Of a stretch of 64,000 nt of DNA, positions 1 through 64,000 are shown piece by piece. The notes beneath the pieces were generated by a model. That model was not told where the DNA came from, ran no database searches, and saw nothing but the letters and a program-made list of their open reading frames with translations. Source of the stretch: Flavobacteriales bacterium (lineage in GTDB: Bacteria > Bacteroidota > Bacteroidia > Flavobacteriales_D > Parvicellaceae); the NCBI GenBank assembly GCA_029243225.1, contig JAQWSL010000100.1:1-64000 (forward strand), written 5' to 3'. The first letter of the stretch is position 1, and every line of letters begins with the position of its first letter. Position numbers and translations under genes: made by a program.

Positions 1-75
1 TCTCCTAAAACATCAACAGAAACACACCGAAAATCCGGTGGTCCTAAAGCAAGAATTGAAATTGAAGTATTGTAA
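1..75 (+). CDS. C-terminal end of an unidentified protein (partial)
   Basis: From base 1 a plus-strand frame is open for 24 codons and ends at TAA (73-75). The C-terminus reads ...SGGPKARIEIEVL. The rest of the gene lies outside the window, so the family cannot be assigned and I do not recognise the tail. The codon composition looks coding-like, and it would converge on the M16 operon ending at 249. The 173 bases between (76-248) hold no gene, hairpin or promoter that I can support. Confidence 0.45.
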   Translation, partial: SPKTSTETHRKSGGPKARIEIEVL

Positions 76-248
76 CTCTTTTTATCTAAGTAAGTTGTTG
101 CAAAATTTAAACATTCTATTGAATTAGATTTACCAACAAAATATATAAAAATAAATTCAAGAGATGTTACAAACAATTTCATATTTGGAAGTAATCTAAA
201 CAAATATAAATGCAATCTAAACAATCTTTGATTAAACGTGTAAACTTT

Positions 249-1532
249 TTAATTGTTGCTTTTAGGCCCAACTACAACTTCTGAAAAAGAATCGACAGAA
301 AAATACTTTACAGCACATTGCAATAAATCATCAGATGTGATTTCTTGAATAACTGCATTAAATTTTTCCAAGTAAGCTAACTTTTCTCCTTTATGGCTTA
401 GCAACTTATACTGTTCTGCAATTAAAAATGGTCCATCAACTGTTCTCATTAAACTTCCAGAAATGTAATTCTTTACAAGAATTAATTCCTCATTATCTAC
501 CAATTGATTAGACAATCTATCTATTTCGCTGTAAATCTCTTTAACAGCAATTGAAGTTGATTCTCCTTTCACTGTAGTTGATATTACAACAAAAGATGCA
601 GCATCATAATTTATAAAAGATGAATTAATTCCATAAGTCAACCCCTTTTCTTCTCTTAAATTAGACATTAATCTTGAACCAAAATAACCACCAAGAATAG
701 TGTTTAGTAATTTTAGCTTAAAATAATCGACAGAACCGTACTTTACAGGAACAATCTTTCCAATTCTAATTGCAGACTGTAACGCATTTGTTTTTGTAAC
801 AAATAATTTGAATATTTCACTTTTATCAATAGAAGGAATATTTTTTTTAACAGACCCTCCTTTCCATAACCCTAAATGATTATTCAATGAATTGTACAGA
901 GATGAATTATCAAATTTACCAGAAACTACAACAGAAACATCCTCTGGGTTGTAAAAACTTTTAAAGTACAATTGTAATTGCTTAGATGAAATGTTTTCAA
1001 AATCAGAAAAAGAAATGACATCTCCATATAGGTGATCTTTAAAAAGATACTGGTTAAAAGTTTTAAGACATACATACTCAACTTTCTCAAGCTCAGATTT
1101 CAATTTTTGTAAGGAATTAGACAAAAAGATATCAATATCATTTTGAGGGTATACCAAATTAAATAATGCATCAAACAAAATATTTAGAACATCATCAATG
1201 TGCTCTGTTAAAGAATATATAGAAATTGAAGCAATATCCTTGTTAATACTTGTTTCTAAAAAGGCACCATAAAAATCTAATTTTTCAGCAATCTCACCAG
1301 AACCAAAAGAGGAAGATGCGGTTCCAAAAAGTTCTGAAACTGCAGTAGGAATAATAATGTTACTTGATTGAGTAAGTCCATTATCAAAAATAAGTTCAAC
1401 ATGAATTAAATCTTGAGATCCTAAATTAAAAAATGCAACTTCAATTCCGTTATCTAAAGGTATTATTTCAGGCTCCTTTATTTTTTTTAACTCAAGAGCT
1501 TTTGTTGGTGGAGAGACCTTTCTTTTAAGCAT
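249..1532 (-). CDS. M16 family peptidase-like subunit, non-catalytic
   Basis: A 427-aa protein with the fold signature of M16B (pitrilysin/processing peptidase) family members, but without the zinc-binding HxxEH motif: the corresponding N-terminal region (about residues 60-90) has only SELFGTASS-like sequence. It keeps the C-terminal-half signature LREEKGLTYG (about residues 291-300), whose Arg and Tyr bind substrate carbonyls in two-chain M16B enzymes. ATG start; it overlaps the upstream catalytic partner (1525-2769) by 8 bp, so the two are probably co-translated. No signal peptide is visible. The inferred role is substrate-binding subunit of a heterodimeric metallopeptidase. Family call is firm, partnership inferred. 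Confidence 0.85.
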   Translation of the reverse strand: MLKRKVSPPTKALELKKIKEPEIIPLDNGIEVAFFNLGSQDLIHVELIFDNGLTQSSNIIIPTAVSELFGTASSSFGSGEIAEKLDFYGAFLETSINKDIASISIYSLTEHIDDVLNILFDALFNLVYPQNDIDIFLSNSLQKLKSELEKVEYVCLKTFNQYLFKDHLYGDVISFSDFENISSKQLQLYFKSFYNPEDVSVVVSGKFDNSSLYNSLNNHLGLWKGGSVKKNIPSIDKSEIFKLFVTKTNALQSAIRIGKIVPVKYGSVDYFKLKLLNTILGGYFGSRLMSNLREEKGLTYGINSSFINYDAASFVVISTTVKGESTSIAVKEIYSEIDRLSNQLVDNEELILVKNYISGSLMRTVDGPFLIAEQYKLLSHKGEKLAYLEKFNAVIQEITSDDLLQCAVKYFSVDSFSEVVVGPKSNN

Positions 1533-2769
1533 CTTTAGCAGATTTATAGTATAAAATATTTGAATTGTTTTCTGAAAATAATTTCTCTGCTACACGTTTA
1601 ATAGCAGATGAACTAACATTTTCATATTTTAAAAATTCGTTGTTTATTCCGCTAGAAGAGTCAAAAAGTTCATAATATGCTAAGCTCATTGCTTTGTTTA
1701 AATTAGACATCTCTTGAAATGTTAAAGAAGATTTAATTTTATTTTTATTTTTCTGAAGCTCTCTTTCTCCTATTAGTTCAGAAGCAAACAAATCTAATTC
1801 AGCTCTAATTAAATCATATGCAGCTTCTAAACTTGTTCCTTTTACAGGCTTACCTGCAATTACAAAAAGACCATTATCTAAACTGCCCATAATAAATGCA
1901 GAAAGCTCAATAAACTTAGGATTATCTCTAATTAATTTTTTATAAAATCTACCTGATTTTCCTCTAGATAAAATATCAGAAATTAAATCAGCTACATGAT
2001 AATCTTCACCCATTCTATTATCCATATGAAAAGCGATATATAAAGCATCATTTGGAACGTTTCGTTCAACACGAAGCTCTCTCTTTTCAAGTTGAACAGG
2101 TTCTGGACTTAAACACCTTGTGTATTCATTTCTATCTTCAATAGAACTAAACCATTTATTAGAAAATTCTTGAATTTTCTCAAATTCTAAATCTGCAGCA
2201 ATTGATAAAATTGAATTTCTTGGTGTATAATGTTTAAAGAAGAAAGCTTTAACATCATCAATTTTAGCATCTTCTATGTGCTGTATTTTCTCACCGATAG
2301 TAGCCCATTTGTATGGATGAATTTTATAACAAAGAGGTCTTAGCAGTAACCAAACATCACCATAAGGTTGATTAAGGTAACGCTGTTTAAACTCTTCAAT
2401 AACTACCTTACGCTGAACATCAAGACTGTTTTGATTAAAATCCAATAAGTTTAACCGATCCGATTCTAACCAAAATGCAGTTTCTAAATTCAAAGAGGGT
2501 AAAGTCATGTAATAATTGGTAATGTCATTTGAAGTGAATGCATTACTTTGACCACCTGCCATTTGTAGTGGCCCATCAAAATCCACAATGTTTGATGATC
2601 CACCAAACATAAGGTGCTCAAATAAATGCGCAAAGCCAGTCTTTTTGGGGTTTTCATCTCTTGCACCAACATCGTACAACATGTTAAAAGCGGCTACAGG
2701 ACTAGATTCATCTCTATGGTAAACAACCCTTAAACCATTAGAAAGTTTAAATTTCTTTGATTGAATCAT
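1525..2769 (-). CDS. M16 family zinc metallopeptidase, catalytic subunit
   Basis: A 414-aa M16B peptidase. The inverted zinc motif HLFEH lies at residues 48-52 and the third metal ligand is a Glu about 76 residues later (E125/E126 in VVIEEFKQR), the normal M16 spacing. The length is half that of a fused pitrilysin, so it should work as a dimer, most simply with the neighbouring non-catalytic chain that carries the R/Y motif. No signal peptide is evident, so a cytoplasmic role or a non-classical route is possible. ATG start; ATGA-type overlap with the upstream flavoprotein gene (stop 2766-2768) suggests an operon driven from upstream of 3719. The natural substrate is unknown. Confidence 0.9.
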   Translation of the reverse strand: MIQSKKFKLSNGLRVVYHRDESSPVAAFNMLYDVGARDENPKKTGFAHLFEHLMFGGSSNIVDFDGPLQMAGGQSNAFTSNDITNYYMTLPSLNLETAFWLESDRLNLLDFNQNSLDVQRKVVIEEFKQRYLNQPYGDVWLLLRPLCYKIHPYKWATIGEKIQHIEDAKIDDVKAFFFKHYTPRNSILSIAADLEFEKIQEFSNKWFSSIEDRNEYTRCLSPEPVQLEKRELRVERNVPNDALYIAFHMDNRMGEDYHVADLISDILSRGKSGRFYKKLIRDNPKFIELSAFIMGSLDNGLFVIAGKPVKGTSLEAAYDLIRAELDLFASELIGERELQKNKNKIKSSLTFQEMSNLNKAMSLAYYELFDSSSGINNEFLKYENVSSSAIKRVAEKLFSENNSNILYYKSAKDA

Positions 2770-3719
2770 TTAAAATTAAATTTATCTGAATTAATTCCTT
2801 CTTTTGCTTTGTTAAATTCGAGAATAACATCAGCGACTATTTCACTTGCTGGTTTTACTTTATTCATTTGAGAAGATACTTGTCCTATTTCCAACTCTCC
2901 TTCCTCTAGATCACCTTCAAACATTCCTTTTTTAGCTCTTCCCCTTCCAAGTAGTTCTTTCAGTTCATTATTACTACCACCTTTTTCATACAAAGAAGCA
3001 ATTTTTGTATAAAATTGATTTTTTATTAATCTAACAGGTGTAATCTCTTTCAAAGTAAGGTGAGTATCGCCTTCTTTTGTTTCAATAACCTTATTCTTAA
3101 AATCCTGATGAGCTGATGATTCTTCAGAAACAACAAACCGAGTACCCATTTGAACTCCTTCGGCACCTAAAATCATTGCTGAAAGCATTGCTCTACCATC
3201 ACCAATTCCACCAGCTGCTATTATAGGAATATCTAGAGAACTAGAAACTTCGGGTATTAAACAAAAGGTAGTAGTTTCATCTTTTCCGTTATGACCACCT
3301 GCTTCAAAACCCTCAGCAACAACTGCATCTACACCAGCAGCTTGAGATTTTAATGCAAATTTCAAACTCGAAACGACATGAACAACAATAATTCCTTCGT
3401 TTTTCAAAATACTGGTCCATTTTTTTGGGCTTCCGGCAGAAGTGAAAACAATTGGCACCTTATATTTAATAATTGTTTTAACATGCTTATCAATATCTGG
3501 ATACAACAAGGGTAAATTAACAGCAAATGGATGGCTTGTTGCAGCTTTACATTTAATGATGTGATTTTCTAGAATATCAGGATACATAGAACCTGAACCA
3601 ATAATTCCTAAACCACCCGAATTACTAACAGCACTTGCCAATTCCCAGCCAGAACACCAAATCATTCCTGCTTGAATAATCGGATATTTTATACTAAATA
3701 ATTTTGTAACTCTATTCAT
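2766..3719 (-). CDS. Nitronate monooxygenase / FabK-like FMN flavoprotein
   Basis: A 317-aa TIM-barrel flavoprotein of the 2-nitropropane dioxygenase/FabK group. The N-terminus has the family signature YPIIQAGM, followed by SNSGGLGIIG; EAGGHNG carries the His typical of class I enzymes; and AAGGIGDGRAMLSAMILGAEGVQMGTRF-type sequence, read in shorter pieces (AAGGIGDGR, GAEGVQMGTRF), is the FMN phosphate-binding region. The C-terminal GMFEGDLEEGELEIGQ-like segment also occurs in FabK enoyl-ACP reductases, so the substrate (nitronate or enoyl-ACP) is undecided. First gene of the three-gene minus operon with the M16 pair; a TAATTTTG box lies 14 bases upstream of the ATG. Confidence 0.82.
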   Translation of the reverse strand: MNRVTKLFSIKYPIIQAGMIWCSGWELASAVSNSGGLGIIGSGSMYPDILENHIIKCKAATSHPFAVNLPLLYPDIDKHVKTIIKYKVPIVFTSAGSPKKWTSILKNEGIIVVHVVSSLKFALKSQAAGVDAVVAEGFEAGGHNGKDETTTFCLIPEVSSSLDIPIIAAGGIGDGRAMLSAMILGAEGVQMGTRFVVSEESSAHQDFKNKVIETKEGDTHLTLKEITPVRLIKNQFYTKIASLYEKGGSNNELKELLGRGRAKKGMFEGDLEEGELEIGQVSSQMNKVKPASEIVADVILEFNKAKEGINSDKFNFK

Positions 3720-3732
3720 TCTAATTTTTAAT

Positions 3733-3740
3733 CAAAATTA
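3733..3740 (-). promoter_or_regulatory. Putative -7 promoter box (TAATTTTG) of the FMN/M16 operon
   Basis: On the minus strand TAATTTTG matches the Bacteroidota sigma-A -7 consensus TAnnTTTG and lies 14 bases upstream of the ATG at 3719, giving a leader of about 10 nt. No clear -33 TTG partner is visible. Confidence 0.5.
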
Positions 3741-3827
3741 ATGAAATAAATACTCCTTGTTACGAATATTAATTGAAGATATTTAATTGATTTTATTAAG
3801 TAAATGTAAAGTAGAAAGTCATTTTAT

Positions 3828-3835
3828 TATCTTTG
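3828..3835 (+). promoter_or_regulatory. Putative -7 promoter box (TATCTTTG) abutting the DUF6089 start
   Basis: TATCTTTG fits TAnnTTTG exactly and ends only 2 bases before the first of two adjacent ATG codons (3838 and 3841). If used, transcription would start at or within the start codon, implying a leaderless or near-leaderless mRNA. Confidence 0.45.
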
Positions 3836-3837
3836 TG

Positions 3838-4761
3838 ATGATGAAAAGTGTTTTTCCTCATATAACTGCATTACTTTTGTTGTGCTTTTTCTCAACACCG
3901 TTCTATTCACAATACAATTGGGATATTGGGATTAAAGCTGGAGCATCTAATTACCTTGGTGAAATTGGTGGTAAAGAAAAAGCAAGAAGAAATTTCATTT
4001 TAGATTTAAAACCAAAATCTACAAGCTATGTTTTTGGAGGATTTGCACGCTACAAATTTGATGATCGTTGGTCTATTAACAACAGTATAACTTATGGACA
4101 AATAAGAGGAGATGATGCACTATCGACCAATGAACCTAGAGTTTGGAGAAATTTAAGATTTAAAAATAATATTATCGAACTTTCATCTAGAGCAGAATTC
4201 AATTTTTTTGTTGAACCTGATTTAGGTGGCAGAGGTAGGTATGATAAAGAATTCAAATCCTATATACACGCTGGTTTATCATGCTTTTACCATAACCCCA
4301 AGGGAAGTGCAGATGGTAATAGTTGGCATTCATTAAGGCCCTTACAGACAGAGGGTGTAAATTACAAGAGATTTGGAATTGGACTACCTGTAGGTATTGG
4401 TGGAGTTTTCACATTTAACAGAAACCATAGAATTGGTTTTGACCTGAGCTGGACAACTACATTTACTGATTATTTAGATGACATTTCAACAGTTTATAAC
4501 GACCCAACCAACATGTCTGATTTAGGAGCTTCTCTAGCTAACCAGTCTTCAGGTATTGTACCTGAAAACGAAAGCCTGAACTTTGTAGCTGGGGAAAAAA
4601 GAGGTGACCCTACTCATGATGATTCATACATCTACACCACTATAAGCTACAGTTACTTTTTACAATCTAGAAATAAATATTACAAAAAATCTCGTTCTAA
4701 ATTTAGAGGCAACAGAAGAGGTTCTCGTTCTAGAATACGAAGAGTTAGAGCTAAATTCTAA
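3838..4761 (+). CDS. DUF6089-type outer-membrane beta-barrel protein
   Basis: A protein of 306-307 aa. The ATG pair at 3838/3841 is preferred over an upstream TTG at 3787 because it puts a classic signal peptide (MKSVFPHITALLLLCFFSTP, cleaved near FYSQ) at the N-terminus. The mature part starts with YNWDIGIKAGASNYLGEIGG, the opening of the Bacteroidota DUF6089 barrel family, followed by alternating beta-strand-like segments. The last 30 residues are very basic (many Arg/Lys) yet end in Phe, as barrel proteins often do. The 3' end overlaps the convergent GT2 gene by 11 bp. Function within the family is unknown; an outer-membrane location is inferred. Confidence 0.82.
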   Translation: MMKSVFPHITALLLLCFFSTPFYSQYNWDIGIKAGASNYLGEIGGKEKARRNFILDLKPKSTSYVFGGFARYKFDDRWSINNSITYGQIRGDDALSTNEPRVWRNLRFKNNIIELSSRAEFNFFVEPDLGGRGRYDKEFKSYIHAGLSCFYHNPKGSADGNSWHSLRPLQTEGVNYKRFGIGLPVGIGGVFTFNRNHRIGFDLSWTTTFTDYLDDISTVYNDPTNMSDLGASLANQSSGIVPENESLNFVAGEKRGDPTHDDSYIYTTISYSYFLQSRNKYYKKSRSKFRGNRRGSRSRIRRVRAKF

Positions 4762-5491
4762 ATTGTGTTATTTTCCTTAATGGTTTAAGTAAAAACGTAA
4801 ATAAACTTGGATTTAAATTATTTATTTTCCAAGCTAATCTATCTTCTCGATTTGCTTTCAATCTATTTGTAAAAGATAAATTACTGACTCCACCTAATCT
4901 CATTTTTACAACAACTCCGTTAAAATATTCTACTTTGATTTTATTTTTATGAATAAACCTTAACATGAGCTCATAATCTGCAGCAGATTTTAAACTCGTA
5001 TTGTATAGCCCATATTTTTGATAACACATTTTTTTAACAAAAAAAGTTGGATGTGGAGGCATCCAACCATTCAAAAATGATCCAATTTTATATTTTCCTG
5101 ATTTCCAATGTCTTTTTATATGATTTAAATTATTCTGTTGTACATAAACTAAATCTGCATAAACAGCATCACTATTTTTTAATGATTTAACAATATTACT
5201 TATCACAGAACTATTTTCATATACATCATCTGAATTCAATATCCCAATTACATCTCCTTTAGAAGCTTTAACTCCCTTATTCATAGCGTCATATATTCCA
5301 TTATCAGGTTCAGATAAAAAATATTGGATATCTGCTTTATATCTATTAACAATTTCTATTGTTTTATCAGAAGAATCACCATCTATTATAATGTATTCAA
5401 TATCATTATAATCTTGACTTAAAACCGATTGAATAGTGTCTTCAATTGTTTGAGCACTATTAAATGAAACGGTAATAATGCTAATTTTCAT
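4751..5491 (-). CDS. Family 2 glycosyltransferase (WcaA-type)
   Basis: A 246-aa GT-A glycosyltransferase. The N-terminus ISIITVSFNSAQTIEDTIQS and IIIDGDSSDKT form the nucleotide-sugar binding fold, and GILNSDDVYEN carries the metal-binding DD pair. It lacks membrane segments, so it should act on lipid-linked glycan at the cytoplasmic face. It is the last gene of the long minus-strand polysaccharide locus: its start overlaps the end of the acetyltransferase gene by 11 bp and its end overlaps the convergent DUF6089 gene. ATG start. The sugar transferred cannot be told from sequence. Confidence 0.88.
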   Translation of the reverse strand: MKISIITVSFNSAQTIEDTIQSVLSQDYNDIEYIIIDGDSSDKTIEIVNRYKADIQYFLSEPDNGIYDAMNKGVKASKGDVIGILNSDDVYENSSVISNIVKSLKNSDAVYADLVYVQQNNLNHIKRHWKSGKYKIGSFLNGWMPPHPTFFVKKMCYQKYGLYNTSLKSAADYELMLRFIHKNKIKVEYFNGVVVKMRLGGVSNLSFTNRLKANREDRLAWKINNLNPSLFTFLLKPLRKITQFRI

Positions 5492-6029
5492 TTTCGTATA
5501 TTCTTTTGCGAGTAAATTTTGCTGGATTACCTTGATATATTGAGAATGATTCTAAATCTTTTGTAGCAACAGACCCAACAGATAAAACAGCACTTTTATA
5601 ACAAGTAACTCCTGGGCAAACAATAGACTTTGCCCCAATCCAAACACCATCTTCAATCTTAATGTTCTCTATAATTAGATCGAAAGAGTTTCTCTTGTAA
5701 TTATGATTACCAGTAAAAAGATAAACCCCTTGTGAAATACAGACATTATTTCCAATTGTAATTTCCCCTAAACTATCCAACCATACTTCTTCACCTATCC
5801 AAACATTATTACCAATTGAGATATTCCAGGGATATTTAATATTTACTTTGGGTTTAATAACTATATGTCTACCCAATTTAGCTCCAAATAATTTAAGAAA
5901 AATAACTTTAATAGAACTAAAAGGAAACCAATATCCATTAAAAAAAGTAAAATTAATAAAATACCATAGTAATCTTTTCACGGGATTACCAGGCTTGTAC
6001 CATTCATTATTAAAAGATTCTAATTTCAT
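5481..6029 (-). CDS. WcaF/LbetaH-type O-acetyltransferase
   Basis: A 182-aa left-handed beta-helix acyltransferase: hexapeptide repeats run through IGNNVWIGEEVWLDSLGEI, ITIGNNVCISQGVYL and DGVWIGAKSIVCPGV, and the TGNHNYK segment supplies the catalytic His typical of maltose/galactoside and colanic-acid (WcaF) O-acetyltransferases. It probably uses acetyl-CoA to decorate a sugar of the surface polysaccharide. ATG start; it lies 1 bp downstream of the GT4 gene and overlaps the GT2 gene, so it is part of the operon. Family assignment is solid, acceptor unknown. Confidence 0.86.
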   Translation of the reverse strand: MKLESFNNEWYKPGNPVKRLLWYFINFTFFNGYWFPFSSIKVIFLKLFGAKLGRHIVIKPKVNIKYPWNISIGNNVWIGEEVWLDSLGEITIGNNVCISQGVYLFTGNHNYKRNSFDLIIENIKIEDGVWIGAKSIVCPGVTCYKSAVLSVGSVATKDLESFSIYQGNPAKFTRKRIYENEN

Positions 6030-7169
6030 TTAACTAAAAATTTCCCTGAATTTATCACTAAAAGTATCTAAATCTATTTTCTTTTTAAAATATTCAAAAG
6101 CTCCTTGCCTATATTTTAAAAACATTAGATTATTCATATCAATAAAAAATTGAATTTTTTCAATAAATTCAACATCATTTAATTCAAGACTAAAACCTGC
6201 ATAAGAATCTTCTAATTGCCTCCATGGAGTATGTTCACTAATAATAACTGGACAACTAAAAGAAAGAGCCTCAACGATACTATGACCATAATTTTCGTTA
6301 AGTGAAGAGCTTATAAAACAATGATGGCTATTAAAAAGCAAGTGAATATCAGAAGGTGACATTTCACCTAAATGTTCAACGGCAACATTGCTATTAAGCG
6401 AATTAATTTTATCTAGACATTTCTCCCAATATACTTTATCTTCAATAGGACCGGCTATTGTTAATAAAACATCACCCTTAACGTGATTAAGCAAACCTAT
6501 TAAAAAATCTATGTTCTTGATGGGTGATATCCTACAAACATAAATAAGCTTTAAAACACCTTTATTTTTATGTAAAAAACTATTTTGAGAATTCAACTGC
6601 TTTATAGCCAAGTTTGGCGCCACATATAAATTCAAATTCTTCCCAAAATTAGAAATCAATTGTTGTTTTTCAATTTCATTAGAAGCGATCCAACTTATAT
6701 TATCATAAAACTTAATAGTTGTAGCTAGAAACAGAAACACCTTTTTCTTTAAAGGTTTTATTTCTAATGACTTTTCTCCTAACATTCCTCTAGGTGAAAG
6801 ATAAATTTTAGGATTAAAAGAACTTAAACTCCTTATTGGTAATATGGCAAATGAGAAGGAAAAAAGACTATTTATATAAACAAAATCAGGGCTAATTTCT
6901 TTATATAATTTTTTATAATAAAGTCGTGTTAGATTGACTTTAGAAAGATAAATTACATGATATTTAGATTTTTCAATCCAATCATTAATAAGAACATTTT
7001 CATAAGGAACCTGATCCCCTAAATCCCTATCACTAGTTACAATGTAAAATTCAAATTCATCTGCTAAATGGTCAATTAAATTTGAAATCGACCTAATTGG
7101 TCCCCCAGCCTTATAACCTGGCAAAAACCAATCAATAAAAATTATTATTTTCTTTTTTCTAAATGTCAA
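6030..7169 (-). CDS. Family 4 glycosyltransferase
   Basis: A 379-aa GT-B glycosyltransferase: an N-terminal acceptor domain starting IIIFIDWFLPGYKAGGPIRS, a Rossmann donor domain with LIYVCRISPIKNIDFLI, and the retaining GT4 signature SLNENYGHSIVEALSFSCPV. The start is TTG (7167-7169): no ATG occurs in the first third and an in-frame TAA lies 24 bases upstream. It overlaps the AsnB gene by 11 bp, consistent with translational coupling. Inferred role is addition of one sugar to the lipid-linked repeat unit; donor and acceptor are unknown. Confidence 0.87.
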   Translation of the reverse strand: MTFRKKKIIIFIDWFLPGYKAGGPIRSISNLIDHLADEFEFYIVTSDRDLGDQVPYENVLINDWIEKSKYHVIYLSKVNLTRLYYKKLYKEISPDFVYINSLFSFSFAILPIRSLSSFNPKIYLSPRGMLGEKSLEIKPLKKKVFLFLATTIKFYDNISWIASNEIEKQQLISNFGKNLNLYVAPNLAIKQLNSQNSFLHKNKGVLKLIYVCRISPIKNIDFLIGLLNHVKGDVLLTIAGPIEDKVYWEKCLDKINSLNSNVAVEHLGEMSPSDIHLLFNSHHCFISSSLNENYGHSIVEALSFSCPVIISEHTPWRQLEDSYAGFSLELNDVEFIEKIQFFIDMNNLMFLKYRQGAFEYFKKKIDLDTFSDKFREIFS

Positions 7170-9027
7170 TTTTATTTTGATTAAGCCAATTACTTAAAAC
7201 AACCAAAGACCAAATTTTTGACCAAGATATTTTAGGACTATTACTTTGAAATTTATTATAGATTGAGTCTATTTCCTTATTATTAAGTAGATTTATTTTT
7301 TTCAGATAATCTAGCTGAGAGATATTAAAATCTTTTAATTCGTTTCTCATCCAATTATTCCAAGGAAGGACAAATCCCATTTTTGGACGATTTACAACTT
7401 CATTAGGGAGCATATTACCAATTGAACTAACTAAAAGATTCTTAGGTGATTTTCCAAATTTATAAGTGTCCTTTACACCATAAACATATTCAACCAACTG
7501 AGAGTCAAGCATTGGAACTCTTACTTCTAAAGAATGAGCCATACTCATCTGATCAGTATCCCTTAGTAAAACATGCTGCATATAAGTATTCATTTCTAAA
7601 TAAGAAACCTTACTTAAAAATGGCATTTTTGAATTCACTAGGTTCTCATTACCAAAAGTAAATGGATGTGTCTTGTTTAATTTAGTAAAACCAACTAATT
7701 TTTTTAAATCTTTTTCAGTAAATAAGTTTCTATAAATTGGGTAGTAATAGGTTAATTCTAAATATTTTTGATTAATTATTTCTGTAATTTTATCAGAAGA
7801 TATAGAGGGCTTTACAGCTCTTACAAGCAATCCAACGAATTTTCTAACACCAGGAGGAAAAGAAAATAGCCATTTTTTATCCAACAGATTAAATGCCCTA
7901 TGGAATATATCATAACCTGCAAACAATTCATCCCCACCTAAACCAGAAAGAGCCATAGAAACTCCAGCAGATTTTGCAGCCTTAGCTACAACATACGAAT
8001 TTGGACCATCAGCACTTGGGTGATCAAGTGATGACAAAGCATTAGGAATGTCATCTAAAAAGTTTTTTGGTGATAATTTTATAACCTGATGATCTGTAGA
8101 ATATTTATTAGCAACAATTTGAGCATATCTAGATTCATCAAACTGTTTATCCTCAAAAGAAACACAAAAAGTTTTAATCTGCTTACTACTTAAGCTTGCT
8201 GCTGCGGCAACAACAGCACTAGAATCAATACCTCCACTTAAAAAAGCCCCAAATGAAACATCTGAAAACAATCGTTTTTGGACAGCATTATTAAATAAAG
8301 CTTTAATATCCATTTGAACTTCTTCTAAAGATTGAGAGGAGGGTTTCTGGCTATATCTTGTTCTGATGTCCCAAAATGAATTTATTGAAAAATCATGTTC
8401 ATTAACTAGAAGGTAATTACCAGATGGTAATAACTTAACCCCTTCAACTATGGTATTGGGCCCATGCACTGTAGAATATTGTAAATAATCTTGAACTGAA
8501 GATGAATTCAATTTTCTGTCGACTAAATCACAATTTAACAAGCTTCTAATTTCAGAAGAAAAAACAATTGTATTGTTTTTTTCATAATAATACAACGGCT
8601 TTATCCCCATTTTATCTCTTGCTAGCAGTAATTGCTTTTTAGACTTATCCCATAACGCAAAAGCAAACATACCATCCAGTTTATCTAAAAAATTTACACC
8701 CCATTTTAAATATGCTGCAACTACAACTTCAGTATCAGAATTTGTTATAAAATGATATTCGTTCAATTCCTTTTTAAGCTCAAGAAAATTATATATTTCC
8801 CCGTTAAATGATAGAATAATTTCTTTGTTAGCACTTACAAAAGGTTGATGAGATCTAGAATCTAAATCAATTATTGAAAGACGAACGTGTCCTAAAATAA
8901 TATCATTGTCACAATAAAGCCCTTGATTATCTGGTCCTCTATGTGAAGAGGATTGATTCATTTTTAAAACCTGACTCTTAGAATCGTTATGAATTAAATG
9001 ATTATAAATGCCATTTATCCCGCACAT
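7159..9027 (-). CDS. asnB: AsnB-type glutamine-dependent amidotransferase (copy 1)
   Basis: A 622-aa class II amidotransferase of the asparagine synthase (glutamine-hydrolysing) family. The N-terminal nucleophile Cys2 (MCGINGIY), RGPD and FNGEIYNF define the glutaminase domain (about residues 1-210); the synthetase half has the PP-loop ATP site LSGGIDSSAVV and ALSGLGGDELFAGYD. Family members in polysaccharide loci amidate the carboxyl group of uronic acids rather than making asparagine; with three copies here, that role is more likely but is inferred. ATG start; overlaps the epimerase gene by 13 bp. All key residues are present. Confidence 0.9.
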   Translation of the reverse strand: MCGINGIYNHLIHNDSKSQVLKMNQSSSHRGPDNQGLYCDNDIILGHVRLSIIDLDSRSHQPFVSANKEIILSFNGEIYNFLELKKELNEYHFITNSDTEVVVAAYLKWGVNFLDKLDGMFAFALWDKSKKQLLLARDKMGIKPLYYYEKNNTIVFSSEIRSLLNCDLVDRKLNSSSVQDYLQYSTVHGPNTIVEGVKLLPSGNYLLVNEHDFSINSFWDIRTRYSQKPSSQSLEEVQMDIKALFNNAVQKRLFSDVSFGAFLSGGIDSSAVVAAAASLSSKQIKTFCVSFEDKQFDESRYAQIVANKYSTDHQVIKLSPKNFLDDIPNALSSLDHPSADGPNSYVVAKAAKSAGVSMALSGLGGDELFAGYDIFHRAFNLLDKKWLFSFPPGVRKFVGLLVRAVKPSISSDKITEIINQKYLELTYYYPIYRNLFTEKDLKKLVGFTKLNKTHPFTFGNENLVNSKMPFLSKVSYLEMNTYMQHVLLRDTDQMSMAHSLEVRVPMLDSQLVEYVYGVKDTYKFGKSPKNLLVSSIGNMLPNEVVNRPKMGFVLPWNNWMRNELKDFNISQLDYLKKINLLNNKEIDSIYNKFQSNSPKISWSKIWSLVVLSNWLNQNKIDI

Positions 9028-9962
9028 TGATTAATGAAATCTTTATCGTTAAGCATAAAATCAATGCCTTGTTCAATGGAAATTAAATCTTTACCCAGAA
9101 CAGCTTTCATTTTAGAGTTATCTGGCATTCTTCTTCTCATATCACCTTCTTTCAAGGCAGGTAAATGAACAATTTGAGAAGACGAGTGAGTTTTTGCAAT
9201 TACTAGCTTTGCTAATTCAAGAATAGTCATTTCCTGAGCACCGCCAATGTTTATAACATCATTGAGGATTAAATTTTCTTCAAAAATTTTAACACATGTA
9301 CCAACATTATCAGAAACAAAGCAAAATGTTCTAGTTTGCAAACCATCTCCATATATGGTTATGTCTTCGTTTTTAAGTGCTTTTGTAATAAACCTAGAAA
9401 CAACAAAATCTTGACTTTGATTTGGGCCATAAGTATTGAAAAATCTAAAAATAGTAAATGGCAATCCGAAAGATTTAAAAAAAGATCTAAAATAGGACTC
9501 ACCAACATTTTTAACTACTGCATATGGAACTCTAGAGTTCAAAGGTGTTGTTTCTTCGTGCTGAGGCAATTCGACTGGTTCTCCATATACTTCAGAAGAA
9601 GAAGAGAAGAACACTCTTTTAACAGAGCTATTCTTTGAAAGCTGAAGAACATTTCTTATCCCTTCAATATCATTTAATACCATAATTGGATTGTCTTGAG
9701 TTCGTTTAACACCAACCACTGCAGCATAATGAAAAACAAAATCAAATTTATTGACCAACATGATTTCGGAAATCTCTTTGTATTTATTCACATCACAATA
9801 AACAAATTCCCAATTTGAAAATTTATCTGAAGGGAGTTTTTCTTTAGATCCCGTAGATAAATCATCCACAATTACTACATAATAGTTTTGATTCTCAACC
9901 AATTTTCGAGCTAAAGCTCCACCAACATTTCCAGCACCACCAGTAACAAGTATTTTAATCAT
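9015..9962 (-). CDS. NAD-dependent sugar-nucleotide epimerase/dehydratase (extended SDR)
   Basis: A 315-aa extended short-chain dehydrogenase/reductase. The Rossmann motif TGGAGNVGGALA at residues 7-18 is of the GxxGxxG type; FSSSSEVYGEP supplies the catalytic Ser/Thr region; YAVVK is the YxxxK motif; RFFNTYGP is the conserved substrate-pocket segment. It resembles UDP-glucose 4-epimerases and UDP-glucuronate decarboxylases. It should supply a nucleotide sugar to the locus; the exact reaction is not decidable. ATG start; 4-bp overlap with the GT4 gene upstream. Confidence 0.88.
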   Translation of the reverse strand: MIKILVTGGAGNVGGALARKLVENQNYYVVIVDDLSTGSKEKLPSDKFSNWEFVYCDVNKYKEISEIMLVNKFDFVFHYAAVVGVKRTQDNPIMVLNDIEGIRNVLQLSKNSSVKRVFFSSSSEVYGEPVELPQHEETTPLNSRVPYAVVKNVGESYFRSFFKSFGLPFTIFRFFNTYGPNQSQDFVVSRFITKALKNEDITIYGDGLQTRTFCFVSDNVGTCVKIFEENLILNDVINIGGAQEMTILELAKLVIAKTHSSSQIVHLPALKEGDMRRRMPDNSKMKAVLGKDLISIEQGIDFMLNDKDFINQCAG

Positions 9963-11014
9963 AACAATAACATTAATTTATCTGCCCAAATTTTAGGGGT
10001 AATAATATTTGACAAATTTAAACTTTCTTCACTCATTGAAAGTAATTCTCTATCACTCATTTTCATCATTTCTATCATAGCTTGCTTTATATCAGATACA
10101 GAGCTTGATTCAATTAGTAATCCGTTAATTTTGTTTTTCAAGAAAACATCTGAAGAACCTACGTTTTTAGACGCTATTATTGGAAAACCTGCCGAAACAA
10201 ATTCATGTAAACTAACTCCCCATGGCTCAAATTTACTTGGCAAAATATAAACGCCTGTTTTAGACACAACATCAAGAAGTTCATTAGGTTGTAAAAATCC
10301 AAGGTGCTTAATTTTAGGATGTGTAAGACGATTCTCCCACTGATCTCCGGTGCCCACACACCACAACTCCCAATCATGATCATTTTCTAATGAAATATTT
10401 CTAAATGCAATACTTAATTCATTTATACTCTTATTATTAACATATCTACCTAAAAAAAGAAATACTTTGGGGTACGATTTTCTTTTCGAATCTATTGTTT
10501 CTAAATAATATTTTTTAAAAAGTTGAACATTTGCAGAATAGAAACCATCTAAAATATTCTCTTCAGAAAAACCAATTTTTTTCGCAAATTCTTTCTGTTT
10601 CAATCCAGGAACCCAGACATAATTAAATCTTTTTGAAAAATAATTTATACTCAATTTTGACAACAAAACTTGCTTTAATGTACCCTTCCATGCTGTATCC
10701 ATTGCCATAACAGTAATTGCTTTATCTTTTAGCTTTGATGCAACATAAAGATAATCTTTGTCTAACCATCCACTTACAACAATTAAATTAGGTTTAAGAT
10801 TAATTGAAAAATCTAATAACTGCTTTTTTGTTTTGAAAATATTTCTTTTTTCACTCTTAAAATCCCATTTTTCAAACTCGAAAGGAGCTTCATTATTAAC
10901 TGAATATCTAATTAAAAAAACATTTACAGAATGATGTTCAACAAGAAAATTGAGACAAGACTCTAAATATGAAGAAAATTCTGTGTAAAGAAATAATACT
11001 GTTTTCTTATCCAT
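9959..11014 (-). CDS. Glycosyltransferase (GT4-like)
   Basis: A 351-aa GT-B protein. The C-terminal donor domain has FLFLGRYVNNKSINELSIAF and the signature SKFEPWGVSLHEFVSAGFPI, matching GT4 enzymes; the N-terminal domain is more divergent. No membrane segments. ATG start, with a short gap (12 bp) after the Wzy-like gene and a 4-bp overlap with the epimerase gene. Inferred to add one sugar of the repeat unit. Confidence 0.82.
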   Translation of the reverse strand: MDKKTVLFLYTEFSSYLESCLNFLVEHHSVNVFLIRYSVNNEAPFEFEKWDFKSEKRNIFKTKKQLLDFSINLKPNLIVVSGWLDKDYLYVASKLKDKAITVMAMDTAWKGTLKQVLLSKLSINYFSKRFNYVWVPGLKQKEFAKKIGFSEENILDGFYSANVQLFKKYYLETIDSKRKSYPKVFLFLGRYVNNKSINELSIAFRNISLENDHDWELWCVGTGDQWENRLTHPKIKHLGFLQPNELLDVVSKTGVYILPSKFEPWGVSLHEFVSAGFPIIASKNVGSSDVFLKNKINGLLIESSSVSDIKQAMIEMMKMSDRELLSMSEESLNLSNIITPKIWADKLMLLL

Positions 11015-11026
11015 TAATAAAAAATT

Positions 11027-12286
11027 TCAAATGACTTTTTTGTATTCAATATAATTATGGTAGTAAAGTAAAAAAATTAATGGCAAACCATTCAGCATGT
11101 AATTACCTTGACGTATTAAGGATAGTAATATGAGTATAAAAAGGGCCTGACTAATAATTAAGCTTTGAGTTTTATTTTTATTATCAACTTTAAGAATAAA
11201 GCATTTGAAAGTAAGAAAAACAATAAAAAAAACTCCTACTAATCCAGTCTCAGTACATAATCTTATAAAAAGTGAATTTCCATCTTTCTTATTAAATGCA
11301 AAGTCATATTTTATGATTGTCCCAGTTAAAGTATATTTATTAAAAGCATCTTCATGAGAACCTAAACCTGTCCCAAACAAAGGGTGATGTAGTAAATTCT
11401 CTTTAGCGATGTGTAAATTATTGTATAGAACAAAGCTTGAATTATTAGTGTTTTTTAAACTAAAATCTTCATTAATCCACAATCCAATAGCTGAATCAAA
11501 CCTGGATTGAAAATCACTAACATATTTATACGAAATAGAAAAAAACAAATAAAAAATAAAAGCTCCTATTAATAAATATCTAAACCTAAAACTTTGAGTG
11601 TTCAATATGACACAAATCAATAAACCGAAAAAACCAACCGATGATGTAGTTAATAAAGTAATTAATACAATAATTATAGATTGATATTTATTTAATATGT
11701 GGCTTTTCTTGTAAAGTATATTTCTAACCGAAATAAATAGAGCAGGAGAAATAACAATTGCTAATTGTGCAGGTTCAGATAGAATTGAATTAACTCTTAA
11801 ACCAACTAATCCACCTTCGACAAATCCTCCTTTGTTAAAAATCCATGAATAATCATAGCCATTTTTGAAACCAATTAAGTATGATATAATTTGAATCACA
11901 CCAACTACAGAAATCCAGTATGAAAATTTTATATAAAGTGAAAATATTTTTTTAAAATCAAATTTATATTTTATCAATATATAGTAATAGAATAGAAAAG
12001 TTAAGACTAAACCTCCTAAAACTTTTATAAAAGTAAATGAATTACAATTACCTAAAAGAATATGAGCTATTCCAACTAATAAAGGGACAGAGAAAAGTTG
12101 AATGACAATAGTTGGAAATCCATATTTCAAAATAAAAGCAGGAACTAAAACTATTAAAAATAAATAATGAAAATAAAATTCAAATGGGTTTTTAAAAAAA
12201 ACATATGAAGAAGAAAATAAACAAATAAATAGTATTGAATTAAAAGAATTAATCTCCTTAAAAAACCTATAAAATACTTCCCTCAA
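11027..12286 (-). CDS. O-antigen polymerase/ligase-like membrane protein (Wzy/WaaL type)
   Basis: A 419-aa polytopic membrane protein with around ten hydrophobic segments spread over its length and one large extracytoplasmic loop in the second half (about residues 250-340) containing HHPLFGTGLGSHEDAF, the pattern of the Wzy_C/O-antigen ligase superfamily. It either polymerises lipid-linked repeats or ligates glycan to an acceptor; the two cannot be told apart by sequence. The start is TTG, since there is no ATG in the N-terminal 150 codons. It lies in the polysaccharide operon between two GT4 genes, 11 bp from its upstream neighbour. Confidence 0.78.
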   Translation of the reverse strand: MREVFYRFFKEINSFNSILFICLFSSSYVFFKNPFEFYFHYLFLIVLVPAFILKYGFPTIVIQLFSVPLLVGIAHILLGNCNSFTFIKVLGGLVLTFLFYYYILIKYKFDFKKIFSLYIKFSYWISVVGVIQIISYLIGFKNGYDYSWIFNKGGFVEGGLVGLRVNSILSEPAQLAIVISPALFISVRNILYKKSHILNKYQSIIIVLITLLTTSSVGFFGLLICVILNTQSFRFRYLLIGAFIFYLFFSISYKYVSDFQSRFDSAIGLWINEDFSLKNTNNSSFVLYNNLHIAKENLLHHPLFGTGLGSHEDAFNKYTLTGTIIKYDFAFNKKDGNSLFIRLCTETGLVGVFFIVFLTFKCFILKVDNKNKTQSLIISQALFILILLSLIRQGNYMLNGLPLIFLLYYHNYIEYKKVI

Positions 12287-12297
12287 TTCTTAAATAT

Positions 12298-13458
12298 TTA
12301 TTGTTTCAAAACCTTTTCAGTAAGCTCTGTAACAAGATTATTAATAATATTAGACCACAAAAAATCTCTTTCAACTAAAATTCTAGATTTATCTTTCATG
12401 TGCATTAAATCAACATCATTCATCTCAATAAATTTAATTAACCCCATTTTTATTGAGCTAGAACTCACATGATTCAACAATAGACCATTTTCATTATTGA
12501 CCATTAAAGATACTGCACCAACATTAGTTGCTAAAATAGCTAATCCAGAAGCCATTGCTTCGAGAATAACATTAGGCATCCCCTCAGAATAAGAAGGCAA
12601 AACAAGAACATCTGAACAAGACAAGTGTTTTTTAATTATACTATTTTCATTGACAGTTCCTTCGTAAGAAACATTATTAGCAATAATTTTATTTTTTTCT
12701 TGGAATGGCCCAATAAAAGAAAAATGAAAACTATAATCCTTCATTTCCAAGATTGCTTGATTCAATTCTTTTATTCCTTTAACCAAATCATATCTACCAA
12801 TAAAGATAAATCTAATTGGATCACTAACTGACTTAACTGCATCTTCTTTCAACCACTCTTCTTCAATTCCAGTTGGTAACTCTATGATTTTATTATTATT
12901 TATACCCGTTTTTTCAATTGTATTCGTAACAAAACCTCCATATGAAAAAACAAAATCTGAATATTTCATATTAAAACTAACAGGGTTTCTAAAAAGGAAT
13001 TGAGACAATCTTGATTTAACCCCTTTAACAGGTAAAAACATATTCATACCATGGAAATTAATTCCAATTGGAGGTGTTTTTAAATTATTCTTTTTTTCTT
13101 GTAATAATTTCCATCCTGAGAACCCTTTAACATAAATAAAATCATAATCATTAATTTCAGATCTTATTTCTTCATAAATTTCCTCAGAATATCTAAAGGA
13201 CTCTCTTATATAATGTCCTGGTATTTTTTTTAATTCAGGAAATTCAAGACCAACAATTTTATGTAATTCATTAGTTCCATTAAACAAAACTTCATTCACA
13301 TCTTTCGATGAAGGAATTTCGCATCCATTATTAACACAATGAAAAAGTGATACTTTACAACCATTAAGTGTTAGGTATTTTGCTAAAAATGCAGAATGCT
13401 TTTGCATTCCACCAAGAATATAGGGCATAATACCATCAGTTAAAAGAGCTATTTTCAC
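12298..13458 (-). CDS. Family 4 glycosyltransferase
   Basis: A 386-aa GT-B glycosyltransferase. The N-terminus KIALLTDGIMPYILGGMQKH is the glycine-rich acceptor-domain start of GT4 enzymes; the donor domain shows IRFIFIGRYDLVKGIKELN and the signature PSYSEGMPNVILEAMASGLA with the conserved Glu residues. The start is GTG (13456-13458), overlapping the TGA of the preceding GT2 gene as GTGA, a typical coupled junction. Expected to be cytoplasmic. Substrates unknown. Confidence 0.88.
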   Translation of the reverse strand: MKIALLTDGIMPYILGGMQKHSAFLAKYLTLNGCKVSLFHCVNNGCEIPSSKDVNEVLFNGTNELHKIVGLEFPELKKIPGHYIRESFRYSEEIYEEIRSEINDYDFIYVKGFSGWKLLQEKKNNLKTPPIGINFHGMNMFLPVKGVKSRLSQFLFRNPVSFNMKYSDFVFSYGGFVTNTIEKTGINNNKIIELPTGIEEEWLKEDAVKSVSDPIRFIFIGRYDLVKGIKELNQAILEMKDYSFHFSFIGPFQEKNKIIANNVSYEGTVNENSIIKKHLSCSDVLVLPSYSEGMPNVILEAMASGLAILATNVGAVSLMVNNENGLLLNHVSSSSIKMGLIKFIEMNDVDLMHMKDKSRILVERDFLWSNIINNLVTELTEKVLKQ

Positions 13459-14429
13459 GATATAATCAACATTTTGAACAAATAATTAACTCCCTTTATT
13501 CTTAATTTGAACTTATTTAAAAATAAATAAATTGAGACTAAAAGATTATCTTTTTTGGAATAAATTAGGGTTGAGGATTTTTTCAGAAAATCTTCAATTA
13601 AAAAGTTTTTCTCACTTTCATCAATCTTTTTTAAAACAAATGCAAGACAAATTTCAGAAAGAATTACAAAAAAAGTTCCTTTTAAATATTTAGACATTTG
13701 TTTCTTATTTAAATTATCTAAAAGATCTAAAAACTTATAAATATAAATTATTGAGCCATCAATTTTATTTTCTAAATAAGAAGAATAATCTATTGAAAAT
13801 CTTTTTTCATCTATTCTGTAATAACAGTCTGCAGGAAAACTTGAATTTATCTTATATTTCAAATTAAATAATAATGCTCTAGTGTGTAATTCAACATCTT
13901 GTAATCGACAGAAATCTACATCGAAACCATTTAAATTAATTAACGCATCTTTTTTCCAAAGAACCATCATTGTTTGCCAAGGCAAATTATGAGAAAGAAA
14001 CCTAATAAGATGATTTCCTTCGAATTGATTCCAAATAAAATTAGAATCACCAATTTCATTGTAAAAAGTAGCCATTGGGTTAACATAAAAATCCAGATTT
14101 TCTTTTATATCAATAGCTTCAAATCTATTCTTTAAGCAAAAATTAGAAAGAACATCGTCAGAATCTAAAAAAAGAACATAACTTCCTTTAGATTTTTCAA
14201 GACCTATATTCCTACATACTGACCCGCCTTTCTTGTTAGAATAGTTTTTAAAAGATGAAATATTATCGAATTTTCTTACGTAGGTCTGAATAACATCCCA
14301 TGAATTATCAGTAGATAAATCGTCAACAACAATTAACTCCCAGTCTATAAAAGATTGATTAACAACTGACTCAATTGAATCAGAAACATAATTAGCATTA
14401 TTATAATTGGGAATAATAACTGAAATCAT
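13455..14429 (-). CDS. Family 2 glycosyltransferase
   Basis: A 324-aa GT-A enzyme: ISVIIPNYNNANYVSDSIES at the N-terminus, VVDDLSTDNSWD (nucleotide-binding Asp) and YVLFLDSDDVLSNF (DxD-like metal site). A Lys-rich, AT-biased C-terminal extension of about 100 residues is not conserved with the catalytic domain. ATG start, 1 bp from the previous gene's end region. Acts presumably on the lipid-linked glycan; sugar unknown. Confidence 0.87.
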   Translation of the reverse strand: MISVIIPNYNNANYVSDSIESVVNQSFIDWELIVVDDLSTDNSWDVIQTYVRKFDNISSFKNYSNKKGGSVCRNIGLEKSKGSYVLFLDSDDVLSNFCLKNRFEAIDIKENLDFYVNPMATFYNEIGDSNFIWNQFEGNHLIRFLSHNLPWQTMMVLWKKDALINLNGFDVDFCRLQDVELHTRALLFNLKYKINSSFPADCYYRIDEKRFSIDYSSYLENKIDGSIIYIYKFLDLLDNLNKKQMSKYLKGTFFVILSEICLAFVLKKIDESEKNFLIEDFLKKSSTLIYSKKDNLLVSIYLFLNKFKLRIKGVNYLFKMLIIS

Positions 14430-14430
14430 A

Positions 14431-15669
14431 CTATTTAAAAAGCTTTAAATATTTTTTTGAAATATTTCTGAGGTCAAAATCATCTCTACGAAAAAAAGAA
14501 TAAAATTCATCTGATTCATATTTTATTCTAAATAGAACAGATAGAAAATATTCACAATTAGTAGAAAGGTTTAAAGAAAAACCAATTTTATTTTCATCAA
14601 CAAATTTAGCAGTTAACCCATTATTAGAAAATATAATAATGGGTTTTTCGTAAGCAATATATTCACAAAATTTAGTGCTAAAAGAATAATTAATATCATC
14701 AGTTAAAAACAATAAACAAGCATGTGCCTTTTCAATCTCAAAATTTACCTTTTCATTTGAAACAAACCCATTAAAACGAATATTTTTATGGGAGTTTAAA
14801 CTACAATAATTTGAATACCCATAAACATCAATTTCAATTTTATCATAAAAGGTTTTATTACTGTTTTTCAAATCAGTCATTAAATTTAATAGATGGTCAA
14901 AATATTTCTCAGCTTTATCATATAATGTGCCGCTAAAAATTAATCTAATTTTATCATCCTTTAAATGATTTTTAGTTGAACTTTCAACCAAATCATCAAA
15001 ATCAAACCCGTTTAATATTGTGTGGAATTTAGCTTTCGATTCAAAATATTTTCCTCTCAGTTGATTTGTAATTGAGTCATTAACTGTAACAACATGGTTA
15101 AATAGATTAACGACTCTTTCTTCTGAATTTCTTTCATTTTGTCTTCTTGATTCAGTCAATGAGTAATAACCATAAGCAGTTTTATTATCTATCCATGGAT
15201 CTCTAAAATCTACAATGAAATTACAATCAGGGTAGTTAGGAATAATCTTACTAATATGGGTAGCTAAATGAAAAGGGGCAACAGTAACAACTATGTTTTT
15301 ATAACCTTTTTCGATGTAATGAATGGTTTTTGAAATCAATTCTTTTTCTCCGTGAACTGATTTATCATAGAAATTACTTTTCGTATTTAATTTTGACCAA
15401 ATCAGGCTTATTCTATACATTAATTTCTCTTTGATACTTTTTGGATTAACTCCTAAATAATAAGGGTAGTTAAAAGATATTTGATCGACTTTATTTCCCA
15501 AATATTTTAAATCTGAAATCCATCCATTTTCGTCATTATTCTTAGATGTTAAAACTTGAACATCTAAATTGTTATGAATAAAAAACTTAGAAAACTTACC
15601 CCATCTTCTTCCACCAATTTTATTTGATGGAGGAAAGAAATATGAAATTATTAAAACCTTTTTATTCAT
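14431..15669 (-). CDS. Glycosyltransferase (GT4-like)
   Basis: A 412-aa GT-B-like protein. The ATG at 15669 is chosen over an upstream TTG (15696) because MNKKVLIISYFFPPSNKIGG is the normal GT4 N-terminus, and this start leaves an 8-bp gap to the AsnB gene instead of a 20-bp overlap. FIVDFRDPW and LIFSGTLYDKAEKYFDHL are typical of GT4-like enzymes acting on lipid-linked saccharides; AYEKPIIIFSNNGLTAKFV lies where the EX7E donor signature is expected, but the motif is weak. Specificity unknown. Confidence 0.78.
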   Translation of the reverse strand: MNKKVLIISYFFPPSNKIGGRRWGKFSKFFIHNNLDVQVLTSKNNDENGWISDLKYLGNKVDQISFNYPYYLGVNPKSIKEKLMYRISLIWSKLNTKSNFYDKSVHGEKELISKTIHYIEKGYKNIVVTVAPFHLATHISKIIPNYPDCNFIVDFRDPWIDNKTAYGYYSLTESRRQNERNSEERVVNLFNHVVTVNDSITNQLRGKYFESKAKFHTILNGFDFDDLVESSTKNHLKDDKIRLIFSGTLYDKAEKYFDHLLNLMTDLKNSNKTFYDKIEIDVYGYSNYCSLNSHKNIRFNGFVSNEKVNFEIEKAHACLLFLTDDINYSFSTKFCEYIAYEKPIIIFSNNGLTAKFVDENKIGFSLNLSTNCEYFLSVLFRIKYESDEFYSFFRRDDFDLRNISKKYLKLFK

Positions 15670-15676
15670 ATAAACA

Positions 15677-17461
15677 TTAGTAAATAATTTTCTCAAGACA
15701 TAATTTCCTGAAATCGTATTCTAAATTTGATGAATTAGGTAAAATCTTTTTTAGTAGCATTTCATTTGGAATAGTATATCCCTTTTTATCCTTTCTCCAT
15801 TTAATTTTTTTCAATGATTCATCCATTGACATTCTTAAAATATATTTTGACCATCCATTCTTAAAATAAAAATTTTCTGGTAATGAATATCCAAATTCTA
15901 CAAGTCTATAATCTAAAAAAGGATGTCTTGTTTCAATACTATGTGCCATTGAATTTCTATCATCAGAATGCAAAAAAAACGGCAACTGATAAACATTAAA
16001 ATCATTTTTCAAAAAATCAGTAATATCAAATAATTTATTCCAATGATTTAATAACTTATTATCAAGCTTTTTGAGGCCACTTTTAAACATGATCAAAACA
16101 CCTATTTCTAAAAGAACTATCCTATGTAAAATATTTTTCTTAATTCCTCTCAACTTTGAATATGCATTAATTTCATTAAAATAAGTAATTAAATTTCCTT
16201 TCAAAATCAAGAATCTAAAATATCGAATATAATGAGTATGATATCCACCAAAAATCTCATCTGCCCCTTGACCAACAAGATTTATTGTCACCCTATTTTT
16301 CTTCATTAATCTAGCAATAATCCATTGTGCATAAAAAGACATTGTTTTCGGTGGAAATTCAAGAGAATATAAAAAGTTAAAAAAATCTTCTTCATCAAAT
16401 TCTTCGAATGGATTTGCAAAATAAGATTCTAAATTGAAATACTTTTGAACTTCATATATAAATGAAGATTCATCTCCTTTCATATTTGGTGAAATGGCAG
16501 AGAATGTCTTTATTTTATTTTTATCATTTAAAGAATTATAATATTGTAAAATCAAAGTTGAATCAATGCCTCCTGAAATAGAGATTCCAATATCTACATC
16601 GGATCTTTTTCTGATTCTAATAGAATCAGCTAACAATTCCGAAAAAACAACTTGAGCTTCATCAAGTTGAATTTTCATTTTCTTTTGATTTGAAAATATT
16701 GAATAATATGGTGATATTTTAAAAATGAACTTCTCGTTAAAATTAAACCAGGAAAAAGAACTTTTTGGAAATCTATTAACTTCATTATAATAAGTTGTAT
16801 TATCTAATGGAAAATAGCCATGATTTAAATATAAATCACAATTTTCAGTATTTACAGAAAGTTTTAATTTAGAAATACATTTAAATTGACATATTTCAGA
16901 AGAATAAATAGCTAAATCATTGTTTTTAAAAAAATATAATGGCTTAACACCAAATCTATCATTTGAAATAAAAATAGATTTTTTAGAGTTATCCCAAATA
17001 ACAAAAGACCACATTCCATTGAATTTTGACAAACACTTTTCTCCCCAAAAATCATATGCTTTTATAACAACTTCAGTATCAGTTGAAGAAACAAAATCAT
17101 AACCATTTAAAATTAATTCTTTTCGAATTTCAATAAAATTATATATTTCTCCATTATATGAAATCCAATTATTTTTAAATTTCATGGGCTGATGACCTTT
17201 TAAAGATAAATCGATTACACTTAATCTTCTATGGCCTAAAAACAGATTATAATCTGAGGAATTATAAGTGTTTTCAGATTCAATATCATTAGGCGTATCT
17301 TCAGTAATAATGGTTTTAAACTCCCCATTTACTGTATTGATAAGAACTGCACCCTCGCCATCTGGCCCTCTATGTTTAATAGATTGTAAAGAGTTCAGAC
17401 AATCTGAAACCTCATAATCAGATAATTTAAATTTCGAATAATATGAAAGAATTCCACACAA
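15677..17461 (-). CDS. asnB: AsnB-type glutamine-dependent amidotransferase (copy 2)
   Basis: A 594-aa asparagine-synthase-family protein. The start must be the TTG at 17459-17461, because it places the catalytic Cys at position 2 (MCGILSYY), as class II amidotransferases require after Met removal. RHRGPDGEG and YNGEIYNF complete the glutaminase domain; SISGGIDSTLIL is the PP-loop and GQGADEIFGGYH the second synthetase signature. It has an insert of about 30 residues after RGPD (residues 40-70) relative to copies 1 and 3. Likely amidates a uronic-acid sugar; inferred from context. Confidence 0.87.
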   Translation of the reverse strand: MCGILSYYSKFKLSDYEVSDCLNSLQSIKHRGPDGEGAVLINTVNGEFKTIITEDTPNDIESENTYNSSDYNLFLGHRRLSVIDLSLKGHQPMKFKNNWISYNGEIYNFIEIRKELILNGYDFVSSTDTEVVIKAYDFWGEKCLSKFNGMWSFVIWDNSKKSIFISNDRFGVKPLYFFKNNDLAIYSSEICQFKCISKLKLSVNTENCDLYLNHGYFPLDNTTYYNEVNRFPKSSFSWFNFNEKFIFKISPYYSIFSNQKKMKIQLDEAQVVFSELLADSIRIRKRSDVDIGISISGGIDSTLILQYYNSLNDKNKIKTFSAISPNMKGDESSFIYEVQKYFNLESYFANPFEEFDEEDFFNFLYSLEFPPKTMSFYAQWIIARLMKKNRVTINLVGQGADEIFGGYHTHYIRYFRFLILKGNLITYFNEINAYSKLRGIKKNILHRIVLLEIGVLIMFKSGLKKLDNKLLNHWNKLFDITDFLKNDFNVYQLPFFLHSDDRNSMAHSIETRHPFLDYRLVEFGYSLPENFYFKNGWSKYILRMSMDESLKKIKWRKDKKGYTIPNEMLLKKILPNSSNLEYDFRKLCLEKIIY

Positions 17462-17468
17462 GTTTTTT

Positions 17469-18791
17469 CTATTTAATATTTCTATAAGTATATGAAATTA
17501 AATCATGCTTATTAAAAAATTCGTTAATTGATAGATCTAAACTTTCTAATATTAATTCTTTTAAATCTTCTTTACTATTTGCACAAATTCCTGAAATAGT
17601 AGAATTAACAATAGGAAATTCAGGATTATTAGGAAATAGAACAGATTTAAAACCACAATATAATCTTTCATGAATTAGGGTTGAATTAAATGCAACTGCA
17701 AGATCAACTTTATCAAAAAGTTGAGCGTTAGAAAATTGATCATTCACTAACTCAAAATTAGTTTCTAATCCTAAAGTTTTTTGGTAATGATCTAAAGATT
17801 TTGAAAAGAATTCATTTGTCTTTTCCTTAGGATGAAGAAAAATATATAGCTTTAAATTTTTACGTTCAACCAATATTGATTTCAAACAATTTAAGACCTC
17901 TTTTTCCATTAATAAAAAATCTACCCCCTGATTGATATGACCTTTAATATCTCTGACCCAAGAAGCAGTAGAATAGAATCCTAAAGTATTTATTGGAGTC
18001 GAAGTATCATTATTGTACAAATTTTTATAATTAAATGACAATTCTGGGCCCCAAAACTCTATAGTTTCAGTAAGAATAGAATCCTTATAAAAATCATACT
18101 CTTCACGTTGATAATAATTACATAAAATAAGATTATTACATATAATATTTTGATTCCAAAGTGCCAAAGGAGTATCAGAAGAAATTTTATTAACTAAAAC
18201 ATTATTTTTCATTATAAAATCTGAGAAAAAATTTGATTCTTTTTCAAAAATTGAAAAATAATATAGCTCATTAATATTATTACTTTTTAATTTATTTATT
18301 AAATTATTTAACACAATTGGATATTCGAAAATTAAGGCGAATGATGACCTGTTTTCATAAAATTGACTAACAAAAAATGAGAATAAAACCAAGGGGAGTA
18401 TTAGAATTAAAAAGAATATCTTTTGAATGTAACTTTCAAAATAAAGAAGATTTTGATATGAAATAAAATTTAAATTTTCATGCCCTTTATAGTGTTTTAT
18501 ATACTCTAATCTTATTTCCTTAGATTTTGAATTACTATCAAATATTATTGGGAATCCGTAACTAAAAATAGTTTTAGATTTAATTACTTTAATTTTAAAA
18601 AATGATTTAAAAAATTTGATTACAATTAATCTATCATTAATAGATTTATTTGAAAATTTAAATGATTTGGAAAAAAGATGATTAATTATAATTCTCTCTT
18701 TATTTGATATAGCTTTATTTGTAAGCTTAAAATAAAGAAACTTAATTAATACTCTAACAAAAATCATCCATAAGATAATTTTATTAATCAT
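17469..18791 (-). CDS. Unidentified polysaccharide-locus protein, possibly glycosyltransferase
   Basis: A 440-aa protein that I do not assign to a family. It has a hydrophobic stretch near residues 125-145 (FFLILILPLVLFSFFVSQF) and otherwise soluble sequence rich in Asn, Lys and Ile. Near the C-terminus LYIFLHPKEK and VAFNSTLIHERLYCGFKSVL resemble donor-site segments of GT-B polysaccharide enzymes (HPKE-like motif, then a Ser/Thr-Glu-rich helix), as in KpsS or CDP-glycerol transferase-like proteins. It lies between an AsnB gene and the T9SS cargo gene, within the operon (8-bp gap). ATG start. A GT role is a guess from local motifs and context. Confidence 0.5.
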   Translation of the reverse strand: MINKIILWMIFVRVLIKFLYFKLTNKAISNKERIIINHLFSKSFKFSNKSINDRLIVIKFFKSFFKIKVIKSKTIFSYGFPIIFDSNSKSKEIRLEYIKHYKGHENLNFISYQNLLYFESYIQKIFFLILILPLVLFSFFVSQFYENRSSFALIFEYPIVLNNLINKLKSNNINELYYFSIFEKESNFFSDFIMKNNVLVNKISSDTPLALWNQNIICNNLILCNYYQREEYDFYKDSILTETIEFWGPELSFNYKNLYNNDTSTPINTLGFYSTASWVRDIKGHINQGVDFLLMEKEVLNCLKSILVERKNLKLYIFLHPKEKTNEFFSKSLDHYQKTLGLETNFELVNDQFSNAQLFDKVDLAVAFNSTLIHERLYCGFKSVLFPNNPEFPIVNSTISGICANSKEDLKELILESLDLSINEFFNKHDLISYTYRNIK

Positions 18792-18818
18792 AGAAATAGA
18801 TACTTAGGACTTTAAAAC

Positions 18819-21686
18819 TTAATACACAATTTTTTTAGAAACACTTAAGTTATTTTTATTGTTTATTAATGAAATTATGTATACGCCATGATTTAAAAAA
18901 TCAACATTAATACTAGTTTTAAAATCTGAGAATTTAACCATTCTTCCAGTCATATCAGAAATTAATACATAGTTGAACTGTTCATTATTACTAATTAAAT
19001 CTATATGCAAAGTTGAATTTGAAATGTAAATATTAAAATCATCGTTATAATTTGCATCATTTAAATCTAACAAGTCATCTTGCACACATATGTTATCTAT
19101 AAGAACATTTGTACATAGGCCTATACTGTCGTTATCTGCAGTCAAAGTAATTGTATATGTGCCAGCAATTTCGTATGTGTATATTGGATTTTCGTCAACT
19201 GAATAGTTCCCATCACCAAAATCCCATAAATAAGAATTAGAACCTAATGAATGGTTACTAAAATAGACTTCATTTGAAAAATCTAGTAATACTGTATCTA
19301 AAGGGAAAGAAAAATCAGCAATCACCTCTTCTTGTTCAGTTATAATAATATTTTGATTTATCATAGTGCAAGACCCAATATGATTAGTTTGTAATGAATA
19401 AATTCCTGCATTAATATTTAAAAAAGAAATAGAATCCGAAGAAGCCTCTAAAGAATCAATTAAAACCCCATTTTCATTATATACATTGAAATACGAACCT
19501 GAAATTCCATTTCCGGACAATGTAAATAAAGCACTATTGTCATTAAAACAAGTTGAGTTTGTAACATTAATATCGTAATCAACATTAATATGAAGAATAA
19601 ATCTTGGAGAAGGGGACAAAGTATCTGAAGCAAAAGTATAAGAACTATCTATTCTTAAATCTGAAACAGCACCTGTGTGCAAGTCTTCTAAAGTAATACA
19701 AGATCCTATCATAAACTGAGCTAAATCAAAGAAATCTATTGTGTAGTTACCAGGAGCAGCAGAACCAATTTTAACACCAATTGGAATATCTAAAGATTGA
19801 TTGTTATTAATTAGGTTTGCACCTAAACTATAACCATCTGATGAAATTGGAAAAATATTTGGAGCTAAATCTGGTAAAGGACTAAAAGATTTAACAACGT
19901 CTAACCCTTGATCAAAATTACTCGATGCATTTGAAACAGCTTTAATGAAACTAAAATCATGATATCCATTTACATCGCCAGAAATTTTAATCTTTAATGG
20001 ATTATTAATTCCATTTGAAGATTTAACATAAGTAGTTGAATTTGGTGATAAATGGCTTTGTTGGAAAGTTATATCTGTGCTACCAACAGATGTTTTATGA
20101 ACCCAAATGCCCTGACTATGAGAAATTATATTTGATAGAGTACCTCCACCAGATCCAGAATAAAAAACATTGTTACCAACATCTGCATCATAAATCCAGT
20201 AAGCATCATCAACAATAGAGCTATTATCGGCATGAAAAAGATCCCAATCTAAATTACAAGGGTATGGATTAGTAATTAAATTCCAACCTCTCTGATCAGT
20301 AGTCCCACCCTTAGTAACTGTTATATCTTGATCACCTGTATAAGGTGTTCCTGAAACAGATAATTTATAAGTGCTTGCATCGGTATATATCCATGTACCA
20401 GATGAAGGAGTTGTGTTGTCATTAATAGTACTTGCGTCCTGCCATCCAGCTTCTTTATTAGCATCTGTTGCAGCTGCTTCATCATAAGTGTAACTATTAA
20501 TCCATCCAAATGATGGATAATCAGAACCTGAAAAACCAGAAAATATTACACCATCATCTTGCCAATTAATAAGTTGAGTTGACATAACAGGAGAACCAAA
20601 CATTCTATAACCTTGAGAACTTGTAGGTATATACCTTTCAACAGTCAAATTTCCAAAATATGAACTTAACCCCAAATTTAGTTGACCAGCAGTATTGTCA
20701 GCGTCACTTTCAAGAACAACAGTTCCACTAACATTATTAAAATTTCCTGAGCTTAAATCAAATACTTCTTCAATATTTAAAATGCTACTTGAAAGAAGCA
20801 ATCCAGTACTATTATCCAAAGTTAAATTTTTAAAATTATTAGTACCTGAACCTGAAATAGTTTGAGTAGATGAACCATTAAAAGTTATTGTGTTACCCGA
20901 ACCTATAGAAGAAAATATAGCATTATTAGTCCAGTCTTCCAAAACAGTAAAATCACCATCAACACTAGTAGAACTATTTATTGTTACATTTTTATAATCA
21001 TTTGCTGCTGGAATTGGAAAATCGGAAGTGTTATTCCAAATTATGTCTCCATCACCAGAAAAAAAGCATGCAGTTGATGGCACATTAACCTTAAGGAATG
21101 ATGTTGTATTAACTATAAGAGTACCTTCATTTGTAAAAGTACTTCCAGATGATGATTTAACTAAACCGTTAACTGTTAAAGTATTACCTGAATTAATTTT
21201 CAATTTCCCGGAGGAAGACAACGATAATTCGCCATTAACAACTAAGTCTGAATCTATTTCAAGTATAGCCGAACTAATAACATTTAAATTAGCCAACGGA
21301 ATAGTCCCAGCACCATCCAAGGCACCAGATCTTACTTGATAATAATTTCCAGAACCAGAAATTACACCATTGTTTGTACTTGTTGTATTAAAACCATATA
21401 CATATAATGAATAAGTATTATCAAGAGCTAATTCACCGTCAATAAATAATTTACAAATCCTTGTATTACCAAGGCTTGAAGCTTGAACAATATGCCCAAT
21501 TTGAATCTCAACAGTATCATCTAAATCAGGGACATTATCTGCATCTGTACCAGATGTCAATAACCAAGTAGTAGGATTATCCCAATCACCAGAGGCTACC
21601 TGAGACTGAAAATAAGAAGGATCTTGAGAATAAAATAAATTGTATTGCAATACAAAAAACAGGAGTAAAAATAATCTATATTTCAT
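18819..21686 (-). CDS. Large T9SS cargo protein with PKD domain and type A sorting domain
   Basis: A 955-aa secreted protein. Signal peptide 1-20 (MKYRLFLLLFFVLQYNLFYS). A G8-like/adhesion region (GDWDNPTTW, PDLDDTVEIQIGHIV) opens the mature part, followed by long Ser/Thr/Asn/Gly-rich beta repeats; a PKD domain lies near residues 795-865 (SYLWDFGDGNYSVDENPIYTY); the last 71 residues are a type A C-terminal sorting domain (VLISDMTGRMVKF, NHGVYIISL, KKIVY). It should be exported by Sec and T9SS and anchored on the cell surface. It lies in the same orientation as the glycan genes but has its own promoter box (21706-21713). Ligand or function unknown. Confidence 0.88.
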   Translation of the reverse strand: MKYRLFLLLFFVLQYNLFYSQDPSYFQSQVASGDWDNPTTWLLTSGTDADNVPDLDDTVEIQIGHIVQASSLGNTRICKLFIDGELALDNTYSLYVYGFNTTSTNNGVISGSGNYYQVRSGALDGAGTIPLANLNVISSAILEIDSDLVVNGELSLSSSGKLKINSGNTLTVNGLVKSSSGSTFTNEGTLIVNTTSFLKVNVPSTACFFSGDGDIIWNNTSDFPIPAANDYKNVTINSSTSVDGDFTVLEDWTNNAIFSSIGSGNTITFNGSSTQTISGSGTNNFKNLTLDNSTGLLLSSSILNIEEVFDLSSGNFNNVSGTVVLESDADNTAGQLNLGLSSYFGNLTVERYIPTSSQGYRMFGSPVMSTQLINWQDDGVIFSGFSGSDYPSFGWINSYTYDEAAATDANKEAGWQDASTINDNTTPSSGTWIYTDASTYKLSVSGTPYTGDQDITVTKGGTTDQRGWNLITNPYPCNLDWDLFHADNSSIVDDAYWIYDADVGNNVFYSGSGGGTLSNIISHSQGIWVHKTSVGSTDITFQQSHLSPNSTTYVKSSNGINNPLKIKISGDVNGYHDFSFIKAVSNASSNFDQGLDVVKSFSPLPDLAPNIFPISSDGYSLGANLINNNQSLDIPIGVKIGSAAPGNYTIDFFDLAQFMIGSCITLEDLHTGAVSDLRIDSSYTFASDTLSPSPRFILHINVDYDINVTNSTCFNDNSALFTLSGNGISGSYFNVYNENGVLIDSLEASSDSISFLNINAGIYSLQTNHIGSCTMINQNIIITEQEEVIADFSFPLDTVLLDFSNEVYFSNHSLGSNSYLWDFGDGNYSVDENPIYTYEIAGTYTITLTADNDSIGLCTNVLIDNICVQDDLLDLNDANYNDDFNIYISNSTLHIDLISNNEQFNYVLISDMTGRMVKFSDFKTSINVDFLNHGVYIISLINNKNNLSVSKKIVY

Positions 21687-21705
21687 GAGTGGAAAAGGTA
21701 TATTA

Positions 21706-21713
21706 CAAATATA
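21706..21713 (-). promoter_or_regulatory. Putative -7 promoter box (TATATTTG) of the T9SS cargo gene
   Basis: Minus-strand TATATTTG matches TAnnTTTG and lies 20 bases before the ATG at 21686, for a leader of about 13 nt. It indicates that the T9SS gene, and perhaps the 14 genes downstream, can be transcribed independently of the upstream half of the locus. Confidence 0.5.
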
Positions 21714-21721
21714 CGATTTTC

Positions 21722-21733
21722 ATGTATATACAT
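21722..21733. promoter_or_regulatory. 12-bp perfect palindrome upstream of the T9SS gene promoter
   Basis: ATGTATATACAT is self-complementary and sits 9 bp upstream of the -7 box, between the expected -7 and -33 elements, a position where a dimeric repressor could act. In AT-rich DNA such palindromes can arise by chance, so the operator role is tentative. The rest of the 115-bp gap (21687-21801) shows nothing else. Confidence 0.25.
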
Positions 21734-21801
21734 ATAATTTAAACTTCCAAACGTAAAAATTAAAAATTAGATTATTAAAAAGATAATAATCAATCAATTA
21801 A

Positions 21802-22992
21802 TTATAATTTCAACACTCTATCAAGTATTGAAGAATTAAAATTCTCCAAAGAAAATAATTTCGATTTCTCATGAACATTAATTTTATAACTCTCAATATC
21901 ATTAACGCTAAGAGCATTAATACAATTTGCCATTTCATTTACATCAAATGAATTAGAAACGACACCGAAATTATTTTTCTCAGTAATTTCTTTCATTTCA
22001 TCAATAGGACTAACAGCTAAACATAAATTAGCTTGTATAAATTCAAAATACTTATTTGGCAAAGCATTACTCTCGTTAAAATTAGATGGAGATAAAAGAT
22101 ATAAACCAATATCATATTGGTTTAACATTTTAGAGATTTTTTCAGAAGATACAGGGTTTTCAAATATAACTTTATCTGTTTTCATTCTTTTTAACCTTTT
22201 AAAATATTCTCGATTAGATGGAACTAAAATTAAAGTCAAACTATAATTTTTGGGTAATAAATTAACGAGATCAATCATTTTATCAAGGTTTCTTGACGGA
22301 ATGGCCGCCCCGTGATGAACTAATTTTATATTATTTTCATCTACAATAGAAGGTTTAGTATCTTCATAATTCTTAACATTATAAAACACTAAAATATTTG
22401 ATTTATCAATATCGAAATTATGAGCATACTCTTCAGAAATACTTTTATTAACACAAAATAAAAGAGTTGCTTCTTTTAAAAACCTTGCACACAAACTATT
22501 TAAATAATATTCTTTTTGACTCCAATTATTTTGATCATTAAATTCTTTAGGATAATATTCATGTAAATTAACAATTAACTTACTCTTACTCTTTTTTGAA
22601 AAGTAAACCATAAATGGAAGGGAAGAAATATGATGATAAATAAGAATATCAAAGGTTAATGCCTTTAATTTGCTGTTTAAATAATAATATTTTAAATCAT
22701 ATAAAAAAGGGATATCTCTAGGTTTAACAAAACCAAATGAAAATAAAAATTTAAGCTTTAAAAATTGATTATGAATAAAATTTATGCCTGAATTTGATTT
22801 TTTTTTATTTTTCAGTATGATTGGATTAATATTAATATCTATGAACCTACTCTCATCTATGTAATTTGGTTTAAAATCACCTGCAATAAGTATATCAAAA
22901 TCATTTTTAAGAACTAAATATTCATTATATAACCTTGGAGCTCTATGAGAATTTCTTTCACAAACTATTAATATCTTTTTAAGGCTAGACAT
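21802..22992 (-). CDS. Glycosyltransferase (GT4-like)
   Basis: A 396-aa GT-B-like protein starting at ATG 22992 (a TTG three bases upstream adds one residue). The N-terminus KKILIVCERNSHRAPRLYNE and INLHEYYPKEFN resemble GT4 enzymes of surface glycan loci; LVHHGAAIPSRNLDKMIDLV is the donor-domain Gly-loop region and NESNALPNKYFEFIQANLCL stands in place of the EX7E motif. ATG is 7 bp from the acyltransferase gene, so it is co-transcribed. Substrates unknown. Confidence 0.8.
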   Translation of the reverse strand: MSSLKKILIVCERNSHRAPRLYNEYLVLKNDFDILIAGDFKPNYIDESRFIDININPIILKNKKKSNSGINFIHNQFLKLKFLFSFGFVKPRDIPFLYDLKYYYLNSKLKALTFDILIYHHISSLPFMVYFSKKSKSKLIVNLHEYYPKEFNDQNNWSQKEYYLNSLCARFLKEATLLFCVNKSISEEYAHNFDIDKSNILVFYNVKNYEDTKPSIVDENNIKLVHHGAAIPSRNLDKMIDLVNLLPKNYSLTLILVPSNREYFKRLKRMKTDKVIFENPVSSEKISKMLNQYDIGLYLLSPSNFNESNALPNKYFEFIQANLCLAVSPIDEMKEITEKNNFGVVSNSFDVNEMANCINALSVNDIESYKINVHEKSKLFSLENFNSSILDRVLKL

Positions 22993-22998
22993 CAATTT

Positions 22999-23799
22999 TT
23001 AAAATATTCTTGGTTTTTGGCTAACATAATTTTTTGTTTCAGAATCTTTGATATTTGACAAAACTGCACCTAAACCTACTATAGAGTTTGAATGAATATT
23101 ACAACCTTTAAGAATTGCAGCATATTTTCCTATCCACACATTATGCCCAATTAAAACTGGAGCTGTTTTAGGTTTAACAAAATCAGTTAGGCCATTTGGA
23201 AATTGATTTTTTATGTTTTTTCTTCTTAATTCTGGATCAATAGAATGAATATTTGAATCATATATTGTTGCATGATAAGAACATAATAAATAATCACCAA
23301 TTTGAATCTTTTCATCACACCTTATATCAGTGAAAAATCCAAATCCAGAATATCTCCCAATAGATAATTCTCCACCAAACCGAACTTGAATTTTCTCTAA
23401 AAATAATTTACATCTATTAGCAGTTGAAAAAATACCACTATTAATATAAATATTTGTTTGATGCATCTTAAAAGACCCAATAATTGTATGGACTCCAATA
23501 TTTGATTTAGAATTATTTAACACTCTGATTTCAGTGTTTTTTATTACGACATTATCCTGTATTACAAGAGTCGAGTTACTCTCACAACAAATGACAACAT
23601 TTTCAAGAATTACATTATCACCAATCTGAATAGTAGAATTGCCCTTTGAAATTATAGAAACATATTTTTTAATTAATGTCCCATTATAACTAATCTTAGA
23701 ATTATTTTCAACAGAAATATAATTAAAGGGGTCTTTACCTAAGATTTTCTTTATAAATACTAAAAGAAGAGATTGTTTAGAAAAAAAATCATTTATCAT
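22999..23799 (-). CDS. Hexapeptide-repeat acyltransferase
   Basis: A 266-aa protein with a long left-handed beta-helix: degenerate hexapeptides run from about residue 40 (IQIGDNVILENVVICCESNS) to the C-terminus (IGHNVWIGKYAAILKGCNI, NSIVGLGAVLSN). ATIYDSNIHSID supplies the His expected for acetyl transfer. It is longer than the WcaF-type copy at 5481-6029 and probably O- or N-acylates a different sugar. ATG start overlapping the Wzt gene end by 11 bp. Confidence 0.83.
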   Translation of the reverse strand: MINDFFSKQSLLLVFIKKILGKDPFNYISVENNSKISYNGTLIKKYVSIISKGNSTIQIGDNVILENVVICCESNSTLVIQDNVVIKNTEIRVLNNSKSNIGVHTIIGSFKMHQTNIYINSGIFSTANRCKLFLEKIQVRFGGELSIGRYSGFGFFTDIRCDEKIQIGDYLLCSYHATIYDSNIHSIDPELRRKNIKNQFPNGLTDFVKPKTAPVLIGHNVWIGKYAAILKGCNIHSNSIVGLGAVLSNIKDSETKNYVSQKPRIF

Positions 23800-25063
23800 C
23801 CCATTTATGTTTTAAATAAATACCATTGTAATTATTAGGATAAGTATATGCTTCACTAATAAAGCTTCCACCCTGTATCTCAAAATACGTTAAATCCTTA
23901 ATCCAATCTTCTGTAATTTGATTCTTTTTTAGAATTACATTTATTATGAATTTACCAGATGAGAAAGGCACTTCGAACACTTCACATTTAACAGAATTAA
24001 ATCCAGGTTTCAAGCTAATATTATAATCTAAATATTCATTACCTATCATTGAACATACTCTATCATCAGAACTCCTAAATCCTATGGCAATTTGAACAGA
24101 TTGGTTAGATTGGGTATAATTCTCTAATCCTAAATAAAATCTAATATTGTCACCTATACAAAATTGTTTTGTCTCAACATTGTTCACGTTGAGAATTTTA
24201 AAATCATTAAATTGAATATTACCCAACCCCGACCTAGAAACTTTATTAAAATTAATTTCCTTAATTGAATTTCCTTTTTGATAATGTTCAATCACGTCTG
24301 CTATATTGTTGGATTCAAATGATATTTCTCCTTGATTTAGAACCACCCCTCTATTGCATAGATTTCTAATGCTTCCCATATTATGACTCACAAATAAAAC
24401 CGTTCTACCCTCGTTTTCACTGACTTCTTTTATCTTTCCAACAGCATTTTTTTGAAATTCATAATCTCCAACGGCCAACACCTCATCAACAATTAAAATA
24501 TCTGGTTCTAAGAATGCAGCAACTGCAAAACCTAACCTAACACGCATTCCTGATGAAAAACGCTTAACAGGTGTATCAACATACATTTGACATCCCGAGA
24601 AATCAATAATATCATCAAATTTCTTTTTTATTTCTTCTTTTTTCATCCCCAAAATTGCTCCATTCAAGAAAATATTTTCTTTAGCAGTCATTTCTGGATG
24701 CATTCCCGTTCCAACTTCTAACAATGAAGCTATGTTACCTTTATACTTAATTAAACCTTCCGTGGGAGATGTAATTTGAGAAATCAATTTCAGCAATGTT
24801 GATTTACCAGCACCATTTTTACCAATTATTCCTAAAACATCACCTTTATTAACATGAAGGTTTAAGTTTTTTAAAACCCATACAAAGTCATGAATAGCTT
24901 TGACATCTCTTTCATTTTTATGAGTAATTAGTTTAGCAGGGTCATCTTTTCCTCTTATTTTCGCAATAAAGCTATTTAAATCATGAGAAAGTGTTCCAGT
25001 CCCAAACTGACCCAGTCTATACATTTTACCAAGTCTTTCTATTTTCAATACTAGATCACTCAT
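23789..25063 (-). CDS. wzt: Polysaccharide ABC exporter ATPase (Wzt-like) with C-terminal glycan-binding-like domain
   Basis: A 424-aa ABC ATPase of the teichoic-acid/O-antigen exporter type (TagH/Wzt). Walker A GKNGAGKST at residues 81-89, ABC signature FSSGMRV (169-175) and Walker B ILIVDE (189-194) are intact. Residues from about 260 to 424 form an extra beta-rich domain, as in Wzt proteins where it recognises the capped end of the O-polysaccharide before export. It pairs with the permease gene, overlapping it by one base. An export system with this domain normally handles a fully polymerised undecaprenyl-linked chain. ATG start. Confidence 0.92.
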   Translation of the reverse strand: MSDLVLKIERLGKMYRLGQFGTGTLSHDLNSFIAKIRGKDDPAKLITHKNERDVKAIHDFVWVLKNLNLHVNKGDVLGIIGKNGAGKSTLLKLISQITSPTEGLIKYKGNIASLLEVGTGMHPEMTAKENIFLNGAILGMKKEEIKKKFDDIIDFSGCQMYVDTPVKRFSSGMRVRLGFAVAAFLEPDILIVDEVLAVGDYEFQKNAVGKIKEVSENEGRTVLFVSHNMGSIRNLCNRGVVLNQGEISFESNNIADVIEHYQKGNSIKEINFNKVSRSGLGNIQFNDFKILNVNNVETKQFCIGDNIRFYLGLENYTQSNQSVQIAIGFRSSDDRVCSMIGNEYLDYNISLKPGFNSVKCEVFEVPFSSGKFIINVILKKNQITEDWIKDLTYFEIQGGSFISEAYTYPNNYNGIYLKHKWDDK

Positions 25064-25938
25064 TATATTTTATCAATAAAAGTTTTTTCTGATTTGTTAA
25101 AAATTAATATCCCAACAACTAAGACGATAAAGGAAAACACAAAAGAATATATTAAACCTTCAATATAAACTTCACCTTTTCCTAAAAATACAAACCTAAA
25201 TGTTTCCAAAATATGTGTGAAGGGGTTTAGATACATAAAGGTTCTAATTTTCAATTGAGATGCACTATGACCTATAGAACTTAAAGGATAAATAATTGGA
25301 GTTGCAAACATTAATAATTGTATTCCAAATTGAATGAAGAATTTTAAATCACGATATTTTACAGTAATTGATGTGAAAACTAAACCTAAACCTAAACCTA
25401 ACATTGCCATAACAATTAACAATAAAGGAAACAAAGCAATGTAATAGCTAGGGTTTATTATAACCCCATTATACAAATAATAAAAGAAAAAAAACAGAAA
25501 TAATAAAAATTGCACACAAAACTTTAATAAGCCAGATATTGATTTTGATAGAGGTATTATTAATCTTGGAAAATAAACCTTTCCGAATAAATTCTGATTT
25601 TCATTAAAAGTATCGGAAGTTTGTAAAAAACATTCTGAAAAATAATTCCAAACAATAATACCAGACAAATAAAATAATGGTTGAGGAATCCCATCTGTTG
25701 AAATTTTAGCAATATTTCCAAAAACAATGACATAAGCAAGCATCATCATTATTGGTTGAATAAAATACCATATAGGACCAAGAATAGTTTGCTTATAAAG
25801 AGTTACAAAGTCCCTGTAAATAAATCTAAAAAGTAAATCTTTGTACTTAAATAACTCATTTAATTTTAATTTAAACAAGTTATGTTCTTCACCTATTACT
25901 CTTGTCCATTTAATTTCAGACGAATTATTCTCTTTCAT
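25063..25938 (-). CDS. wzm: Polysaccharide ABC exporter permease (Wzm-like)
   Basis: A 291-aa ABC-2 type permease with six hydrophobic segments (e.g. PIWYFIQPIMMMLAYVIVFG, LLLIVMAMLGLGLGLVF, GLIYSFVFSFIVLVVGILIF). The N-terminal amphipathic stretch and RDFVTLYKQTILGPIW are typical of Wzm/TagG. With the adjacent Wzt-like ATPase it should flip undecaprenyl-PP-linked polysaccharide across the inner membrane. ATG start; 20 bp from the NeuB-like gene. Confidence 0.92.
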   Translation of the reverse strand: MKENNSSEIKWTRVIGEEHNLFKLKLNELFKYKDLLFRFIYRDFVTLYKQTILGPIWYFIQPIMMMLAYVIVFGNIAKISTDGIPQPLFYLSGIIVWNYFSECFLQTSDTFNENQNLFGKVYFPRLIIPLSKSISGLLKFCVQFLLFLFFFFYYLYNGVIINPSYYIALFPLLLIVMAMLGLGLGLVFTSITVKYRDLKFFIQFGIQLLMFATPIIYPLSSIGHSASQLKIRTFMYLNPFTHILETFRFVFLGKGEVYIEGLIYSFVFSFIVLVVGILIFNKSEKTFIDKI

Positions 25939-25958
25939 TTTAAAAATTAATGCTAGAT

Positions 25959-26645
25959 CTAAATGTTTCTAATAATTTCAAACTCTTTTGAAATGTTTTT
26001 AATTAATGTTAAATCATGCATATTCATTGATCCTAAGTGAGCTTGCTCTGTAATGTATTGATGAGATTGCTGTAGAGTAAAATGTTTTTCTAAAAACATT
26101 GCACCATGAGCAGAGGCAAAAAGAGCTCCTGAATTTCCTAATGTATGGTCAGAAACACCCTTAAAACAAGATTTTTGAAAATCTGGCATTGAAAATTCAT
26201 CTAATCTAGTTGGATATTTCACAACACAATACAAATATGTAGCGTGATCAAACTTCTCTACCTTACTGGGGTTTAAGTCTGAAGGTATTGAAACAAATGT
26301 TTGTATTTTTTGTTTCATTATCTCTTTCACAAGATCAGGCATTTCTAAATGCATTCTTGCCGCTACTTTAAGATATGGCAAATTCAACTTTATACACCAA
26401 TCTAATCTATCAAAGGTAAAAGGTGTTGCAAAAAGAGGAATATTTAAGTTGTCTGCAAAAATTTTAAGTCTTTTAAGGTCTTCAAAAGACATAGACAAAT
26501 AAGCTCTTTCAGAACCAAATTGAGTGTCTGTATAAAGCTGTACTTTTATTGCATCGGCACCAGCTAATTTAGATTGTAGAATCATTTGTTCAGCGACTTC
26601 AACTTTACCGCTAAATTGTGGAGATATTTCTGAAATTATAAACAT
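25959..26645 (-). CDS. NeuB-family sialic-acid-synthase-like protein lacking the SAF domain
   Basis: A 228-aa TIM-barrel protein of the N-acetylneuraminate synthase family. GADAIKVQ (29-36), FATPFTFDR, the metal-ligand-like His residues in GVSDHT (H167) and EKHFTL (H188), and a terminal LGSMNMHDL match NeuB/PseI/LegI. It ends where the barrel ends: the 60-100 residue SAF (antifreeze-like) domain, which in known enzymes completes the partner's active site, is absent, and only 20 bp separate the stop from wzm. The N-terminal NHxG motif is replaced by SPQFSG. Product could be a nonulosonate-like keto acid, or the protein may be divergent in function. ATG start. Confidence 0.75.
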   Translation of the reverse strand: MFIISEISPQFSGKVEVAEQMILQSKLAGADAIKVQLYTDTQFGSERAYLSMSFEDLKRLKIFADNLNIPLFATPFTFDRLDWCIKLNLPYLKVAARMHLEMPDLVKEIMKQKIQTFVSIPSDLNPSKVEKFDHATYLYCVVKYPTRLDEFSMPDFQKSCFKGVSDHTLGNSGALFASAHGAMFLEKHFTLQQSHQYITEQAHLGSMNMHDLTLIKNISKEFEIIRNI

Positions 26646-26646
26646 A

Positions 26647-28326
26647 TTATTTTAATTCATATAATTTTAAATCATAATACAAAAGATGTTTTGTATCTAA
26701 TAAAGTTAATTTAGAAGAATCAATTTTATTATAAAAAAATAAATCACCTCGCATTTTTTTAAACAATAAATATTTTTTCTTGTCATCATATTGCAAATAT
26801 AATTTATCAAATGAATATTTTTCACTATTAAGTGAATAAGGATTTAATATCGGCACAGAATTAGTATACAAACTATAAGAATGCGGAAAACCATCTATTA
26901 AATAATTCCCCTCTAACAAAGGTCTTATTTCAGTCAAATAGTCTCTTATTTCAAATTTCTTATTTATATAATAGACATTACTTATTATTAAAAACATTAA
27001 AATAATACAAAAAGAAAAACCAGTATACATAATTTTTAAATTGCTTTTAACTAAAATAAGAAAACTAAAAATGCCAAAAACTAGAAGAGGAATAATGGAA
27101 ATAAAAAATGATAAATTGGCATAATAGCCATAATTAAAGCTATTCCAATAATTAACAGAATAATTCAATTTGTATGAATATATAACTAATGGAATTGTCA
27201 ATAGAATAGAAATTAAAACTGATTTATTCTTTTCAGAATTATTATTTTTTTTGAAAAACTCTAAGCCAAAACAAAACACAATTGGAAGTAATACAATCCA
27301 TTTTTTAAAAGGGTAACTATTAAGGAATATAGATTGTAAAAAAGCACATAAAATTATTACTAATAATAAATCAGATTTAAAAAGTTTAAAACCTCTATAA
27401 AATATTTCTTTGAATCTATATGTGAAATAAAAAATTAAAAAGAATAGCCAAATATTATTATATCTAAAAAGATTTGTAAAGAAAACTGAACTTAAATTCT
27501 TCAGTCCAGAAATAATAATAGTTGAAATTCCAAAATTACTTTCTATTGAAAATGCACTTCTTTTAGAATTAAAAGTAATGAAAATATTCAAATAGTCTTC
27601 AAGTGTATTGCCCAATAATGCAATAGTAATTAAAAACAAAATAAAGGCAGTAATCCCTCCTAAAAACAAAGGAATAATCAGTTTAAAATTCTTTTGATTA
27701 ATTATAAAAATAAGGTAATATGAGCAAACACCTAAAGCAAAAAACACATTATATATATAGACAAATAAAATAGATGAAATAGCCAAAAAAGAAACAACAA
27801 ATAATTGTTTATTTATATTCTTTATATAATAAAAACAAAATAAAGAAAAGCTTAAAATTAAAATTGAATATATCTGAGGAGTTTGAAACCTACAAAAAGT
27901 GAAAAAATAAAAATCTGATAGCAAAAAGCATAGTAAAAAATATTTTGAAAATGAATCATTTTTTAGTTCTTTACAAGAAATCTTAAAGAGAAAAAAAACA
28001 ACAATTAAAGATATAAATGGAACACCAAATCTTAACCCCCAGTAATTGTTACCAAAAAGATGAAATGACAAATAGGTTAAAGGAGTACTATACAAGCAAA
28101 CCAAATCTGATGAAGTTGTGTTGAAATTTGGATCAGTTTTACCAACATCATTATAATACCGCAGCAAACCTCCTATAGAATAATATGACTCATCCTCTTG
28201 AGAAATCCCAGAAACCATGTAAGAGGGAACATCTTGATCCAAATATAGGAATCTAGAAAAAAGCAAAATAACAACAACCAGTTGGATAGAAAATTTGAAA
28301 ATATTATGAGAGGAAAATCTTAACAT
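26647..28326 (-). CDS. Polytopic membrane glycosyltransferase-like protein (GT39/GT-C type)
   Basis: A 559-aa integral membrane protein with about 11 hydrophobic helices (for example FSIQLVVVILLFSRFLYL, FGVPFISLIVVFFLFKI, LIIPLFLGGITAFILFLI). The first loop with QEDESYYSIGG resembles the acidic loop of GT-C enzymes that use polyprenyl-phosphate sugars (ArnT/PMT), and a soluble C-terminal tail follows. A GT39-like role in adding a branch sugar on the periplasmic side is inferred; direct motif support is modest. ATG start; 1 bp upstream of the NeuB-like gene and overlapping the AsnB copy 3 end by 23 bp. Confidence 0.65.
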   Translation of the reverse strand: MLRFSSHNIFKFSIQLVVVILLFSRFLYLDQDVPSYMVSGISQEDESYYSIGGLLRYYNDVGKTDPNFNTTSSDLVCLYSTPLTYLSFHLFGNNYWGLRFGVPFISLIVVFFLFKISCKELKNDSFSKYFLLCFLLSDFYFFTFCRFQTPQIYSILILSFSLFCFYYIKNINKQLFVVSFLAISSILFVYIYNVFFALGVCSYYLIFIINQKNFKLIIPLFLGGITAFILFLITIALLGNTLEDYLNIFITFNSKRSAFSIESNFGISTIIISGLKNLSSVFFTNLFRYNNIWLFFLIFYFTYRFKEIFYRGFKLFKSDLLLVIILCAFLQSIFLNSYPFKKWIVLLPIVFCFGLEFFKKNNNSEKNKSVLISILLTIPLVIYSYKLNYSVNYWNSFNYGYYANLSFFISIIPLLVFGIFSFLILVKSNLKIMYTGFSFCIILMFLIISNVYYINKKFEIRDYLTEIRPLLEGNYLIDGFPHSYSLYTNSVPILNPYSLNSEKYSFDKLYLQYDDKKKYLLFKKMRGDLFFYNKIDSSKLTLLDTKHLLYYDLKLYELK

Positions 28327-30115
28327 TAATGAAATTAAATATAAACTTTTTAAAACTATTTGAATATTCTTTCCTTTTTAATAATGTTTCTATTTTTTCT
28401 TTGTTCACAAAATCAAAAACTTTAGAATCATCTAATAAATATTCAATATGGTTTTTATTATTAAAATCTATTATTGAATTTATAGATGCATTAAATCCTT
28501 TTTTCTCACGATCTAGTCTAACTTTATCATTTAGAACTCCCGCCATTGACTCTCTTAGTAAATATTTTGCATAACCATTTTTAATAAGAAGTTTACTTGG
28601 TATAGAATAAACAAATTCAAATAATTCTTTATCCAAAAAAGGGCTTCTATTTTCTAATGAATAATACATAGAGTTCAAATCATCTTCATGTAAAATAACT
28701 CTTACAACTTCATGAAACAATTCGTTAATCATTCTATTTCTAAGTAAAGAAGATGTATAATTAGATTCTGTGAAATTTTCTTTAAATGGAATGTTTAGAT
28801 ATTCTAAAAATTTATTACTATTTAAATAAATATGCTCTCTTAGCATAGGGTTGTTGAAATATAAATCATGCTTTTTAAAATATGGATGACGAATATATTT
28901 AAGCGGGAATTTTTTCCAATCATTTAAATATGACTCGAAATCTTTATCATTTCTTACATTATAAAGATGTAGATTAAAATGGTCATAATATCCTGTAAAA
29001 ATCTCATCTGCAGCGGTTCCTGAAATCGAAATTTTAAATCCTTTAGAAGCTATTGCTTCAGACAACATAGAATGAACAAAGTAACTAATAGTTGCCACAG
29101 GAGCATCATGATATTTAACTAAATTCTCAAGTCTTGAAATATTGTCTGCTTTAGAGTCTAATTTCACTTTATAACTTTTGCAACCTATATCATTTACTGT
29201 CGACATAATATTTTCATACTCATCGTACCTTTTATCGCTATCTATAATTGAAAAAGAAGACACATCATAATTAAATTCTTTTGCTGCTAATGAAACTAAA
29301 CTTGCAGAATCGACTCCTCCACTCAAGCAAAATGCCAAAGGAACATCAGATCTTAATCTTAGCTTTAAACTCTTTTTCAAATAATGCTTTATTCCATCAA
29401 TTGCATCAGATTCAGAAATATTTTTAGGTGTATATGAAGGCTTCCATTATTTATATGTTTTAATCTCAGTATTTTCAATAATCAAATTTGAAGCATAATC
29501 AACTTCTTTTATCTCATCATAAAATGTTTCAGATGTTTTATAAAGAGATTTATGACCATTAACAAGATACCTAAATAACTGATTATTATTTACTGTTAAA
29601 TTTTTCCCACACAACTTTTTAATTGCTTTAACTTCTGAAGAAAAATAAAATCCGCTTGCTGTTTCGTGATAATACAAAGGTTTCTCAGCAAATCTATCAC
29701 GTGATAAAAAGAGCTTATTCTTAATTTTATCATACAAAGCAAAGCTCCACATTCCTTCAAATTTATTGACACAATTTTCACCAAAATAAAGGTATGATTG
29801 AATTAAAACTTCTGTATCAGAATTTGTTTTAAAAACAGCACCTAAGCTTTCAAGTTCTTTTCTAATTTCGATATAATTATATATTTCTCCATTAAAAACA
29901 AGAATACAATGCTTTCTAATAAAAGGTTGATTAGATCTTGAATCTAAATCAATAATTGACAATCTTGAATGAATAAGAGTAACAAAATGACCAGCATTTG
30001 AAAAACAAATGAAATCCTGAAAATCAGGCCCTCTATTTTTCATCACATTGATAGTGTCCAAAACTTGCTTGTTTGATATTGGCGATTTGCCAATATATCC
30101 TGCAATTCCACACAT
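28304..30115 (-). pseudogene. asnB: AsnB-type amidotransferase (copy 3) interrupted by an in-frame TAA
   Basis: One 604-codon frame, from ATG 30113-30115 to 28304, is broken at codon 223 by TAA (29447-29449). The first part (MCGIAGYIG, RGPD, FNGEIYNYIE) is a full glutaminase domain; after the stop the same frame continues WKPSYTPKNISESDAI and LAFCLSGGVDSASLV (PP-loop) to the usual end. The stop sits where family members have Tyr/Phe before Trp, as in copy 1 (INSFWDI), so one base change from TAT/TAC explains it. No other lesion is seen. It may be a recent null mutation, a sequencing error, or two polypeptides, the second from TTG 29380. Confidence 0.82.
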
Positions 30116-30116
30116 A

Positions 30117-30674
30117 TTAAAATTTTTGTTCTAAGAAATTAAGATCTTCAATAGTATGAACGTCCAAACAATCGAATGTCACAAAACCACAATGAGCACT
30201 TAAAAAATTATTATTTATCTGGTCAACCCTTACAATTCTAAATGCAGCATTTTGAACACCGTTACTATCTGCTGACATTACTTCCCATAAATTATATTTC
30301 TTCATTAAATCAAAGCCATCATCAATTGCAATATTTGTGATTTCAGGAGAATTAGCCTGAGGAATTATCACAACATCTGGATCACCATCTTTTAACAATG
30401 CTTGTTGTTTCAATGCTGATCTTATAGCTACAATTTTAGGCGTCAAGTCATCAGCCAACTCTGAATCTCTCATTAATGATTTGGCTCCATACTGCTCAGC
30501 AACATTTAATATTTCAACATCATCTGAACTAACATAAACATCATTAATAAAAGAAGATTTAAAACATGCTTCAATAGTATAGGCCAATAAAGGTTTTCCT
30601 TTAAATGGATGAATGTTTTTTTTCAAAAGGCGTTTAGATCCTCCTCTAGCCGGTATAATTGCAATAATTCTCAA
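30117..30674 (-). CDS. CMP-sugar (acylneuraminate-type) cytidylyltransferase
   Basis: A 185-aa nucleotidyltransferase. IIAIIPARGGSKRLLKKNI is the cytidylyltransferase P-loop signature; PFKGKPLLAYTIEAC, YVSSDDVEILNVA and QANSPEITN match NeuA/PseF/LegF/KdsB-type enzymes, and the C-terminus closes with DVHTIEDLNFLEQ. It should activate a keto sugar acid as a CMP derivative, using CTP. It is short compared with NeuA (about 225 aa) but has both ends of the domain. The start is TTG, forming TTGA with the stop of the upstream gene. With the NeuB-like and PseG-like genes it suggests a nonulosonate-type pathway. Confidence 0.85.
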   Translation of the reverse strand: MRIIAIIPARGGSKRLLKKNIHPFKGKPLLAYTIEACFKSSFINDVYVSSDDVEILNVAEQYGAKSLMRDSELADDLTPKIVAIRSALKQQALLKDGDPDVVIIPQANSPEITNIAIDDGFDLMKKYNLWEVMSADSNGVQNAAFRIVRVDQINNNFLSAHCGFVTFDCLDVHTIEDLNFLEQKF

Positions 30675-31753
30675 TTTATATTTTTTAAAATGTCTTCGGC
30701 AATTAATTCTGCACCATTCAAATTTATTTGATGATTTTCCATGTTTAATCTTAATGATTTATATTCATTCTTCACAAAAGAAGGAAGAAATGTTTTCAAC
30801 CTTTTTTCAAACTCTTCGAGTGAAATAAACGAGGCCAAACCTGCAATCTTTAAATTAATTATATTTTCGTTGATTTCTGGATTCATTGCTTCACCAATCA
30901 ATAACATAGGTATCCTGTAAGCAATACATTCAGATATAGTATTAAAACCCGCTCTACTAATTATTAGATCCATTTCATGGATATAATCAATCATAAGTTC
31001 TCCCTTTTTCAAAGTATTAACATTTAAAGAATCAGAATAATAACCATCTGCAACATAAAATTGAAAATCATCCAATTCTTTTACTTTTTTCATTGCAAAA
31101 TCTATTGAATTTTTTAACAAACCTGAACCACTATCAATAATTAAAACTTTAAATAATGTATTCTCTTTTATTGTTTTAAAACTATGATTGTTTCTTATTA
31201 TAAGTGGCATTTCTTTAGCATTTTCATAATGATTTATAATTTCTTTTGGTGTAAAAGGAGGGAAGTATATTGTTGTTGCCTTGTTGGCATACTTAAAAAA
31301 CAAATCAAGTGTTTTTGATGATAATGGTGGAGGGTATAATTTACTAAAAAACCAATCCCAAGTGAAATGAGCAACTCCAAATGAAGGTATGTTGTTTAAT
31401 GAAGCTAGTTCAAATGCTTCATAAACAAAATCAGAAATAATAAAATTGTATTTAGAAAAATCTTCTTCAGAATTAATGAATGATTTGGACTTAATTTCAT
31501 AATCCTTAAAATGCTTTTTTATTTTAATAAGATCTGGTGACCCATTTTTTTTCTTATGCCAAGAAATATTATTGTATTTATCAATAAATTCATCAACAGT
31601 ATTGATTTCTTTAGAAACATTAATAAACTTATGAGTTTGTAAAGAAAATGATATTGAATTATTTGACAAGGAATTTATTTGCTCAATTATTGCTTGTTGT
31701 CTTACAATATGCCCATAACCTTCATCAGATAGATATATCTTTGCTTTTTTCAA
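30671..31753 (-). CDS. GT-B-fold protein, PseG/MurG-like
   Basis: A 360-aa GT-B-like protein. The N-terminal KIYLSDEGYGHIVRQQAII is the glycine-rich first loop seen in MurG, PseG and arabinokinase-type GT domains; the C-terminal ISRAGFNTISECIAYRIPML is the donor-binding segment of the same superfamily, containing the conserved Glu. It could be a UDP-sugar hydrolase (PseG role) feeding the NeuB-like synthase, or a glycosyltransferase. TTG start (no Met before residue 150); it overlaps the cytidylyltransferase gene by 4 bp. Specific reaction undetermined. Confidence 0.68.
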   Translation of the reverse strand: MKKAKIYLSDEGYGHIVRQQAIIEQINSLSNNSISFSLQTHKFINVSKEINTVDEFIDKYNNISWHKKKNGSPDLIKIKKHFKDYEIKSKSFINSEEDFSKYNFIISDFVYEAFELASLNNIPSFGVAHFTWDWFFSKLYPPPLSSKTLDLFFKYANKATTIYFPPFTPKEIINHYENAKEMPLIIRNNHSFKTIKENTLFKVLIIDSGSGLLKNSIDFAMKKVKELDDFQFYVADGYYSDSLNVNTLKKGELMIDYIHEMDLIISRAGFNTISECIAYRIPMLLIGEAMNPEINENIINLKIAGLASFISLEEFEKRLKTFLPSFVKNEYKSLRLNMENHQINLNGAELIAEDILKNIN

Positions 31754-31786
31754 AATTTAAATTTAAAAGTATAGTGAAGTTTTCAA

Positions 31787-34132
31787 TTATTCCTTTTCTT
31801 GACCATACCCATATCCATATCCATATCCATATCCATATCCATACTTACCGTAATAACTCCATTTTTTAAACTTAATTCCATTTAAAATCAAGCCAACACT
31901 TTTAATTTTATTCTTCTTTACAACATCTTCAATAAATGCAATTCCCTTATTATTTGCCTTCTTAACATTCATTACAAAAATACTTGAATTCACCTTTGAA
32001 GATAGATAAAGTCCATCACTTACATATCCAACAGGTGGAGTATCTAAAAATAAATAATCAAAATTATCCTTAGCATACTCAATTATTTGATCAACTCTAT
32101 CAGACAAAACTAATTCAGAAGGGTTTGGCGGTACAACTCCACAAGGTAAAACAAATAAATTCTCTTCAAATTCTTGAATTAAATCATTAAGAGATACTGA
32201 ACCAGATAAAAAATTAGAATTACCAATTTTAGTATCTAATTTTAAGACTTTATGAATTTTTGGTTTGTGTAAATCAAAATCTACCAAAAGGACTTTTTTT
32301 CCTGTTCTACTAATTATTCTTGAAAGATTTACACTCATAAATGTTTTACCTTCTCCAGGATGAATAGATGAAATTAAAAATGATTTTAATTTATTATCAG
32401 TTTCATTTCCATTAAAAAAACTCATAGAAGTACGAATATTTCTTAAAGATTCTGCAAAATTAGATTTTGAAATTATTTCTGCTAATAATACATCTTCTTC
32501 CATATCTATTAGAGGGACTCCACCAAGAATAGGAAAATCAGATACCGAACTTATTTCAGTGATAGTTTCAATTTTATTAAAAACTAAATGCTTTAAAATA
32601 GATAAAATTAATGCTGCAATTAAACCGAAAAGAATAAACAAATATGTTAACGACTCGGAGTCATTATCTATTCTACCTAAAAGCCTTGCTTTTTCAATCA
32701 CTTTGGTCTGAGGAATTATTCCTGATCTTGCTATATATGTGTTTGCTCTTTTTTCTAATAAAAAAGTATATAACCTTTCACTAACCTCTAGTTTTCTATT
32801 TATTGCTTCTAATTCTCTTTCTGATTTAGGAACATTTCTAACCAATTTTTTAAAATGTTTAATTTCATTTTCTTCATCTATAATTTTTTGTTCGAGTGCC
32901 TTTTCAGTATTATCAATGTAATTAAGGATGTCTCTTCTTTGATTGGCAATAGACTCGTTCAACTTTAACAAATCCTGATGCTCTTTTTTAACACCATATT
33001 TCAAATCAACTTTTTTAAGTTGTGATTGATAAAACTTAGAAATTGATTGATCTAAATAAATATCATCATCCATAATAAATATAGATGGAGGAATAACATT
33101 TTCATCTTGAACTGTAAGAATATAATCTTTCAAACTTATTAAAGATTTATTTTTTAATTTCAATTGTCTTTTCAACGACTCATGCGTCATAAGATCCCTA
33201 AAATATTCATTAGATTCTTTATCAATGTCTAATATTCCTTTTTTATCTCTTACATTTTGCAAATCATATTCAATAGAATCCATTATTGAAACCACTTCGT
33301 CTAATTGAACGTTAATGTATCTTAAAGTATTTTCATTGATTTTGAATTGATTTTGAATTGTGTAATTGATGTAGACTTGAGCTAAAGAATCTAAAAATAT
33401 TTTCGACCTAATTGGAACTTCATCATTTAATTCTAATGATAGTATAGAAGTGAATTCAACATTATTCACTTTTAAATTACTTAAGATTCTTCTTACCCAA
33501 TAATTCATAGAATGAATAACAACTTTGTAATTAATACCAATACTATTTTCAATATTAAAAGATTTTGACAAATTAGAATTAATAGAATAATCTACAGAAA
33601 TTTCTGTTGAGTCAAAATGGTGGGTACGAATTACCTTTTCACCTTGTAACTCATAAGAAATAGAATATTTATTTTCATCTAAAATTTTAAAATCAATTGG
33701 TTTTTCATAAAGATTATTATCAAGTATATTAATTGAAATGTCAAATGGCATACCATTGAAAAATTCTTTAGTATTCAACCTACCTTCAATAAAATAAGAT
33801 TTCGAAAAATCTAGTTTAGATAATGTTTGCTCAATTAAATCATAGGATGTAATAATTCTGATTTGATTGGTAACATCACCATAGTAATTATAAAAGCCCA
33901 CATTTGAATAAATATTTTCCTGATAATCATAAACATCATTTGATTTTAGAAGAATTTCAATTTTGGATGCATAATTAGGTACTATTTTGTGTTTATAGTA
34001 TAACCCCAAAAAAAAGAAAATAATAGGAAACAAAAGAAAGAAATACCAACTTTTAGAAACAGCCTTTAACAACCATTTAAAATCATTAAATGATATTATT
34101 TTAGCAGAAAAATTATTTTTTAAACTTTCCAA
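31787..34132 (-). CDS. Wzc-like chain-length regulator/BY-kinase with Tyr-Gly tail
   Basis: A 781-aa polysaccharide co-polymerase. It has two membrane helices (about 30-50 and 505-525), a Wzz/GNVR periplasmic domain with coiled-coil stretches between them, and a cytoplasmic tyrosine-kinase domain: Walker A HPGEGKT (591-597), Walker A' VLLVDFDLHKP and Walker B YLFLDTPP. The C-terminal tail is a run of GY repeats plus YY, the autophosphorylation cluster. A TAA lies in frame 9 bases upstream of TTG 34130-34132, so that TTG is the start. Likely controls chain length and export; first gene of the minus locus, with a promoter box at 34209-34216. Confidence 0.9.
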   Translation of the reverse strand: MESLKNNFSAKIISFNDFKWLLKAVSKSWYFFLLFPIIFFFLGLYYKHKIVPNYASKIEILLKSNDVYDYQENIYSNVGFYNYYGDVTNQIRIITSYDLIEQTLSKLDFSKSYFIEGRLNTKEFFNGMPFDISINILDNNLYEKPIDFKILDENKYSISYELQGEKVIRTHHFDSTEISVDYSINSNLSKSFNIENSIGINYKVVIHSMNYWVRRILSNLKVNNVEFTSILSLELNDEVPIRSKIFLDSLAQVYINYTIQNQFKINENTLRYINVQLDEVVSIMDSIEYDLQNVRDKKGILDIDKESNEYFRDLMTHESLKRQLKLKNKSLISLKDYILTVQDENVIPPSIFIMDDDIYLDQSISKFYQSQLKKVDLKYGVKKEHQDLLKLNESIANQRRDILNYIDNTEKALEQKIIDEENEIKHFKKLVRNVPKSERELEAINRKLEVSERLYTFLLEKRANTYIARSGIIPQTKVIEKARLLGRIDNDSESLTYLFILFGLIAALILSILKHLVFNKIETITEISSVSDFPILGGVPLIDMEEDVLLAEIISKSNFAESLRNIRTSMSFFNGNETDNKLKSFLISSIHPGEGKTFMSVNLSRIISRTGKKVLLVDFDLHKPKIHKVLKLDTKIGNSNFLSGSVSLNDLIQEFEENLFVLPCGVVPPNPSELVLSDRVDQIIEYAKDNFDYLFLDTPPVGYVSDGLYLSSKVNSSIFVMNVKKANNKGIAFIEDVVKKNKIKSVGLILNGIKFKKWSYYGKYGYGYGYGYGYGYGQEKE
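31805..31846. repeat. Hexanucleotide tandem repeat in the wzc-like gene tail
   Basis: Five perfect ATATCC units (31811-31840), flanked by near-copies ATACCC and ATACTT. On the minus strand it encodes alternating Gly-Tyr. Unit length 6 keeps the frame, so slippage would change the number of phosphorylatable Tyr residues without breaking the protein. Confidence 0.9.
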
Positions 34133-34208
34133 TGTTTTTTACTTGAGTGAAAAAATTTATCATTAAAAATAAAACTATTATAGTTAAATAATAAGAATAT
34201 TTCAAAAA

Positions 34209-34216
34209 CAAATTTA
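34209..34216 (-). promoter_or_regulatory. Putative -7 box (TAAATTTG) for the wzc-like gene and polysaccharide locus
   Basis: Minus-strand TAAATTTG fits TAnnTTTG and predicts a start near 34202, about 70 nt upstream of the wzc-like TTG. It shares its TA dinucleotide (34215-34216) with the plus-strand box of the exosortase operon. Confidence 0.45.
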
Positions 34217-34222
34217 TCTTTG
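34215..34222 (+). promoter_or_regulatory. Putative -7 box (TATCTTTG) for the exosortase operon
   Basis: TATCTTTG fits TAnnTTTG and ends 7 bases before the ATG at 34230, implying a leader of only a few nucleotides. Overlaps by 2 bp the divergent box of the wzc-like gene. Confidence 0.5.
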
Positions 34223-34229
34223 ATTACAA

Positions 34230-34442
34230 ATGAACAAAATAATCCCCACTACACTAACAATTATACTAATTTTCTCAAGTGTAATTATTCTAGCTCAAGG
34301 TAGCCCTCCAGGTGGGCCTGGTGGAGCTCCTTGCTGGCCACCCCCTTGTGTTCCAATTGATGGTGGCATAAGTATTTTAGTAGCTATTGGCGCTTTTTTT
34401 GGTGGCAAATCATTTTACGACTTTTTGAAAACTAAACATTGA
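34230..34442 (+). CDS. 70-aa PID-type exosortase substrate-like peptide
   Basis: A tiny exported protein: signal peptide 1-22 (cleavage after A22), a Pro/Gly-rich segment with two Cys (C35, C40), then PIDGG (42-46), a hydrophobic helix (47-59) and a short basic tail ending KTKH. This tripartite end (motif, helix, basic tail) is the layout of exosortase/archaeosortase sorting signals, and PIDGG-helix short proteins occur in Bacteroidota. After signal removal and cleavage near PID only about 20 residues would remain, so there is essentially no passenger domain. It is directly upstream of and in frame with the exosortase gene. Role unknown. Confidence 0.72.
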   Translation: MNKIIPTTLTIILIFSSVIILAQGSPPGGPGGAPCWPPPCVPIDGGISILVAIGAFFGGKSFYDFLKTKH

Positions 34443-34448
34443 TCTTTT

Positions 34449-35030
34449 TTGAATTTATCTGATCTACGAGAATTATTTAGAAGTAAATCGTTTAGATTCA
34501 TACTCCTATTTCTTGCAGGAATTATTATTTGGTTTAGCTTTTATCATTTTATTTATGAATTTGACAAGCTACTTTCATCAAATTCTCAACAAGTAGATAT
34601 TAAAAAAAGTATTTCTATTTTACTTGCCGAGCAATCAAATTATTTTCTTTCTATTTTAGGTTACCAACCGCAAATTGAAATCTATTCTGACATGGTTGTA
34701 ACACTAATTCAAGACACTAAATACAATCACGGTGTTTGGATTGGAGAACCTTGTAATGGACTTAAACTTTTTGGAGTTTTCTCAATTTTCATAATTGCAT
34801 TTCCTGGAGATTTTAAAACAAAACTTTGGTACATCCCGTTAGGAGTAATAATTCTACATTTTATTAATGTTATTAGAATTGCTATTCTCACAATTATACA
34901 AGCTTACAATCCATTATTCTTAAATTTCAATCACAATGTCACTTTTCAAGTAATTATTTATTCGTTTATTTTTCTTTTATGGTATTTATGGACAAAAAAA
35001 TTTAGCTCTTTATCTAAAAAAAATGAGTAA
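34449..35030 (+). CDS. Exosortase family transpeptidase-like membrane protein
   Basis: A 193-aa membrane protein with about five hydrophobic segments. The exosortase/archaeosortase catalytic set is visible: Cys102 in GEPCNGLKLFG, Arg143 in INVIRIAIL and His162 in NFNHNVTF. These enzymes cleave PEP/PID-like sorting signals and probably transfer the cargo to a cell-surface glycan or lipid. The start is TTG (34449): the in-frame TGA of the upstream peptide gene lies 6 bases earlier and no ATG occurs before residue 82. The exosortase subtype (XrtF, XrtX or other) cannot be fixed here. Confidence 0.85.
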   Translation: MNLSDLRELFRSKSFRFILLFLAGIIIWFSFYHFIYEFDKLLSSNSQQVDIKKSISILLAEQSNYFLSILGYQPQIEIYSDMVVTLIQDTKYNHGVWIGEPCNGLKLFGVFSIFIIAFPGDFKTKLWYIPLGVIILHFINVIRIAILTIIQAYNPLFLNFNHNVTFQVIIYSFIFLLWYLWTKKFSSLSKKNE

Positions 35031-35526
35031 AAAATTTACCATAATATTCACTTTAATTATTTCCAGTTTATTTCTTGATTTTTTTAGAGATTATGTTTTT
35101 CAAAATATAAATTTTCAAATACATTATTTATCTCATTTTAGAAACGGAATCTCAACAACTTTCAACATGACTGATAGTAGAATATTCTCTATTATCAATC
35201 ATTTATCTATACCAGAATTAGAAAAAATAAAATGGGTTTTTAGTCTGCTATTCATTTGCACTTTTCAGCTCACAACTATTTTTATATCAGAAAATATTTT
35301 TCAAAAAAAAGGCCTCACTTTTTTCTTGCCAATAACATTTATTCTCAGCTGTTTTTCGTTACTAGCATATTATTTTAGCACCATATCAGACTCCTTAAAT
35401 CACAGCTATTCTTTTTACTACATTTCAATTGAAATAAGTCATTTTTTACAATCTTCACTTATCGTTATTTCTATGTTAATGATTTTTAAAGTTTATCTAC
35501 TATTAAACACATCATCTAACAAGTAA
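35023..35526 (+). CDS. Exosortase-associated polytopic membrane protein
   Basis: A 167-aa protein with four likely membrane helices (FTIIFTLIISSLFLDFF, WVFSLLFICTFQLTTIF, TFFLPITFILSCFSLLAYYF, LIVISMLMIFKVYLLL). Its ATG overlaps the exosortase stop region by 8 bp (ATGAGTAA). Small membrane proteins in this position occur next to exosortases of Bacteroidota, so a partner role is likely from context, but I see no diagnostic motif. Last gene of the module; the glyA promoter begins immediately after its stop. Confidence 0.6.
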   Translation: MSKKFTIIFTLIISSLFLDFFRDYVFQNINFQIHYLSHFRNGISTTFNMTDSRIFSIINHLSIPELEKIKWVFSLLFICTFQLTTIFISENIFQKKGLTFFLPITFILSCFSLLAYYFSTISDSLNHSYSFYYISIEISHFLQSSLIVISMLMIFKVYLLLNTSSNK

Positions 35527-35531
35527 ATTTA

Positions 35532-35539
35532 TAAATTTG
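35532..35539 (+). promoter_or_regulatory. Putative -7 promoter box (TAAATTTG) of glyA
   Basis: TAAATTTG lies 16 bases upstream of the glyA ATG (35556) and 6 bases after the preceding stop, so glyA is probably transcribed separately from the exosortase module. Confidence 0.5.
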
Positions 35540-35555
35540 CAACAAAGATTAAGAG

Positions 35556-36830
35556 ATGAAAAATGACAATCAGATTTTTGAATTAATTGATGCTGAAAAA
35601 CATCGACAAACAAATGGTATAGAGCTTATTGCCTCAGAGAACTTTGTAAGTAATCAAGTTATGCAAGCAATGGGGTCCGTCTTAACTAACAAATATGCAG
35701 AAGGATTGCCTTACAAAAGGTATTATGGTGGTTGTGAAATTGTAGATCAAATAGAAACAATTGCTATTGAAAGAATTAAAGCTCTTTTTGGGGCATCTTG
35801 GGCAAATGTACAACCCCATTCAGGATCTCAAGCAAATTCGGCTGTTATGTTAGCTTGTTTAAACCCAGGTGATAAAATTTTAGGATTTGACCTTTCCCAT
35901 GGCGGACATTTAACGCACGGATCATCTGTAAACTTTTCTGGAAAATTATATCAACCCAATTTTTATGGTGTTGAAAAGCAAACTGGCTTAATTGATTACA
36001 ATAAGCTAGAAGAGCAAGCTGTTAAAGTAAAACCTAAAATGATAATTTGTGGTGCATCAGCTTATTCAAGAGATTGGGATTACAAAGCTTTTAGAGCAAT
36101 TGCAGATAAAGTTGGCGCTATATTACTTGGAGATATATCTCACCCATCTGGGCTAATAGCAGCTAATCTTTTAAACGACCCTCTTCCTTATTGTCACATT
36201 GTTACAACAACAACTCATAAAACTTTAAGAGGTCCTAGAGGAGGTGTAATTATGGTTGGCGAAAATTTCGACAATCCTTGGGGCCTAAAATTAAAATCTG
36301 GCAAAACAAGAACAATAACTTCATTATTAGATTCTGCTGTTTTCCCTGGATCTCAAGGTGGTCCATTAGAGCATGTAATTGCAGCAAAAGCAATAGCTTT
36401 TGGAGAGGCGCAATCAGATGAGTTTAAATCTTACTGCAAATCTGTCATTCAAAATGCCTCCGTTATGGCTAATGAAATGACAAAGAAAGGATATGACATT
36501 ATATCAGGTGGAACAGAAAACCACTCAATGCTTTTAGATTTAAGATCTAAAAATATTAATGGTAAAGAAGCTGAAATTGCTCTTGGAAAAACAGAAATAA
36601 CTGTAAACAAAAACATGGTCCCTTTTGACACTCAATCTCCCTTTATAACTAGTGGAATAAGATTAGGGACAGCTGCAATAACAACAAGAGGAGTTAATAC
36701 AGACGAAATAATTGAAATTGTAGATTTAATAGATCAAACAATTATAAATTTCGATAACGATTCTAAACTCTTAGAGATCAAAAATATGGTGAACGAATTA
36801 ATGGCTAATAAACCATTATTTAAATGGTAA
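35556..36830 (+). CDS. glyA: Serine hydroxymethyltransferase
   Basis: A 424-aa PLP enzyme converting serine and tetrahydrofolate to glycine and methylene-THF. Signature pieces: [32 protein letters not shown], the PLP-lysine segment [14 protein letters not shown] and [20 protein letters not shown]. Length and all catalytic blocks agree with bacterial GlyA. ATG start with its own promoter box; followed by the fumarylacetoacetase gene after 12 bp, so they may be co-transcribed. Confidence 0.97.
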
Positions 36831-36842
36831 AAAAATTAAACT

Positions 36843-38117
36843 ATGACAATTAAAGCAAATAATCCTGAACTAAGTTCTTGGATAGACGTTAATCAAAAAT
36901 CTGATTTTCCTATTCAAAATTTACCTTTTGGCGTTTTTTCAATTAACAAATCATCTGCAAGGATCGGAGTGGCTATAGGAAATGAAATTTTAGATTTAAA
37001 AGAACTTTTTGAATTAGGATACTTAGCTAATTTGGGATTTCAACTTGCGGATTTTGACAATTGCTATTTAAACGACATGATGATTCATGGAAAATTAGCA
37101 ACAAGGAAATTAAGGAATAGAATTTCTGACCTTTTAAATTCCGAATCTACTGAACTTAAAAACAACATTGAAGATGTAAAACGGGTAATTTCCTCTCAGG
37201 AAGATGCTACAATGCATCTTCCTGTTAAAATTGGTGATTACACTGATTTTTACTCTAGTGAGCAGCATGCATACAATGTAGGGTGTATGTTTCGAGATCC
37301 AAACAATGCACTTCTTCCAAATTGGAAACACATTCCAGTTGGTTATCACGGAAGATCTTCGTCAATTATAATTTCTGACACTCCCGTTCATCGCCCAAAA
37401 GGTCAACAAAAACCAGATGAAAATTCGCCTCCTGTCTTTGGTCCTTGTAAATTATTTGACTTTGAACTTGAAATGGGATTTATCACTTATCAAGGTAAAG
37501 AACTCGGTGAGCATATAACGACCAAAGAAGCAGATGATTATATTTTTGGAATGTGTTTATTCAACGACTTATCGGCAAGAGACATTCAAAAATGGGAATA
37601 TGTTCCATTAGGTCCTTTTTTAGCTAAAAATTTTGCAAGTTCAATGTCTGCATGGATTGTAACTTTAGATGCATTAGAACCATTTAGAATTCCAGGTCCT
37701 GTACAAGAGCCCAAGGTTCTACCCTACCTGAATTATGAAGGAAATAAACATTTGGACATTAAGCTTGAAGTTTCTTTGATTCCTGAAAATGGCCAGGCAA
37801 AAATAATTAGCAACAGTAATTACAAATACATGTATTGGAACATGAACCAGCAACTGGCTCATCATTCAGTGAATGGCTGTAATATTAATTGTGGAGATTT
37901 ACTAGCATCAGGAACTATTTCAGGTCCAGATGAGGGGTCTTATGGATCAATGTTAGAAATATCTTGGAAAGGAACGAAACCTGTAGATATGCCTGATGGT
38001 AGTCAAAGAAAATTCATTAACGACAACGATACTATTATAATGAAAGGATACAGTGAAAAAAATGGATTAAGAATAGGTTTTGGGAGAGTATCTACTAAAA
38101 TTTTACCTAGTAAATAA
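36843..38117 (+). CDS. fahA: Fumarylacetoacetase
   Basis: A 424-aa FAH-family enzyme of tyrosine catabolism, cleaving fumarylacetoacetate to fumarate and acetoacetate. It has the N-terminal SH3-like part (LPFGVFSI), the catalytic region DFYSSEQHAYNVGCMFR with the His of the active site, HIPVGYHGRSSSI, metal-binding DFELEMGF, and the C-terminal SGTISGPDEGSYGSMLE signature. Its length matches eukaryotic-type FAH. Other tyrosine-degradation genes (hppD, hmgA) are not in the window. ATG start. Confidence 0.95.
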   Translation: MTIKANNPELSSWIDVNQKSDFPIQNLPFGVFSINKSSARIGVAIGNEILDLKELFELGYLANLGFQLADFDNCYLNDMMIHGKLATRKLRNRISDLLNSESTELKNNIEDVKRVISSQEDATMHLPVKIGDYTDFYSSEQHAYNVGCMFRDPNNALLPNWKHIPVGYHGRSSSIIISDTPVHRPKGQQKPDENSPPVFGPCKLFDFELEMGFITYQGKELGEHITTKEADDYIFGMCLFNDLSARDIQKWEYVPLGPFLAKNFASSMSAWIVTLDALEPFRIPGPVQEPKVLPYLNYEGNKHLDIKLEVSLIPENGQAKIISNSNYKYMYWNMNQQLAHHSVNGCNINCGDLLASGTISGPDEGSYGSMLEISWKGTKPVDMPDGSQRKFINDNDTIIMKGYSEKNGLRIGFGRVSTKILPSK

Positions 38118-38120
38118 TTC

Positions 38121-40334
38121 ATGGCGATTAACGAAGAAAAAGAAAATAAACAAATCTTAAATGCCTATAGAGGTATTCTTCGTTCTATGAAGAGCAATCG
38201 CTCTAAGGAAGAAACTAAAGACATTAGAAAAGCTTTTGATGTGGCTGTTGATGCTCATAAACACATGAGAAGGAAATCTGGTGAACCCTACATTTTACAC
38301 CCTATAGCAGTAGCTAGAATTTGTTCAGACGAAATTGGACTTGGCCCAACTTCAATAATTTGTGCATTACTTCATGACACGGTCGAAGATACAGAGCTAA
38401 GTTTAGATGATATAAATAAGCTTTTCAATTCCAATGTTAGAAATATAATAGATGGCCTAACAAAACTTTCTGGGGTTTTTGATCTTACAACATCTGCTCA
38501 AGCCGAAAATTTCAGGAAGATGCTTCTTACTATCCCAGAGGATATTAGAGTAATACTAATTAAACTTGCAGACCGACTTCATAACATGAGAACACTTGGT
38601 TCAATGCGAGATGATAAAAGACTAAAAATTGCATCTGAAACATCTTTCTTATATGCTCCTATAGCTCATCGTTTGGGATTAAATAATATAAAAACAGAAT
38701 TGGAAGATTTATCTTTCAAATACATGAACCAAGAAAGCTACAGTGAAATTGAAAAGAAATTAGAAAAAACTAAACCTGTCAGAGAAAGATTTATTCAAAA
38801 GTTCTGTTCTCCAATTAAAAAATCTTTAGATGAACAAGGTATAAACTATACTATTAAAGCCAGAACAAAAGCGATTAATTCTATAAACAGAAAAATAAAT
38901 GAAAAAGGTGTTGATTTTGAAGAAATTTTTGATGTTTTCGCCATTAGAATAATTATTGATTCAAAACCAAATGAAGAAAAATCAGAATGCTGGAAAGCAT
39001 ATTCACTAGTAACAGATCATTACATTCCAAACCCAGAAAGACTAAGAGATTGGATTTCTCATCCTAAACAAAATGGTTATGAATCTTTACATACTACAGT
39101 AATGAGTCCGACTGGAAAATGGGTAGAGGTGCAAATTCGATCTAAGAGAATGGATGAAATTGCTGAAAAAGGGCTTGCTGCACATTGGAAATACAAAGAA
39201 AAAAGTGCTTCTGATAGTGGCTTTGACCAATGGATAAATCAAGTTAGAGACCTTATTGAAAATAAATCTTCAGATGCATTAGATTTCATAAATGAATTTA
39301 AAACCAACAATTTATACTCTGATGAAATATTTGTTTTTACTCCAAAGGGAGAATTACACACTTTACCACAAAATGCTACACCATTAGATTTTGCTTTTGG
39401 AATTCACACAGAAATTGGAGCAAAATGTATTGGAGCAAAAGTAAACTCTAAGCTCGTCCCCTTAAGTTATTCACTTAAAAGTGGAGACCAAGTAGAGATA
39501 TTGACATCAAAAAATCAAAAACCTAAAGAGGGTTGGTTAGATTTTATAGTTACATCTAAAGCTAGAAACAAAATAAGACAATCTTTAAAAGATGAGAAAA
39601 AAGTAATTGCAGAAGACGGAAAAGAAATATTAATAAGAAAATTATCTGGTTTAAAAGTTGATTTTGATGAAAAAAATTTAAAAGAGTTGTTACTACTCTA
39701 TAAATTAGATGAACATACAGAAATGTATTTCCAAATAGCAAAAGGCAAGCTAGATTTAAAGAAAATAAAAGAAATTGTAATTAAGGGGGGGCGACTAAAG
39801 TTTGGTTCAATAACTAAAACAATAAAAAATTCTTTTGAAGCTTTAATCAGTAAAGTTTCTAAAAGTACAGAAGAAATATTAATTGGTGAAGGTTCTGATG
39901 CAAAGTTGGATTATAAATTATCACCCTGTTGTAACCCACTTCCTGGAGATAATGTATTTGGCTTTGTAACCATTAGCGATGGCATAAAAATACATCGGTC
40001 TAATTGCCCTAATGCAAAACAATTAAGAGCTAATTATTCTTACAGAATTATACCTGCAAAATGGAAAGCTGATAAGCTTGAATATTTTATGGCTGGAATT
40101 AAATTTATTGGAATTGATGATGTTGGGTTACTTAATGAACTTACTTCTATTATTTCTGAACAGGAAAAAGTGAACATGAAATCACTTAATTTTAATTCTG
40201 ATGACGGTATTTTTGAGGGTGAAATAATGCTGTATGTATATGATAAACACCATTTAGAAAATCTAATTCAAAAGCTACAAAATATTGAAAGCATTAGCCA
40301 GGTAGAAAGAATGGAGCAAAGTGATATTTCATAA
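38121..40334 (+). CDS. Bifunctional (p)ppGpp synthetase/hydrolase (Rel/SpoT)
   Basis: A 737-aa RelA/SpoT homologue. The HD hydrolase domain is intact (KSGEPYILHPIAVARI, ALLHDTVEDTE), followed by the synthetase domain (FDVFAIRIII, HPKQNGYESLHTTVMSP, VEVQIRSKRMDEIAEKG), a TGS domain (IFVFTPKGELHTLPQNATP) and a C-terminal zinc-finger/ACT region (CCNPLPGDNVFGF, HRSNCPNA). It should both make and degrade the stringent-response alarmone. A run of seven G at 39785-39791 lies between TGS and ACT. ATG start, 3 bp after fahA. Confidence 0.95.
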   Translation: MAINEEKENKQILNAYRGILRSMKSNRSKEETKDIRKAFDVAVDAHKHMRRKSGEPYILHPIAVARICSDEIGLGPTSIICALLHDTVEDTELSLDDINKLFNSNVRNIIDGLTKLSGVFDLTTSAQAENFRKMLLTIPEDIRVILIKLADRLHNMRTLGSMRDDKRLKIASETSFLYAPIAHRLGLNNIKTELEDLSFKYMNQESYSEIEKKLEKTKPVRERFIQKFCSPIKKSLDEQGINYTIKARTKAINSINRKINEKGVDFEEIFDVFAIRIIIDSKPNEEKSECWKAYSLVTDHYIPNPERLRDWISHPKQNGYESLHTTVMSPTGKWVEVQIRSKRMDEIAEKGLAAHWKYKEKSASDSGFDQWINQVRDLIENKSSDALDFINEFKTNNLYSDEIFVFTPKGELHTLPQNATPLDFAFGIHTEIGAKCIGAKVNSKLVPLSYSLKSGDQVEILTSKNQKPKEGWLDFIVTSKARNKIRQSLKDEKKVIAEDGKEILIRKLSGLKVDFDEKNLKELLLLYKLDEHTEMYFQIAKGKLDLKKIKEIVIKGGRLKFGSITKTIKNSFEALISKVSKSTEEILIGEGSDAKLDYKLSPCCNPLPGDNVFGFVTISDGIKIHRSNCPNAKQLRANYSYRIIPAKWKADKLEYFMAGIKFIGIDDVGLLNELTSIISEQEKVNMKSLNFNSDDGIFEGEIMLYVYDKHHLENLIQKLQNIESISQVERMEQSDIS

Positions 40335-40382
40335 CAATTTCATCATTTATAAACAAATAGTATTTTTCGATTGCATTAATTA

Positions 40383-40390
40383 TAAATTTG
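40383..40390 (+). promoter_or_regulatory. Putative -7 promoter box (TAAATTTG) of the fur-like/STAS/purA operon
   Basis: TAAATTTG lies 19 bases upstream of the ATG at 40410, within the 75-bp gap after the rel gene. It likely drives the three tightly spaced genes that follow. Confidence 0.45.
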
Positions 40391-40409
40391 CATGAATTAT
40401 TGATTTTTC

Positions 40410-40853
40410 ATGACTATGGAAATAGAGAAAAGTAATCAAATAAAAGTAAGAGATATTTTTTCAGAATATCTTGCTGAAAAAAGGCACAGGAAAACGCCCG
40501 AAAGATTTGCTATACTTACAGAAATCTATGATATCGAAGGCCATTTTGATATTGAAAGTCTGTATAAAAACATGAAAAACAAAAATTACAGAGTCAGTAG
40601 AGCAACGTTATACAACACAATTGAATTATTGCTAGACTGTAAATTAATTAGAAGGCACCAATTTGGACAAAATATATCTTTTTTTGAAAAATCATTTGAA
40701 TTTAAACAACACGATCATATCATTTTAGACCAGGGTGAAGTCATAGAATTTTGTGACCCAAGAATTCAACACATTAGAAAAACTCTAGAAGATATATTTG
40801 ATTTAGAAATTAATGACCACTCACTTTATTTTTACGGCAAACGAAAATCTTAA
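40410..40853 (+). CDS. Fur-family transcriptional regulator
   Basis: A 147-aa Fur-superfamily protein. The winged helix (RKTPERFAILTEIYDIEGHFDIESLYKNM; recognition helix VSRATLYNTIELL) and the regulatory-site HDH followed by EVIEF are present. Both pairs of Cys (CxxC) that hold the structural zinc in classical Fur/Zur are absent; only one Cys remains after EVIEF. It may sense Fe or another metal without structural zinc, or be a PerR-like sensor. It starts an operon with a STAS protein and purA (2-bp and 1-bp gaps), an arrangement found in other Bacteroidota. ATG start. Confidence 0.88.
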   Translation: MTMEIEKSNQIKVRDIFSEYLAEKRHRKTPERFAILTEIYDIEGHFDIESLYKNMKNKNYRVSRATLYNTIELLLDCKLIRRHQFGQNISFFEKSFEFKQHDHIILDQGEVIEFCDPRIQHIRKTLEDIFDLEINDHSLYFYGKRKS

Positions 40854-40855
40854 CT

Positions 40856-41212
40856 ATGTTTAAATTTACCATAACAGATAAAAATAATTTTCTTCTCGTA
40901 TTACTTGAGGGCAGATTAATGATTCATGAAGATGCTCAAAAGCTTCACCAAAATGTTACAAAACAGATTACAAATGATAAGAATCATGTAATAGTTAATT
41001 TTGAAAAATTAGAATATTTAAATAGTAGTGGACTAGGTGCGTTAATAACAATTCTCACAAAATCTCGAAACATGGGTGGCGATACAATAATCACAAAAGT
41101 CCCCAAAACTATAAATGAACTTTTATTAGTCTCAAAATTAAATACCGTATTTAAAATTGAAGAAAACACTAATGAAGCTATTAATTCACTAGAAAAAATA
41201 AAAAACAACTAA
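40856..41212 (+). CDS. STAS-domain anti-sigma-factor antagonist-like protein
   Basis: A 118-aa single STAS domain of the SpoIIAA/anti-anti-sigma type. VIVNFEKLEYLNSSGLGALI contains the conserved Ser that is phosphorylated by a partner kinase in this family. No kinase (RsbW-like) gene is nearby. It lies between the Fur-like gene and purA with gaps of 2 and 1 bp, so it is co-expressed with them; a link to sigma regulation is inferred from the family only. ATG start. Confidence 0.88.
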   Translation: MFKFTITDKNNFLLVLLEGRLMIHEDAQKLHQNVTKQITNDKNHVIVNFEKLEYLNSSGLGALITILTKSRNMGGDTIITKVPKTINELLLVSKLNTVFKIEENTNEAINSLEKIKNN

Positions 41213-41213
41213 T

Positions 41214-42485
41214 ATGGGAGCTGATGTTCTTTTAGGACTCCAATGGGGAGATGAAGGTAAAGGTAAAATTGTAGATGTTCTTACACCAGAATATGATATA
41301 ATTGCAAGATTTCAGGGAGGTCCTAATGCTGGCCACACACTTGAATTTGATGGTATTAAACATGTTTTACACACAATTCCATCTGGTATATTTAGAAAAG
41401 GAGTTAAAAATGTTATTGGAAATGGAGTTGTAATCGACCCGATTATATTAAAACAAGAAATTGACAAACTCCTTCCACTTGGTGTAAATATTAAAGAGCA
41501 ATTACTTATTTCAAAAAAAGCTCACATTATATTACCTACACACAAGTTGCTTGACAAAGCATCTGAAATTGCTAAAGGTGCGAAAAAAATAGGGTCTACT
41601 CTTAAGGGGATTGGTCCAACTTACATGGATAAAACTGGAAGAAATGGAATCCGTGTAGGTGATTTATTTGAAGCTAATTTCCCAGAGAAATACAAAAATT
41701 TAGTAGCTAAACACTCTACATTACTTAATTTTTACTCTATGGAAATCAATTTAGATGAATTAGAAAAAGATTTTTTTGAAGGAGTTGAGCTCATTAAATC
41801 ACTCAATGCAATTGATAGTGAACATTACTTAAACAATGCCATTAAAGCTGGGAAAAAAGTTTTAGCTGAAGGTGCTCAGGGTACTTTATTAGACATTGAT
41901 TTTGGAACTTATCCTTTTGTAACATCAAGTAATACAATAACAGCGGGAACTTGTACTGGTCTTGGAATAGCCCCAAATAAAATAAAACGTATTATTGGAA
42001 TTTTCAAAGCATATTGTACTAGGGTTGGCAGTGGTCCTTTCCCAACAGAAGAAGACAATGAAACTGGAGAAAAAATCAGACAGCTAGGACATGAATTTGG
42101 AGCTACAACTGGAAGAGAAAGACGTTGTGGATGGATTGATTTACCTGCTTTAAAGTATGCCATAATGATAAATGGAGTTACCGAATTATCAATGATGAAG
42201 GCAGATGTTCTTGACCAGTTTGACAAAATTAAAGTTTGCACCCATTATTTACATAAAGGAGATAAAATTGATTATTTCCCTTATAATATAGACAACAATG
42301 TTCAGCCAGTTTACATAGATTTTGATGGTTGGAACACAGATTTAACAGAATTAACAGAGGCAGACAAACTTCCTTTAGAATTAAAGAATTACATTAATTT
42401 TCTTGAAAAAGAATTGGAAACTCCTATCTCAATTGTTTCTGTTGGACCAGATAGAAAGCAGACGATAGACAATTCAAAGTCTTAA
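41214..42485 (+). CDS. purA: Adenylosuccinate synthetase
   Basis: A 423-aa enzyme making adenylosuccinate from IMP, GTP and aspartate. The N-terminal GLQWGDEGKGKIVD carries the catalytic Asp and GTP-binding loop; GPNAGHT, the IMP region STLKGIGPTYMDKTGR, and TTGRERRCGW complete the family pattern. Full length. ATG start, one base after the STAS gene. Nothing unusual. Confidence 0.97.
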   Translation: MGADVLLGLQWGDEGKGKIVDVLTPEYDIIARFQGGPNAGHTLEFDGIKHVLHTIPSGIFRKGVKNVIGNGVVIDPIILKQEIDKLLPLGVNIKEQLLISKKAHIILPTHKLLDKASEIAKGAKKIGSTLKGIGPTYMDKTGRNGIRVGDLFEANFPEKYKNLVAKHSTLLNFYSMEINLDELEKDFFEGVELIKSLNAIDSEHYLNNAIKAGKKVLAEGAQGTLLDIDFGTYPFVTSSNTITAGTCTGLGIAPNKIKRIIGIFKAYCTRVGSGPFPTEEDNETGEKIRQLGHEFGATTGRERRCGWIDLPALKYAIMINGVTELSMMKADVLDQFDKIKVCTHYLHKGDKIDYFPYNIDNNVQPVYIDFDGWNTDLTELTEADKLPLELKNYINFLEKELETPISIVSVGPDRKQTIDNSKS

Positions 42486-42539
42486 ATAGATTAGGGATAT
42501 CAATACTTTATTTTGTTTTTCCTCGTTCATTAATTGCAA

Positions 42540-44060
42540 ATGAAAAATCAATTTTCGATATCATTTTTACTATGGCTATTGCCATTCTTCATTTGCTCTC
42601 AAGAGAATAAAATCAACATCCTAAATGCAGACATTTTAGAGTATAAAAAAGAAATAAAAGATGCTCAGATTTTAAAAGGAAATGTGATTTTAGAACACGA
42701 TGGTGCTATCATGTCTTGTGACAGTGCTTACGTTTATACTAAAACAAATTCTTTTGAAGCCTTTAATAACATCAAAATTGTTCAAAATGATACGTTAGAA
42801 ATGAGAGGAGACACTCTTTTTTATAATGGTAACAACCGAAAAGCAGAAATAACTGGGAATGTCACTTTTAAAGAGAAAGATTTAAGTCTTTCTACTAAAA
42901 AATTAATGTATGATTTAAAAGCTAAACGAGCCTATTATAACAATCGGGCACATATAAATAGTACAAAGTCTCAAAACAAGCTAACAAGTAAAAAAGGGGT
43001 ATACCACAGTGAATCAAAGACTCTTTTTTTTAAAGACAGTGTTGAATTAACACATCCAAAATACAAAATGATTTCTGACACATTAATTTACCATACAGAA
43101 TCAGAAATAGCTGATTTCAAAGGACCTAGTACAATTACGTCTAAACAGAATACTATTTTTTGTAATAAAGGATGGTATGATACTAAAAATGATCAATCTT
43201 CTTTTTGGAATAACGCAATGATAATTTCTGAAGAACAAATTCTGTCAGGTGACAGCATTTTTTATGATAGTAATTTAGGCATTGGAAAAGTCTATGGGAA
43301 CGTTGTTTTAAATGACACATCTAAAAAGCAATTAATTCATGGTGATTATGCATTTCATGATGAAAATAAAGATTCTTCTTTAGTAAAAGGAAATGCGCTT
43401 CTTTCTCATCATTACCAGCAAGACACTTTGCATATTATAGCCGATCAATTCATTAGTACAAATGATTCAAATAATTTAAACTTCTTAAGAGGGTTCAATA
43501 ATGTGAAATTCTTTAAAAATGATATTCAAGGAATCTGTGATTCAATTTCTTATAAACAAGGCGACTCAATAATGGAGTTATTTAAACAACCTTTTTTATG
43601 GTCAAATGAAAATCAAATCTCTGGAGATTTTATTCAATTAAAACTTTGGAATGGAACAATTAACAAAATGAATATCTATGAAAATAGTCTGATTTTGTCT
43701 TTAGCTGACTCTATTCACTTTAATCAGATTAAAGGAAATAATATGGAAAGTATTTTTTTAGAAAATGCAATTAAAAGTATCTATGTAAAAGGAAATGGAG
43801 AAACTTTATATTACATAGAAAAAGAAAATAAAGAACCTTTGGCTGATTACAATAAAACACAATGTTCTGAGTTAACTATCATACTAGATAGTAATCAAAT
43901 TAAAACTTTGAATTTTAGCAATCAACCAACTGCAAAAATGAATGCTATCATTTCAACACCAATAGAAAATCAAAAACTTGAAGGATTTATTTGGAACATT
44001 TCAGAAAGACCACTTAAAACTCAATTCATAAGAAATGAGAAATTGGACATTAGAGAATAA
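42540..44060 (+). CDS. LptA/OstA-like periplasmic protein
   Basis: A 506-aa exported protein starting at ATG 42540 (signal peptide MKNQFSISFLLWLLPFFICS; an upstream TTG at 42534 adds only two residues). ILNADILEYKKEIKDAQILK and repeated beta-strand motifs (GNVILEHDGAIMSCD, MRGDTLFYNGNNRKAEITGNV, GDSIFYDSNLGIGKVYGNV) are the OstA beta-jellyroll repeat in several copies, the fold of LPS bridge proteins. It is much longer than proteobacterial LptA (about 185 aa), as is normal for Bacteroidota. Likely carries LPS towards the LptD-like protein encoded at 50609. Its end overlaps the next gene by 26 bp. Confidence 0.83.
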   Translation: MKNQFSISFLLWLLPFFICSQENKINILNADILEYKKEIKDAQILKGNVILEHDGAIMSCDSAYVYTKTNSFEAFNNIKIVQNDTLEMRGDTLFYNGNNRKAEITGNVTFKEKDLSLSTKKLMYDLKAKRAYYNNRAHINSTKSQNKLTSKKGVYHSESKTLFFKDSVELTHPKYKMISDTLIYHTESEIADFKGPSTITSKQNTIFCNKGWYDTKNDQSSFWNNAMIISEEQILSGDSIFYDSNLGIGKVYGNVVLNDTSKKQLIHGDYAFHDENKDSSLVKGNALLSHHYQQDTLHIIADQFISTNDSNNLNFLRGFNNVKFFKNDIQGICDSISYKQGDSIMELFKQPFLWSNENQISGDFIQLKLWNGTINKMNIYENSLILSLADSIHFNQIKGNNMESIFLENAIKSIYVKGNGETLYYIEKENKEPLADYNKTQCSELTIILDSNQIKTLNFSNQPTAKMNAIISTPIENQKLEGFIWNISERPLKTQFIRNEKLDIRE

Positions 44061-45711
44061 ACTATTGGGAATAATTTCCCTCTCTATTATCTTCATCTAT
44101 ATCTATGGATTAAGTCTTCCACTCTTAGGATTAGATTCCTCTCAATACGCTGAATTATCTAGACAAATGTTAGAATCAGGAAGTTTTCTTGAAATAAAAT
44201 TAGATGGATTAGATTATTTAGACAAACCCCCGTTACTCTTTTGGCTAAGTAGTTTTAGTTTTTCAATCTTTGGAATAAATGAGTTTGCTTTTAGGCTTCC
44301 ATCATTTGTTTTTACGCTTATTGCTGCTTATGGAACTTATTTAATAGGAAAAGAACTATATAACAATAGAGTTGGAAAATACAGTAGTTTAATGCTTCTC
44401 TCTTCAATTGCTTTTTTCATGATAAACATAGATGTAAGAACAGATACAATTCTTATAGGAGCGATAACATATTCAACTGCAAAACTTATTCAGTATTATA
44501 AATATTCTAAATGGATAGATCTTGTACTAGGATTTTTATTTATTGGACTTGCGATGTGTTCTAAAGGTCCACTTGGCCTACTTATTCCAATAATAGCAAT
44601 TGGAACGCACTTATTATTGAAAAAAGACTTGAAAGCAATTTTTGATTGGAAATTATTAGTTGGCCTATTAATAACACTATTAACAATATCTCCTCTTTTG
44701 TATTCATTATATACACAATGGGATTTACACCCAGAAAAAATGTTGTACGGAGTAAAGAACATTAGTGGAGTAAAATTCTTTTTATGGGATCAAAGTTTTG
44801 GAAGAATAACAGGAACTAATCCATTTATAAACAACATGAAAGAGGTACAGAGTAATGATCCATTTTATTTTGGACACACGCTTCTTTGGGCTTTTTTACC
44901 TTGGACAATTCTTGGCATTATTCAAGTTTTTAAGAATATATTTTCAGTATTTAAAAAAGAAAAAATAAACGAGTTTTTCACCTTAGGGGCAATTGTTATT
45001 CCAATAATAATATTAAGTTTTTCTGAATATAAACTTCCACATTATATATTTATATGTTTACCATTTTTAAGTGTACTATCTGCTGACTTTTTGTTAACGA
45101 AAACTCATAAAAGTTGGCTTAAATACATACACCTTCTTCCTATTTTAATTTTAATATTATTTACATTTTTAATTTTATCATTTTCTTTTGCAACAACTAA
45201 TTTTTTACAATGGACAATATTATTTTTTATGGTAATCTGCTTAGTTTTTTTTATAATAAAAAAACATAACCAGCTCTATTTTCTACTTTTAATTGGAAGT
45301 ATTTCTATTTTATTTCACCTTTCGTTGTACACACACTTCTACCCAAATTTGCTTCAATTTGACAGTGCAATAAGTGCTGGGAAAAAAATTAAAGAATCAA
45401 ACCAAAAAAGCACTATTTCTTATGATTCTAACCGATTAGATCAAGATTGGAAAACATTATCCTACAGTTTAGAATTTTATAGCGAAAATATAAATCAGAT
45501 GTGTTTTAGTATTGATGAGCTCAGTAATTACCGCAACAAAAATCTATGGATTTATACTTCTGAAATAGAATTATTAGAATTAGAAAACATGAAATGGGTA
45601 AAAGAAAAGATTGCATATAAGCATTTTCCAACATCAAAAATTAATATTTCTTTTTTCATACCTAGTAAAAGAAAATTAATTAGTTCTAATAAATTCTTAG
45701 TGAAAATTTAA
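44035..45711 (+). CDS. ArnT-like GT39 membrane glycosyltransferase
   Basis: A 558-aa GT-C enzyme with about 12 hydrophobic segments. The first periplasmic loop LGLDSSQYAELSRQMLESG has the acidic catalytic motif, and LDYLDKPPLLFWLSSFSFSI is the PMT/ArnT signature; GINEFAFRLPSFVFTLIAAY follows. Family members transfer a sugar from undecaprenyl phosphate to lipid A or a protein on the outer face of the inner membrane. The overlap with the OstA-like gene hints at LPS as acceptor. ATG start. Confidence 0.87.
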   Translation: MRNWTLENKLLGIISLSIIFIYIYGLSLPLLGLDSSQYAELSRQMLESGSFLEIKLDGLDYLDKPPLLFWLSSFSFSIFGINEFAFRLPSFVFTLIAAYGTYLIGKELYNNRVGKYSSLMLLSSIAFFMINIDVRTDTILIGAITYSTAKLIQYYKYSKWIDLVLGFLFIGLAMCSKGPLGLLIPIIAIGTHLLLKKDLKAIFDWKLLVGLLITLLTISPLLYSLYTQWDLHPEKMLYGVKNISGVKFFLWDQSFGRITGTNPFINNMKEVQSNDPFYFGHTLLWAFLPWTILGIIQVFKNIFSVFKKEKINEFFTLGAIVIPIIILSFSEYKLPHYIFICLPFLSVLSADFLLTKTHKSWLKYIHLLPILILILFTFLILSFSFATTNFLQWTILFFMVICLVFFIIKKHNQLYFLLLIGSISILFHLSLYTHFYPNLLQFDSAISAGKKIKESNQKSTISYDSNRLDQDWKTLSYSLEFYSENINQMCFSIDELSNYRNKNLWIYTSEIELLELENMKWVKEKIAYKHFPTSKINISFFIPSKRKLISSNKFLVKI

Positions 45712-46181
45712 GCTATCCAGCTAGTTTCGTAAGGTTCTTCAAAAGAGGTTATAAATTCTCTTTTAGTTGATACTAATGGATTAAAAATAGATTTAAATTC
45801 CATAATATTATCTTCTTTTATTTGGCTTTTAACATATGAAAACGAAGAAACATTTACATATTCATCGTTAGTGCGATAGGCCACAGTCATTCTATCTAAT
45901 AAAACAAGCCCTGTTTTATTTTCTAATTCTTTAACAAAACGCACATTAGCATCTACAGCTCTCCCACACATGGAATCATTAGTAACTTCTGCACTAATCA
46001 ATAAAAAACAATCCTCAATCACATTAACCAATCCCTTAACTTGTTCTCCATGAGAATTCCAATTTTGTAAAAAATGAATAGACAATTCTTCGATCATCTT
46101 TTTTTGGTCAACATTAATTTTAGTTTTAGAAACATAAACCCATACCTTGGCATCGTTAGATAATTGTTCGAAAGTCATCAT
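45708..46181 (-). CDS. Conserved Bacteroidota protein of unknown function
   Basis: A 157-aa cytoplasmic protein (ATG 46181; a second ATG follows immediately). Pieces such as DAKVWVYVSKTKI, FLQNWNSHGEQVKGL and CGRAVDANVRFVKELE resemble a Bacteroidota family often labelled ABC transporter ATPase, but there is no Walker motif, so that label is misleading. It overlaps the HdrB-like gene by 4 bp (ATGA) and is probably part of the iron-sulfur operon. It converges on the GT39 gene with a 4-bp overlap. Function unknown. Confidence 0.7.
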   Translation of the reverse strand: MMTFEQLSNDAKVWVYVSKTKINVDQKKMIEELSIHFLQNWNSHGEQVKGLVNVIEDCFLLISAEVTNDSMCGRAVDANVRFVKELENKTGLVLLDRMTVAYRTNDEYVNVSSFSYVKSQIKEDNIMEFKSIFNPLVSTKREFITSFEEPYETSWIA

Positions 46182-46969
46182 AGCTCAGCTGCATTTGCAA
46201 TTAATTCAGCTACATCTAAAACAGCTGTCTGACTTTCTTTTTCAAAATGCTTTACTCCATCGGTCATCATCGTATTACAAAAGGGACAACCAGTAGCAAT
46301 GTAATTTGGAGCTTTCTCCAAAGCTTCTTCGGTTCGCTCGATATTGATTTCTTTATTTCCCTTTTCTGCTTCTTTAAACATTTGTGCACCACCAGCACCA
46401 CAGCATAAACCTTTTGTTTTACACCTTTTCATTTCAACTAATTCAGAATCTAGCTTATTAAGGATCTCCCTAGGAGCTTCATATTCATTATTTGCTCTTC
46501 CCAAATAACATGGGTCGTGAAAAGTAATTTTCTTTCCTTTAAATGACCCACCTTCAATTTTAAGTCTTCCTTCTTTCATTAATGAGTTAATCAATTGAGT
46601 GTGATGAATTACATCATAATTTCCACCAAGCTCTGGATACTCATTTTTAAGTGTATTAAAGCAATGAGGACAAGCAGTTACTATTTTTTTAATCTCATAG
46701 CCATTCAAAAGCTGAATGTTTTGCATGGCTTGCATCATAAATGAAAACTCGTTACCGGCTCTTTTTGCAGGATCTCCAGTACAACTCTCTTCTTGACCTA
46801 AAACAGCAAATTTAACTTTACAATTATTTAATATCTTAACTATTGCTTTTGTAATTTTTTTTGCTCGATCATCAAAACTTCCTGCGCAACCAACCCAAAA
46901 TAAAATTTCTGGCGATTCTCCTTTTGCAACCATATCTGCAACCGTAGGTACTGAAATAGAATTACTCAT
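46178..46969 (-). CDS. CCG-domain iron-sulfur protein (HdrB/GlpC-like)
   Basis: A 263-aa protein with two cysteine-rich (CCG) domains: WVGCAGSFDD, CPHCFNTLKN, HDPCYLGR, GLCCGAGGAQMF and GCPFCNTMM. These bind unusual Fe-S clusters in heterodisulfide-reductase subunit B and in LutA/GlpC-type oxidoreductases. It is paired with the membrane HdrC-like ferredoxin just upstream (9-bp gap); together they are expected to pass electrons between a soluble donor and quinone. The substrate is unknown. ATG start. Confidence 0.88.
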   Translation of the reverse strand: MSNSISVPTVADMVAKGESPEILFWVGCAGSFDDRAKKITKAIVKILNNCKVKFAVLGQEESCTGDPAKRAGNEFSFMMQAMQNIQLLNGYEIKKIVTACPHCFNTLKNEYPELGGNYDVIHHTQLINSLMKEGRLKIEGGSFKGKKITFHDPCYLGRANNEYEAPREILNKLDSELVEMKRCKTKGLCCGAGGAQMFKEAEKGNKEINIERTEEALEKAPNYIATGCPFCNTMMTDGVKHFEKESQTAVLDVAELIANAAEL

Positions 46970-46978
46970 ATTTTTAAT

Positions 46979-48313
46979 TTATTCTTCATTTATCCAATTG
47001 GCACGATCAGAAGGTGAAAATTGCCATGGAGCACCATTATTCTCAATATTTGTTAGCATGGTAGCAAGCTCTCCAGGAACTTTAGATTCCTCCATTACCA
47101 AATACCTTCTTAAATCAATAATTATTGAAAGTGGATCAATATTAACCGGGCATTCTTGAACACAAGCATTACAAGATGTGCAAGCCCAAATTTCTTCTTG
47201 AGTTATGAAATCTCCTAAAAGTGACTTACCATCATCATAATCTTCTCCATGCTTTCTTCTATTGTTGCCCACCTCAACCAAACGATCTCTTGTATCCATC
47301 ATTATTTTTCTAGGACTTAATTTCTTACCTGTTTGATTTGCAGGACAAGCAGATGAACATCTACCACATTCAGTACAAGTATAAGCATCCATTAGGTTTT
47401 TCCATGTAAGATCTTGAACATCTTTAGCTCCAAATTTTTCCGGATCGACAACTTCACCTTCAGCAGGAGCTGCATAAGGATCAAAGTTTGGATCAAACAT
47501 ATTCTCCACCTCTTTTTTCACATTTCTTAAATTAGAGAGTTGACCCTTTTCATTAAGGTTACTGTAATAGGTGTTAGGGAAAGCTAGTAAAATGTGAAAA
47601 TGTTTTGAGTATGGAAGATAATTTAAAAAACTAAATACCATAACAATATGACCCCACCATCCAATTCGTTCAAAAATCTCAAGTGTTTGAACATCAAAAC
47701 CTCCAAAAATAAGTGGTCCTAAATAGCTGGTTACTGCAAAACCGAAAGTAGTACCTTCAACATCTGCATGAGAAAAACCCTTGCTGAGAAGAACCTCATC
47801 TGCACCATTCATAGTAAAGATGCAAACAATAAGTACTATTTCTAGATAAAGAATTATGTTACCATCGAGCTTTGGCCAACCAGTCATTTCATCCATGTGA
47901 AACCTTGGTATTTTAAGTAAATTTCTTCTGGCTAAAAACACTAAAGTCGCTACAAATGCTAACACAGATAAAATTTCAATGGTACTTACAATAAAAACAT
48001 AAAACCCGCCTAATGTCTTTGCGAAATAACGATGACTACCAAACAACCCATCAACAACAATTTCCAACAACTCAACAGATGTTATAACAAATGCAGCATA
48101 TATAAAAAAATGAAAAATAGCTGGGAGTATATTTTGAAACATCTTCTTTTGACCAAAAGCCACCAAAAGCATTGTTTTTATTCTCTGAGCTTTATTATCT
48201 GATCGATTTAAGTCTTTACCTATTGAAATGTTTTTTCTAACTTTTAAAACATTCCAACCAAAAAAAATGATCGTGAATAAAAATAGAATTGTGAAAACAA
48301 TTATTGAGATCAT
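46979..48313 (-). CDS. Membrane-bound 4Fe-4S ferredoxin-type oxidoreductase subunit (HdrC/GlpC-like)
   Basis: A 444-aa protein: N-terminal membrane part with five to six helices (IISIIVFTILFLFTIIFF; FHFFIYAAFVITSVELLE; more to about residue 245) resembling a NarI-like cytochrome b region, then two 4Fe-4S motifs, CTECGRCSSACP and CTSCNACVQECP. It likely takes electrons to or from quinone and forms a complex with the CCG protein downstream. ATG start; 46 bp from the MlaD gene. Such pairs are common in Bacteroidota; the physiological donor is not established. Confidence 0.87.
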   Translation of the reverse strand: MISIIVFTILFLFTIIFFGWNVLKVRKNISIGKDLNRSDNKAQRIKTMLLVAFGQKKMFQNILPAIFHFFIYAAFVITSVELLEIVVDGLFGSHRYFAKTLGGFYVFIVSTIEILSVLAFVATLVFLARRNLLKIPRFHMDEMTGWPKLDGNIILYLEIVLIVCIFTMNGADEVLLSKGFSHADVEGTTFGFAVTSYLGPLIFGGFDVQTLEIFERIGWWGHIVMVFSFLNYLPYSKHFHILLAFPNTYYSNLNEKGQLSNLRNVKKEVENMFDPNFDPYAAPAEGEVVDPEKFGAKDVQDLTWKNLMDAYTCTECGRCSSACPANQTGKKLSPRKIMMDTRDRLVEVGNNRRKHGEDYDDGKSLLGDFITQEEIWACTSCNACVQECPVNIDPLSIIIDLRRYLVMEESKVPGELATMLTNIENNGAPWQFSPSDRANWINEE

Positions 48314-48359
48314 GTTTTAAATATTTTTTTTTCTAAATATTAATATTCTTAAACTTTAG

Positions 48360-49385
48360 TTAGTTCCGCAAAGAATCTTTAATAAATTTCTTTAATACTT
48401 TTTCATCTCTGGCATCTAATCTAGATTTTTCCTTACCTCCAAAAACACTAAATTGTAAATACCTATTTGGATGAACTTTAATGTTTTCAACTAAACGTGT
48501 TGCTTCATCTAACATTAAATTAAAGTTATTATACATAAGAGTATCTTGAATTAAATGCGAGATTGTTCCATCACCATGATGAACATCATCAATCAATAAA
48601 TTTACCTGTTCAATAGTCGTTTTCACATTGTTTATTGTGCCAACAAAATCTACCATTGCAAGTGAATCTGTTATTTGTGAAATGTTTGTTACTGTATTTT
48701 CAATTGCTTCGTTATTTTTCTTCAAGTTTTTGGTAATACTTTCAACATTAACAAGAACACTAGAAATTCTACTTTTTTCAGATTTAATTAACGTATCTAT
48801 TCTTAATGACACACTCTCAAAGTTCAATATGGCTCGCCTAATCCCTTCAAATGATTCATCTAAATTATCTGTGTTTCGGCTAAAAATAGCTTCAATAGTT
48901 TGAATTGCAGAATCTGCAGTGCTAATTAATTCATTTGTCTTTTTTTCTAAAGGAATTAATCTTTCATTAATTTGATCTTCAATGTCTTTTGAAACTTCTG
49001 ACCATAAAGTATCACCTGACTGATAGAAAACATTAGTATCATTCCACTGTAACTCAACATAAGGCCCAGCTAATAAATCTGAATTTAGTTTTGCCATTGT
49101 TCCTATCGGAATTTTAAGAACACTAGGGTCACTTATTTCCATTGCCACTATTACACTAGATAAATTATCGGGATTAAAAGAAACATCAACAATAGACCCC
49201 ACCTTTAAACCATTTAGAGTAATTGGTCTACCATTAGTAATACCACCAGAATTATCGTAAACAGCATAGTAACTTGTTCTATCTTTCCAAAGTTCAAGTC
49301 CTTTTAGATAGAAAAAACCAAGTACAAGACCACAAATACCTATTGTAGCAATTATTCCAACAATAAATTCTTTTCTCAGTTTCAT
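48360..49385 (-). CDS. mlaD: MlaD-family MCE substrate-binding protein
   Basis: A 341-aa protein: an N-terminal membrane anchor (EFIVGIIATIGICGLVLGFFYL), an MCE domain (YYAVYDNSGGITNGRPITLNGLKVGSIVDV, SDLLAGPYVELQW), then a long helical region of about 200 residues. MCE proteins bind phospholipids for transport between inner and outer membranes with an MlaE/MlaF ABC transporter; those genes are not in the window. ATG start; 16 bp after the amidase gene, so co-transcription is likely. Confidence 0.9.
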   Translation of the reverse strand: MKLRKEFIVGIIATIGICGLVLGFFYLKGLELWKDRTSYYAVYDNSGGITNGRPITLNGLKVGSIVDVSFNPDNLSSVIVAMEISDPSVLKIPIGTMAKLNSDLLAGPYVELQWNDTNVFYQSGDTLWSEVSKDIEDQINERLIPLEKKTNELISTADSAIQTIEAIFSRNTDNLDESFEGIRRAILNFESVSLRIDTLIKSEKSRISSVLVNVESITKNLKKNNEAIENTVTNISQITDSLAMVDFVGTINNVKTTIEQVNLLIDDVHHGDGTISHLIQDTLMYNNFNLMLDEATRLVENIKVHPNRYLQFSVFGGKEKSRLDARDEKVLKKFIKDSLRN

Positions 49386-49401
49386 AATTTAAAATTGATA
49401 T

Positions 49402-50544
49402 CTATTCCGTTTTGTTAATTGCTTCCTGCAGGTTAATTCTTTTACCGTTTTCAAAAGCGGTAATAAATGCTGTAGAATAACCAAGCTCATTCAATTCCTT
49501 TAAAATTCCTTTAGCTTCTTTAAAATTCTTACAATTCCCGTAAGTATATTTGTAGAATTTTCCGCTAAGATAAACATCTACGCCATTTAAACCCTTAAAG
49601 TTACTTGGAGTTGTTTCAATTTTTGAAGATGATGTTGAAATTTGAACTTTAAACAAGACACCAGATTGATCAATTTCTTCAGTTTGTACAAGCTCATTTT
49701 CCTGTTTAACATTATTTTCTGACACCCCTTTAATTATTGATTCATCAACAGCATCATAATGCAATTTATATTCTTTAAAGCTTTCAAACAAGTGGTTTGC
49801 TAATTTCAATTGCCCTTCTTTAGAGGCCAATAATTTTTCTTCATTTACATTTGACAAAAAGCCCAATTCAACAAGGACTGCTGGCATTGTAGCTCTATAT
49901 AAAACCATAAAGCCTGCTTGCTTAACTCCTCTATTTCTAATTCCTAATTTTTTAGTGCAATCCTTTTGAAGTAAATCGGCAAAAATTAAACTTTGATCTA
50001 AAAAAGCATTTTGCCGCATAGATAATGCAATGTAGGCATCTGGATCTTTTGGATTAAACTCTTGATAAGTTTGATTGTGATCATCTTCCATCAAAATTGC
50101 TGAATTTTCTTTTTTAGCCACCTCCAGAGCAGCTTTTGTTTTATGAAGACCAAGCACCCAACTCTCAAATCCAGAGGCAGAAGTTCCATCGACAGCATTG
50201 GCATGAATAGAAAGAAAGAAATCAGCTCCAGCCTTATTAGCAATTTTTGCTCTAGAAGCTAATCCTACAAATTGGTCAGTATCTCTTGTGTAAATAACTT
50301 TTATTTCCGGAAAATTTTTTTTTATTAAATCACCAAGCAGAAGACTAACATTTAAAACGACTGTTTTTTCCATGGTCTTCATTTTTTTACCAATAGCTCC
50401 AGGGTCTTTTCCTCCATGTCCAGGATCAATTACAATTGTTTTCAACCCTAATCCTGTTTGAGCTTGCAGCTGAAAACTTAACATAAAAACAAGAAAAAAG
50501 AAAAAATTACGTTTATTCGCACATATCTTTGTCTTTTTAGTCAT
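49402..50544 (-). CDS. N-acetylmuramoyl-L-alanine amidase (Amidase_3) with signal peptide
   Basis: A 380-aa exported zinc amidase cleaving the peptide from peptidoglycan glycan. The motif TIVIDPGHGGKDPGAIG gives the first zinc His; EKTVVLNVSLLL the catalytic-region Glu; FLSIHANA the second His; PAVLVELGFLSN the terminal signature. The C-terminal SPOR-like part (VLFKVQISTSSSKI, YKYTYGNCKN) may bind denuded glycan. Start ATG 50544 gives a signal peptide (FFFFLVFMLSFQLQAQ); an ATG at 50577, closer to the promoter box, would add 11 residues and is the alternative. Confidence 0.9.
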   Translation of the reverse strand: MTKKTKICANKRNFFFFLVFMLSFQLQAQTGLGLKTIVIDPGHGGKDPGAIGKKMKTMEKTVVLNVSLLLGDLIKKNFPEIKVIYTRDTDQFVGLASRAKIANKAGADFFLSIHANAVDGTSASGFESWVLGLHKTKAALEVAKKENSAILMEDDHNQTYQEFNPKDPDAYIALSMRQNAFLDQSLIFADLLQKDCTKKLGIRNRGVKQAGFMVLYRATMPAVLVELGFLSNVNEEKLLASKEGQLKLANHLFESFKEYKLHYDAVDESIIKGVSENNVKQENELVQTEEIDQSGVLFKVQISTSSSKIETTPSNFKGLNGVDVYLSGKFYKYTYGNCKNFKEAKGILKELNELGYSTAFITAFENGKRINLQEAINKTE

Positions 50545-50592
50545 AAATAAATTTCTTTTGATAAGAGATTCTAACATATATTTTACTCACTT

Positions 50593-50600
50593 CAAAAATA
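50593..50600 (-). promoter_or_regulatory. Putative -7 promoter box (TATTTTTG) of the amidase operon
   Basis: Minus-strand TATTTTTG fits TAnnTTTG. The predicted start near 50587 gives a leader of about 43 nt to ATG 50544, or about 10 nt to ATG 50577. It sits within the first bases upstream of the divergent LptD-like start. Confidence 0.4.
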
Positions 50601-50608
50601 ACATTACT

Positions 50609-53167
50609 ATGTGTTATAATCATATAGTAAATTTATTTTTTATTCTCCTATTGTTGTTAATAATACCCGTTAATTTATTAGCTCAAGAAAAAAGTGATAC
50701 AATACAAATCCCCCAAAGTAATCTTGAAAGCCCTGTTAACTATAATGCACTTGATTCTATTGTTATGAATTTAGAATATCAAAAAGCATACCTTTATGAA
50801 AATGCTCATGTAGATTATGGTGAAATCATACTGGATGCATGTTATATTGAATTTAATTTTCAGACAAAGGAAGTCTTCGCTAAGTTATGTTACGATTCTT
50901 TAGGAAAAAAAAAGGGGGTTCCAAAATTAACTGATGGATCTACAGAGACAATTTCCGACTCGCTTAAATTCAATTTTGAGACTAAAAGAGGAATAACTTA
51001 TCAAGTAAAACTAAAAGAAGGTGAAAGCTTTATTCATGGCGACAAGGTTAAAAGACAAGAAAACGGAGATATTCATATCAATAAAGCACTGTATACCACA
51101 TGCGACTTAGACCATCCTCATTATTACTTTAAACTCAGAAAAGCCATTATAATTCCAGATGACAAAATTGTATCTGGACCTATAAATTTATTTATTGCTG
51201 ATGTGCCAACTCCACTTGGACTACCATTTGCTTTTATTCCAAATAAAAAAGATAAAAATGCAAATGGAGTAGTAATACCAACTTATGGAGAATCACAAAC
51301 ATTAGGGTTTTACTTACTTGGAGGTGGATATTATCATAAATTTAAAAACAACAAGCTAAGTACTTCTTTCTTGGGAGACATATACAGTAGAGGCTCTTGG
51401 GGATTGACTAATAGTACAAATTATAAAGTGAAATACAAGTACGCTGGTAATTTCCAATTGAACTATAGACAGATTAAACAGGGAGAAAGAGATTTTGAAG
51501 ATTTCTCAAAATCAACAGACTTTTTTATTCGATGGACGCATAATCAGGATTCAAAGGCAAAACCAGGTACAACATTTAGAGCGAGCATAAATGCAGGAAC
51601 GACAACCAACTTTCAAAACGATTTCAACAATGTCTCTGTAAATAATTATCTAGCAAATACATTTAACTCAAACATTGCATGGAGCAAACAATTTAAGAAC
51701 AAAATAAGCTCAAACTTAAACGTAAACTTAAGACACAATCAAAACAGTAATACAGACCTTATTACGTTCACACTTCCAGAGGCTACCTACAATGTAAATC
51801 GTTTTTATCCATTTAAAATGTTAAGGAAGAAAACTGGGAATAAAAACTTTATTGATGAGTTTATTAATCAAACAAATGTAAATTACTCTTTGAACTTTAA
51901 AAATGAAACTACAGATTCAATTAAAAATATATCGTTCAATAATCTTAACAATTTAATGAACAATACAAGATATGGAATGAGACATAATATTAATGCATCT
52001 TCATCAATTAAATTTCTTAAAAAAGCCATCACTATTAATCCTGCATACCAATACTCATCTATTTGGTACATGGAGAAAATTCAAAAACAATGGAACCAAA
52101 GCAATGAAGAAATTTTGACCGACACCATTAATGAATTTACTACAGCGGGGAACCATAACCTAAGCGCATCTGCAACAACAAAAATTTATGGTTTCTATCA
52201 ATTTTCTAAATTTCTCAGGGGTAAAGGAAATGCTAAATTTAGACATACCTTAACTCCAAATATTAATTTCTCTTACCGTCCAGATAATGGATTACAAAAT
52301 TCATATCAATCAGACACTTTAGGAACAATTTCTTATTACTCACCATTAACAAATGGCATTTACGGATCTCCTTCTTCTTCAGAATCTGGAAGATTAGGGT
52401 TTAATCTCATAAATGCTATTGAAATGAAAAGAAATAACACTAATGATACAACAGGAAAAACTCCTTTTATAAAAACAAAAATTCTTGAAAACTTCACTAT
52501 ATCTTCAGGTTATGATTTCATTAGAGACTCATTCAAATTAGACAATTTCAATCTAAGTGGAAGAACAAGTTTTGGTAAAAATTTAAGTCTTCGATTTGGT
52601 GGAACATTAGACCCTTATTACTACGATAGTGAAGGTATTAGAAAAGAAACATATCAATATAAAATAAACAAGAAATTAGGAACTCTCAAAAACGCCAATT
52701 TAGCATTGAGTTTAAACTTAAGATCTAAAAAGAAAGCAAAAAAAGATTATGAATCCAACGCAGGAACAGAAGAAGAACTTGAAATTATCAATACAAATCA
52801 GGACGCATACTTAGACTTCAATGTTCCATGGACATTTAATTTAGATTATAAAATAGATTACAGAAGAGCAATATCATCTTTATTAGACACAATATATTTG
52901 ACCCAAAGTATTGGAGTTAGAGGAGATATAAGCTTAACTAAAAATTGGAAAATTGCTTATATTACTAACTATGATTTCACAAGAAAAGAATTTAGCTTTA
53001 CATCATTTGAAATAGCTAGAGATCTTCATTGTTGGGAGATTGGTTTTAACTGGATTCCTTTTGGATACATGAAAAGCTATAATATTCACATAAATGTTAA
53101 ATCATCATTACTTCAAGATTTACGCCTTCAAAGAAGAAGAACATGGTATGACAACGGAATAAGATAA
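50609..53167 (+). CDS. lptD: LptD-like outer-membrane LPS assembly protein
   Basis: An 852-aa outer-membrane protein. ATG 50609 is chosen over TTG 50558 because it begins a signal peptide (NLFFILLLLLIIPVNLLAQ). An OstA-type beta-jellyroll (KAYLYENAHVDYGEIILDAC, AKLCYDSLGKKKGVPK) is followed by a long beta-barrel region ending in YNIHINVKSSLLQDL. The pattern and length match the Bacteroidota LptD-type family (putative LPS assembly protein). It should insert LPS in the outer leaflet with an LptE-like partner not seen here. Next gene follows after 2 bp. Confidence 0.87.
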   Translation: MCYNHIVNLFFILLLLLIIPVNLLAQEKSDTIQIPQSNLESPVNYNALDSIVMNLEYQKAYLYENAHVDYGEIILDACYIEFNFQTKEVFAKLCYDSLGKKKGVPKLTDGSTETISDSLKFNFETKRGITYQVKLKEGESFIHGDKVKRQENGDIHINKALYTTCDLDHPHYYFKLRKAIIIPDDKIVSGPINLFIADVPTPLGLPFAFIPNKKDKNANGVVIPTYGESQTLGFYLLGGGYYHKFKNNKLSTSFLGDIYSRGSWGLTNSTNYKVKYKYAGNFQLNYRQIKQGERDFEDFSKSTDFFIRWTHNQDSKAKPGTTFRASINAGTTTNFQNDFNNVSVNNYLANTFNSNIAWSKQFKNKISSNLNVNLRHNQNSNTDLITFTLPEATYNVNRFYPFKMLRKKTGNKNFIDEFINQTNVNYSLNFKNETTDSIKNISFNNLNNLMNNTRYGMRHNINASSSIKFLKKAITINPAYQYSSIWYMEKIQKQWNQSNEEILTDTINEFTTAGNHNLSASATTKIYGFYQFSKFLRGKGNAKFRHTLTPNINFSYRPDNGLQNSYQSDTLGTISYYSPLTNGIYGSPSSSESGRLGFNLINAIEMKRNNTNDTTGKTPFIKTKILENFTISSGYDFIRDSFKLDNFNLSGRTSFGKNLSLRFGGTLDPYYYDSEGIRKETYQYKINKKLGTLKNANLALSLNLRSKKKAKKDYESNAGTEEELEIINTNQDAYLDFNVPWTFNLDYKIDYRRAISSLLDTIYLTQSIGVRGDISLTKNWKIAYITNYDFTRKEFSFTSFEIARDLHCWEIGFNWIPFGYMKSYNIHINVKSSLLQDLRLQRRRTWYDNGIR

Positions 53168-53169
53168 CT

Positions 53170-53550
53170 ATGAAGAAAATAATAACAATTAAAAACGCCC
53201 CAGCTCCAGTTGGTCCTTATAGCCAAGCCATTTTACATGGAAAAACTTTATATTCTAGTGGTCAAATAGCCATTGATCCCAAAACAAACAAATTGGTTTT
53301 AGACACAATTGAAGAAGAAACTCATCAAGTAATGAAAAACATTAGTGCAATTCTTGATGCGGCTCAAATGAATTGGAATCATGTAATTAAATGCTCTATT
53401 TTTTTAAGTGATATGAATAATTTCACAATAATAAATGACATTTATGCCAGCTATTTTACCAACGATTTCCCCGCTAGAGAAACTGTAGAAGTTGCTTGTT
53501 TACCCAAAAATGTAAATGTAGAAATTAGCTTTACAGCTATTCAAGATTAA
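53170..53550 (+). CDS. ridA: RidA-family enamine/imine deaminase
   Basis: A 126-aa Rid protein. PAPVGPYSQAILHGKTLYSSGQI is the N-terminal signature; the conserved Arg lies in FPARETVEVACLPKN, and the terminal VEISFTAI closes the trimer-interface strand. It hydrolyses reactive 2-aminoacrylate-type intermediates. ATG start; co-directional and 2 bp from the LptD-like gene, so they may share transcription. It converges with the RluA-type gene at a 2-bp gap. Confidence 0.93.
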   Translation: MKKIITIKNAPAPVGPYSQAILHGKTLYSSGQIAIDPKTNKLVLDTIEEETHQVMKNISAILDAAQMNWNHVIKCSIFLSDMNNFTIINDIYASYFTNDFPARETVEVACLPKNVNVEISFTAIQD

Positions 53551-53552
53551 GC

Positions 53553-54233
53553 TTACGCCAAGGTTGCAAACTCATCCCATAATGAATCTTTCGGAGGTTT
53601 TGCTTTTATAATTATTTTCTCTTTTTTAACAGGGTGTATGAAAGAAATTTTTCTAGCAAACAAATGAATTGAACCATCTCTATTGGTTCTGTTAGCACCA
53701 TACTTTACATCTCCTTTAATTTTACAACCAATATGACTTAGCTGAACTCTAATTTGATGATGCCTCCCTGTTTTGGGTGTAATTTCTAGATAATAATAAT
53801 TTTTACTTCTTCCTTTAAGCAAGTAATCTAATTCACATTCTTTACTTCCCTTAACAAGTTTGTTGTAAGCTCTTGATTTATTTTGCTCTTGATTTTTCTT
53901 CAACCAATTCAAAAGATTACCTTCTTCTAAAGGCGGTTTTTGCTCGACAACAGCCCAATATGTTTTTTGAACTTGCTTTTCTAAAAACAACTTATTCATT
54001 CTTTCTAAAGCTTTACTTGTTCTTGCAAAAATGACAACCCCACCTACAGGTCTATCAATCCTATGAATTACACCTAAAAAAACATCATTAGGTTTATTGT
54101 ATTTTTTTTTAATGTATGCCTTAACAGCATCTGAAAGAGTAGGGTCACCTGTTTTATCTGCTTGAACTATGTCTCCAGCAACTTTTCTAACTGCAATCAA
54201 ATGATTGTCTTCGTATAATACATGTAAGCTCAT
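53553..54233 (-). CDS. RluA-family 23S rRNA/tRNA pseudouridine synthase
   Basis: A 226-aa pseudouridine synthase without an N-terminal S4 domain. The catalytic Asp is in GVIHRIDRPVGGVV (family form HRLDxxTSG), with YLEITPKTGRHHQIRVQL and the C-terminal LFARKISFIHP typical of RluA. The Thr-Ser-Gly after the Asp is replaced by VGG, which is tolerated in Bacteroidota members. ATG start. A TAATTTCG element 8 bp upstream (imperfect TAnnTTTG) lies against the terminator of the lipoprotein operon. Confidence 0.88.
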   Translation of the reverse strand: MSLHVLYEDNHLIAVRKVAGDIVQADKTGDPTLSDAVKAYIKKKYNKPNDVFLGVIHRIDRPVGGVVIFARTSKALERMNKLFLEKQVQKTYWAVVEQKPPLEEGNLLNWLKKNQEQNKSRAYNKLVKGSKECELDYLLKGRSKNYYYLEITPKTGRHHQIRVQLSHIGCKIKGDVKYGANRTNRDGSIHLFARKISFIHPVKKEKIIIKAKPPKDSLWDEFATLA

Positions 54234-54251
54234 AAGTTCGCGAAATTAAGC

Positions 54252-54280
54252 AAAAAAAAAGGGTGTCTTACGACACCCTT
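54252..54280 (-). terminator. Rho-independent terminator of the TRL lipoprotein operon
   Basis: A 9-bp perfect stem AAGGGTGTC/GACACCCTT with a 4-base loop (54259-54280), followed on the minus strand by a run of T. It stands between the last TRL gene (stop 54304) and rluA-like start (54233). Confidence 0.9.
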
Positions 54281-54303
54281 TATAAACAAATGTAAAATCT
54301 TAA

Positions 54304-54585
54304 TTATTCACCTGTAACAACAGTATGATAAGATTTGTTTTGTATGTCATATTTAAAATCTACAGTAGCAATTTTTGTAATACCACCATTTTTAGCTGCT
54401 TCAGCTATACCACGATTTGCATCTTTAGTAGATGGAAAACCTAACAGATTCAATCTGTAAGAGGATTCACCTACTTTAGAACCTACTGGGTTATCAGTAA
54501 CAATTAATGGGCTAACAAGAATTGGATTACATGACATCATTGATAAAACAAATGAAGCCATAATTATATTTTTAATTTTTTTCAT
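54304..54585 (-). CDS. TRL-like lipoprotein (copy 3)
   Basis: A 93-aa lipoprotein: lipobox SMMSC (Cys19) after a short hydrophobic signal, then TDNPVGSKVGESS and AAKNGGITKIATVDFK, the core of the TRL (tRNA-associated locus) domain. These small periplasmic or outer-membrane-anchored proteins have unknown function. It is the last of three tandem paralogues, 14 bp from copy 2, and ends before a strong terminator. ATG start. Confidence 0.8.
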   Translation of the reverse strand: MKKIKNIIMASFVLSMMSCNPILVSPLIVTDNPVGSKVGESSYRLNLLGFPSTKDANRGIAEAAKNGGITKIATVDFKYDIQNKSYHTVVTGE

Positions 54586-54599
54586 AATATATATTTATT

Positions 54600-54848
54600 T
54601 TATTCACCTGAAACGATGTATGAGTATTTACCAAAAATGTTGAACATGTAGACTTTTTTATCTACTGTAGCTATTGAAGAAACGCCTCCATTTTTAGCTG
54701 CATCAGCAACAGTTGCTGGCTTGAATATATTTCCTTCAGAGACACCTACTTTGTCTCCTAATGTATTATTAGTTGCTGATACTGGAACTGTGACTGCACA
54801 AGAACAAACCATAGCGCTAATAAATAATATTGATAATATTTTTTTCAT
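54600..54848 (-). CDS. TRL-like lipoprotein (copy 2)
   Basis: An 82-aa lipoprotein with lipobox VCSC near residue 17 and the shared TRL pattern TNNTLGDKVGVSE ... AAKNGGVSSIATVDKK. It is the shortest of the three; the segment between the two motifs is about 12 residues shorter. ATG start, 20 bp downstream of copy 1. Confidence 0.8.
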   Translation of the reverse strand: MKKILSILFISAMVCSCAVTVPVSATNNTLGDKVGVSEGNIFKPATVADAAKNGGVSSIATVDKKVYMFNIFGKYSYIVSGE

Positions 54849-54868
54849 CTTAGTTTAAAATTAGTTAA

Positions 54869-55147
54869 TTAATCTCCGTAAACAGTTGTTGTTTTTTTCA
54901 TCACAAAACCATTTGTCCAAACAGTTTGTTCAGTAAGGCCAACTTTGGTTATACCTCCTGCTTTACAAGCCGCTGCATATCCAGCATCTTGCATTTCACC
55001 ACCCATTGGAATAGAACCAAAAAGAAATTTCTGTTCTGAAGTTCCAGTTTTAGAACCAATAGGGTTATTGGTTGTAGTAAAGTTATACATTACAGTACAG
55101 CTTGACATAAAGCCTACACATAATGATAACATAATTATTTTTTTCAT
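54869..55147 (-). CDS. TRL-like lipoprotein (copy 1)
   Basis: A 92-aa lipoprotein with lipobox MSSC (about Cys17), TTNNPIGSKTGTSEQ and AACKAGGITKVGLTEQ. It is the first gene of the three-gene operon; the upstream 104 bp (55148-55251) contain AT-rich sequence without a clean TAnnTTTG box. Roles of TRL proteins are unknown. Confidence 0.8.
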   Translation of the reverse strand: MKKIIMLSLCVGFMSSCTVMYNFTTTNNPIGSKTGTSEQKFLFGSIPMGGEMQDAGYAAACKAGGITKVGLTEQTVWTNGFVMKKTTTVYGD

Positions 55148-55251
55148 AATCAGTAGTTTAAGATTTAAAATAAATATAGTGAAAAATTATACAGATAAAC
55201 ATCAACCCTTTAATAATTTAAAAAAAAACTAAGCTGCCGTTATTTGTTCAA

Positions 55252-56067
55252 CTAATATTGTTCAGAACTGTTTGGGAAATCTTTGCTCTTTACATCTTTA
55301 ATGTAATTCTCAAAAGCTCCCTTCATTGAGTCAAAAAGATTTAAATATCTTCTTAAAAATCTTGGAGAAAACTCCTGCGTAATCCCAAGCATATCGTGCA
55401 AGACCAGTACTTGCCCATCAACACCTCCTCCTGCACCAATACCAATTACAGGGATAACAAGTTCATTAGCAACTTTTTTTGCCAATTCAGCAGGAACTTT
55501 TTCTAAAATAATTGCAAAGCACCCTGCATTTTGTAGCAACAAAGCATCTTTAATTAATATTTTGGCTTCTTCCTCCTCTTTTGCTCGCACAGTATAAGTA
55601 CCAAACTTATAAATAGACTGTGGTGTTAATCCCAAATGTCCCATAACAGGTATTCCAGCTTTTAAGATTCTCTCAACACAATCAATTACCTCTGCTCCAC
55701 CCTCCAACTTGACAGCATGAGCTTCGGCTTCTTTCATTATTCTTACTGCAGACTTTAGAGCACCTTTAGAGTTCCCTTGATAAGAGCCAAAAGGTAAATC
55801 CACAACAACTAAAGACCTGTTAACTGCCCTTATAACTGAAGCTGCATGATAAATCATCTGATCTAATGTGATTGGAAGTGTAGTTTCATGACCAGCCATA
55901 ACATTCGAAGCAGAGTCGCCAACTAAAATAACATCCATACCAGCCTGATCTACAATTGAAGCCATAGAATAATCATATGCCGTTAACATAGATATTTTCT
56001 CTCCTCTATCCTTCATTTCTTGAAGAACGTGAGTTGTTATTCTTTTAATTTCTTTGTGTTGTGACAT
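55252..56067 (-). CDS. panB: 3-methyl-2-oxobutanoate hydroxymethyltransferase
   Basis: A 271-aa PanB, first enzyme of pantothenate synthesis (ketoisovalerate plus methylene-THF to ketopantoate). [36 protein letters not shown] (metal Asp), PFGSYQ and [20 protein letters not shown] are all family signatures. ATG start with a TAACTTTG promoter box 19 bp upstream. Panc or panD are not adjacent in the window. Confidence 0.97.
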
Positions 56068-56086
56068 CGTCTTTTAATATTTGAAG

Positions 56087-56094
56087 CAAAGTTA
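56087..56094 (-). promoter_or_regulatory. Putative -7 promoter box (TAACTTTG) of panB
   Basis: Minus-strand TAACTTTG fits TAnnTTTG exactly and lies 19 bases upstream of the panB ATG, predicting a leader of about 13 nt. Confidence 0.55.
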
Positions 56095-56175
56095 AATTAT
56101 TAATTGAAAAATAAATAAATCTTATAAACGCACTTTATTTATATTTAAAACAATAAATGCTAAAAAATATCTTTA

Positions 56176-56183
56176 TAATTTTG
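56176..56183 (+). promoter_or_regulatory. Putative -7 promoter box (TAATTTTG) of the DUF5686 gene
   Basis: TAATTTTG fits TAnnTTTG and lies 20 bases upstream of ATG 56204. It is divergent from, and about 82 bp away from, the panB box. Confidence 0.5.
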
Positions 56184-56203
56184 AGTAAGTCTATTTGTAT
56201 TAA

Positions 56204-58804
56204 ATGAAGTTTAAAATTTTATTCGTTTTATTCCTGTGTCTGTCTTTTATTGCTGTTTCTCATGCAAGCTATATTAAAGGTAAAGTCACTGATGAAAATG
56301 GTGAAGCTTTACCTTTTGCAACAGTTTATATCCACAACACAACTTATGGAGTTACTACAAATAGTATTGGCAACTATTTTATAGAGCTAGAACCTGGCAA
56401 TTATTCAATCACCTATAGCTTTATAGGTTTTCAATCAATCATTCATAAAGTAAACTTAACAAAAGAGCCACAAACAATTGATGTAATCTTAAGCGCTCAA
56501 TCAACTCAATTAGTAGAATTTGAAGTGTATTCAAACACTAAAAACAAAGCTAAAGAAGTAATGTTAAATGTGAGAAAAAACAGAAAAAAGTTTCTAGAAG
56601 CCATTTCATCTTATTCTTGTAACACCTACATGAAAAATTCATTGATAAAAGAACTAATTAACAAAAATGAAACAGCTGAAAACACTGTTGATCAGAAGAA
56701 AAGAAAGAAAAGAAAAAAAAGAAAGAAAAAATCAATAAGCAAAGACACAATACCTAAGCAAATTAAAAAAGACTCCATTGAAGAAGAAATTTTGAATTTA
56801 ATAGAAAGTTATAGCACAACAAACTTTAAAAAACCAAATAAATATAAAGAAGAATTTATAGGCTTTCATGATTTTGCAGACACAAAAAAAGAAAATGGTT
56901 TAGATATAAGTGCTGAATTTGGATATGGCGAATATACGATTGTTCCAGATGAGCAAGAACAAGAAGACCCATACCTTTTATATACTGAAGTATCGTCCGG
57001 AGATTTCAATCTATATAAAAATTCAATAGACATTAAAGCTGTAGTCGATAAACCAGTAATGTCTCCCTTAAGTTTAAATGGTTCTTTATACTACAAATAC
57101 GACTTCGAAGGTTCTTTTTATGATAATAACAATAAAAAAGTATACAAAATTAAGGTTACACCTTTATTTAAAGGAGAGCCTCTTTTTAAAGGAATACTTT
57201 TTATTGAAGATAGTAGCTATGCCATTAAATCATTTGAATTAAGTATAAGTGGCCCAATGCTATTTTGTAAAGATTTTAATCTAATTCAAGATTACACTAA
57301 AATTGATGAAAACTCATATCTACCAACTAGAAGAGAAATTAATTACACCATAAAAGATGGAAAATATCAAATTATAGGAAATGCTAGAGTAGCACACGAC
57401 AATTATCAAATAAATAAAATATTCGATAAGAAATTTTTCAACGCTGAACTTAGAACCTATCATGATAGTGTTTACGATAGAGATTCTTCGTACTGGAACA
57501 ACATAAGACCAATTACGCTTCAAGACAAGGAACTTGTATATATAGAAACATTAGATAGCTTAAGAGAGCTATACCATAGTGAAAAATATTTATTATCTCA
57601 GGATAGCACTCTCAATAGAATTTCTTTAGGCAGAATAATTTTTTCAGGAATTTATCATCGAAATCAGTTTAAAGGAAATGAATTCTATATAGAACCAGTT
57701 ATTAGTCAGTTTAATTTTCTAGGAATCGGGGGGTATAGACACAGAATTGGGACTCATTTCAATAAAGTTTTTGAAAATGGGTTTCTATTAGAAACTGATC
57801 AAGAAATTGACTATGGTTTTAGAAATAAAGACGTTAAAGGAAAATTAGGGTTTGGCTTAACTTATGTTCCAAAAAAGTTTGTAAGAACATTTATTGAATT
57901 TGGAGATTACTATGACCTCATTAACAGCTATGCTTCTGTTGCAACTGCTTTTTCAAGAAGTAATTATGTTAGAAAGAGAACCATAAATGTTGCCCAAAGA
58001 ATGGAGCTATTTAATGGCTTTTATGCCGAAGCAAAATTTAAATACTCTAATATGATATCACTTTCTGGACTTCAATTTGCCGATTGGGAAACCCAAATAA
58101 CTTATGAAGATTCTTTAAACAACCCCACAGAATTTCAAGATTATTTGAAAACAGAAATTAGACTTCAGATTACTTATATACCCAAACAACGCTATTTTTA
58201 TAAAAAAAATAAAAAAATTATTTTAGGAAGTAAATTTCCAACCTTTAACTTAATCTATAGAAAAGGATTACCAGGAATATTCAACAGTGAAGTTAATTTT
58301 GACTACCTAGAAATTGGTATCTATGATGAAATTAAATTCCCTCAATTAGGATCCTCTAAATGGAACTTTCAAATGGGAAGTTTTCTAAATAAAAACAATT
58401 TAAGAGTAATTGAATGGAAATATTTTAGAGGCTCTGACATGTTTTTATTTAGCAACCCTCTAAAAACATTTCAATTAATTGGCCCCACTTTAAGCACATC
58501 TTCACAATATTTAAGAGGAAACTACATGCATCATTTTGAGGGCAACATATTAAACAAAATCCCAATTATTCATTACTTAAAACTTTCTTTAGCTGGAGGG
58601 GCGGGCTTTTTACTTTTACCAAATGAGAATATTGCTCATGGAGAAATATTTGCAGGATTAGAAAGAATTACTCGAATTAAAGAGACTCTTTTAAGGTTTG
58701 GATTTTATGCCGTAACAGCAGAAAACAACCTTAACAATCCTAATCTTACTTATAAATTTGGAGTAAGCATATACAATCCATTTAGCAGAAAATGGGATTA
58801 CTAA
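56204..58804 (+). CDS. DUF5686 protein with carboxypeptidase-regulatory-like domain (TonB-receptor-like barrel)
   Basis: An 866-aa outer-membrane protein: signal peptide (FKILFVLFLCLSFIAVSHAS), CarboxypepD_reg-like domain (IKGKVTDENGEALPFATVYI, GNYFIELEPGNYSITYSFIGF), a DUF5686 middle, and a beta-barrel ending FGVSIYNPFSRKWDY. A Lys-rich tract around residues 165-176 (KKRKKRKKRKKK) sits in a loop that is otherwise acidic. Similar proteins are common in Bacteroidota, of unknown function. ATG start; tail overlaps pepD by 4 bp (convergent). Confidence 0.87.
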   Translation: MKFKILFVLFLCLSFIAVSHASYIKGKVTDENGEALPFATVYIHNTTYGVTTNSIGNYFIELEPGNYSITYSFIGFQSIIHKVNLTKEPQTIDVILSAQSTQLVEFEVYSNTKNKAKEVMLNVRKNRKKFLEAISSYSCNTYMKNSLIKELINKNETAENTVDQKKRKKRKKRKKKSISKDTIPKQIKKDSIEEEILNLIESYSTTNFKKPNKYKEEFIGFHDFADTKKENGLDISAEFGYGEYTIVPDEQEQEDPYLLYTEVSSGDFNLYKNSIDIKAVVDKPVMSPLSLNGSLYYKYDFEGSFYDNNNKKVYKIKVTPLFKGEPLFKGILFIEDSSYAIKSFELSISGPMLFCKDFNLIQDYTKIDENSYLPTRREINYTIKDGKYQIIGNARVAHDNYQINKIFDKKFFNAELRTYHDSVYDRDSSYWNNIRPITLQDKELVYIETLDSLRELYHSEKYLLSQDSTLNRISLGRIIFSGIYHRNQFKGNEFYIEPVISQFNFLGIGGYRHRIGTHFNKVFENGFLLETDQEIDYGFRNKDVKGKLGFGLTYVPKKFVRTFIEFGDYYDLINSYASVATAFSRSNYVRKRTINVAQRMELFNGFYAEAKFKYSNMISLSGLQFADWETQITYEDSLNNPTEFQDYLKTEIRLQITYIPKQRYFYKKNKKIILGSKFPTFNLIYRKGLPGIFNSEVNFDYLEIGIYDEIKFPQLGSSKWNFQMGSFLNKNNLRVIEWKYFRGSDMFLFSNPLKTFQLIGPTLSTSSQYLRGNYMHHFEGNILNKIPIIHYLKLSLAGGAGFLLLPNENIAHGEIFAGLERITRIKETLLRFGFYAVTAENNLNNPNLTYKFGVSIYNPFSRKWDY

Positions 58805-60246
58805 TTCTTCTTAGGTATTCTAACCAAAACTTCCAACAATAATTCCCAGAACTTCTTTACAGATCCTATATGTACTTTTTCATCTGGAGAGTGAGGATTT
58901 TTAATTGTAGGTCCAAAGGAAATCATGTCTAAACCAGGATACCTTTCATTTAATATACCACATTCTAAACCAGCATGACATGCTTGAACTCTTGGCTGAT
59001 CATTATACATTTCCTTATAAAGAGGAACCATTATTTCTAAAATTTCTGAATTTGGATTAGGAGCCCAACCTGGATAAGATCCGGTATGTTCAACGTTAGC
59101 ACCAATCATTAAAAAACTAGAACCTACAGTCTTAGCAATGTCTGTTTTAGAAGATTCTACAGAACTTCTTTGCAAGCTTTGAGTTTGAAAAGAACCGTTT
59201 CCAACAATTACTCTAGCTAAAGACGAAGAGGTTTCGACTAAACCAGCAATCGCCATACTCATTTTATATACACCGTTTTGAACAGCTCTAATAGATTGAA
59301 TAACTTTTTTTGTGTCTGCAATACTCATTGAGTTTTCGGGAGTTGAAACTTCCTTAAACGAAACAGCAAGATTAGCGTCAGAAATTGAAAATTCGTGCTT
59401 AATAACTTGAATTTCTTCATTCAATTTATCAGCTATATTTTTATTATCTACGACTATTTTGGCAAATGATTCTCTTGGAATTGCATTTCTTAAGCTTCCC
59501 CCATCAATTGAAGAAATTCGAACATCAAATTTTTCTAATGATGCGACTAATCTATTCATGATTTTATTGGCATTACCGCGTTCTAAATGAATATCCATAC
59601 CAGAATGCCCACCTTTAAGACCAGTTACACTAATTTCAAATGCACTGTCTGAATCATTGGTATTTACAGGTTGATAATCATAACTAGTATTGGTGTCTAT
59701 TCCTCCGGCACAACCAATAGAAAACTCATCATCATCTTCAGTATCAAGATTTAATAAAATAGTTCCATCTAATATGTTTTTCTCTAACTCAAATGCCCCT
59801 GTCATTCCAGTTTCTTCATCGATAGTAAACAATGCTTCTAAAGCAGGATGAGATACATCTTTAGAAACCAATAACGACATTATAGCCGCTACACCCATAC
59901 CATTATCTGCACCTAAAGTTGTCCCATCAGCAGTAACCCAATCACCATCAATAAGCATGTTAATTCCTTGAGTATTAAAGTCAAAATCTGTATCAGAATT
60001 TTTTTGATGAACCATATCGAGATGACTTTGCAGAATAACAGTTTGTCTATTTTCCATACCGGTAGAAGCAGGTTTTTTAATAATTACATTTCCTGCAGGA
60101 TCGACATAAGTACTTAAACCATTAGACTCCCCAAATTCTTTCATAAAGGCAATTACTCTCTCTTCTTTTTTAGATGGCCTAGGAACATTATTTAAATCTT
60201 CAAAATGATTCCAAACAACCGTAGGCTCTAAACTTCTAATATTCAT
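58801..60246 (-). CDS. pepD: Aminoacyl-histidine dipeptidase (PepD-like, M20C)
   Basis: A 481-aa M20 metallopeptidase. LQSHLDMVHQKN and LGADNGMGVAAIMSLL give the first metal ligands, LFTIDEETGMTGAFEL the catalytic/ligand Glu pair, and MDIHLERGNAN, NPHSPDEKVHIGSVK the remaining PepD signatures. It cleaves Xaa-His and other dipeptides in the cytoplasm. ATG 60246 is preferred over TTG 60255; it leaves a 1-bp gap to the GT39 gene. Length agrees with PepD. Confidence 0.93.
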   Translation of the reverse strand: MNIRSLEPTVVWNHFEDLNNVPRPSKKEERVIAFMKEFGESNGLSTYVDPAGNVIIKKPASTGMENRQTVILQSHLDMVHQKNSDTDFDFNTQGINMLIDGDWVTADGTTLGADNGMGVAAIMSLLVSKDVSHPALEALFTIDEETGMTGAFELEKNILDGTILLNLDTEDDDEFSIGCAGGIDTNTSYDYQPVNTNDSDSAFEISVTGLKGGHSGMDIHLERGNANKIMNRLVASLEKFDVRISSIDGGSLRNAIPRESFAKIVVDNKNIADKLNEEIQVIKHEFSISDANLAVSFKEVSTPENSMSIADTKKVIQSIRAVQNGVYKMSMAIAGLVETSSSLARVIVGNGSFQTQSLQRSSVESSKTDIAKTVGSSFLMIGANVEHTGSYPGWAPNPNSEILEIMVPLYKEMYNDQPRVQACHAGLECGILNERYPGLDMISFGPTIKNPHSPDEKVHIGSVKKFWELLLEVLVRIPKKN

Positions 60247-60247
60247 A

Positions 60248-61978
60248 TTATTCAATTTTAATTAACTTTCTTTTATAAAAAACAAATCCACCCTTTTGAA
60301 ATAAAAATTCAATGTTTTTATTTCTATCTAACAAATGATTTCGATCTGTTCTTGAAACAAAATAAACGTCTCTATCAATAGCTCCACTTTTCAACCAAGT
60401 CAAAACTTTGGATTGAACTTCTTTTCTAGCAACTTGATTAAAAACTGAATGGTTTACCATCGCTTCTTTTTTAAACTGTATTCTTTTTAAATAAAGTGAA
60501 TCTTCAACATTTAACGGATTAATTTCGCTATAAAAATAATGCGCATAACTTTTAAACCCAACAGTTGTTATGTAATTATTTTCGTTTTTGAATGATTCAT
60601 AAAAATCGATAGCTGGCCCTTGGGTGTACATTTCAATTTTAGGAAGAACATATTTGCCGAAAAATAAAACGGTCAACCCTAAACCAAATATTAACATAAA
60701 TAAACTTGTTATTATGTGTTTTCTGTTTAAGAAATAAACAAATAAAACAATTGCCAAAAAATAAAAAATACCAAAAACATATTCGTATCCAAGCCAATGA
60801 ACATCAACAGATAATGCAGCTTTAATAAAATTATCTTCAATAACTTGTTTAATAAAGTCTAAATGAAACAGTGCTAAATAAGGAATTATAAAGAAAATAA
60901 ATGAAATAATTAAACCAAAAAATATCAACACTAAATTCATCCAGAAATTTGAAGAAAACCTATTGGTGTAACTATTAAGCTCTAATGCTGCTAAAAAACT
61001 AAGCGGCAAATAAGTCATTGATGAATAATGGACAATTTTAGTTGATACAATCGTAAATAAAATTAAAACAACCCAAAAAAGTATTTTCATCCATAGTTCA
61101 AAATTAGCAGCGTTAGATTCACTAGATTTGAAAAATCTTGGGATTGCAATAAAAGACATTGGAAAACAGCCAATTAAAACAACTACAAAATGATAATAAA
61201 TAGGTTGCTCATGCCCAGCAACAGGTTGAGAAAAAAGTTCTATTTGATAATTGATAAATTCGATTAAAAACCATGGTCCATTTTGAATAGTTTCATAACC
61301 AAACCAAAAAAATGATACAAATGAAAAACTTACAATAAAACTCAAAATTTCATTGAACTTAAACATCTTTTTTGTTCTATTTATTAACCTATAAACAACA
61401 ACTGTTAGAAGAAGAAGGAGTAATCCAACAGGACCTTTTGTAATTACCGCCAAGCCTATAAAAAAACCTGAAAAAAAAGAATATTTAAATCTTTTCTTAA
61501 AATCCTGTGAATCGAACCAAAAAATCACAAAGTATATTCCTAAGAAAATAAAGAGATTAAAAACAGGATCAATAATACCAGATTTATAATATAAATGAGG
61601 GAGTAAAGATCCAAGATAAATTAAAGACCAAATCCAACCAAAACGACTGCCCTTCATTGAATCACCAATCTTAAAAATAATTAGCAAAGATAAAACGCCT
61701 GTAAATGCATTGGGGAGTCTTGCAGAAAATTCACTAACACCAAAGAGTTTCATTGATAAAGATTGTAACCAAAAAAACAAAGGGGGTTTCTCTTGAAATG
61801 GTTCAAAATTAATTTGAACCTGAAAAAAGTTTTCTGAAACCAACATCTCTCTTGAAGATTCGGCAAAATTTATTTCATCCCAATCAAAAAGATGAACATC
61901 TCCATTAAAAGTCATGAAAAAAAATATACCTAGAAGACTAAGAACTGTATAGGGAAGTATAATTTTGACGGCTTTCAT
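60248..61978 (-). CDS. ArnT-like GT39 membrane glycosyltransferase
   Basis: A 576-aa GT-C enzyme with about 11-12 helices. Catalytic loop HLFDWDEINFAESSREMLVSE carries the acidic residues; FEPFQEKPPLFFWLQSLSMKL is the PMT/ArnT signature, as in the 44035 paralogue. ATG 61978 is chosen over TTG 61981. In the same operon a DPM1-like GT2 and a PAP2 phosphatase precede it, which suggests a complete unit for making and using a polyprenyl-phosphate sugar. Acceptor unknown. Confidence 0.87.
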   Translation of the reverse strand: MKAVKIILPYTVLSLLGIFFFMTFNGDVHLFDWDEINFAESSREMLVSENFFQVQINFEPFQEKPPLFFWLQSLSMKLFGVSEFSARLPNAFTGVLSLLIIFKIGDSMKGSRFGWIWSLIYLGSLLPHLYYKSGIIDPVFNLFIFLGIYFVIFWFDSQDFKKRFKYSFFSGFFIGLAVITKGPVGLLLLLLTVVVYRLINRTKKMFKFNEILSFIVSFSFVSFFWFGYETIQNGPWFLIEFINYQIELFSQPVAGHEQPIYYHFVVVLIGCFPMSFIAIPRFFKSSESNAANFELWMKILFWVVLILFTIVSTKIVHYSSMTYLPLSFLAALELNSYTNRFSSNFWMNLVLIFFGLIISFIFFIIPYLALFHLDFIKQVIEDNFIKAALSVDVHWLGYEYVFGIFYFLAIVLFVYFLNRKHIITSLFMLIFGLGLTVLFFGKYVLPKIEMYTQGPAIDFYESFKNENNYITTVGFKSYAHYFYSEINPLNVEDSLYLKRIQFKKEAMVNHSVFNQVARKEVQSKVLTWLKSGAIDRDVYFVSRTDRNHLLDRNKNIEFLFQKGGFVFYKRKLIKIE

Positions 61979-62655
61979 CAATTAATGACTTTTTTAAACA
62001 TTGAGGTATTAGCCCAAGAAGGCCATTTTATGGTTTCCAGTGCTGAGAAAACGAATAAAGTTCCTAAACATCCAATTAAAGAGCCAACAAGAATATCTTC
62101 TAAAAAATGTTGAGACAAATATACTCTCGAAAAAGCTGCAAAAGATGCCAGAATAAGAAAACCAATACCCCAATACTTTTTCTTGACAATTAAAGCCAAT
62201 AAACAAAAAACACTAAAAGCAGAGGTTGAATGTCCACTAGGAAATGAATTATTTCCTAGCAATTCAACACCATCAATCAAACGCCATAATTCTGCACGAA
62301 ATTCTCTGTAATATTCCAAAGATGGTCGAAGAGATTCTGAAAAAAAGACTCTCTTTAGTATCTGAGTAATAGTGGCCGTAAAAATAAAAGAAATTACACC
62401 ATAAAAACCATATTTAATTTTAGAACTAAACAGAAAAAGTAGTAGAATAATAAAAAGAGCAAACAAACCATCTCCTAAATAAGTAATTGATTTAAAAAAA
62501 ATATCTAAGAGCTCATTTCCACGTTGATTTATCCAAAAACTGGATTCTTTTTTTTCAAAAAGAAACAAGACACAACAAATTGAAATAAAAAAAAGTGAAT
62601 ACCCTATAAAAAAATAGGATTGCTTAGAAAAATTAACTTTTAATTTAGCTAACAT
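61978..62655 (-). CDS. PAP2-family membrane phosphatase
   Basis: A 225-aa membrane phosphatase with five to six helices. All three PAP2 motifs are present: KRVFFSESLRP, PSGHSTSAF and SRVYLSQHFLED. It may dephosphorylate undecaprenyl diphosphate or lipid A; the operon position between a GT2 and a GT39 favours polyprenyl phosphate recycling, by inference. ATG start; 7 bp after the GT2 gene. Confidence 0.9.
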   Translation of the reverse strand: MLAKLKVNFSKQSYFFIGYSLFFISICCVLFLFEKKESSFWINQRGNELLDIFFKSITYLGDGLFALFIILLLFLFSSKIKYGFYGVISFIFTATITQILKRVFFSESLRPSLEYYREFRAELWRLIDGVELLGNNSFPSGHSTSAFSVFCLLALIVKKKYWGIGFLILASFAAFSRVYLSQHFLEDILVGSLIGCLGTLFVFSALETIKWPSWANTSMFKKVIN

Positions 62656-62662
62656 AATTCAA

Positions 62663-63409
62663 TTACTTTTTCAATAAAAGTGACCACTTATACAGTCCGA
62701 TTCTTGTAAGAAAATGCTTCAAAGAAGTTGCCAAAACACCAAATCCATAAGTAATACTTCTAGACAAATTAATTGATGAAGCTTCATCAAAATATTTTGT
62801 TGGACAAGTAATTTCAGCTATTTCAAATTTATTGTATACAATTTGTGATAACATTTGATTATCAAAAACAAAATCATCTGAATTTTCATTAAAGGAAATT
62901 GAATTTAAAACATCCTTTGAAAACGCTCTATAACCAGTATGGTATTCAGATAGTTTCTGTCCAATCATTATGTTTTGAAAAAGAGTTAAAATACGATTAG
63001 CTATGTACTTATATATAGGCATCCCACCTTTTAAAGCTCCATTTCCTAAAATTCTAGAACCTAACACTACCGGGTATACATTGTTAGCTATTAAATAGCT
63101 CATGCTTTCAATTAGTTTAGGGGTATATTGGTAATCTGGATGGAGCATAATCACTATGTCTGCTCCAATTTCAAGAGCCTTATTATAACACGTTTTCTGA
63201 TTACCACCGTAACCTTTATTTTCCTGATGACGGATTACATGATTGATTCCTAAAGATGTTGCCAAAGAAGTTGTTTTGTCTGTTCCATGATCATCCACTA
63301 AAATAACTTCATCAACAATATCAAACGGAATTTCATTGTAGGTGATTTCTAGTGTTTCTTCAGCATTATATGCTGGCATTACTACTACAACTTTTTGACC
63401 CTTGATCAT
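62663..63409 (-). CDS. DPM1-like family 2 glycosyltransferase
   Basis: A 248-aa GT2 enzyme without C-terminal membrane helices. VVVVMPAYNAEETLEITYNE, EVILVDDHGTDKT and ADIVIMLHPDYQYTP are the donor and metal-site motifs of dolichol-/polyprenyl-phosphate glycosyltransferases; YHTGYRAFSKDVL follows as in that group. It probably makes an undecaprenyl-phosphate sugar used by the GT39 protein encoded two genes downstream. ATG start, promoter box 15 bp upstream. Confidence 0.9.
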   Translation of the reverse strand: MIKGQKVVVVMPAYNAEETLEITYNEIPFDIVDEVILVDDHGTDKTTSLATSLGINHVIRHQENKGYGGNQKTCYNKALEIGADIVIMLHPDYQYTPKLIESMSYLIANNVYPVVLGSRILGNGALKGGMPIYKYIANRILTLFQNIMIGQKLSEYHTGYRAFSKDVLNSISFNENSDDFVFDNQMLSQIVYNKFEIAEITCPTKYFDEASSINLSRSITYGFGVLATSLKHFLTRIGLYKWSLLLKK

Positions 63410-63423
63410 GAAACTTTTTTATG

Positions 63424-63431
63424 CAAAATTA
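63424..63431 (-). promoter_or_regulatory. Putative -7 promoter box (TAATTTTG) of the GT2-PAP2-GT39-pepD operon
   Basis: Minus-strand TAATTTTG fits TAnnTTTG and lies 15 bases before ATG 63409. The four genes downstream are separated by 7 bp at most and share this orientation. Confidence 0.5.
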
Positions 63432-63525
63432 GAATTATATCTCATTATTTAATGCTTTCATCTATTAATCAAAATTTGGTTTAAAAAATAAATTACATTT
63501 AGCCCTTTAAATTTAGAATTGAACA

Positions 63526-64000
63526 ATGAGTTTATCAGATTATAAAAAAACTTTCAAAGGAGACTTAACAGGAGGATTAACCGCTGCAATTATTGCATTA
63601 CCCATGGGACTAGCATTTGGCCTACAAAGCGGTTTAGGTGCAGAAGCAGGAATGTATACAGCTATTATTCTAGCTATTATAGCTTCATTAGTTGCAGGAA
63701 CAAAAACATTAATTAGTGATCCAACTGGCCCTATGACTATAGTTGCAGCTACTGTTGTATATTCTTCAATAAGCTTACCCAACAATAATTCATTAGAAGA
63801 CGCACTACCTATTATAATTGCAACGTTTGCACTTGCAGGTATCTTTCAAATTTTATTTGGGTTAATTAATATTTCTAAATATGTAAAATACATTTCCTAC
63901 CCTGTTCTTTCTGGATTTATGGGGGGAATAGGCATTATTATTATTTTATTTCAATGGCATAATTTCTTTGGAGAAAAAACACCAAAAGGAATTATCAACA
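63526..64000 (+). CDS. SulP-family anion transporter (partial, N-terminus)
   Basis: The first 158 codons of a SulP transporter, running off the window end. It starts ATG 63526 and reads DYKKTFKGDLTGGLTAAIIA then LPMGLAFGLQSGLGAEAGMY, the conserved SulP N-terminal helix pair, followed by LISDPTGPMTIVAATV and KYISYPVLSGFMGGIGIIII. Substrate could be sulfate, bicarbonate or another anion; any C-terminal STAS domain lies outside. A weak TAAATTTA element (63508-63515) precedes it. Divergent from the GT2 gene. Confidence 0.9.
   Translation, partial: MSLSDYKKTFKGDLTGGLTAAIIALPMGLAFGLQSGLGAEAGMYTAIILAIIASLVAGTKTLISDPTGPMTIVAATVVYSSISLPNNNSLEDALPIIIATFALAGIFQILFGLINISKYVKYISYPVLSGFMGGIGIIIILFQWHNFFGEKTPKGIIN

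Follow-up and report, generated by a model that had tools for sequence, protein, structure and literature searches.

Exosortases are known as sorting enzymes for many surface proteins. The question raised by positions 34230-35526 of the window (the whole analysed stretch of 64,000 nucleotides from a Flavobacteriales bacterium) is what such an enzyme does beside a substrate that has almost nothing to deliver. A sequence-only reading had proposed a single dedicated, almost passenger-less substrate with an exosortase and a membrane partner. This proposal was supported: the three-ORF cassette lies at exactly these coordinates, and the genome of the window (2.2 Mb, 86.5% complete) contains one PID protein and one exosortase scoring over cut-off. 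Its description as an undescribed small system was not upheld, since PID-CTERM, XrtX and the XrtX-associated protein are all named families in NCBIfam and the kind of cassette is thus already known; our literature search found no paper on XrtX or PID-CTERM. The cassette is genuine and conserved, and of a kind that already has a name; its chemistry and role we infer below.

The first gene (34230..34442, + strand) encodes the PID-CTERM mini-substrate of 70 aa, identified by its match to NF046080, its layout and its dN/dS. The PID_CTERM match covers residues 41-64 with 36.5 bits, above the curated cut-off of 26. As had been described, the protein has a signal sequence, PIDGG, a helix and a basic tail: the signal peptide (1-22) is followed by the predicted mature part (23-44), GG, the membrane helix and the tail, with boundaries of the mature part set by a simple rule written for this analysis and not by a signal-peptide predictor. 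The predicted mature part, QGSPPGGPGGAPCWPPPCVPID, has 22 aa with 13 Pro/Gly and two Cys residues. The earlier count of about 20 Pro/Gly/Cys residues was right as to composition and slightly high in number, at 15 up to PID and 17 including the following GG. The dN/dS of the gene is 0.20 between the window and the related locus L067, 0.04 between L067 and L068, and 0.04-0.24 for all pairs with finite dS (dS is saturated for the window and L068). Homologues with the same layout adjoin XrtX in several bacterial families. Because of these low ratios and these homologues, the 70-aa ORF is regarded as under coding selection and not as coding by chance, which removes a doubt raised at the outset.

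The exosortase gene (34449..35030, + strand; 193 aa, TTG start) begins 6 nt past the stop of the 70-aa ORF. Its product scores 50.9 bits with TIGR04178 (cut-off 23) and 27.6 bits with PF09721 (cut-off 25.7), so that, together with NF046080, the suggested search with exosortase and PID-type models was positive for all three. The best-scoring model is XrtX, NF046081, with 144.5 bits against a cut-off of 170. In the tree, the enzyme falls within a 39-row XrtX clade (support 98/94) that is separate from XrtF (100/99) and XrtY (98/92). We rejected an XrtF identity, given a score of 89.7 bits with TIGR04128 (cut-off 90) and a position outside the XrtF clade. All surveyed exosortases from the bacterial family of the window score below the XrtX cut-off; some pass that of XrtF while the sampled members sit in the XrtX clade, and this mismatch is a naming hazard. 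The catalytic residues, which the earlier reading had listed, are conserved, with Cys102 invariant in 82 of 82 aligned relatives and Arg143 and His162 unvaried in the 81 of 81 sequences ungapped there. The AlphaFold model is a helical, multi-helix membrane protein (pLDDT 90.6), and a structure search for solved or remote relatives of the exosortase gave no meaningful match.

The third gene (35023..35526, + strand) overlaps the exosortase ORF by 8 nt and encodes the small membrane partner of 167 aa. It matches NF046082 weakly (16.9 bits, cut-off 75) and scores 149.7 bits with a profile built from its relatives; of the 22 relatives aligned with it, NF046082 recognises 20. On these profile scores the gene is assigned as a divergent XrtX-associated membrane protein, in agreement with the partner role given to it before. 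A serine hydroxymethyltransferase-like gene lies 29 nt beyond it.

On the other side of the cassette, a divergently transcribed gene (31787..34132, - strand) encodes a Wzc-like polysaccharide co-polymerase/tyrosine autokinase (TIGR01007, 147 bits, cut-off 108), followed by an exopolysaccharide cluster (6030..31753, - strand) with glycosyltransferases, NeuB, a cytidylyltransferase, an ABC2 and Wzt-like ABC transporter, asparagine-synthase-like genes and an epimerase. The expected siting beside an exopolysaccharide locus was therefore confirmed, and it extends to relatives: a divergent wzc-like gene is found upstream in 45 of 51 loci. Among the remaining six, two end within 600 bases at contig ends (L084, L091), three come from genus g37, whose PID gene sits at another site (L117, L119, L121), and L086 is unexplained. 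A wzc neighbour of the PID gene was also seen in other families of the class, and the order PID-xrtX-partner is kept wherever the locus is intact. 

Several further features of this neighbourhood were recorded. The C-terminal end of the Wzc-like protein is a Gly-Tyr repeat, GKYGYGYGYGYGYGYGQEKE; the asparagine-synthase-like genes lie at 7159-9027, 15677-17461 and 28304-30115 (- strand). At L100, L108, L111, L112, L096 and L098, in families f8 and f10, wzc and pid are separated by a gene whose product, of ~800-1040 aa, is probably a secreted surface protein. Identity between the window and L067 falls to 45-63% at 34141-34320, where the spacer between wzc and pid meets the start of pid, against mostly 85-98% in xrtX, the partner gene and glyA; the drop possibly marks a recombination edge of the sugar locus.

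The pairing of one enzyme with one tiny substrate was then compared across genomes. No further PID or PIDGG protein was found in the genome of the window (86.5% complete) even at E <= 10, so large PIDGG proteins elsewhere in it, which would have made the small protein one of many, were rejected. Among 299 genomes of the order, PID_CTERM (E <= 0.01) occurs in 111, XrtX-like enzymes (E <= 1e-8) in 133 and both in 107 (Fisher p 4e-50, kinship ignored); genomes with both usually carry one of each. Of the 26 XrtX genomes without a PID match among those listed, at least nine have a neighbouring PID peptide according to a local profile, examples being the loci L087-L092, L047, L063 and L123. At the class level, PID-CTERM is present in 159 of 395 genomes, mostly as one protein and in a few genomes as 2-5, and nearly all confident matches are open frames under ~200 aa, with one apparent exception, a frame of 995 aa (G482). 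A passenger-less substrate unique to the genome of the window was thus rejected. The missing passenger is the rule and not the exception, which is the new result of this work, and throughout Bacteroidia the usual arrangement is such a one-enzyme-one-peptide pair beside surface-sugar genes. An XrtY enzyme with an adjacent PID protein was not sustained as a further pair, being seen in only one of 15 XrtY-search loci (L171).

The passengers themselves are mostly short and rich in Pro and Gly. Within the order, 88 distinct passengers have a median length of 25 aa and a median Pro+Gly content of 55%, nearly all with an initial Gln, which fits the Bacteroidetes Q-rule (PMC10653852). Exactly two Cys residues occur in the predicted mature part of 77 of the 88 distinct ORFs. 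The product in the window would be a ~22-residue two-Cys peptide, in line with the ~20-residue Cys-containing peptide originally predicted, and might hold a disulfide; the earlier suggestions for its role, as a linker, scaffold or primer, are conjectural. However, the class includes Cys-less PID proteins with 12-residue products (QPSNPTPPVPLD, QPDNPNNPVPID), so Cys or disulfide chemistry cannot be the general function and was rejected as such. A minority in family f9 have passengers of 53-64 residues with 8-10 Cys. PID proteins with passengers of this size and Cys content were seen at L114-L116, L118, L120, L060, L063 and L123, and in genus g37 they are unlinked to XrtX.

A related exosortase, XrtF, has a target reported as unknown (PMC12188702), and xrtF and its partner are needed for biofilm in Flavobacterium johnsoniae (PMC10936215). 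A mini-substrate next to XrtF itself was sought and rejected, with none at true XrtF loci; XrtF genomes carry unlinked Pro-rich mini-proteins that end in PID, helix and basic tail. A profile of six such sequences was searched (E <= 1e-4) against 43 genomes, one per genus, of the bacterial family to which the XrtF genomes belong, which judging by XrtF is probably Flavobacteriaceae; one of the 43, G361, had also contributed to the profile. The mini-protein was found in 26 genomes, XrtF in 27 and both in 25 (Fisher p 1.3e-8, kinship ignored), that is, in 25 of 27 genomes with XrtF vs one of 16 without it. XrtF stands alone in G688, which has a weak 66-aa match, and in G709; the mini-protein stands alone in G693, which is 84% complete. 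ribE and pdxA adjoin the mini-gene in 25 of the 26 genomes, and in a set of 22 of the mini-proteins 19 show some PID_CTERM match at E <= 10. The mini-proteins (loci L282-L307, in the family of G361) are the best candidates for the target of XrtF.

Gene order suggests which gene this would be in F. johnsoniae. Fjoh_0651 is a hypothetical gene whose deletion was complemented by a 434-bp fragment including the promoter; the deletion shares a row of Table 2 with the xrtF and Fjoh_1449 deletions, a row also held by Fjoh_0334 and porZ mutants (PMC10936215). porZ is Fjoh_0707, 56 tags from Fjoh_0651. The mini-gene lies ~61 kb from the PorZ gene (762.8 bits, cut-off 260) in G538 and ~60 kb from the reciprocal best match of that gene in G361. 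A crude count of ORFs from mini-gene to porZ gives 47 (G361) and 72 (G538), which brackets 56 and does not fix the position. The order suggests that the ribE-adjacent mini-protein is Fjoh_0651.

For the window, we favour, by a modest degree of belief, an exosortase X system in which one enzyme serves one substrate and which is tied to a surface polysaccharide made in a Wzc-dependent way. Sec would export the 70-aa pre-peptide, and signal peptidase would expose the Gln, which is probably cyclised to pyroglutamate, while the C-terminal helix and basic tail would keep the pre-peptide in the inner membrane. XrtX would cleave near PID-GG through Cys102/Arg143/His162 and may transfer the resulting peptide of ~22 residues to an acceptor with an amine group, for which a lipid is the likeliest choice. 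Both the cut and its coupling to transfer are proposed on the strength of the enzyme family, in which archaeosortase A of Haloferax couples cutting to the attachment of a lipid at the C-terminus (PMC7157517). With both ends blocked, the product would be an envelope-anchored Pro/Gly-rich peptide that might help to export, retain or organise the polysaccharide of the neighbouring wzc cluster; an envelope or biofilm role is suggested by the requirement for xrtF and its partner in F. johnsoniae biofilm together with the wzc linkage. Against this reading, the conserved gene order may simply be inherited and need not mark a functional link, and true XrtF is not linked to its candidate substrate. Some class members would also leave 12 residues and no Cys, so what is exported may be of small importance.

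A different reading of the same features, which we consider unlikely, is that the mini-protein is an accessory and not a product, namely a small membrane subunit, cut or uncut, or a signal, with a regulatory effect on XrtX, the partner or Wzc. The close wzc linkage would suit it, as would the near absence of a passenger and a passenger sequence that varies and can shrink to 12 residues with no Cys. However, the mini-protein has all three parts of the sorting signal by which exosortase substrates are defined, with the PID core as its most conserved part, and in XrtF genomes and genus g37 the gene is unlinked yet co-occurs with the exosortase, as expected for a substrate. A role of the peptide as primer or acceptor for polysaccharide building or ligation, giving a peptide-glycan conjugate, is more doubtful still: the wzc linkage and the neighbouring glycan cluster agree with it, but Wzc-type systems build on undecaprenyl carriers and the passengers have no conserved Ser/Thr/Asn acceptor. 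That the real substrates are larger surface proteins whose signal has diverged, the mini-protein being one of several targets, is improbable despite the few class members with several PID proteins and the incomplete genome of the window, since that genome gave a single PID match at the loosest threshold and PID proteins beyond ~200 aa are so rare.

The one-substrate reading of XrtX can be widened. We lean, again only slightly, towards XrtX and XrtF both being mainly one-substrate enzymes whose PID-type mini-protein targets release a short, blocked, Pro-rich envelope peptide, with Fjoh_0651 as the target of XrtF; if true, this would explain the likeness of its deletion to that of xrtF. XrtF thereby gains a named and easily tested target candidate, for which deletion mutants exist in F. 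johnsoniae (PMC10936215). Two Bacteroidia exosortase subfamilies appear to serve one tiny peptide each, and the role of exosortases in biofilms becomes a question about one short peptide.

Among known systems, the closest are the exosortase X (NF046081), PID-CTERM (NF046080) and XrtX-associated (NF046082) families, whose three parts and gene order are those of the window; the window cassette exceeds the PID_CTERM cut-off, whereas its exosortase (144.5 of 170 bits) and partner (16.9 of 75) fall below theirs. XrtF (TIGR04128) and its associated protein (TIGR04127) likewise combine a related exosortase and a small partner with a co-occurring PID-type mini-protein, but XrtF forms a separate clade and its candidate substrate is unlinked, beside ribE-pdxA, and without the Cys pair. 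Archaeosortase A, acting on PGF-CTERM proteins, belongs to the same enzyme superfamily as XrtX and couples cleavage to C-terminal lipid attachment; in contrast, it is archaeal and its targets include the large S-layer glycoprotein. XrtA with PEP-CTERM proteins also pairs an exosortase with a C-terminal signal, helix and basic tail beside exopolysaccharide genes. PEP-CTERM genomes may hold many diverse targets, as with the 35 in Nostoc punctiforme, which has cyanoexosortase B (PMC12188702), whereas XrtX usually has one target with almost no passenger.
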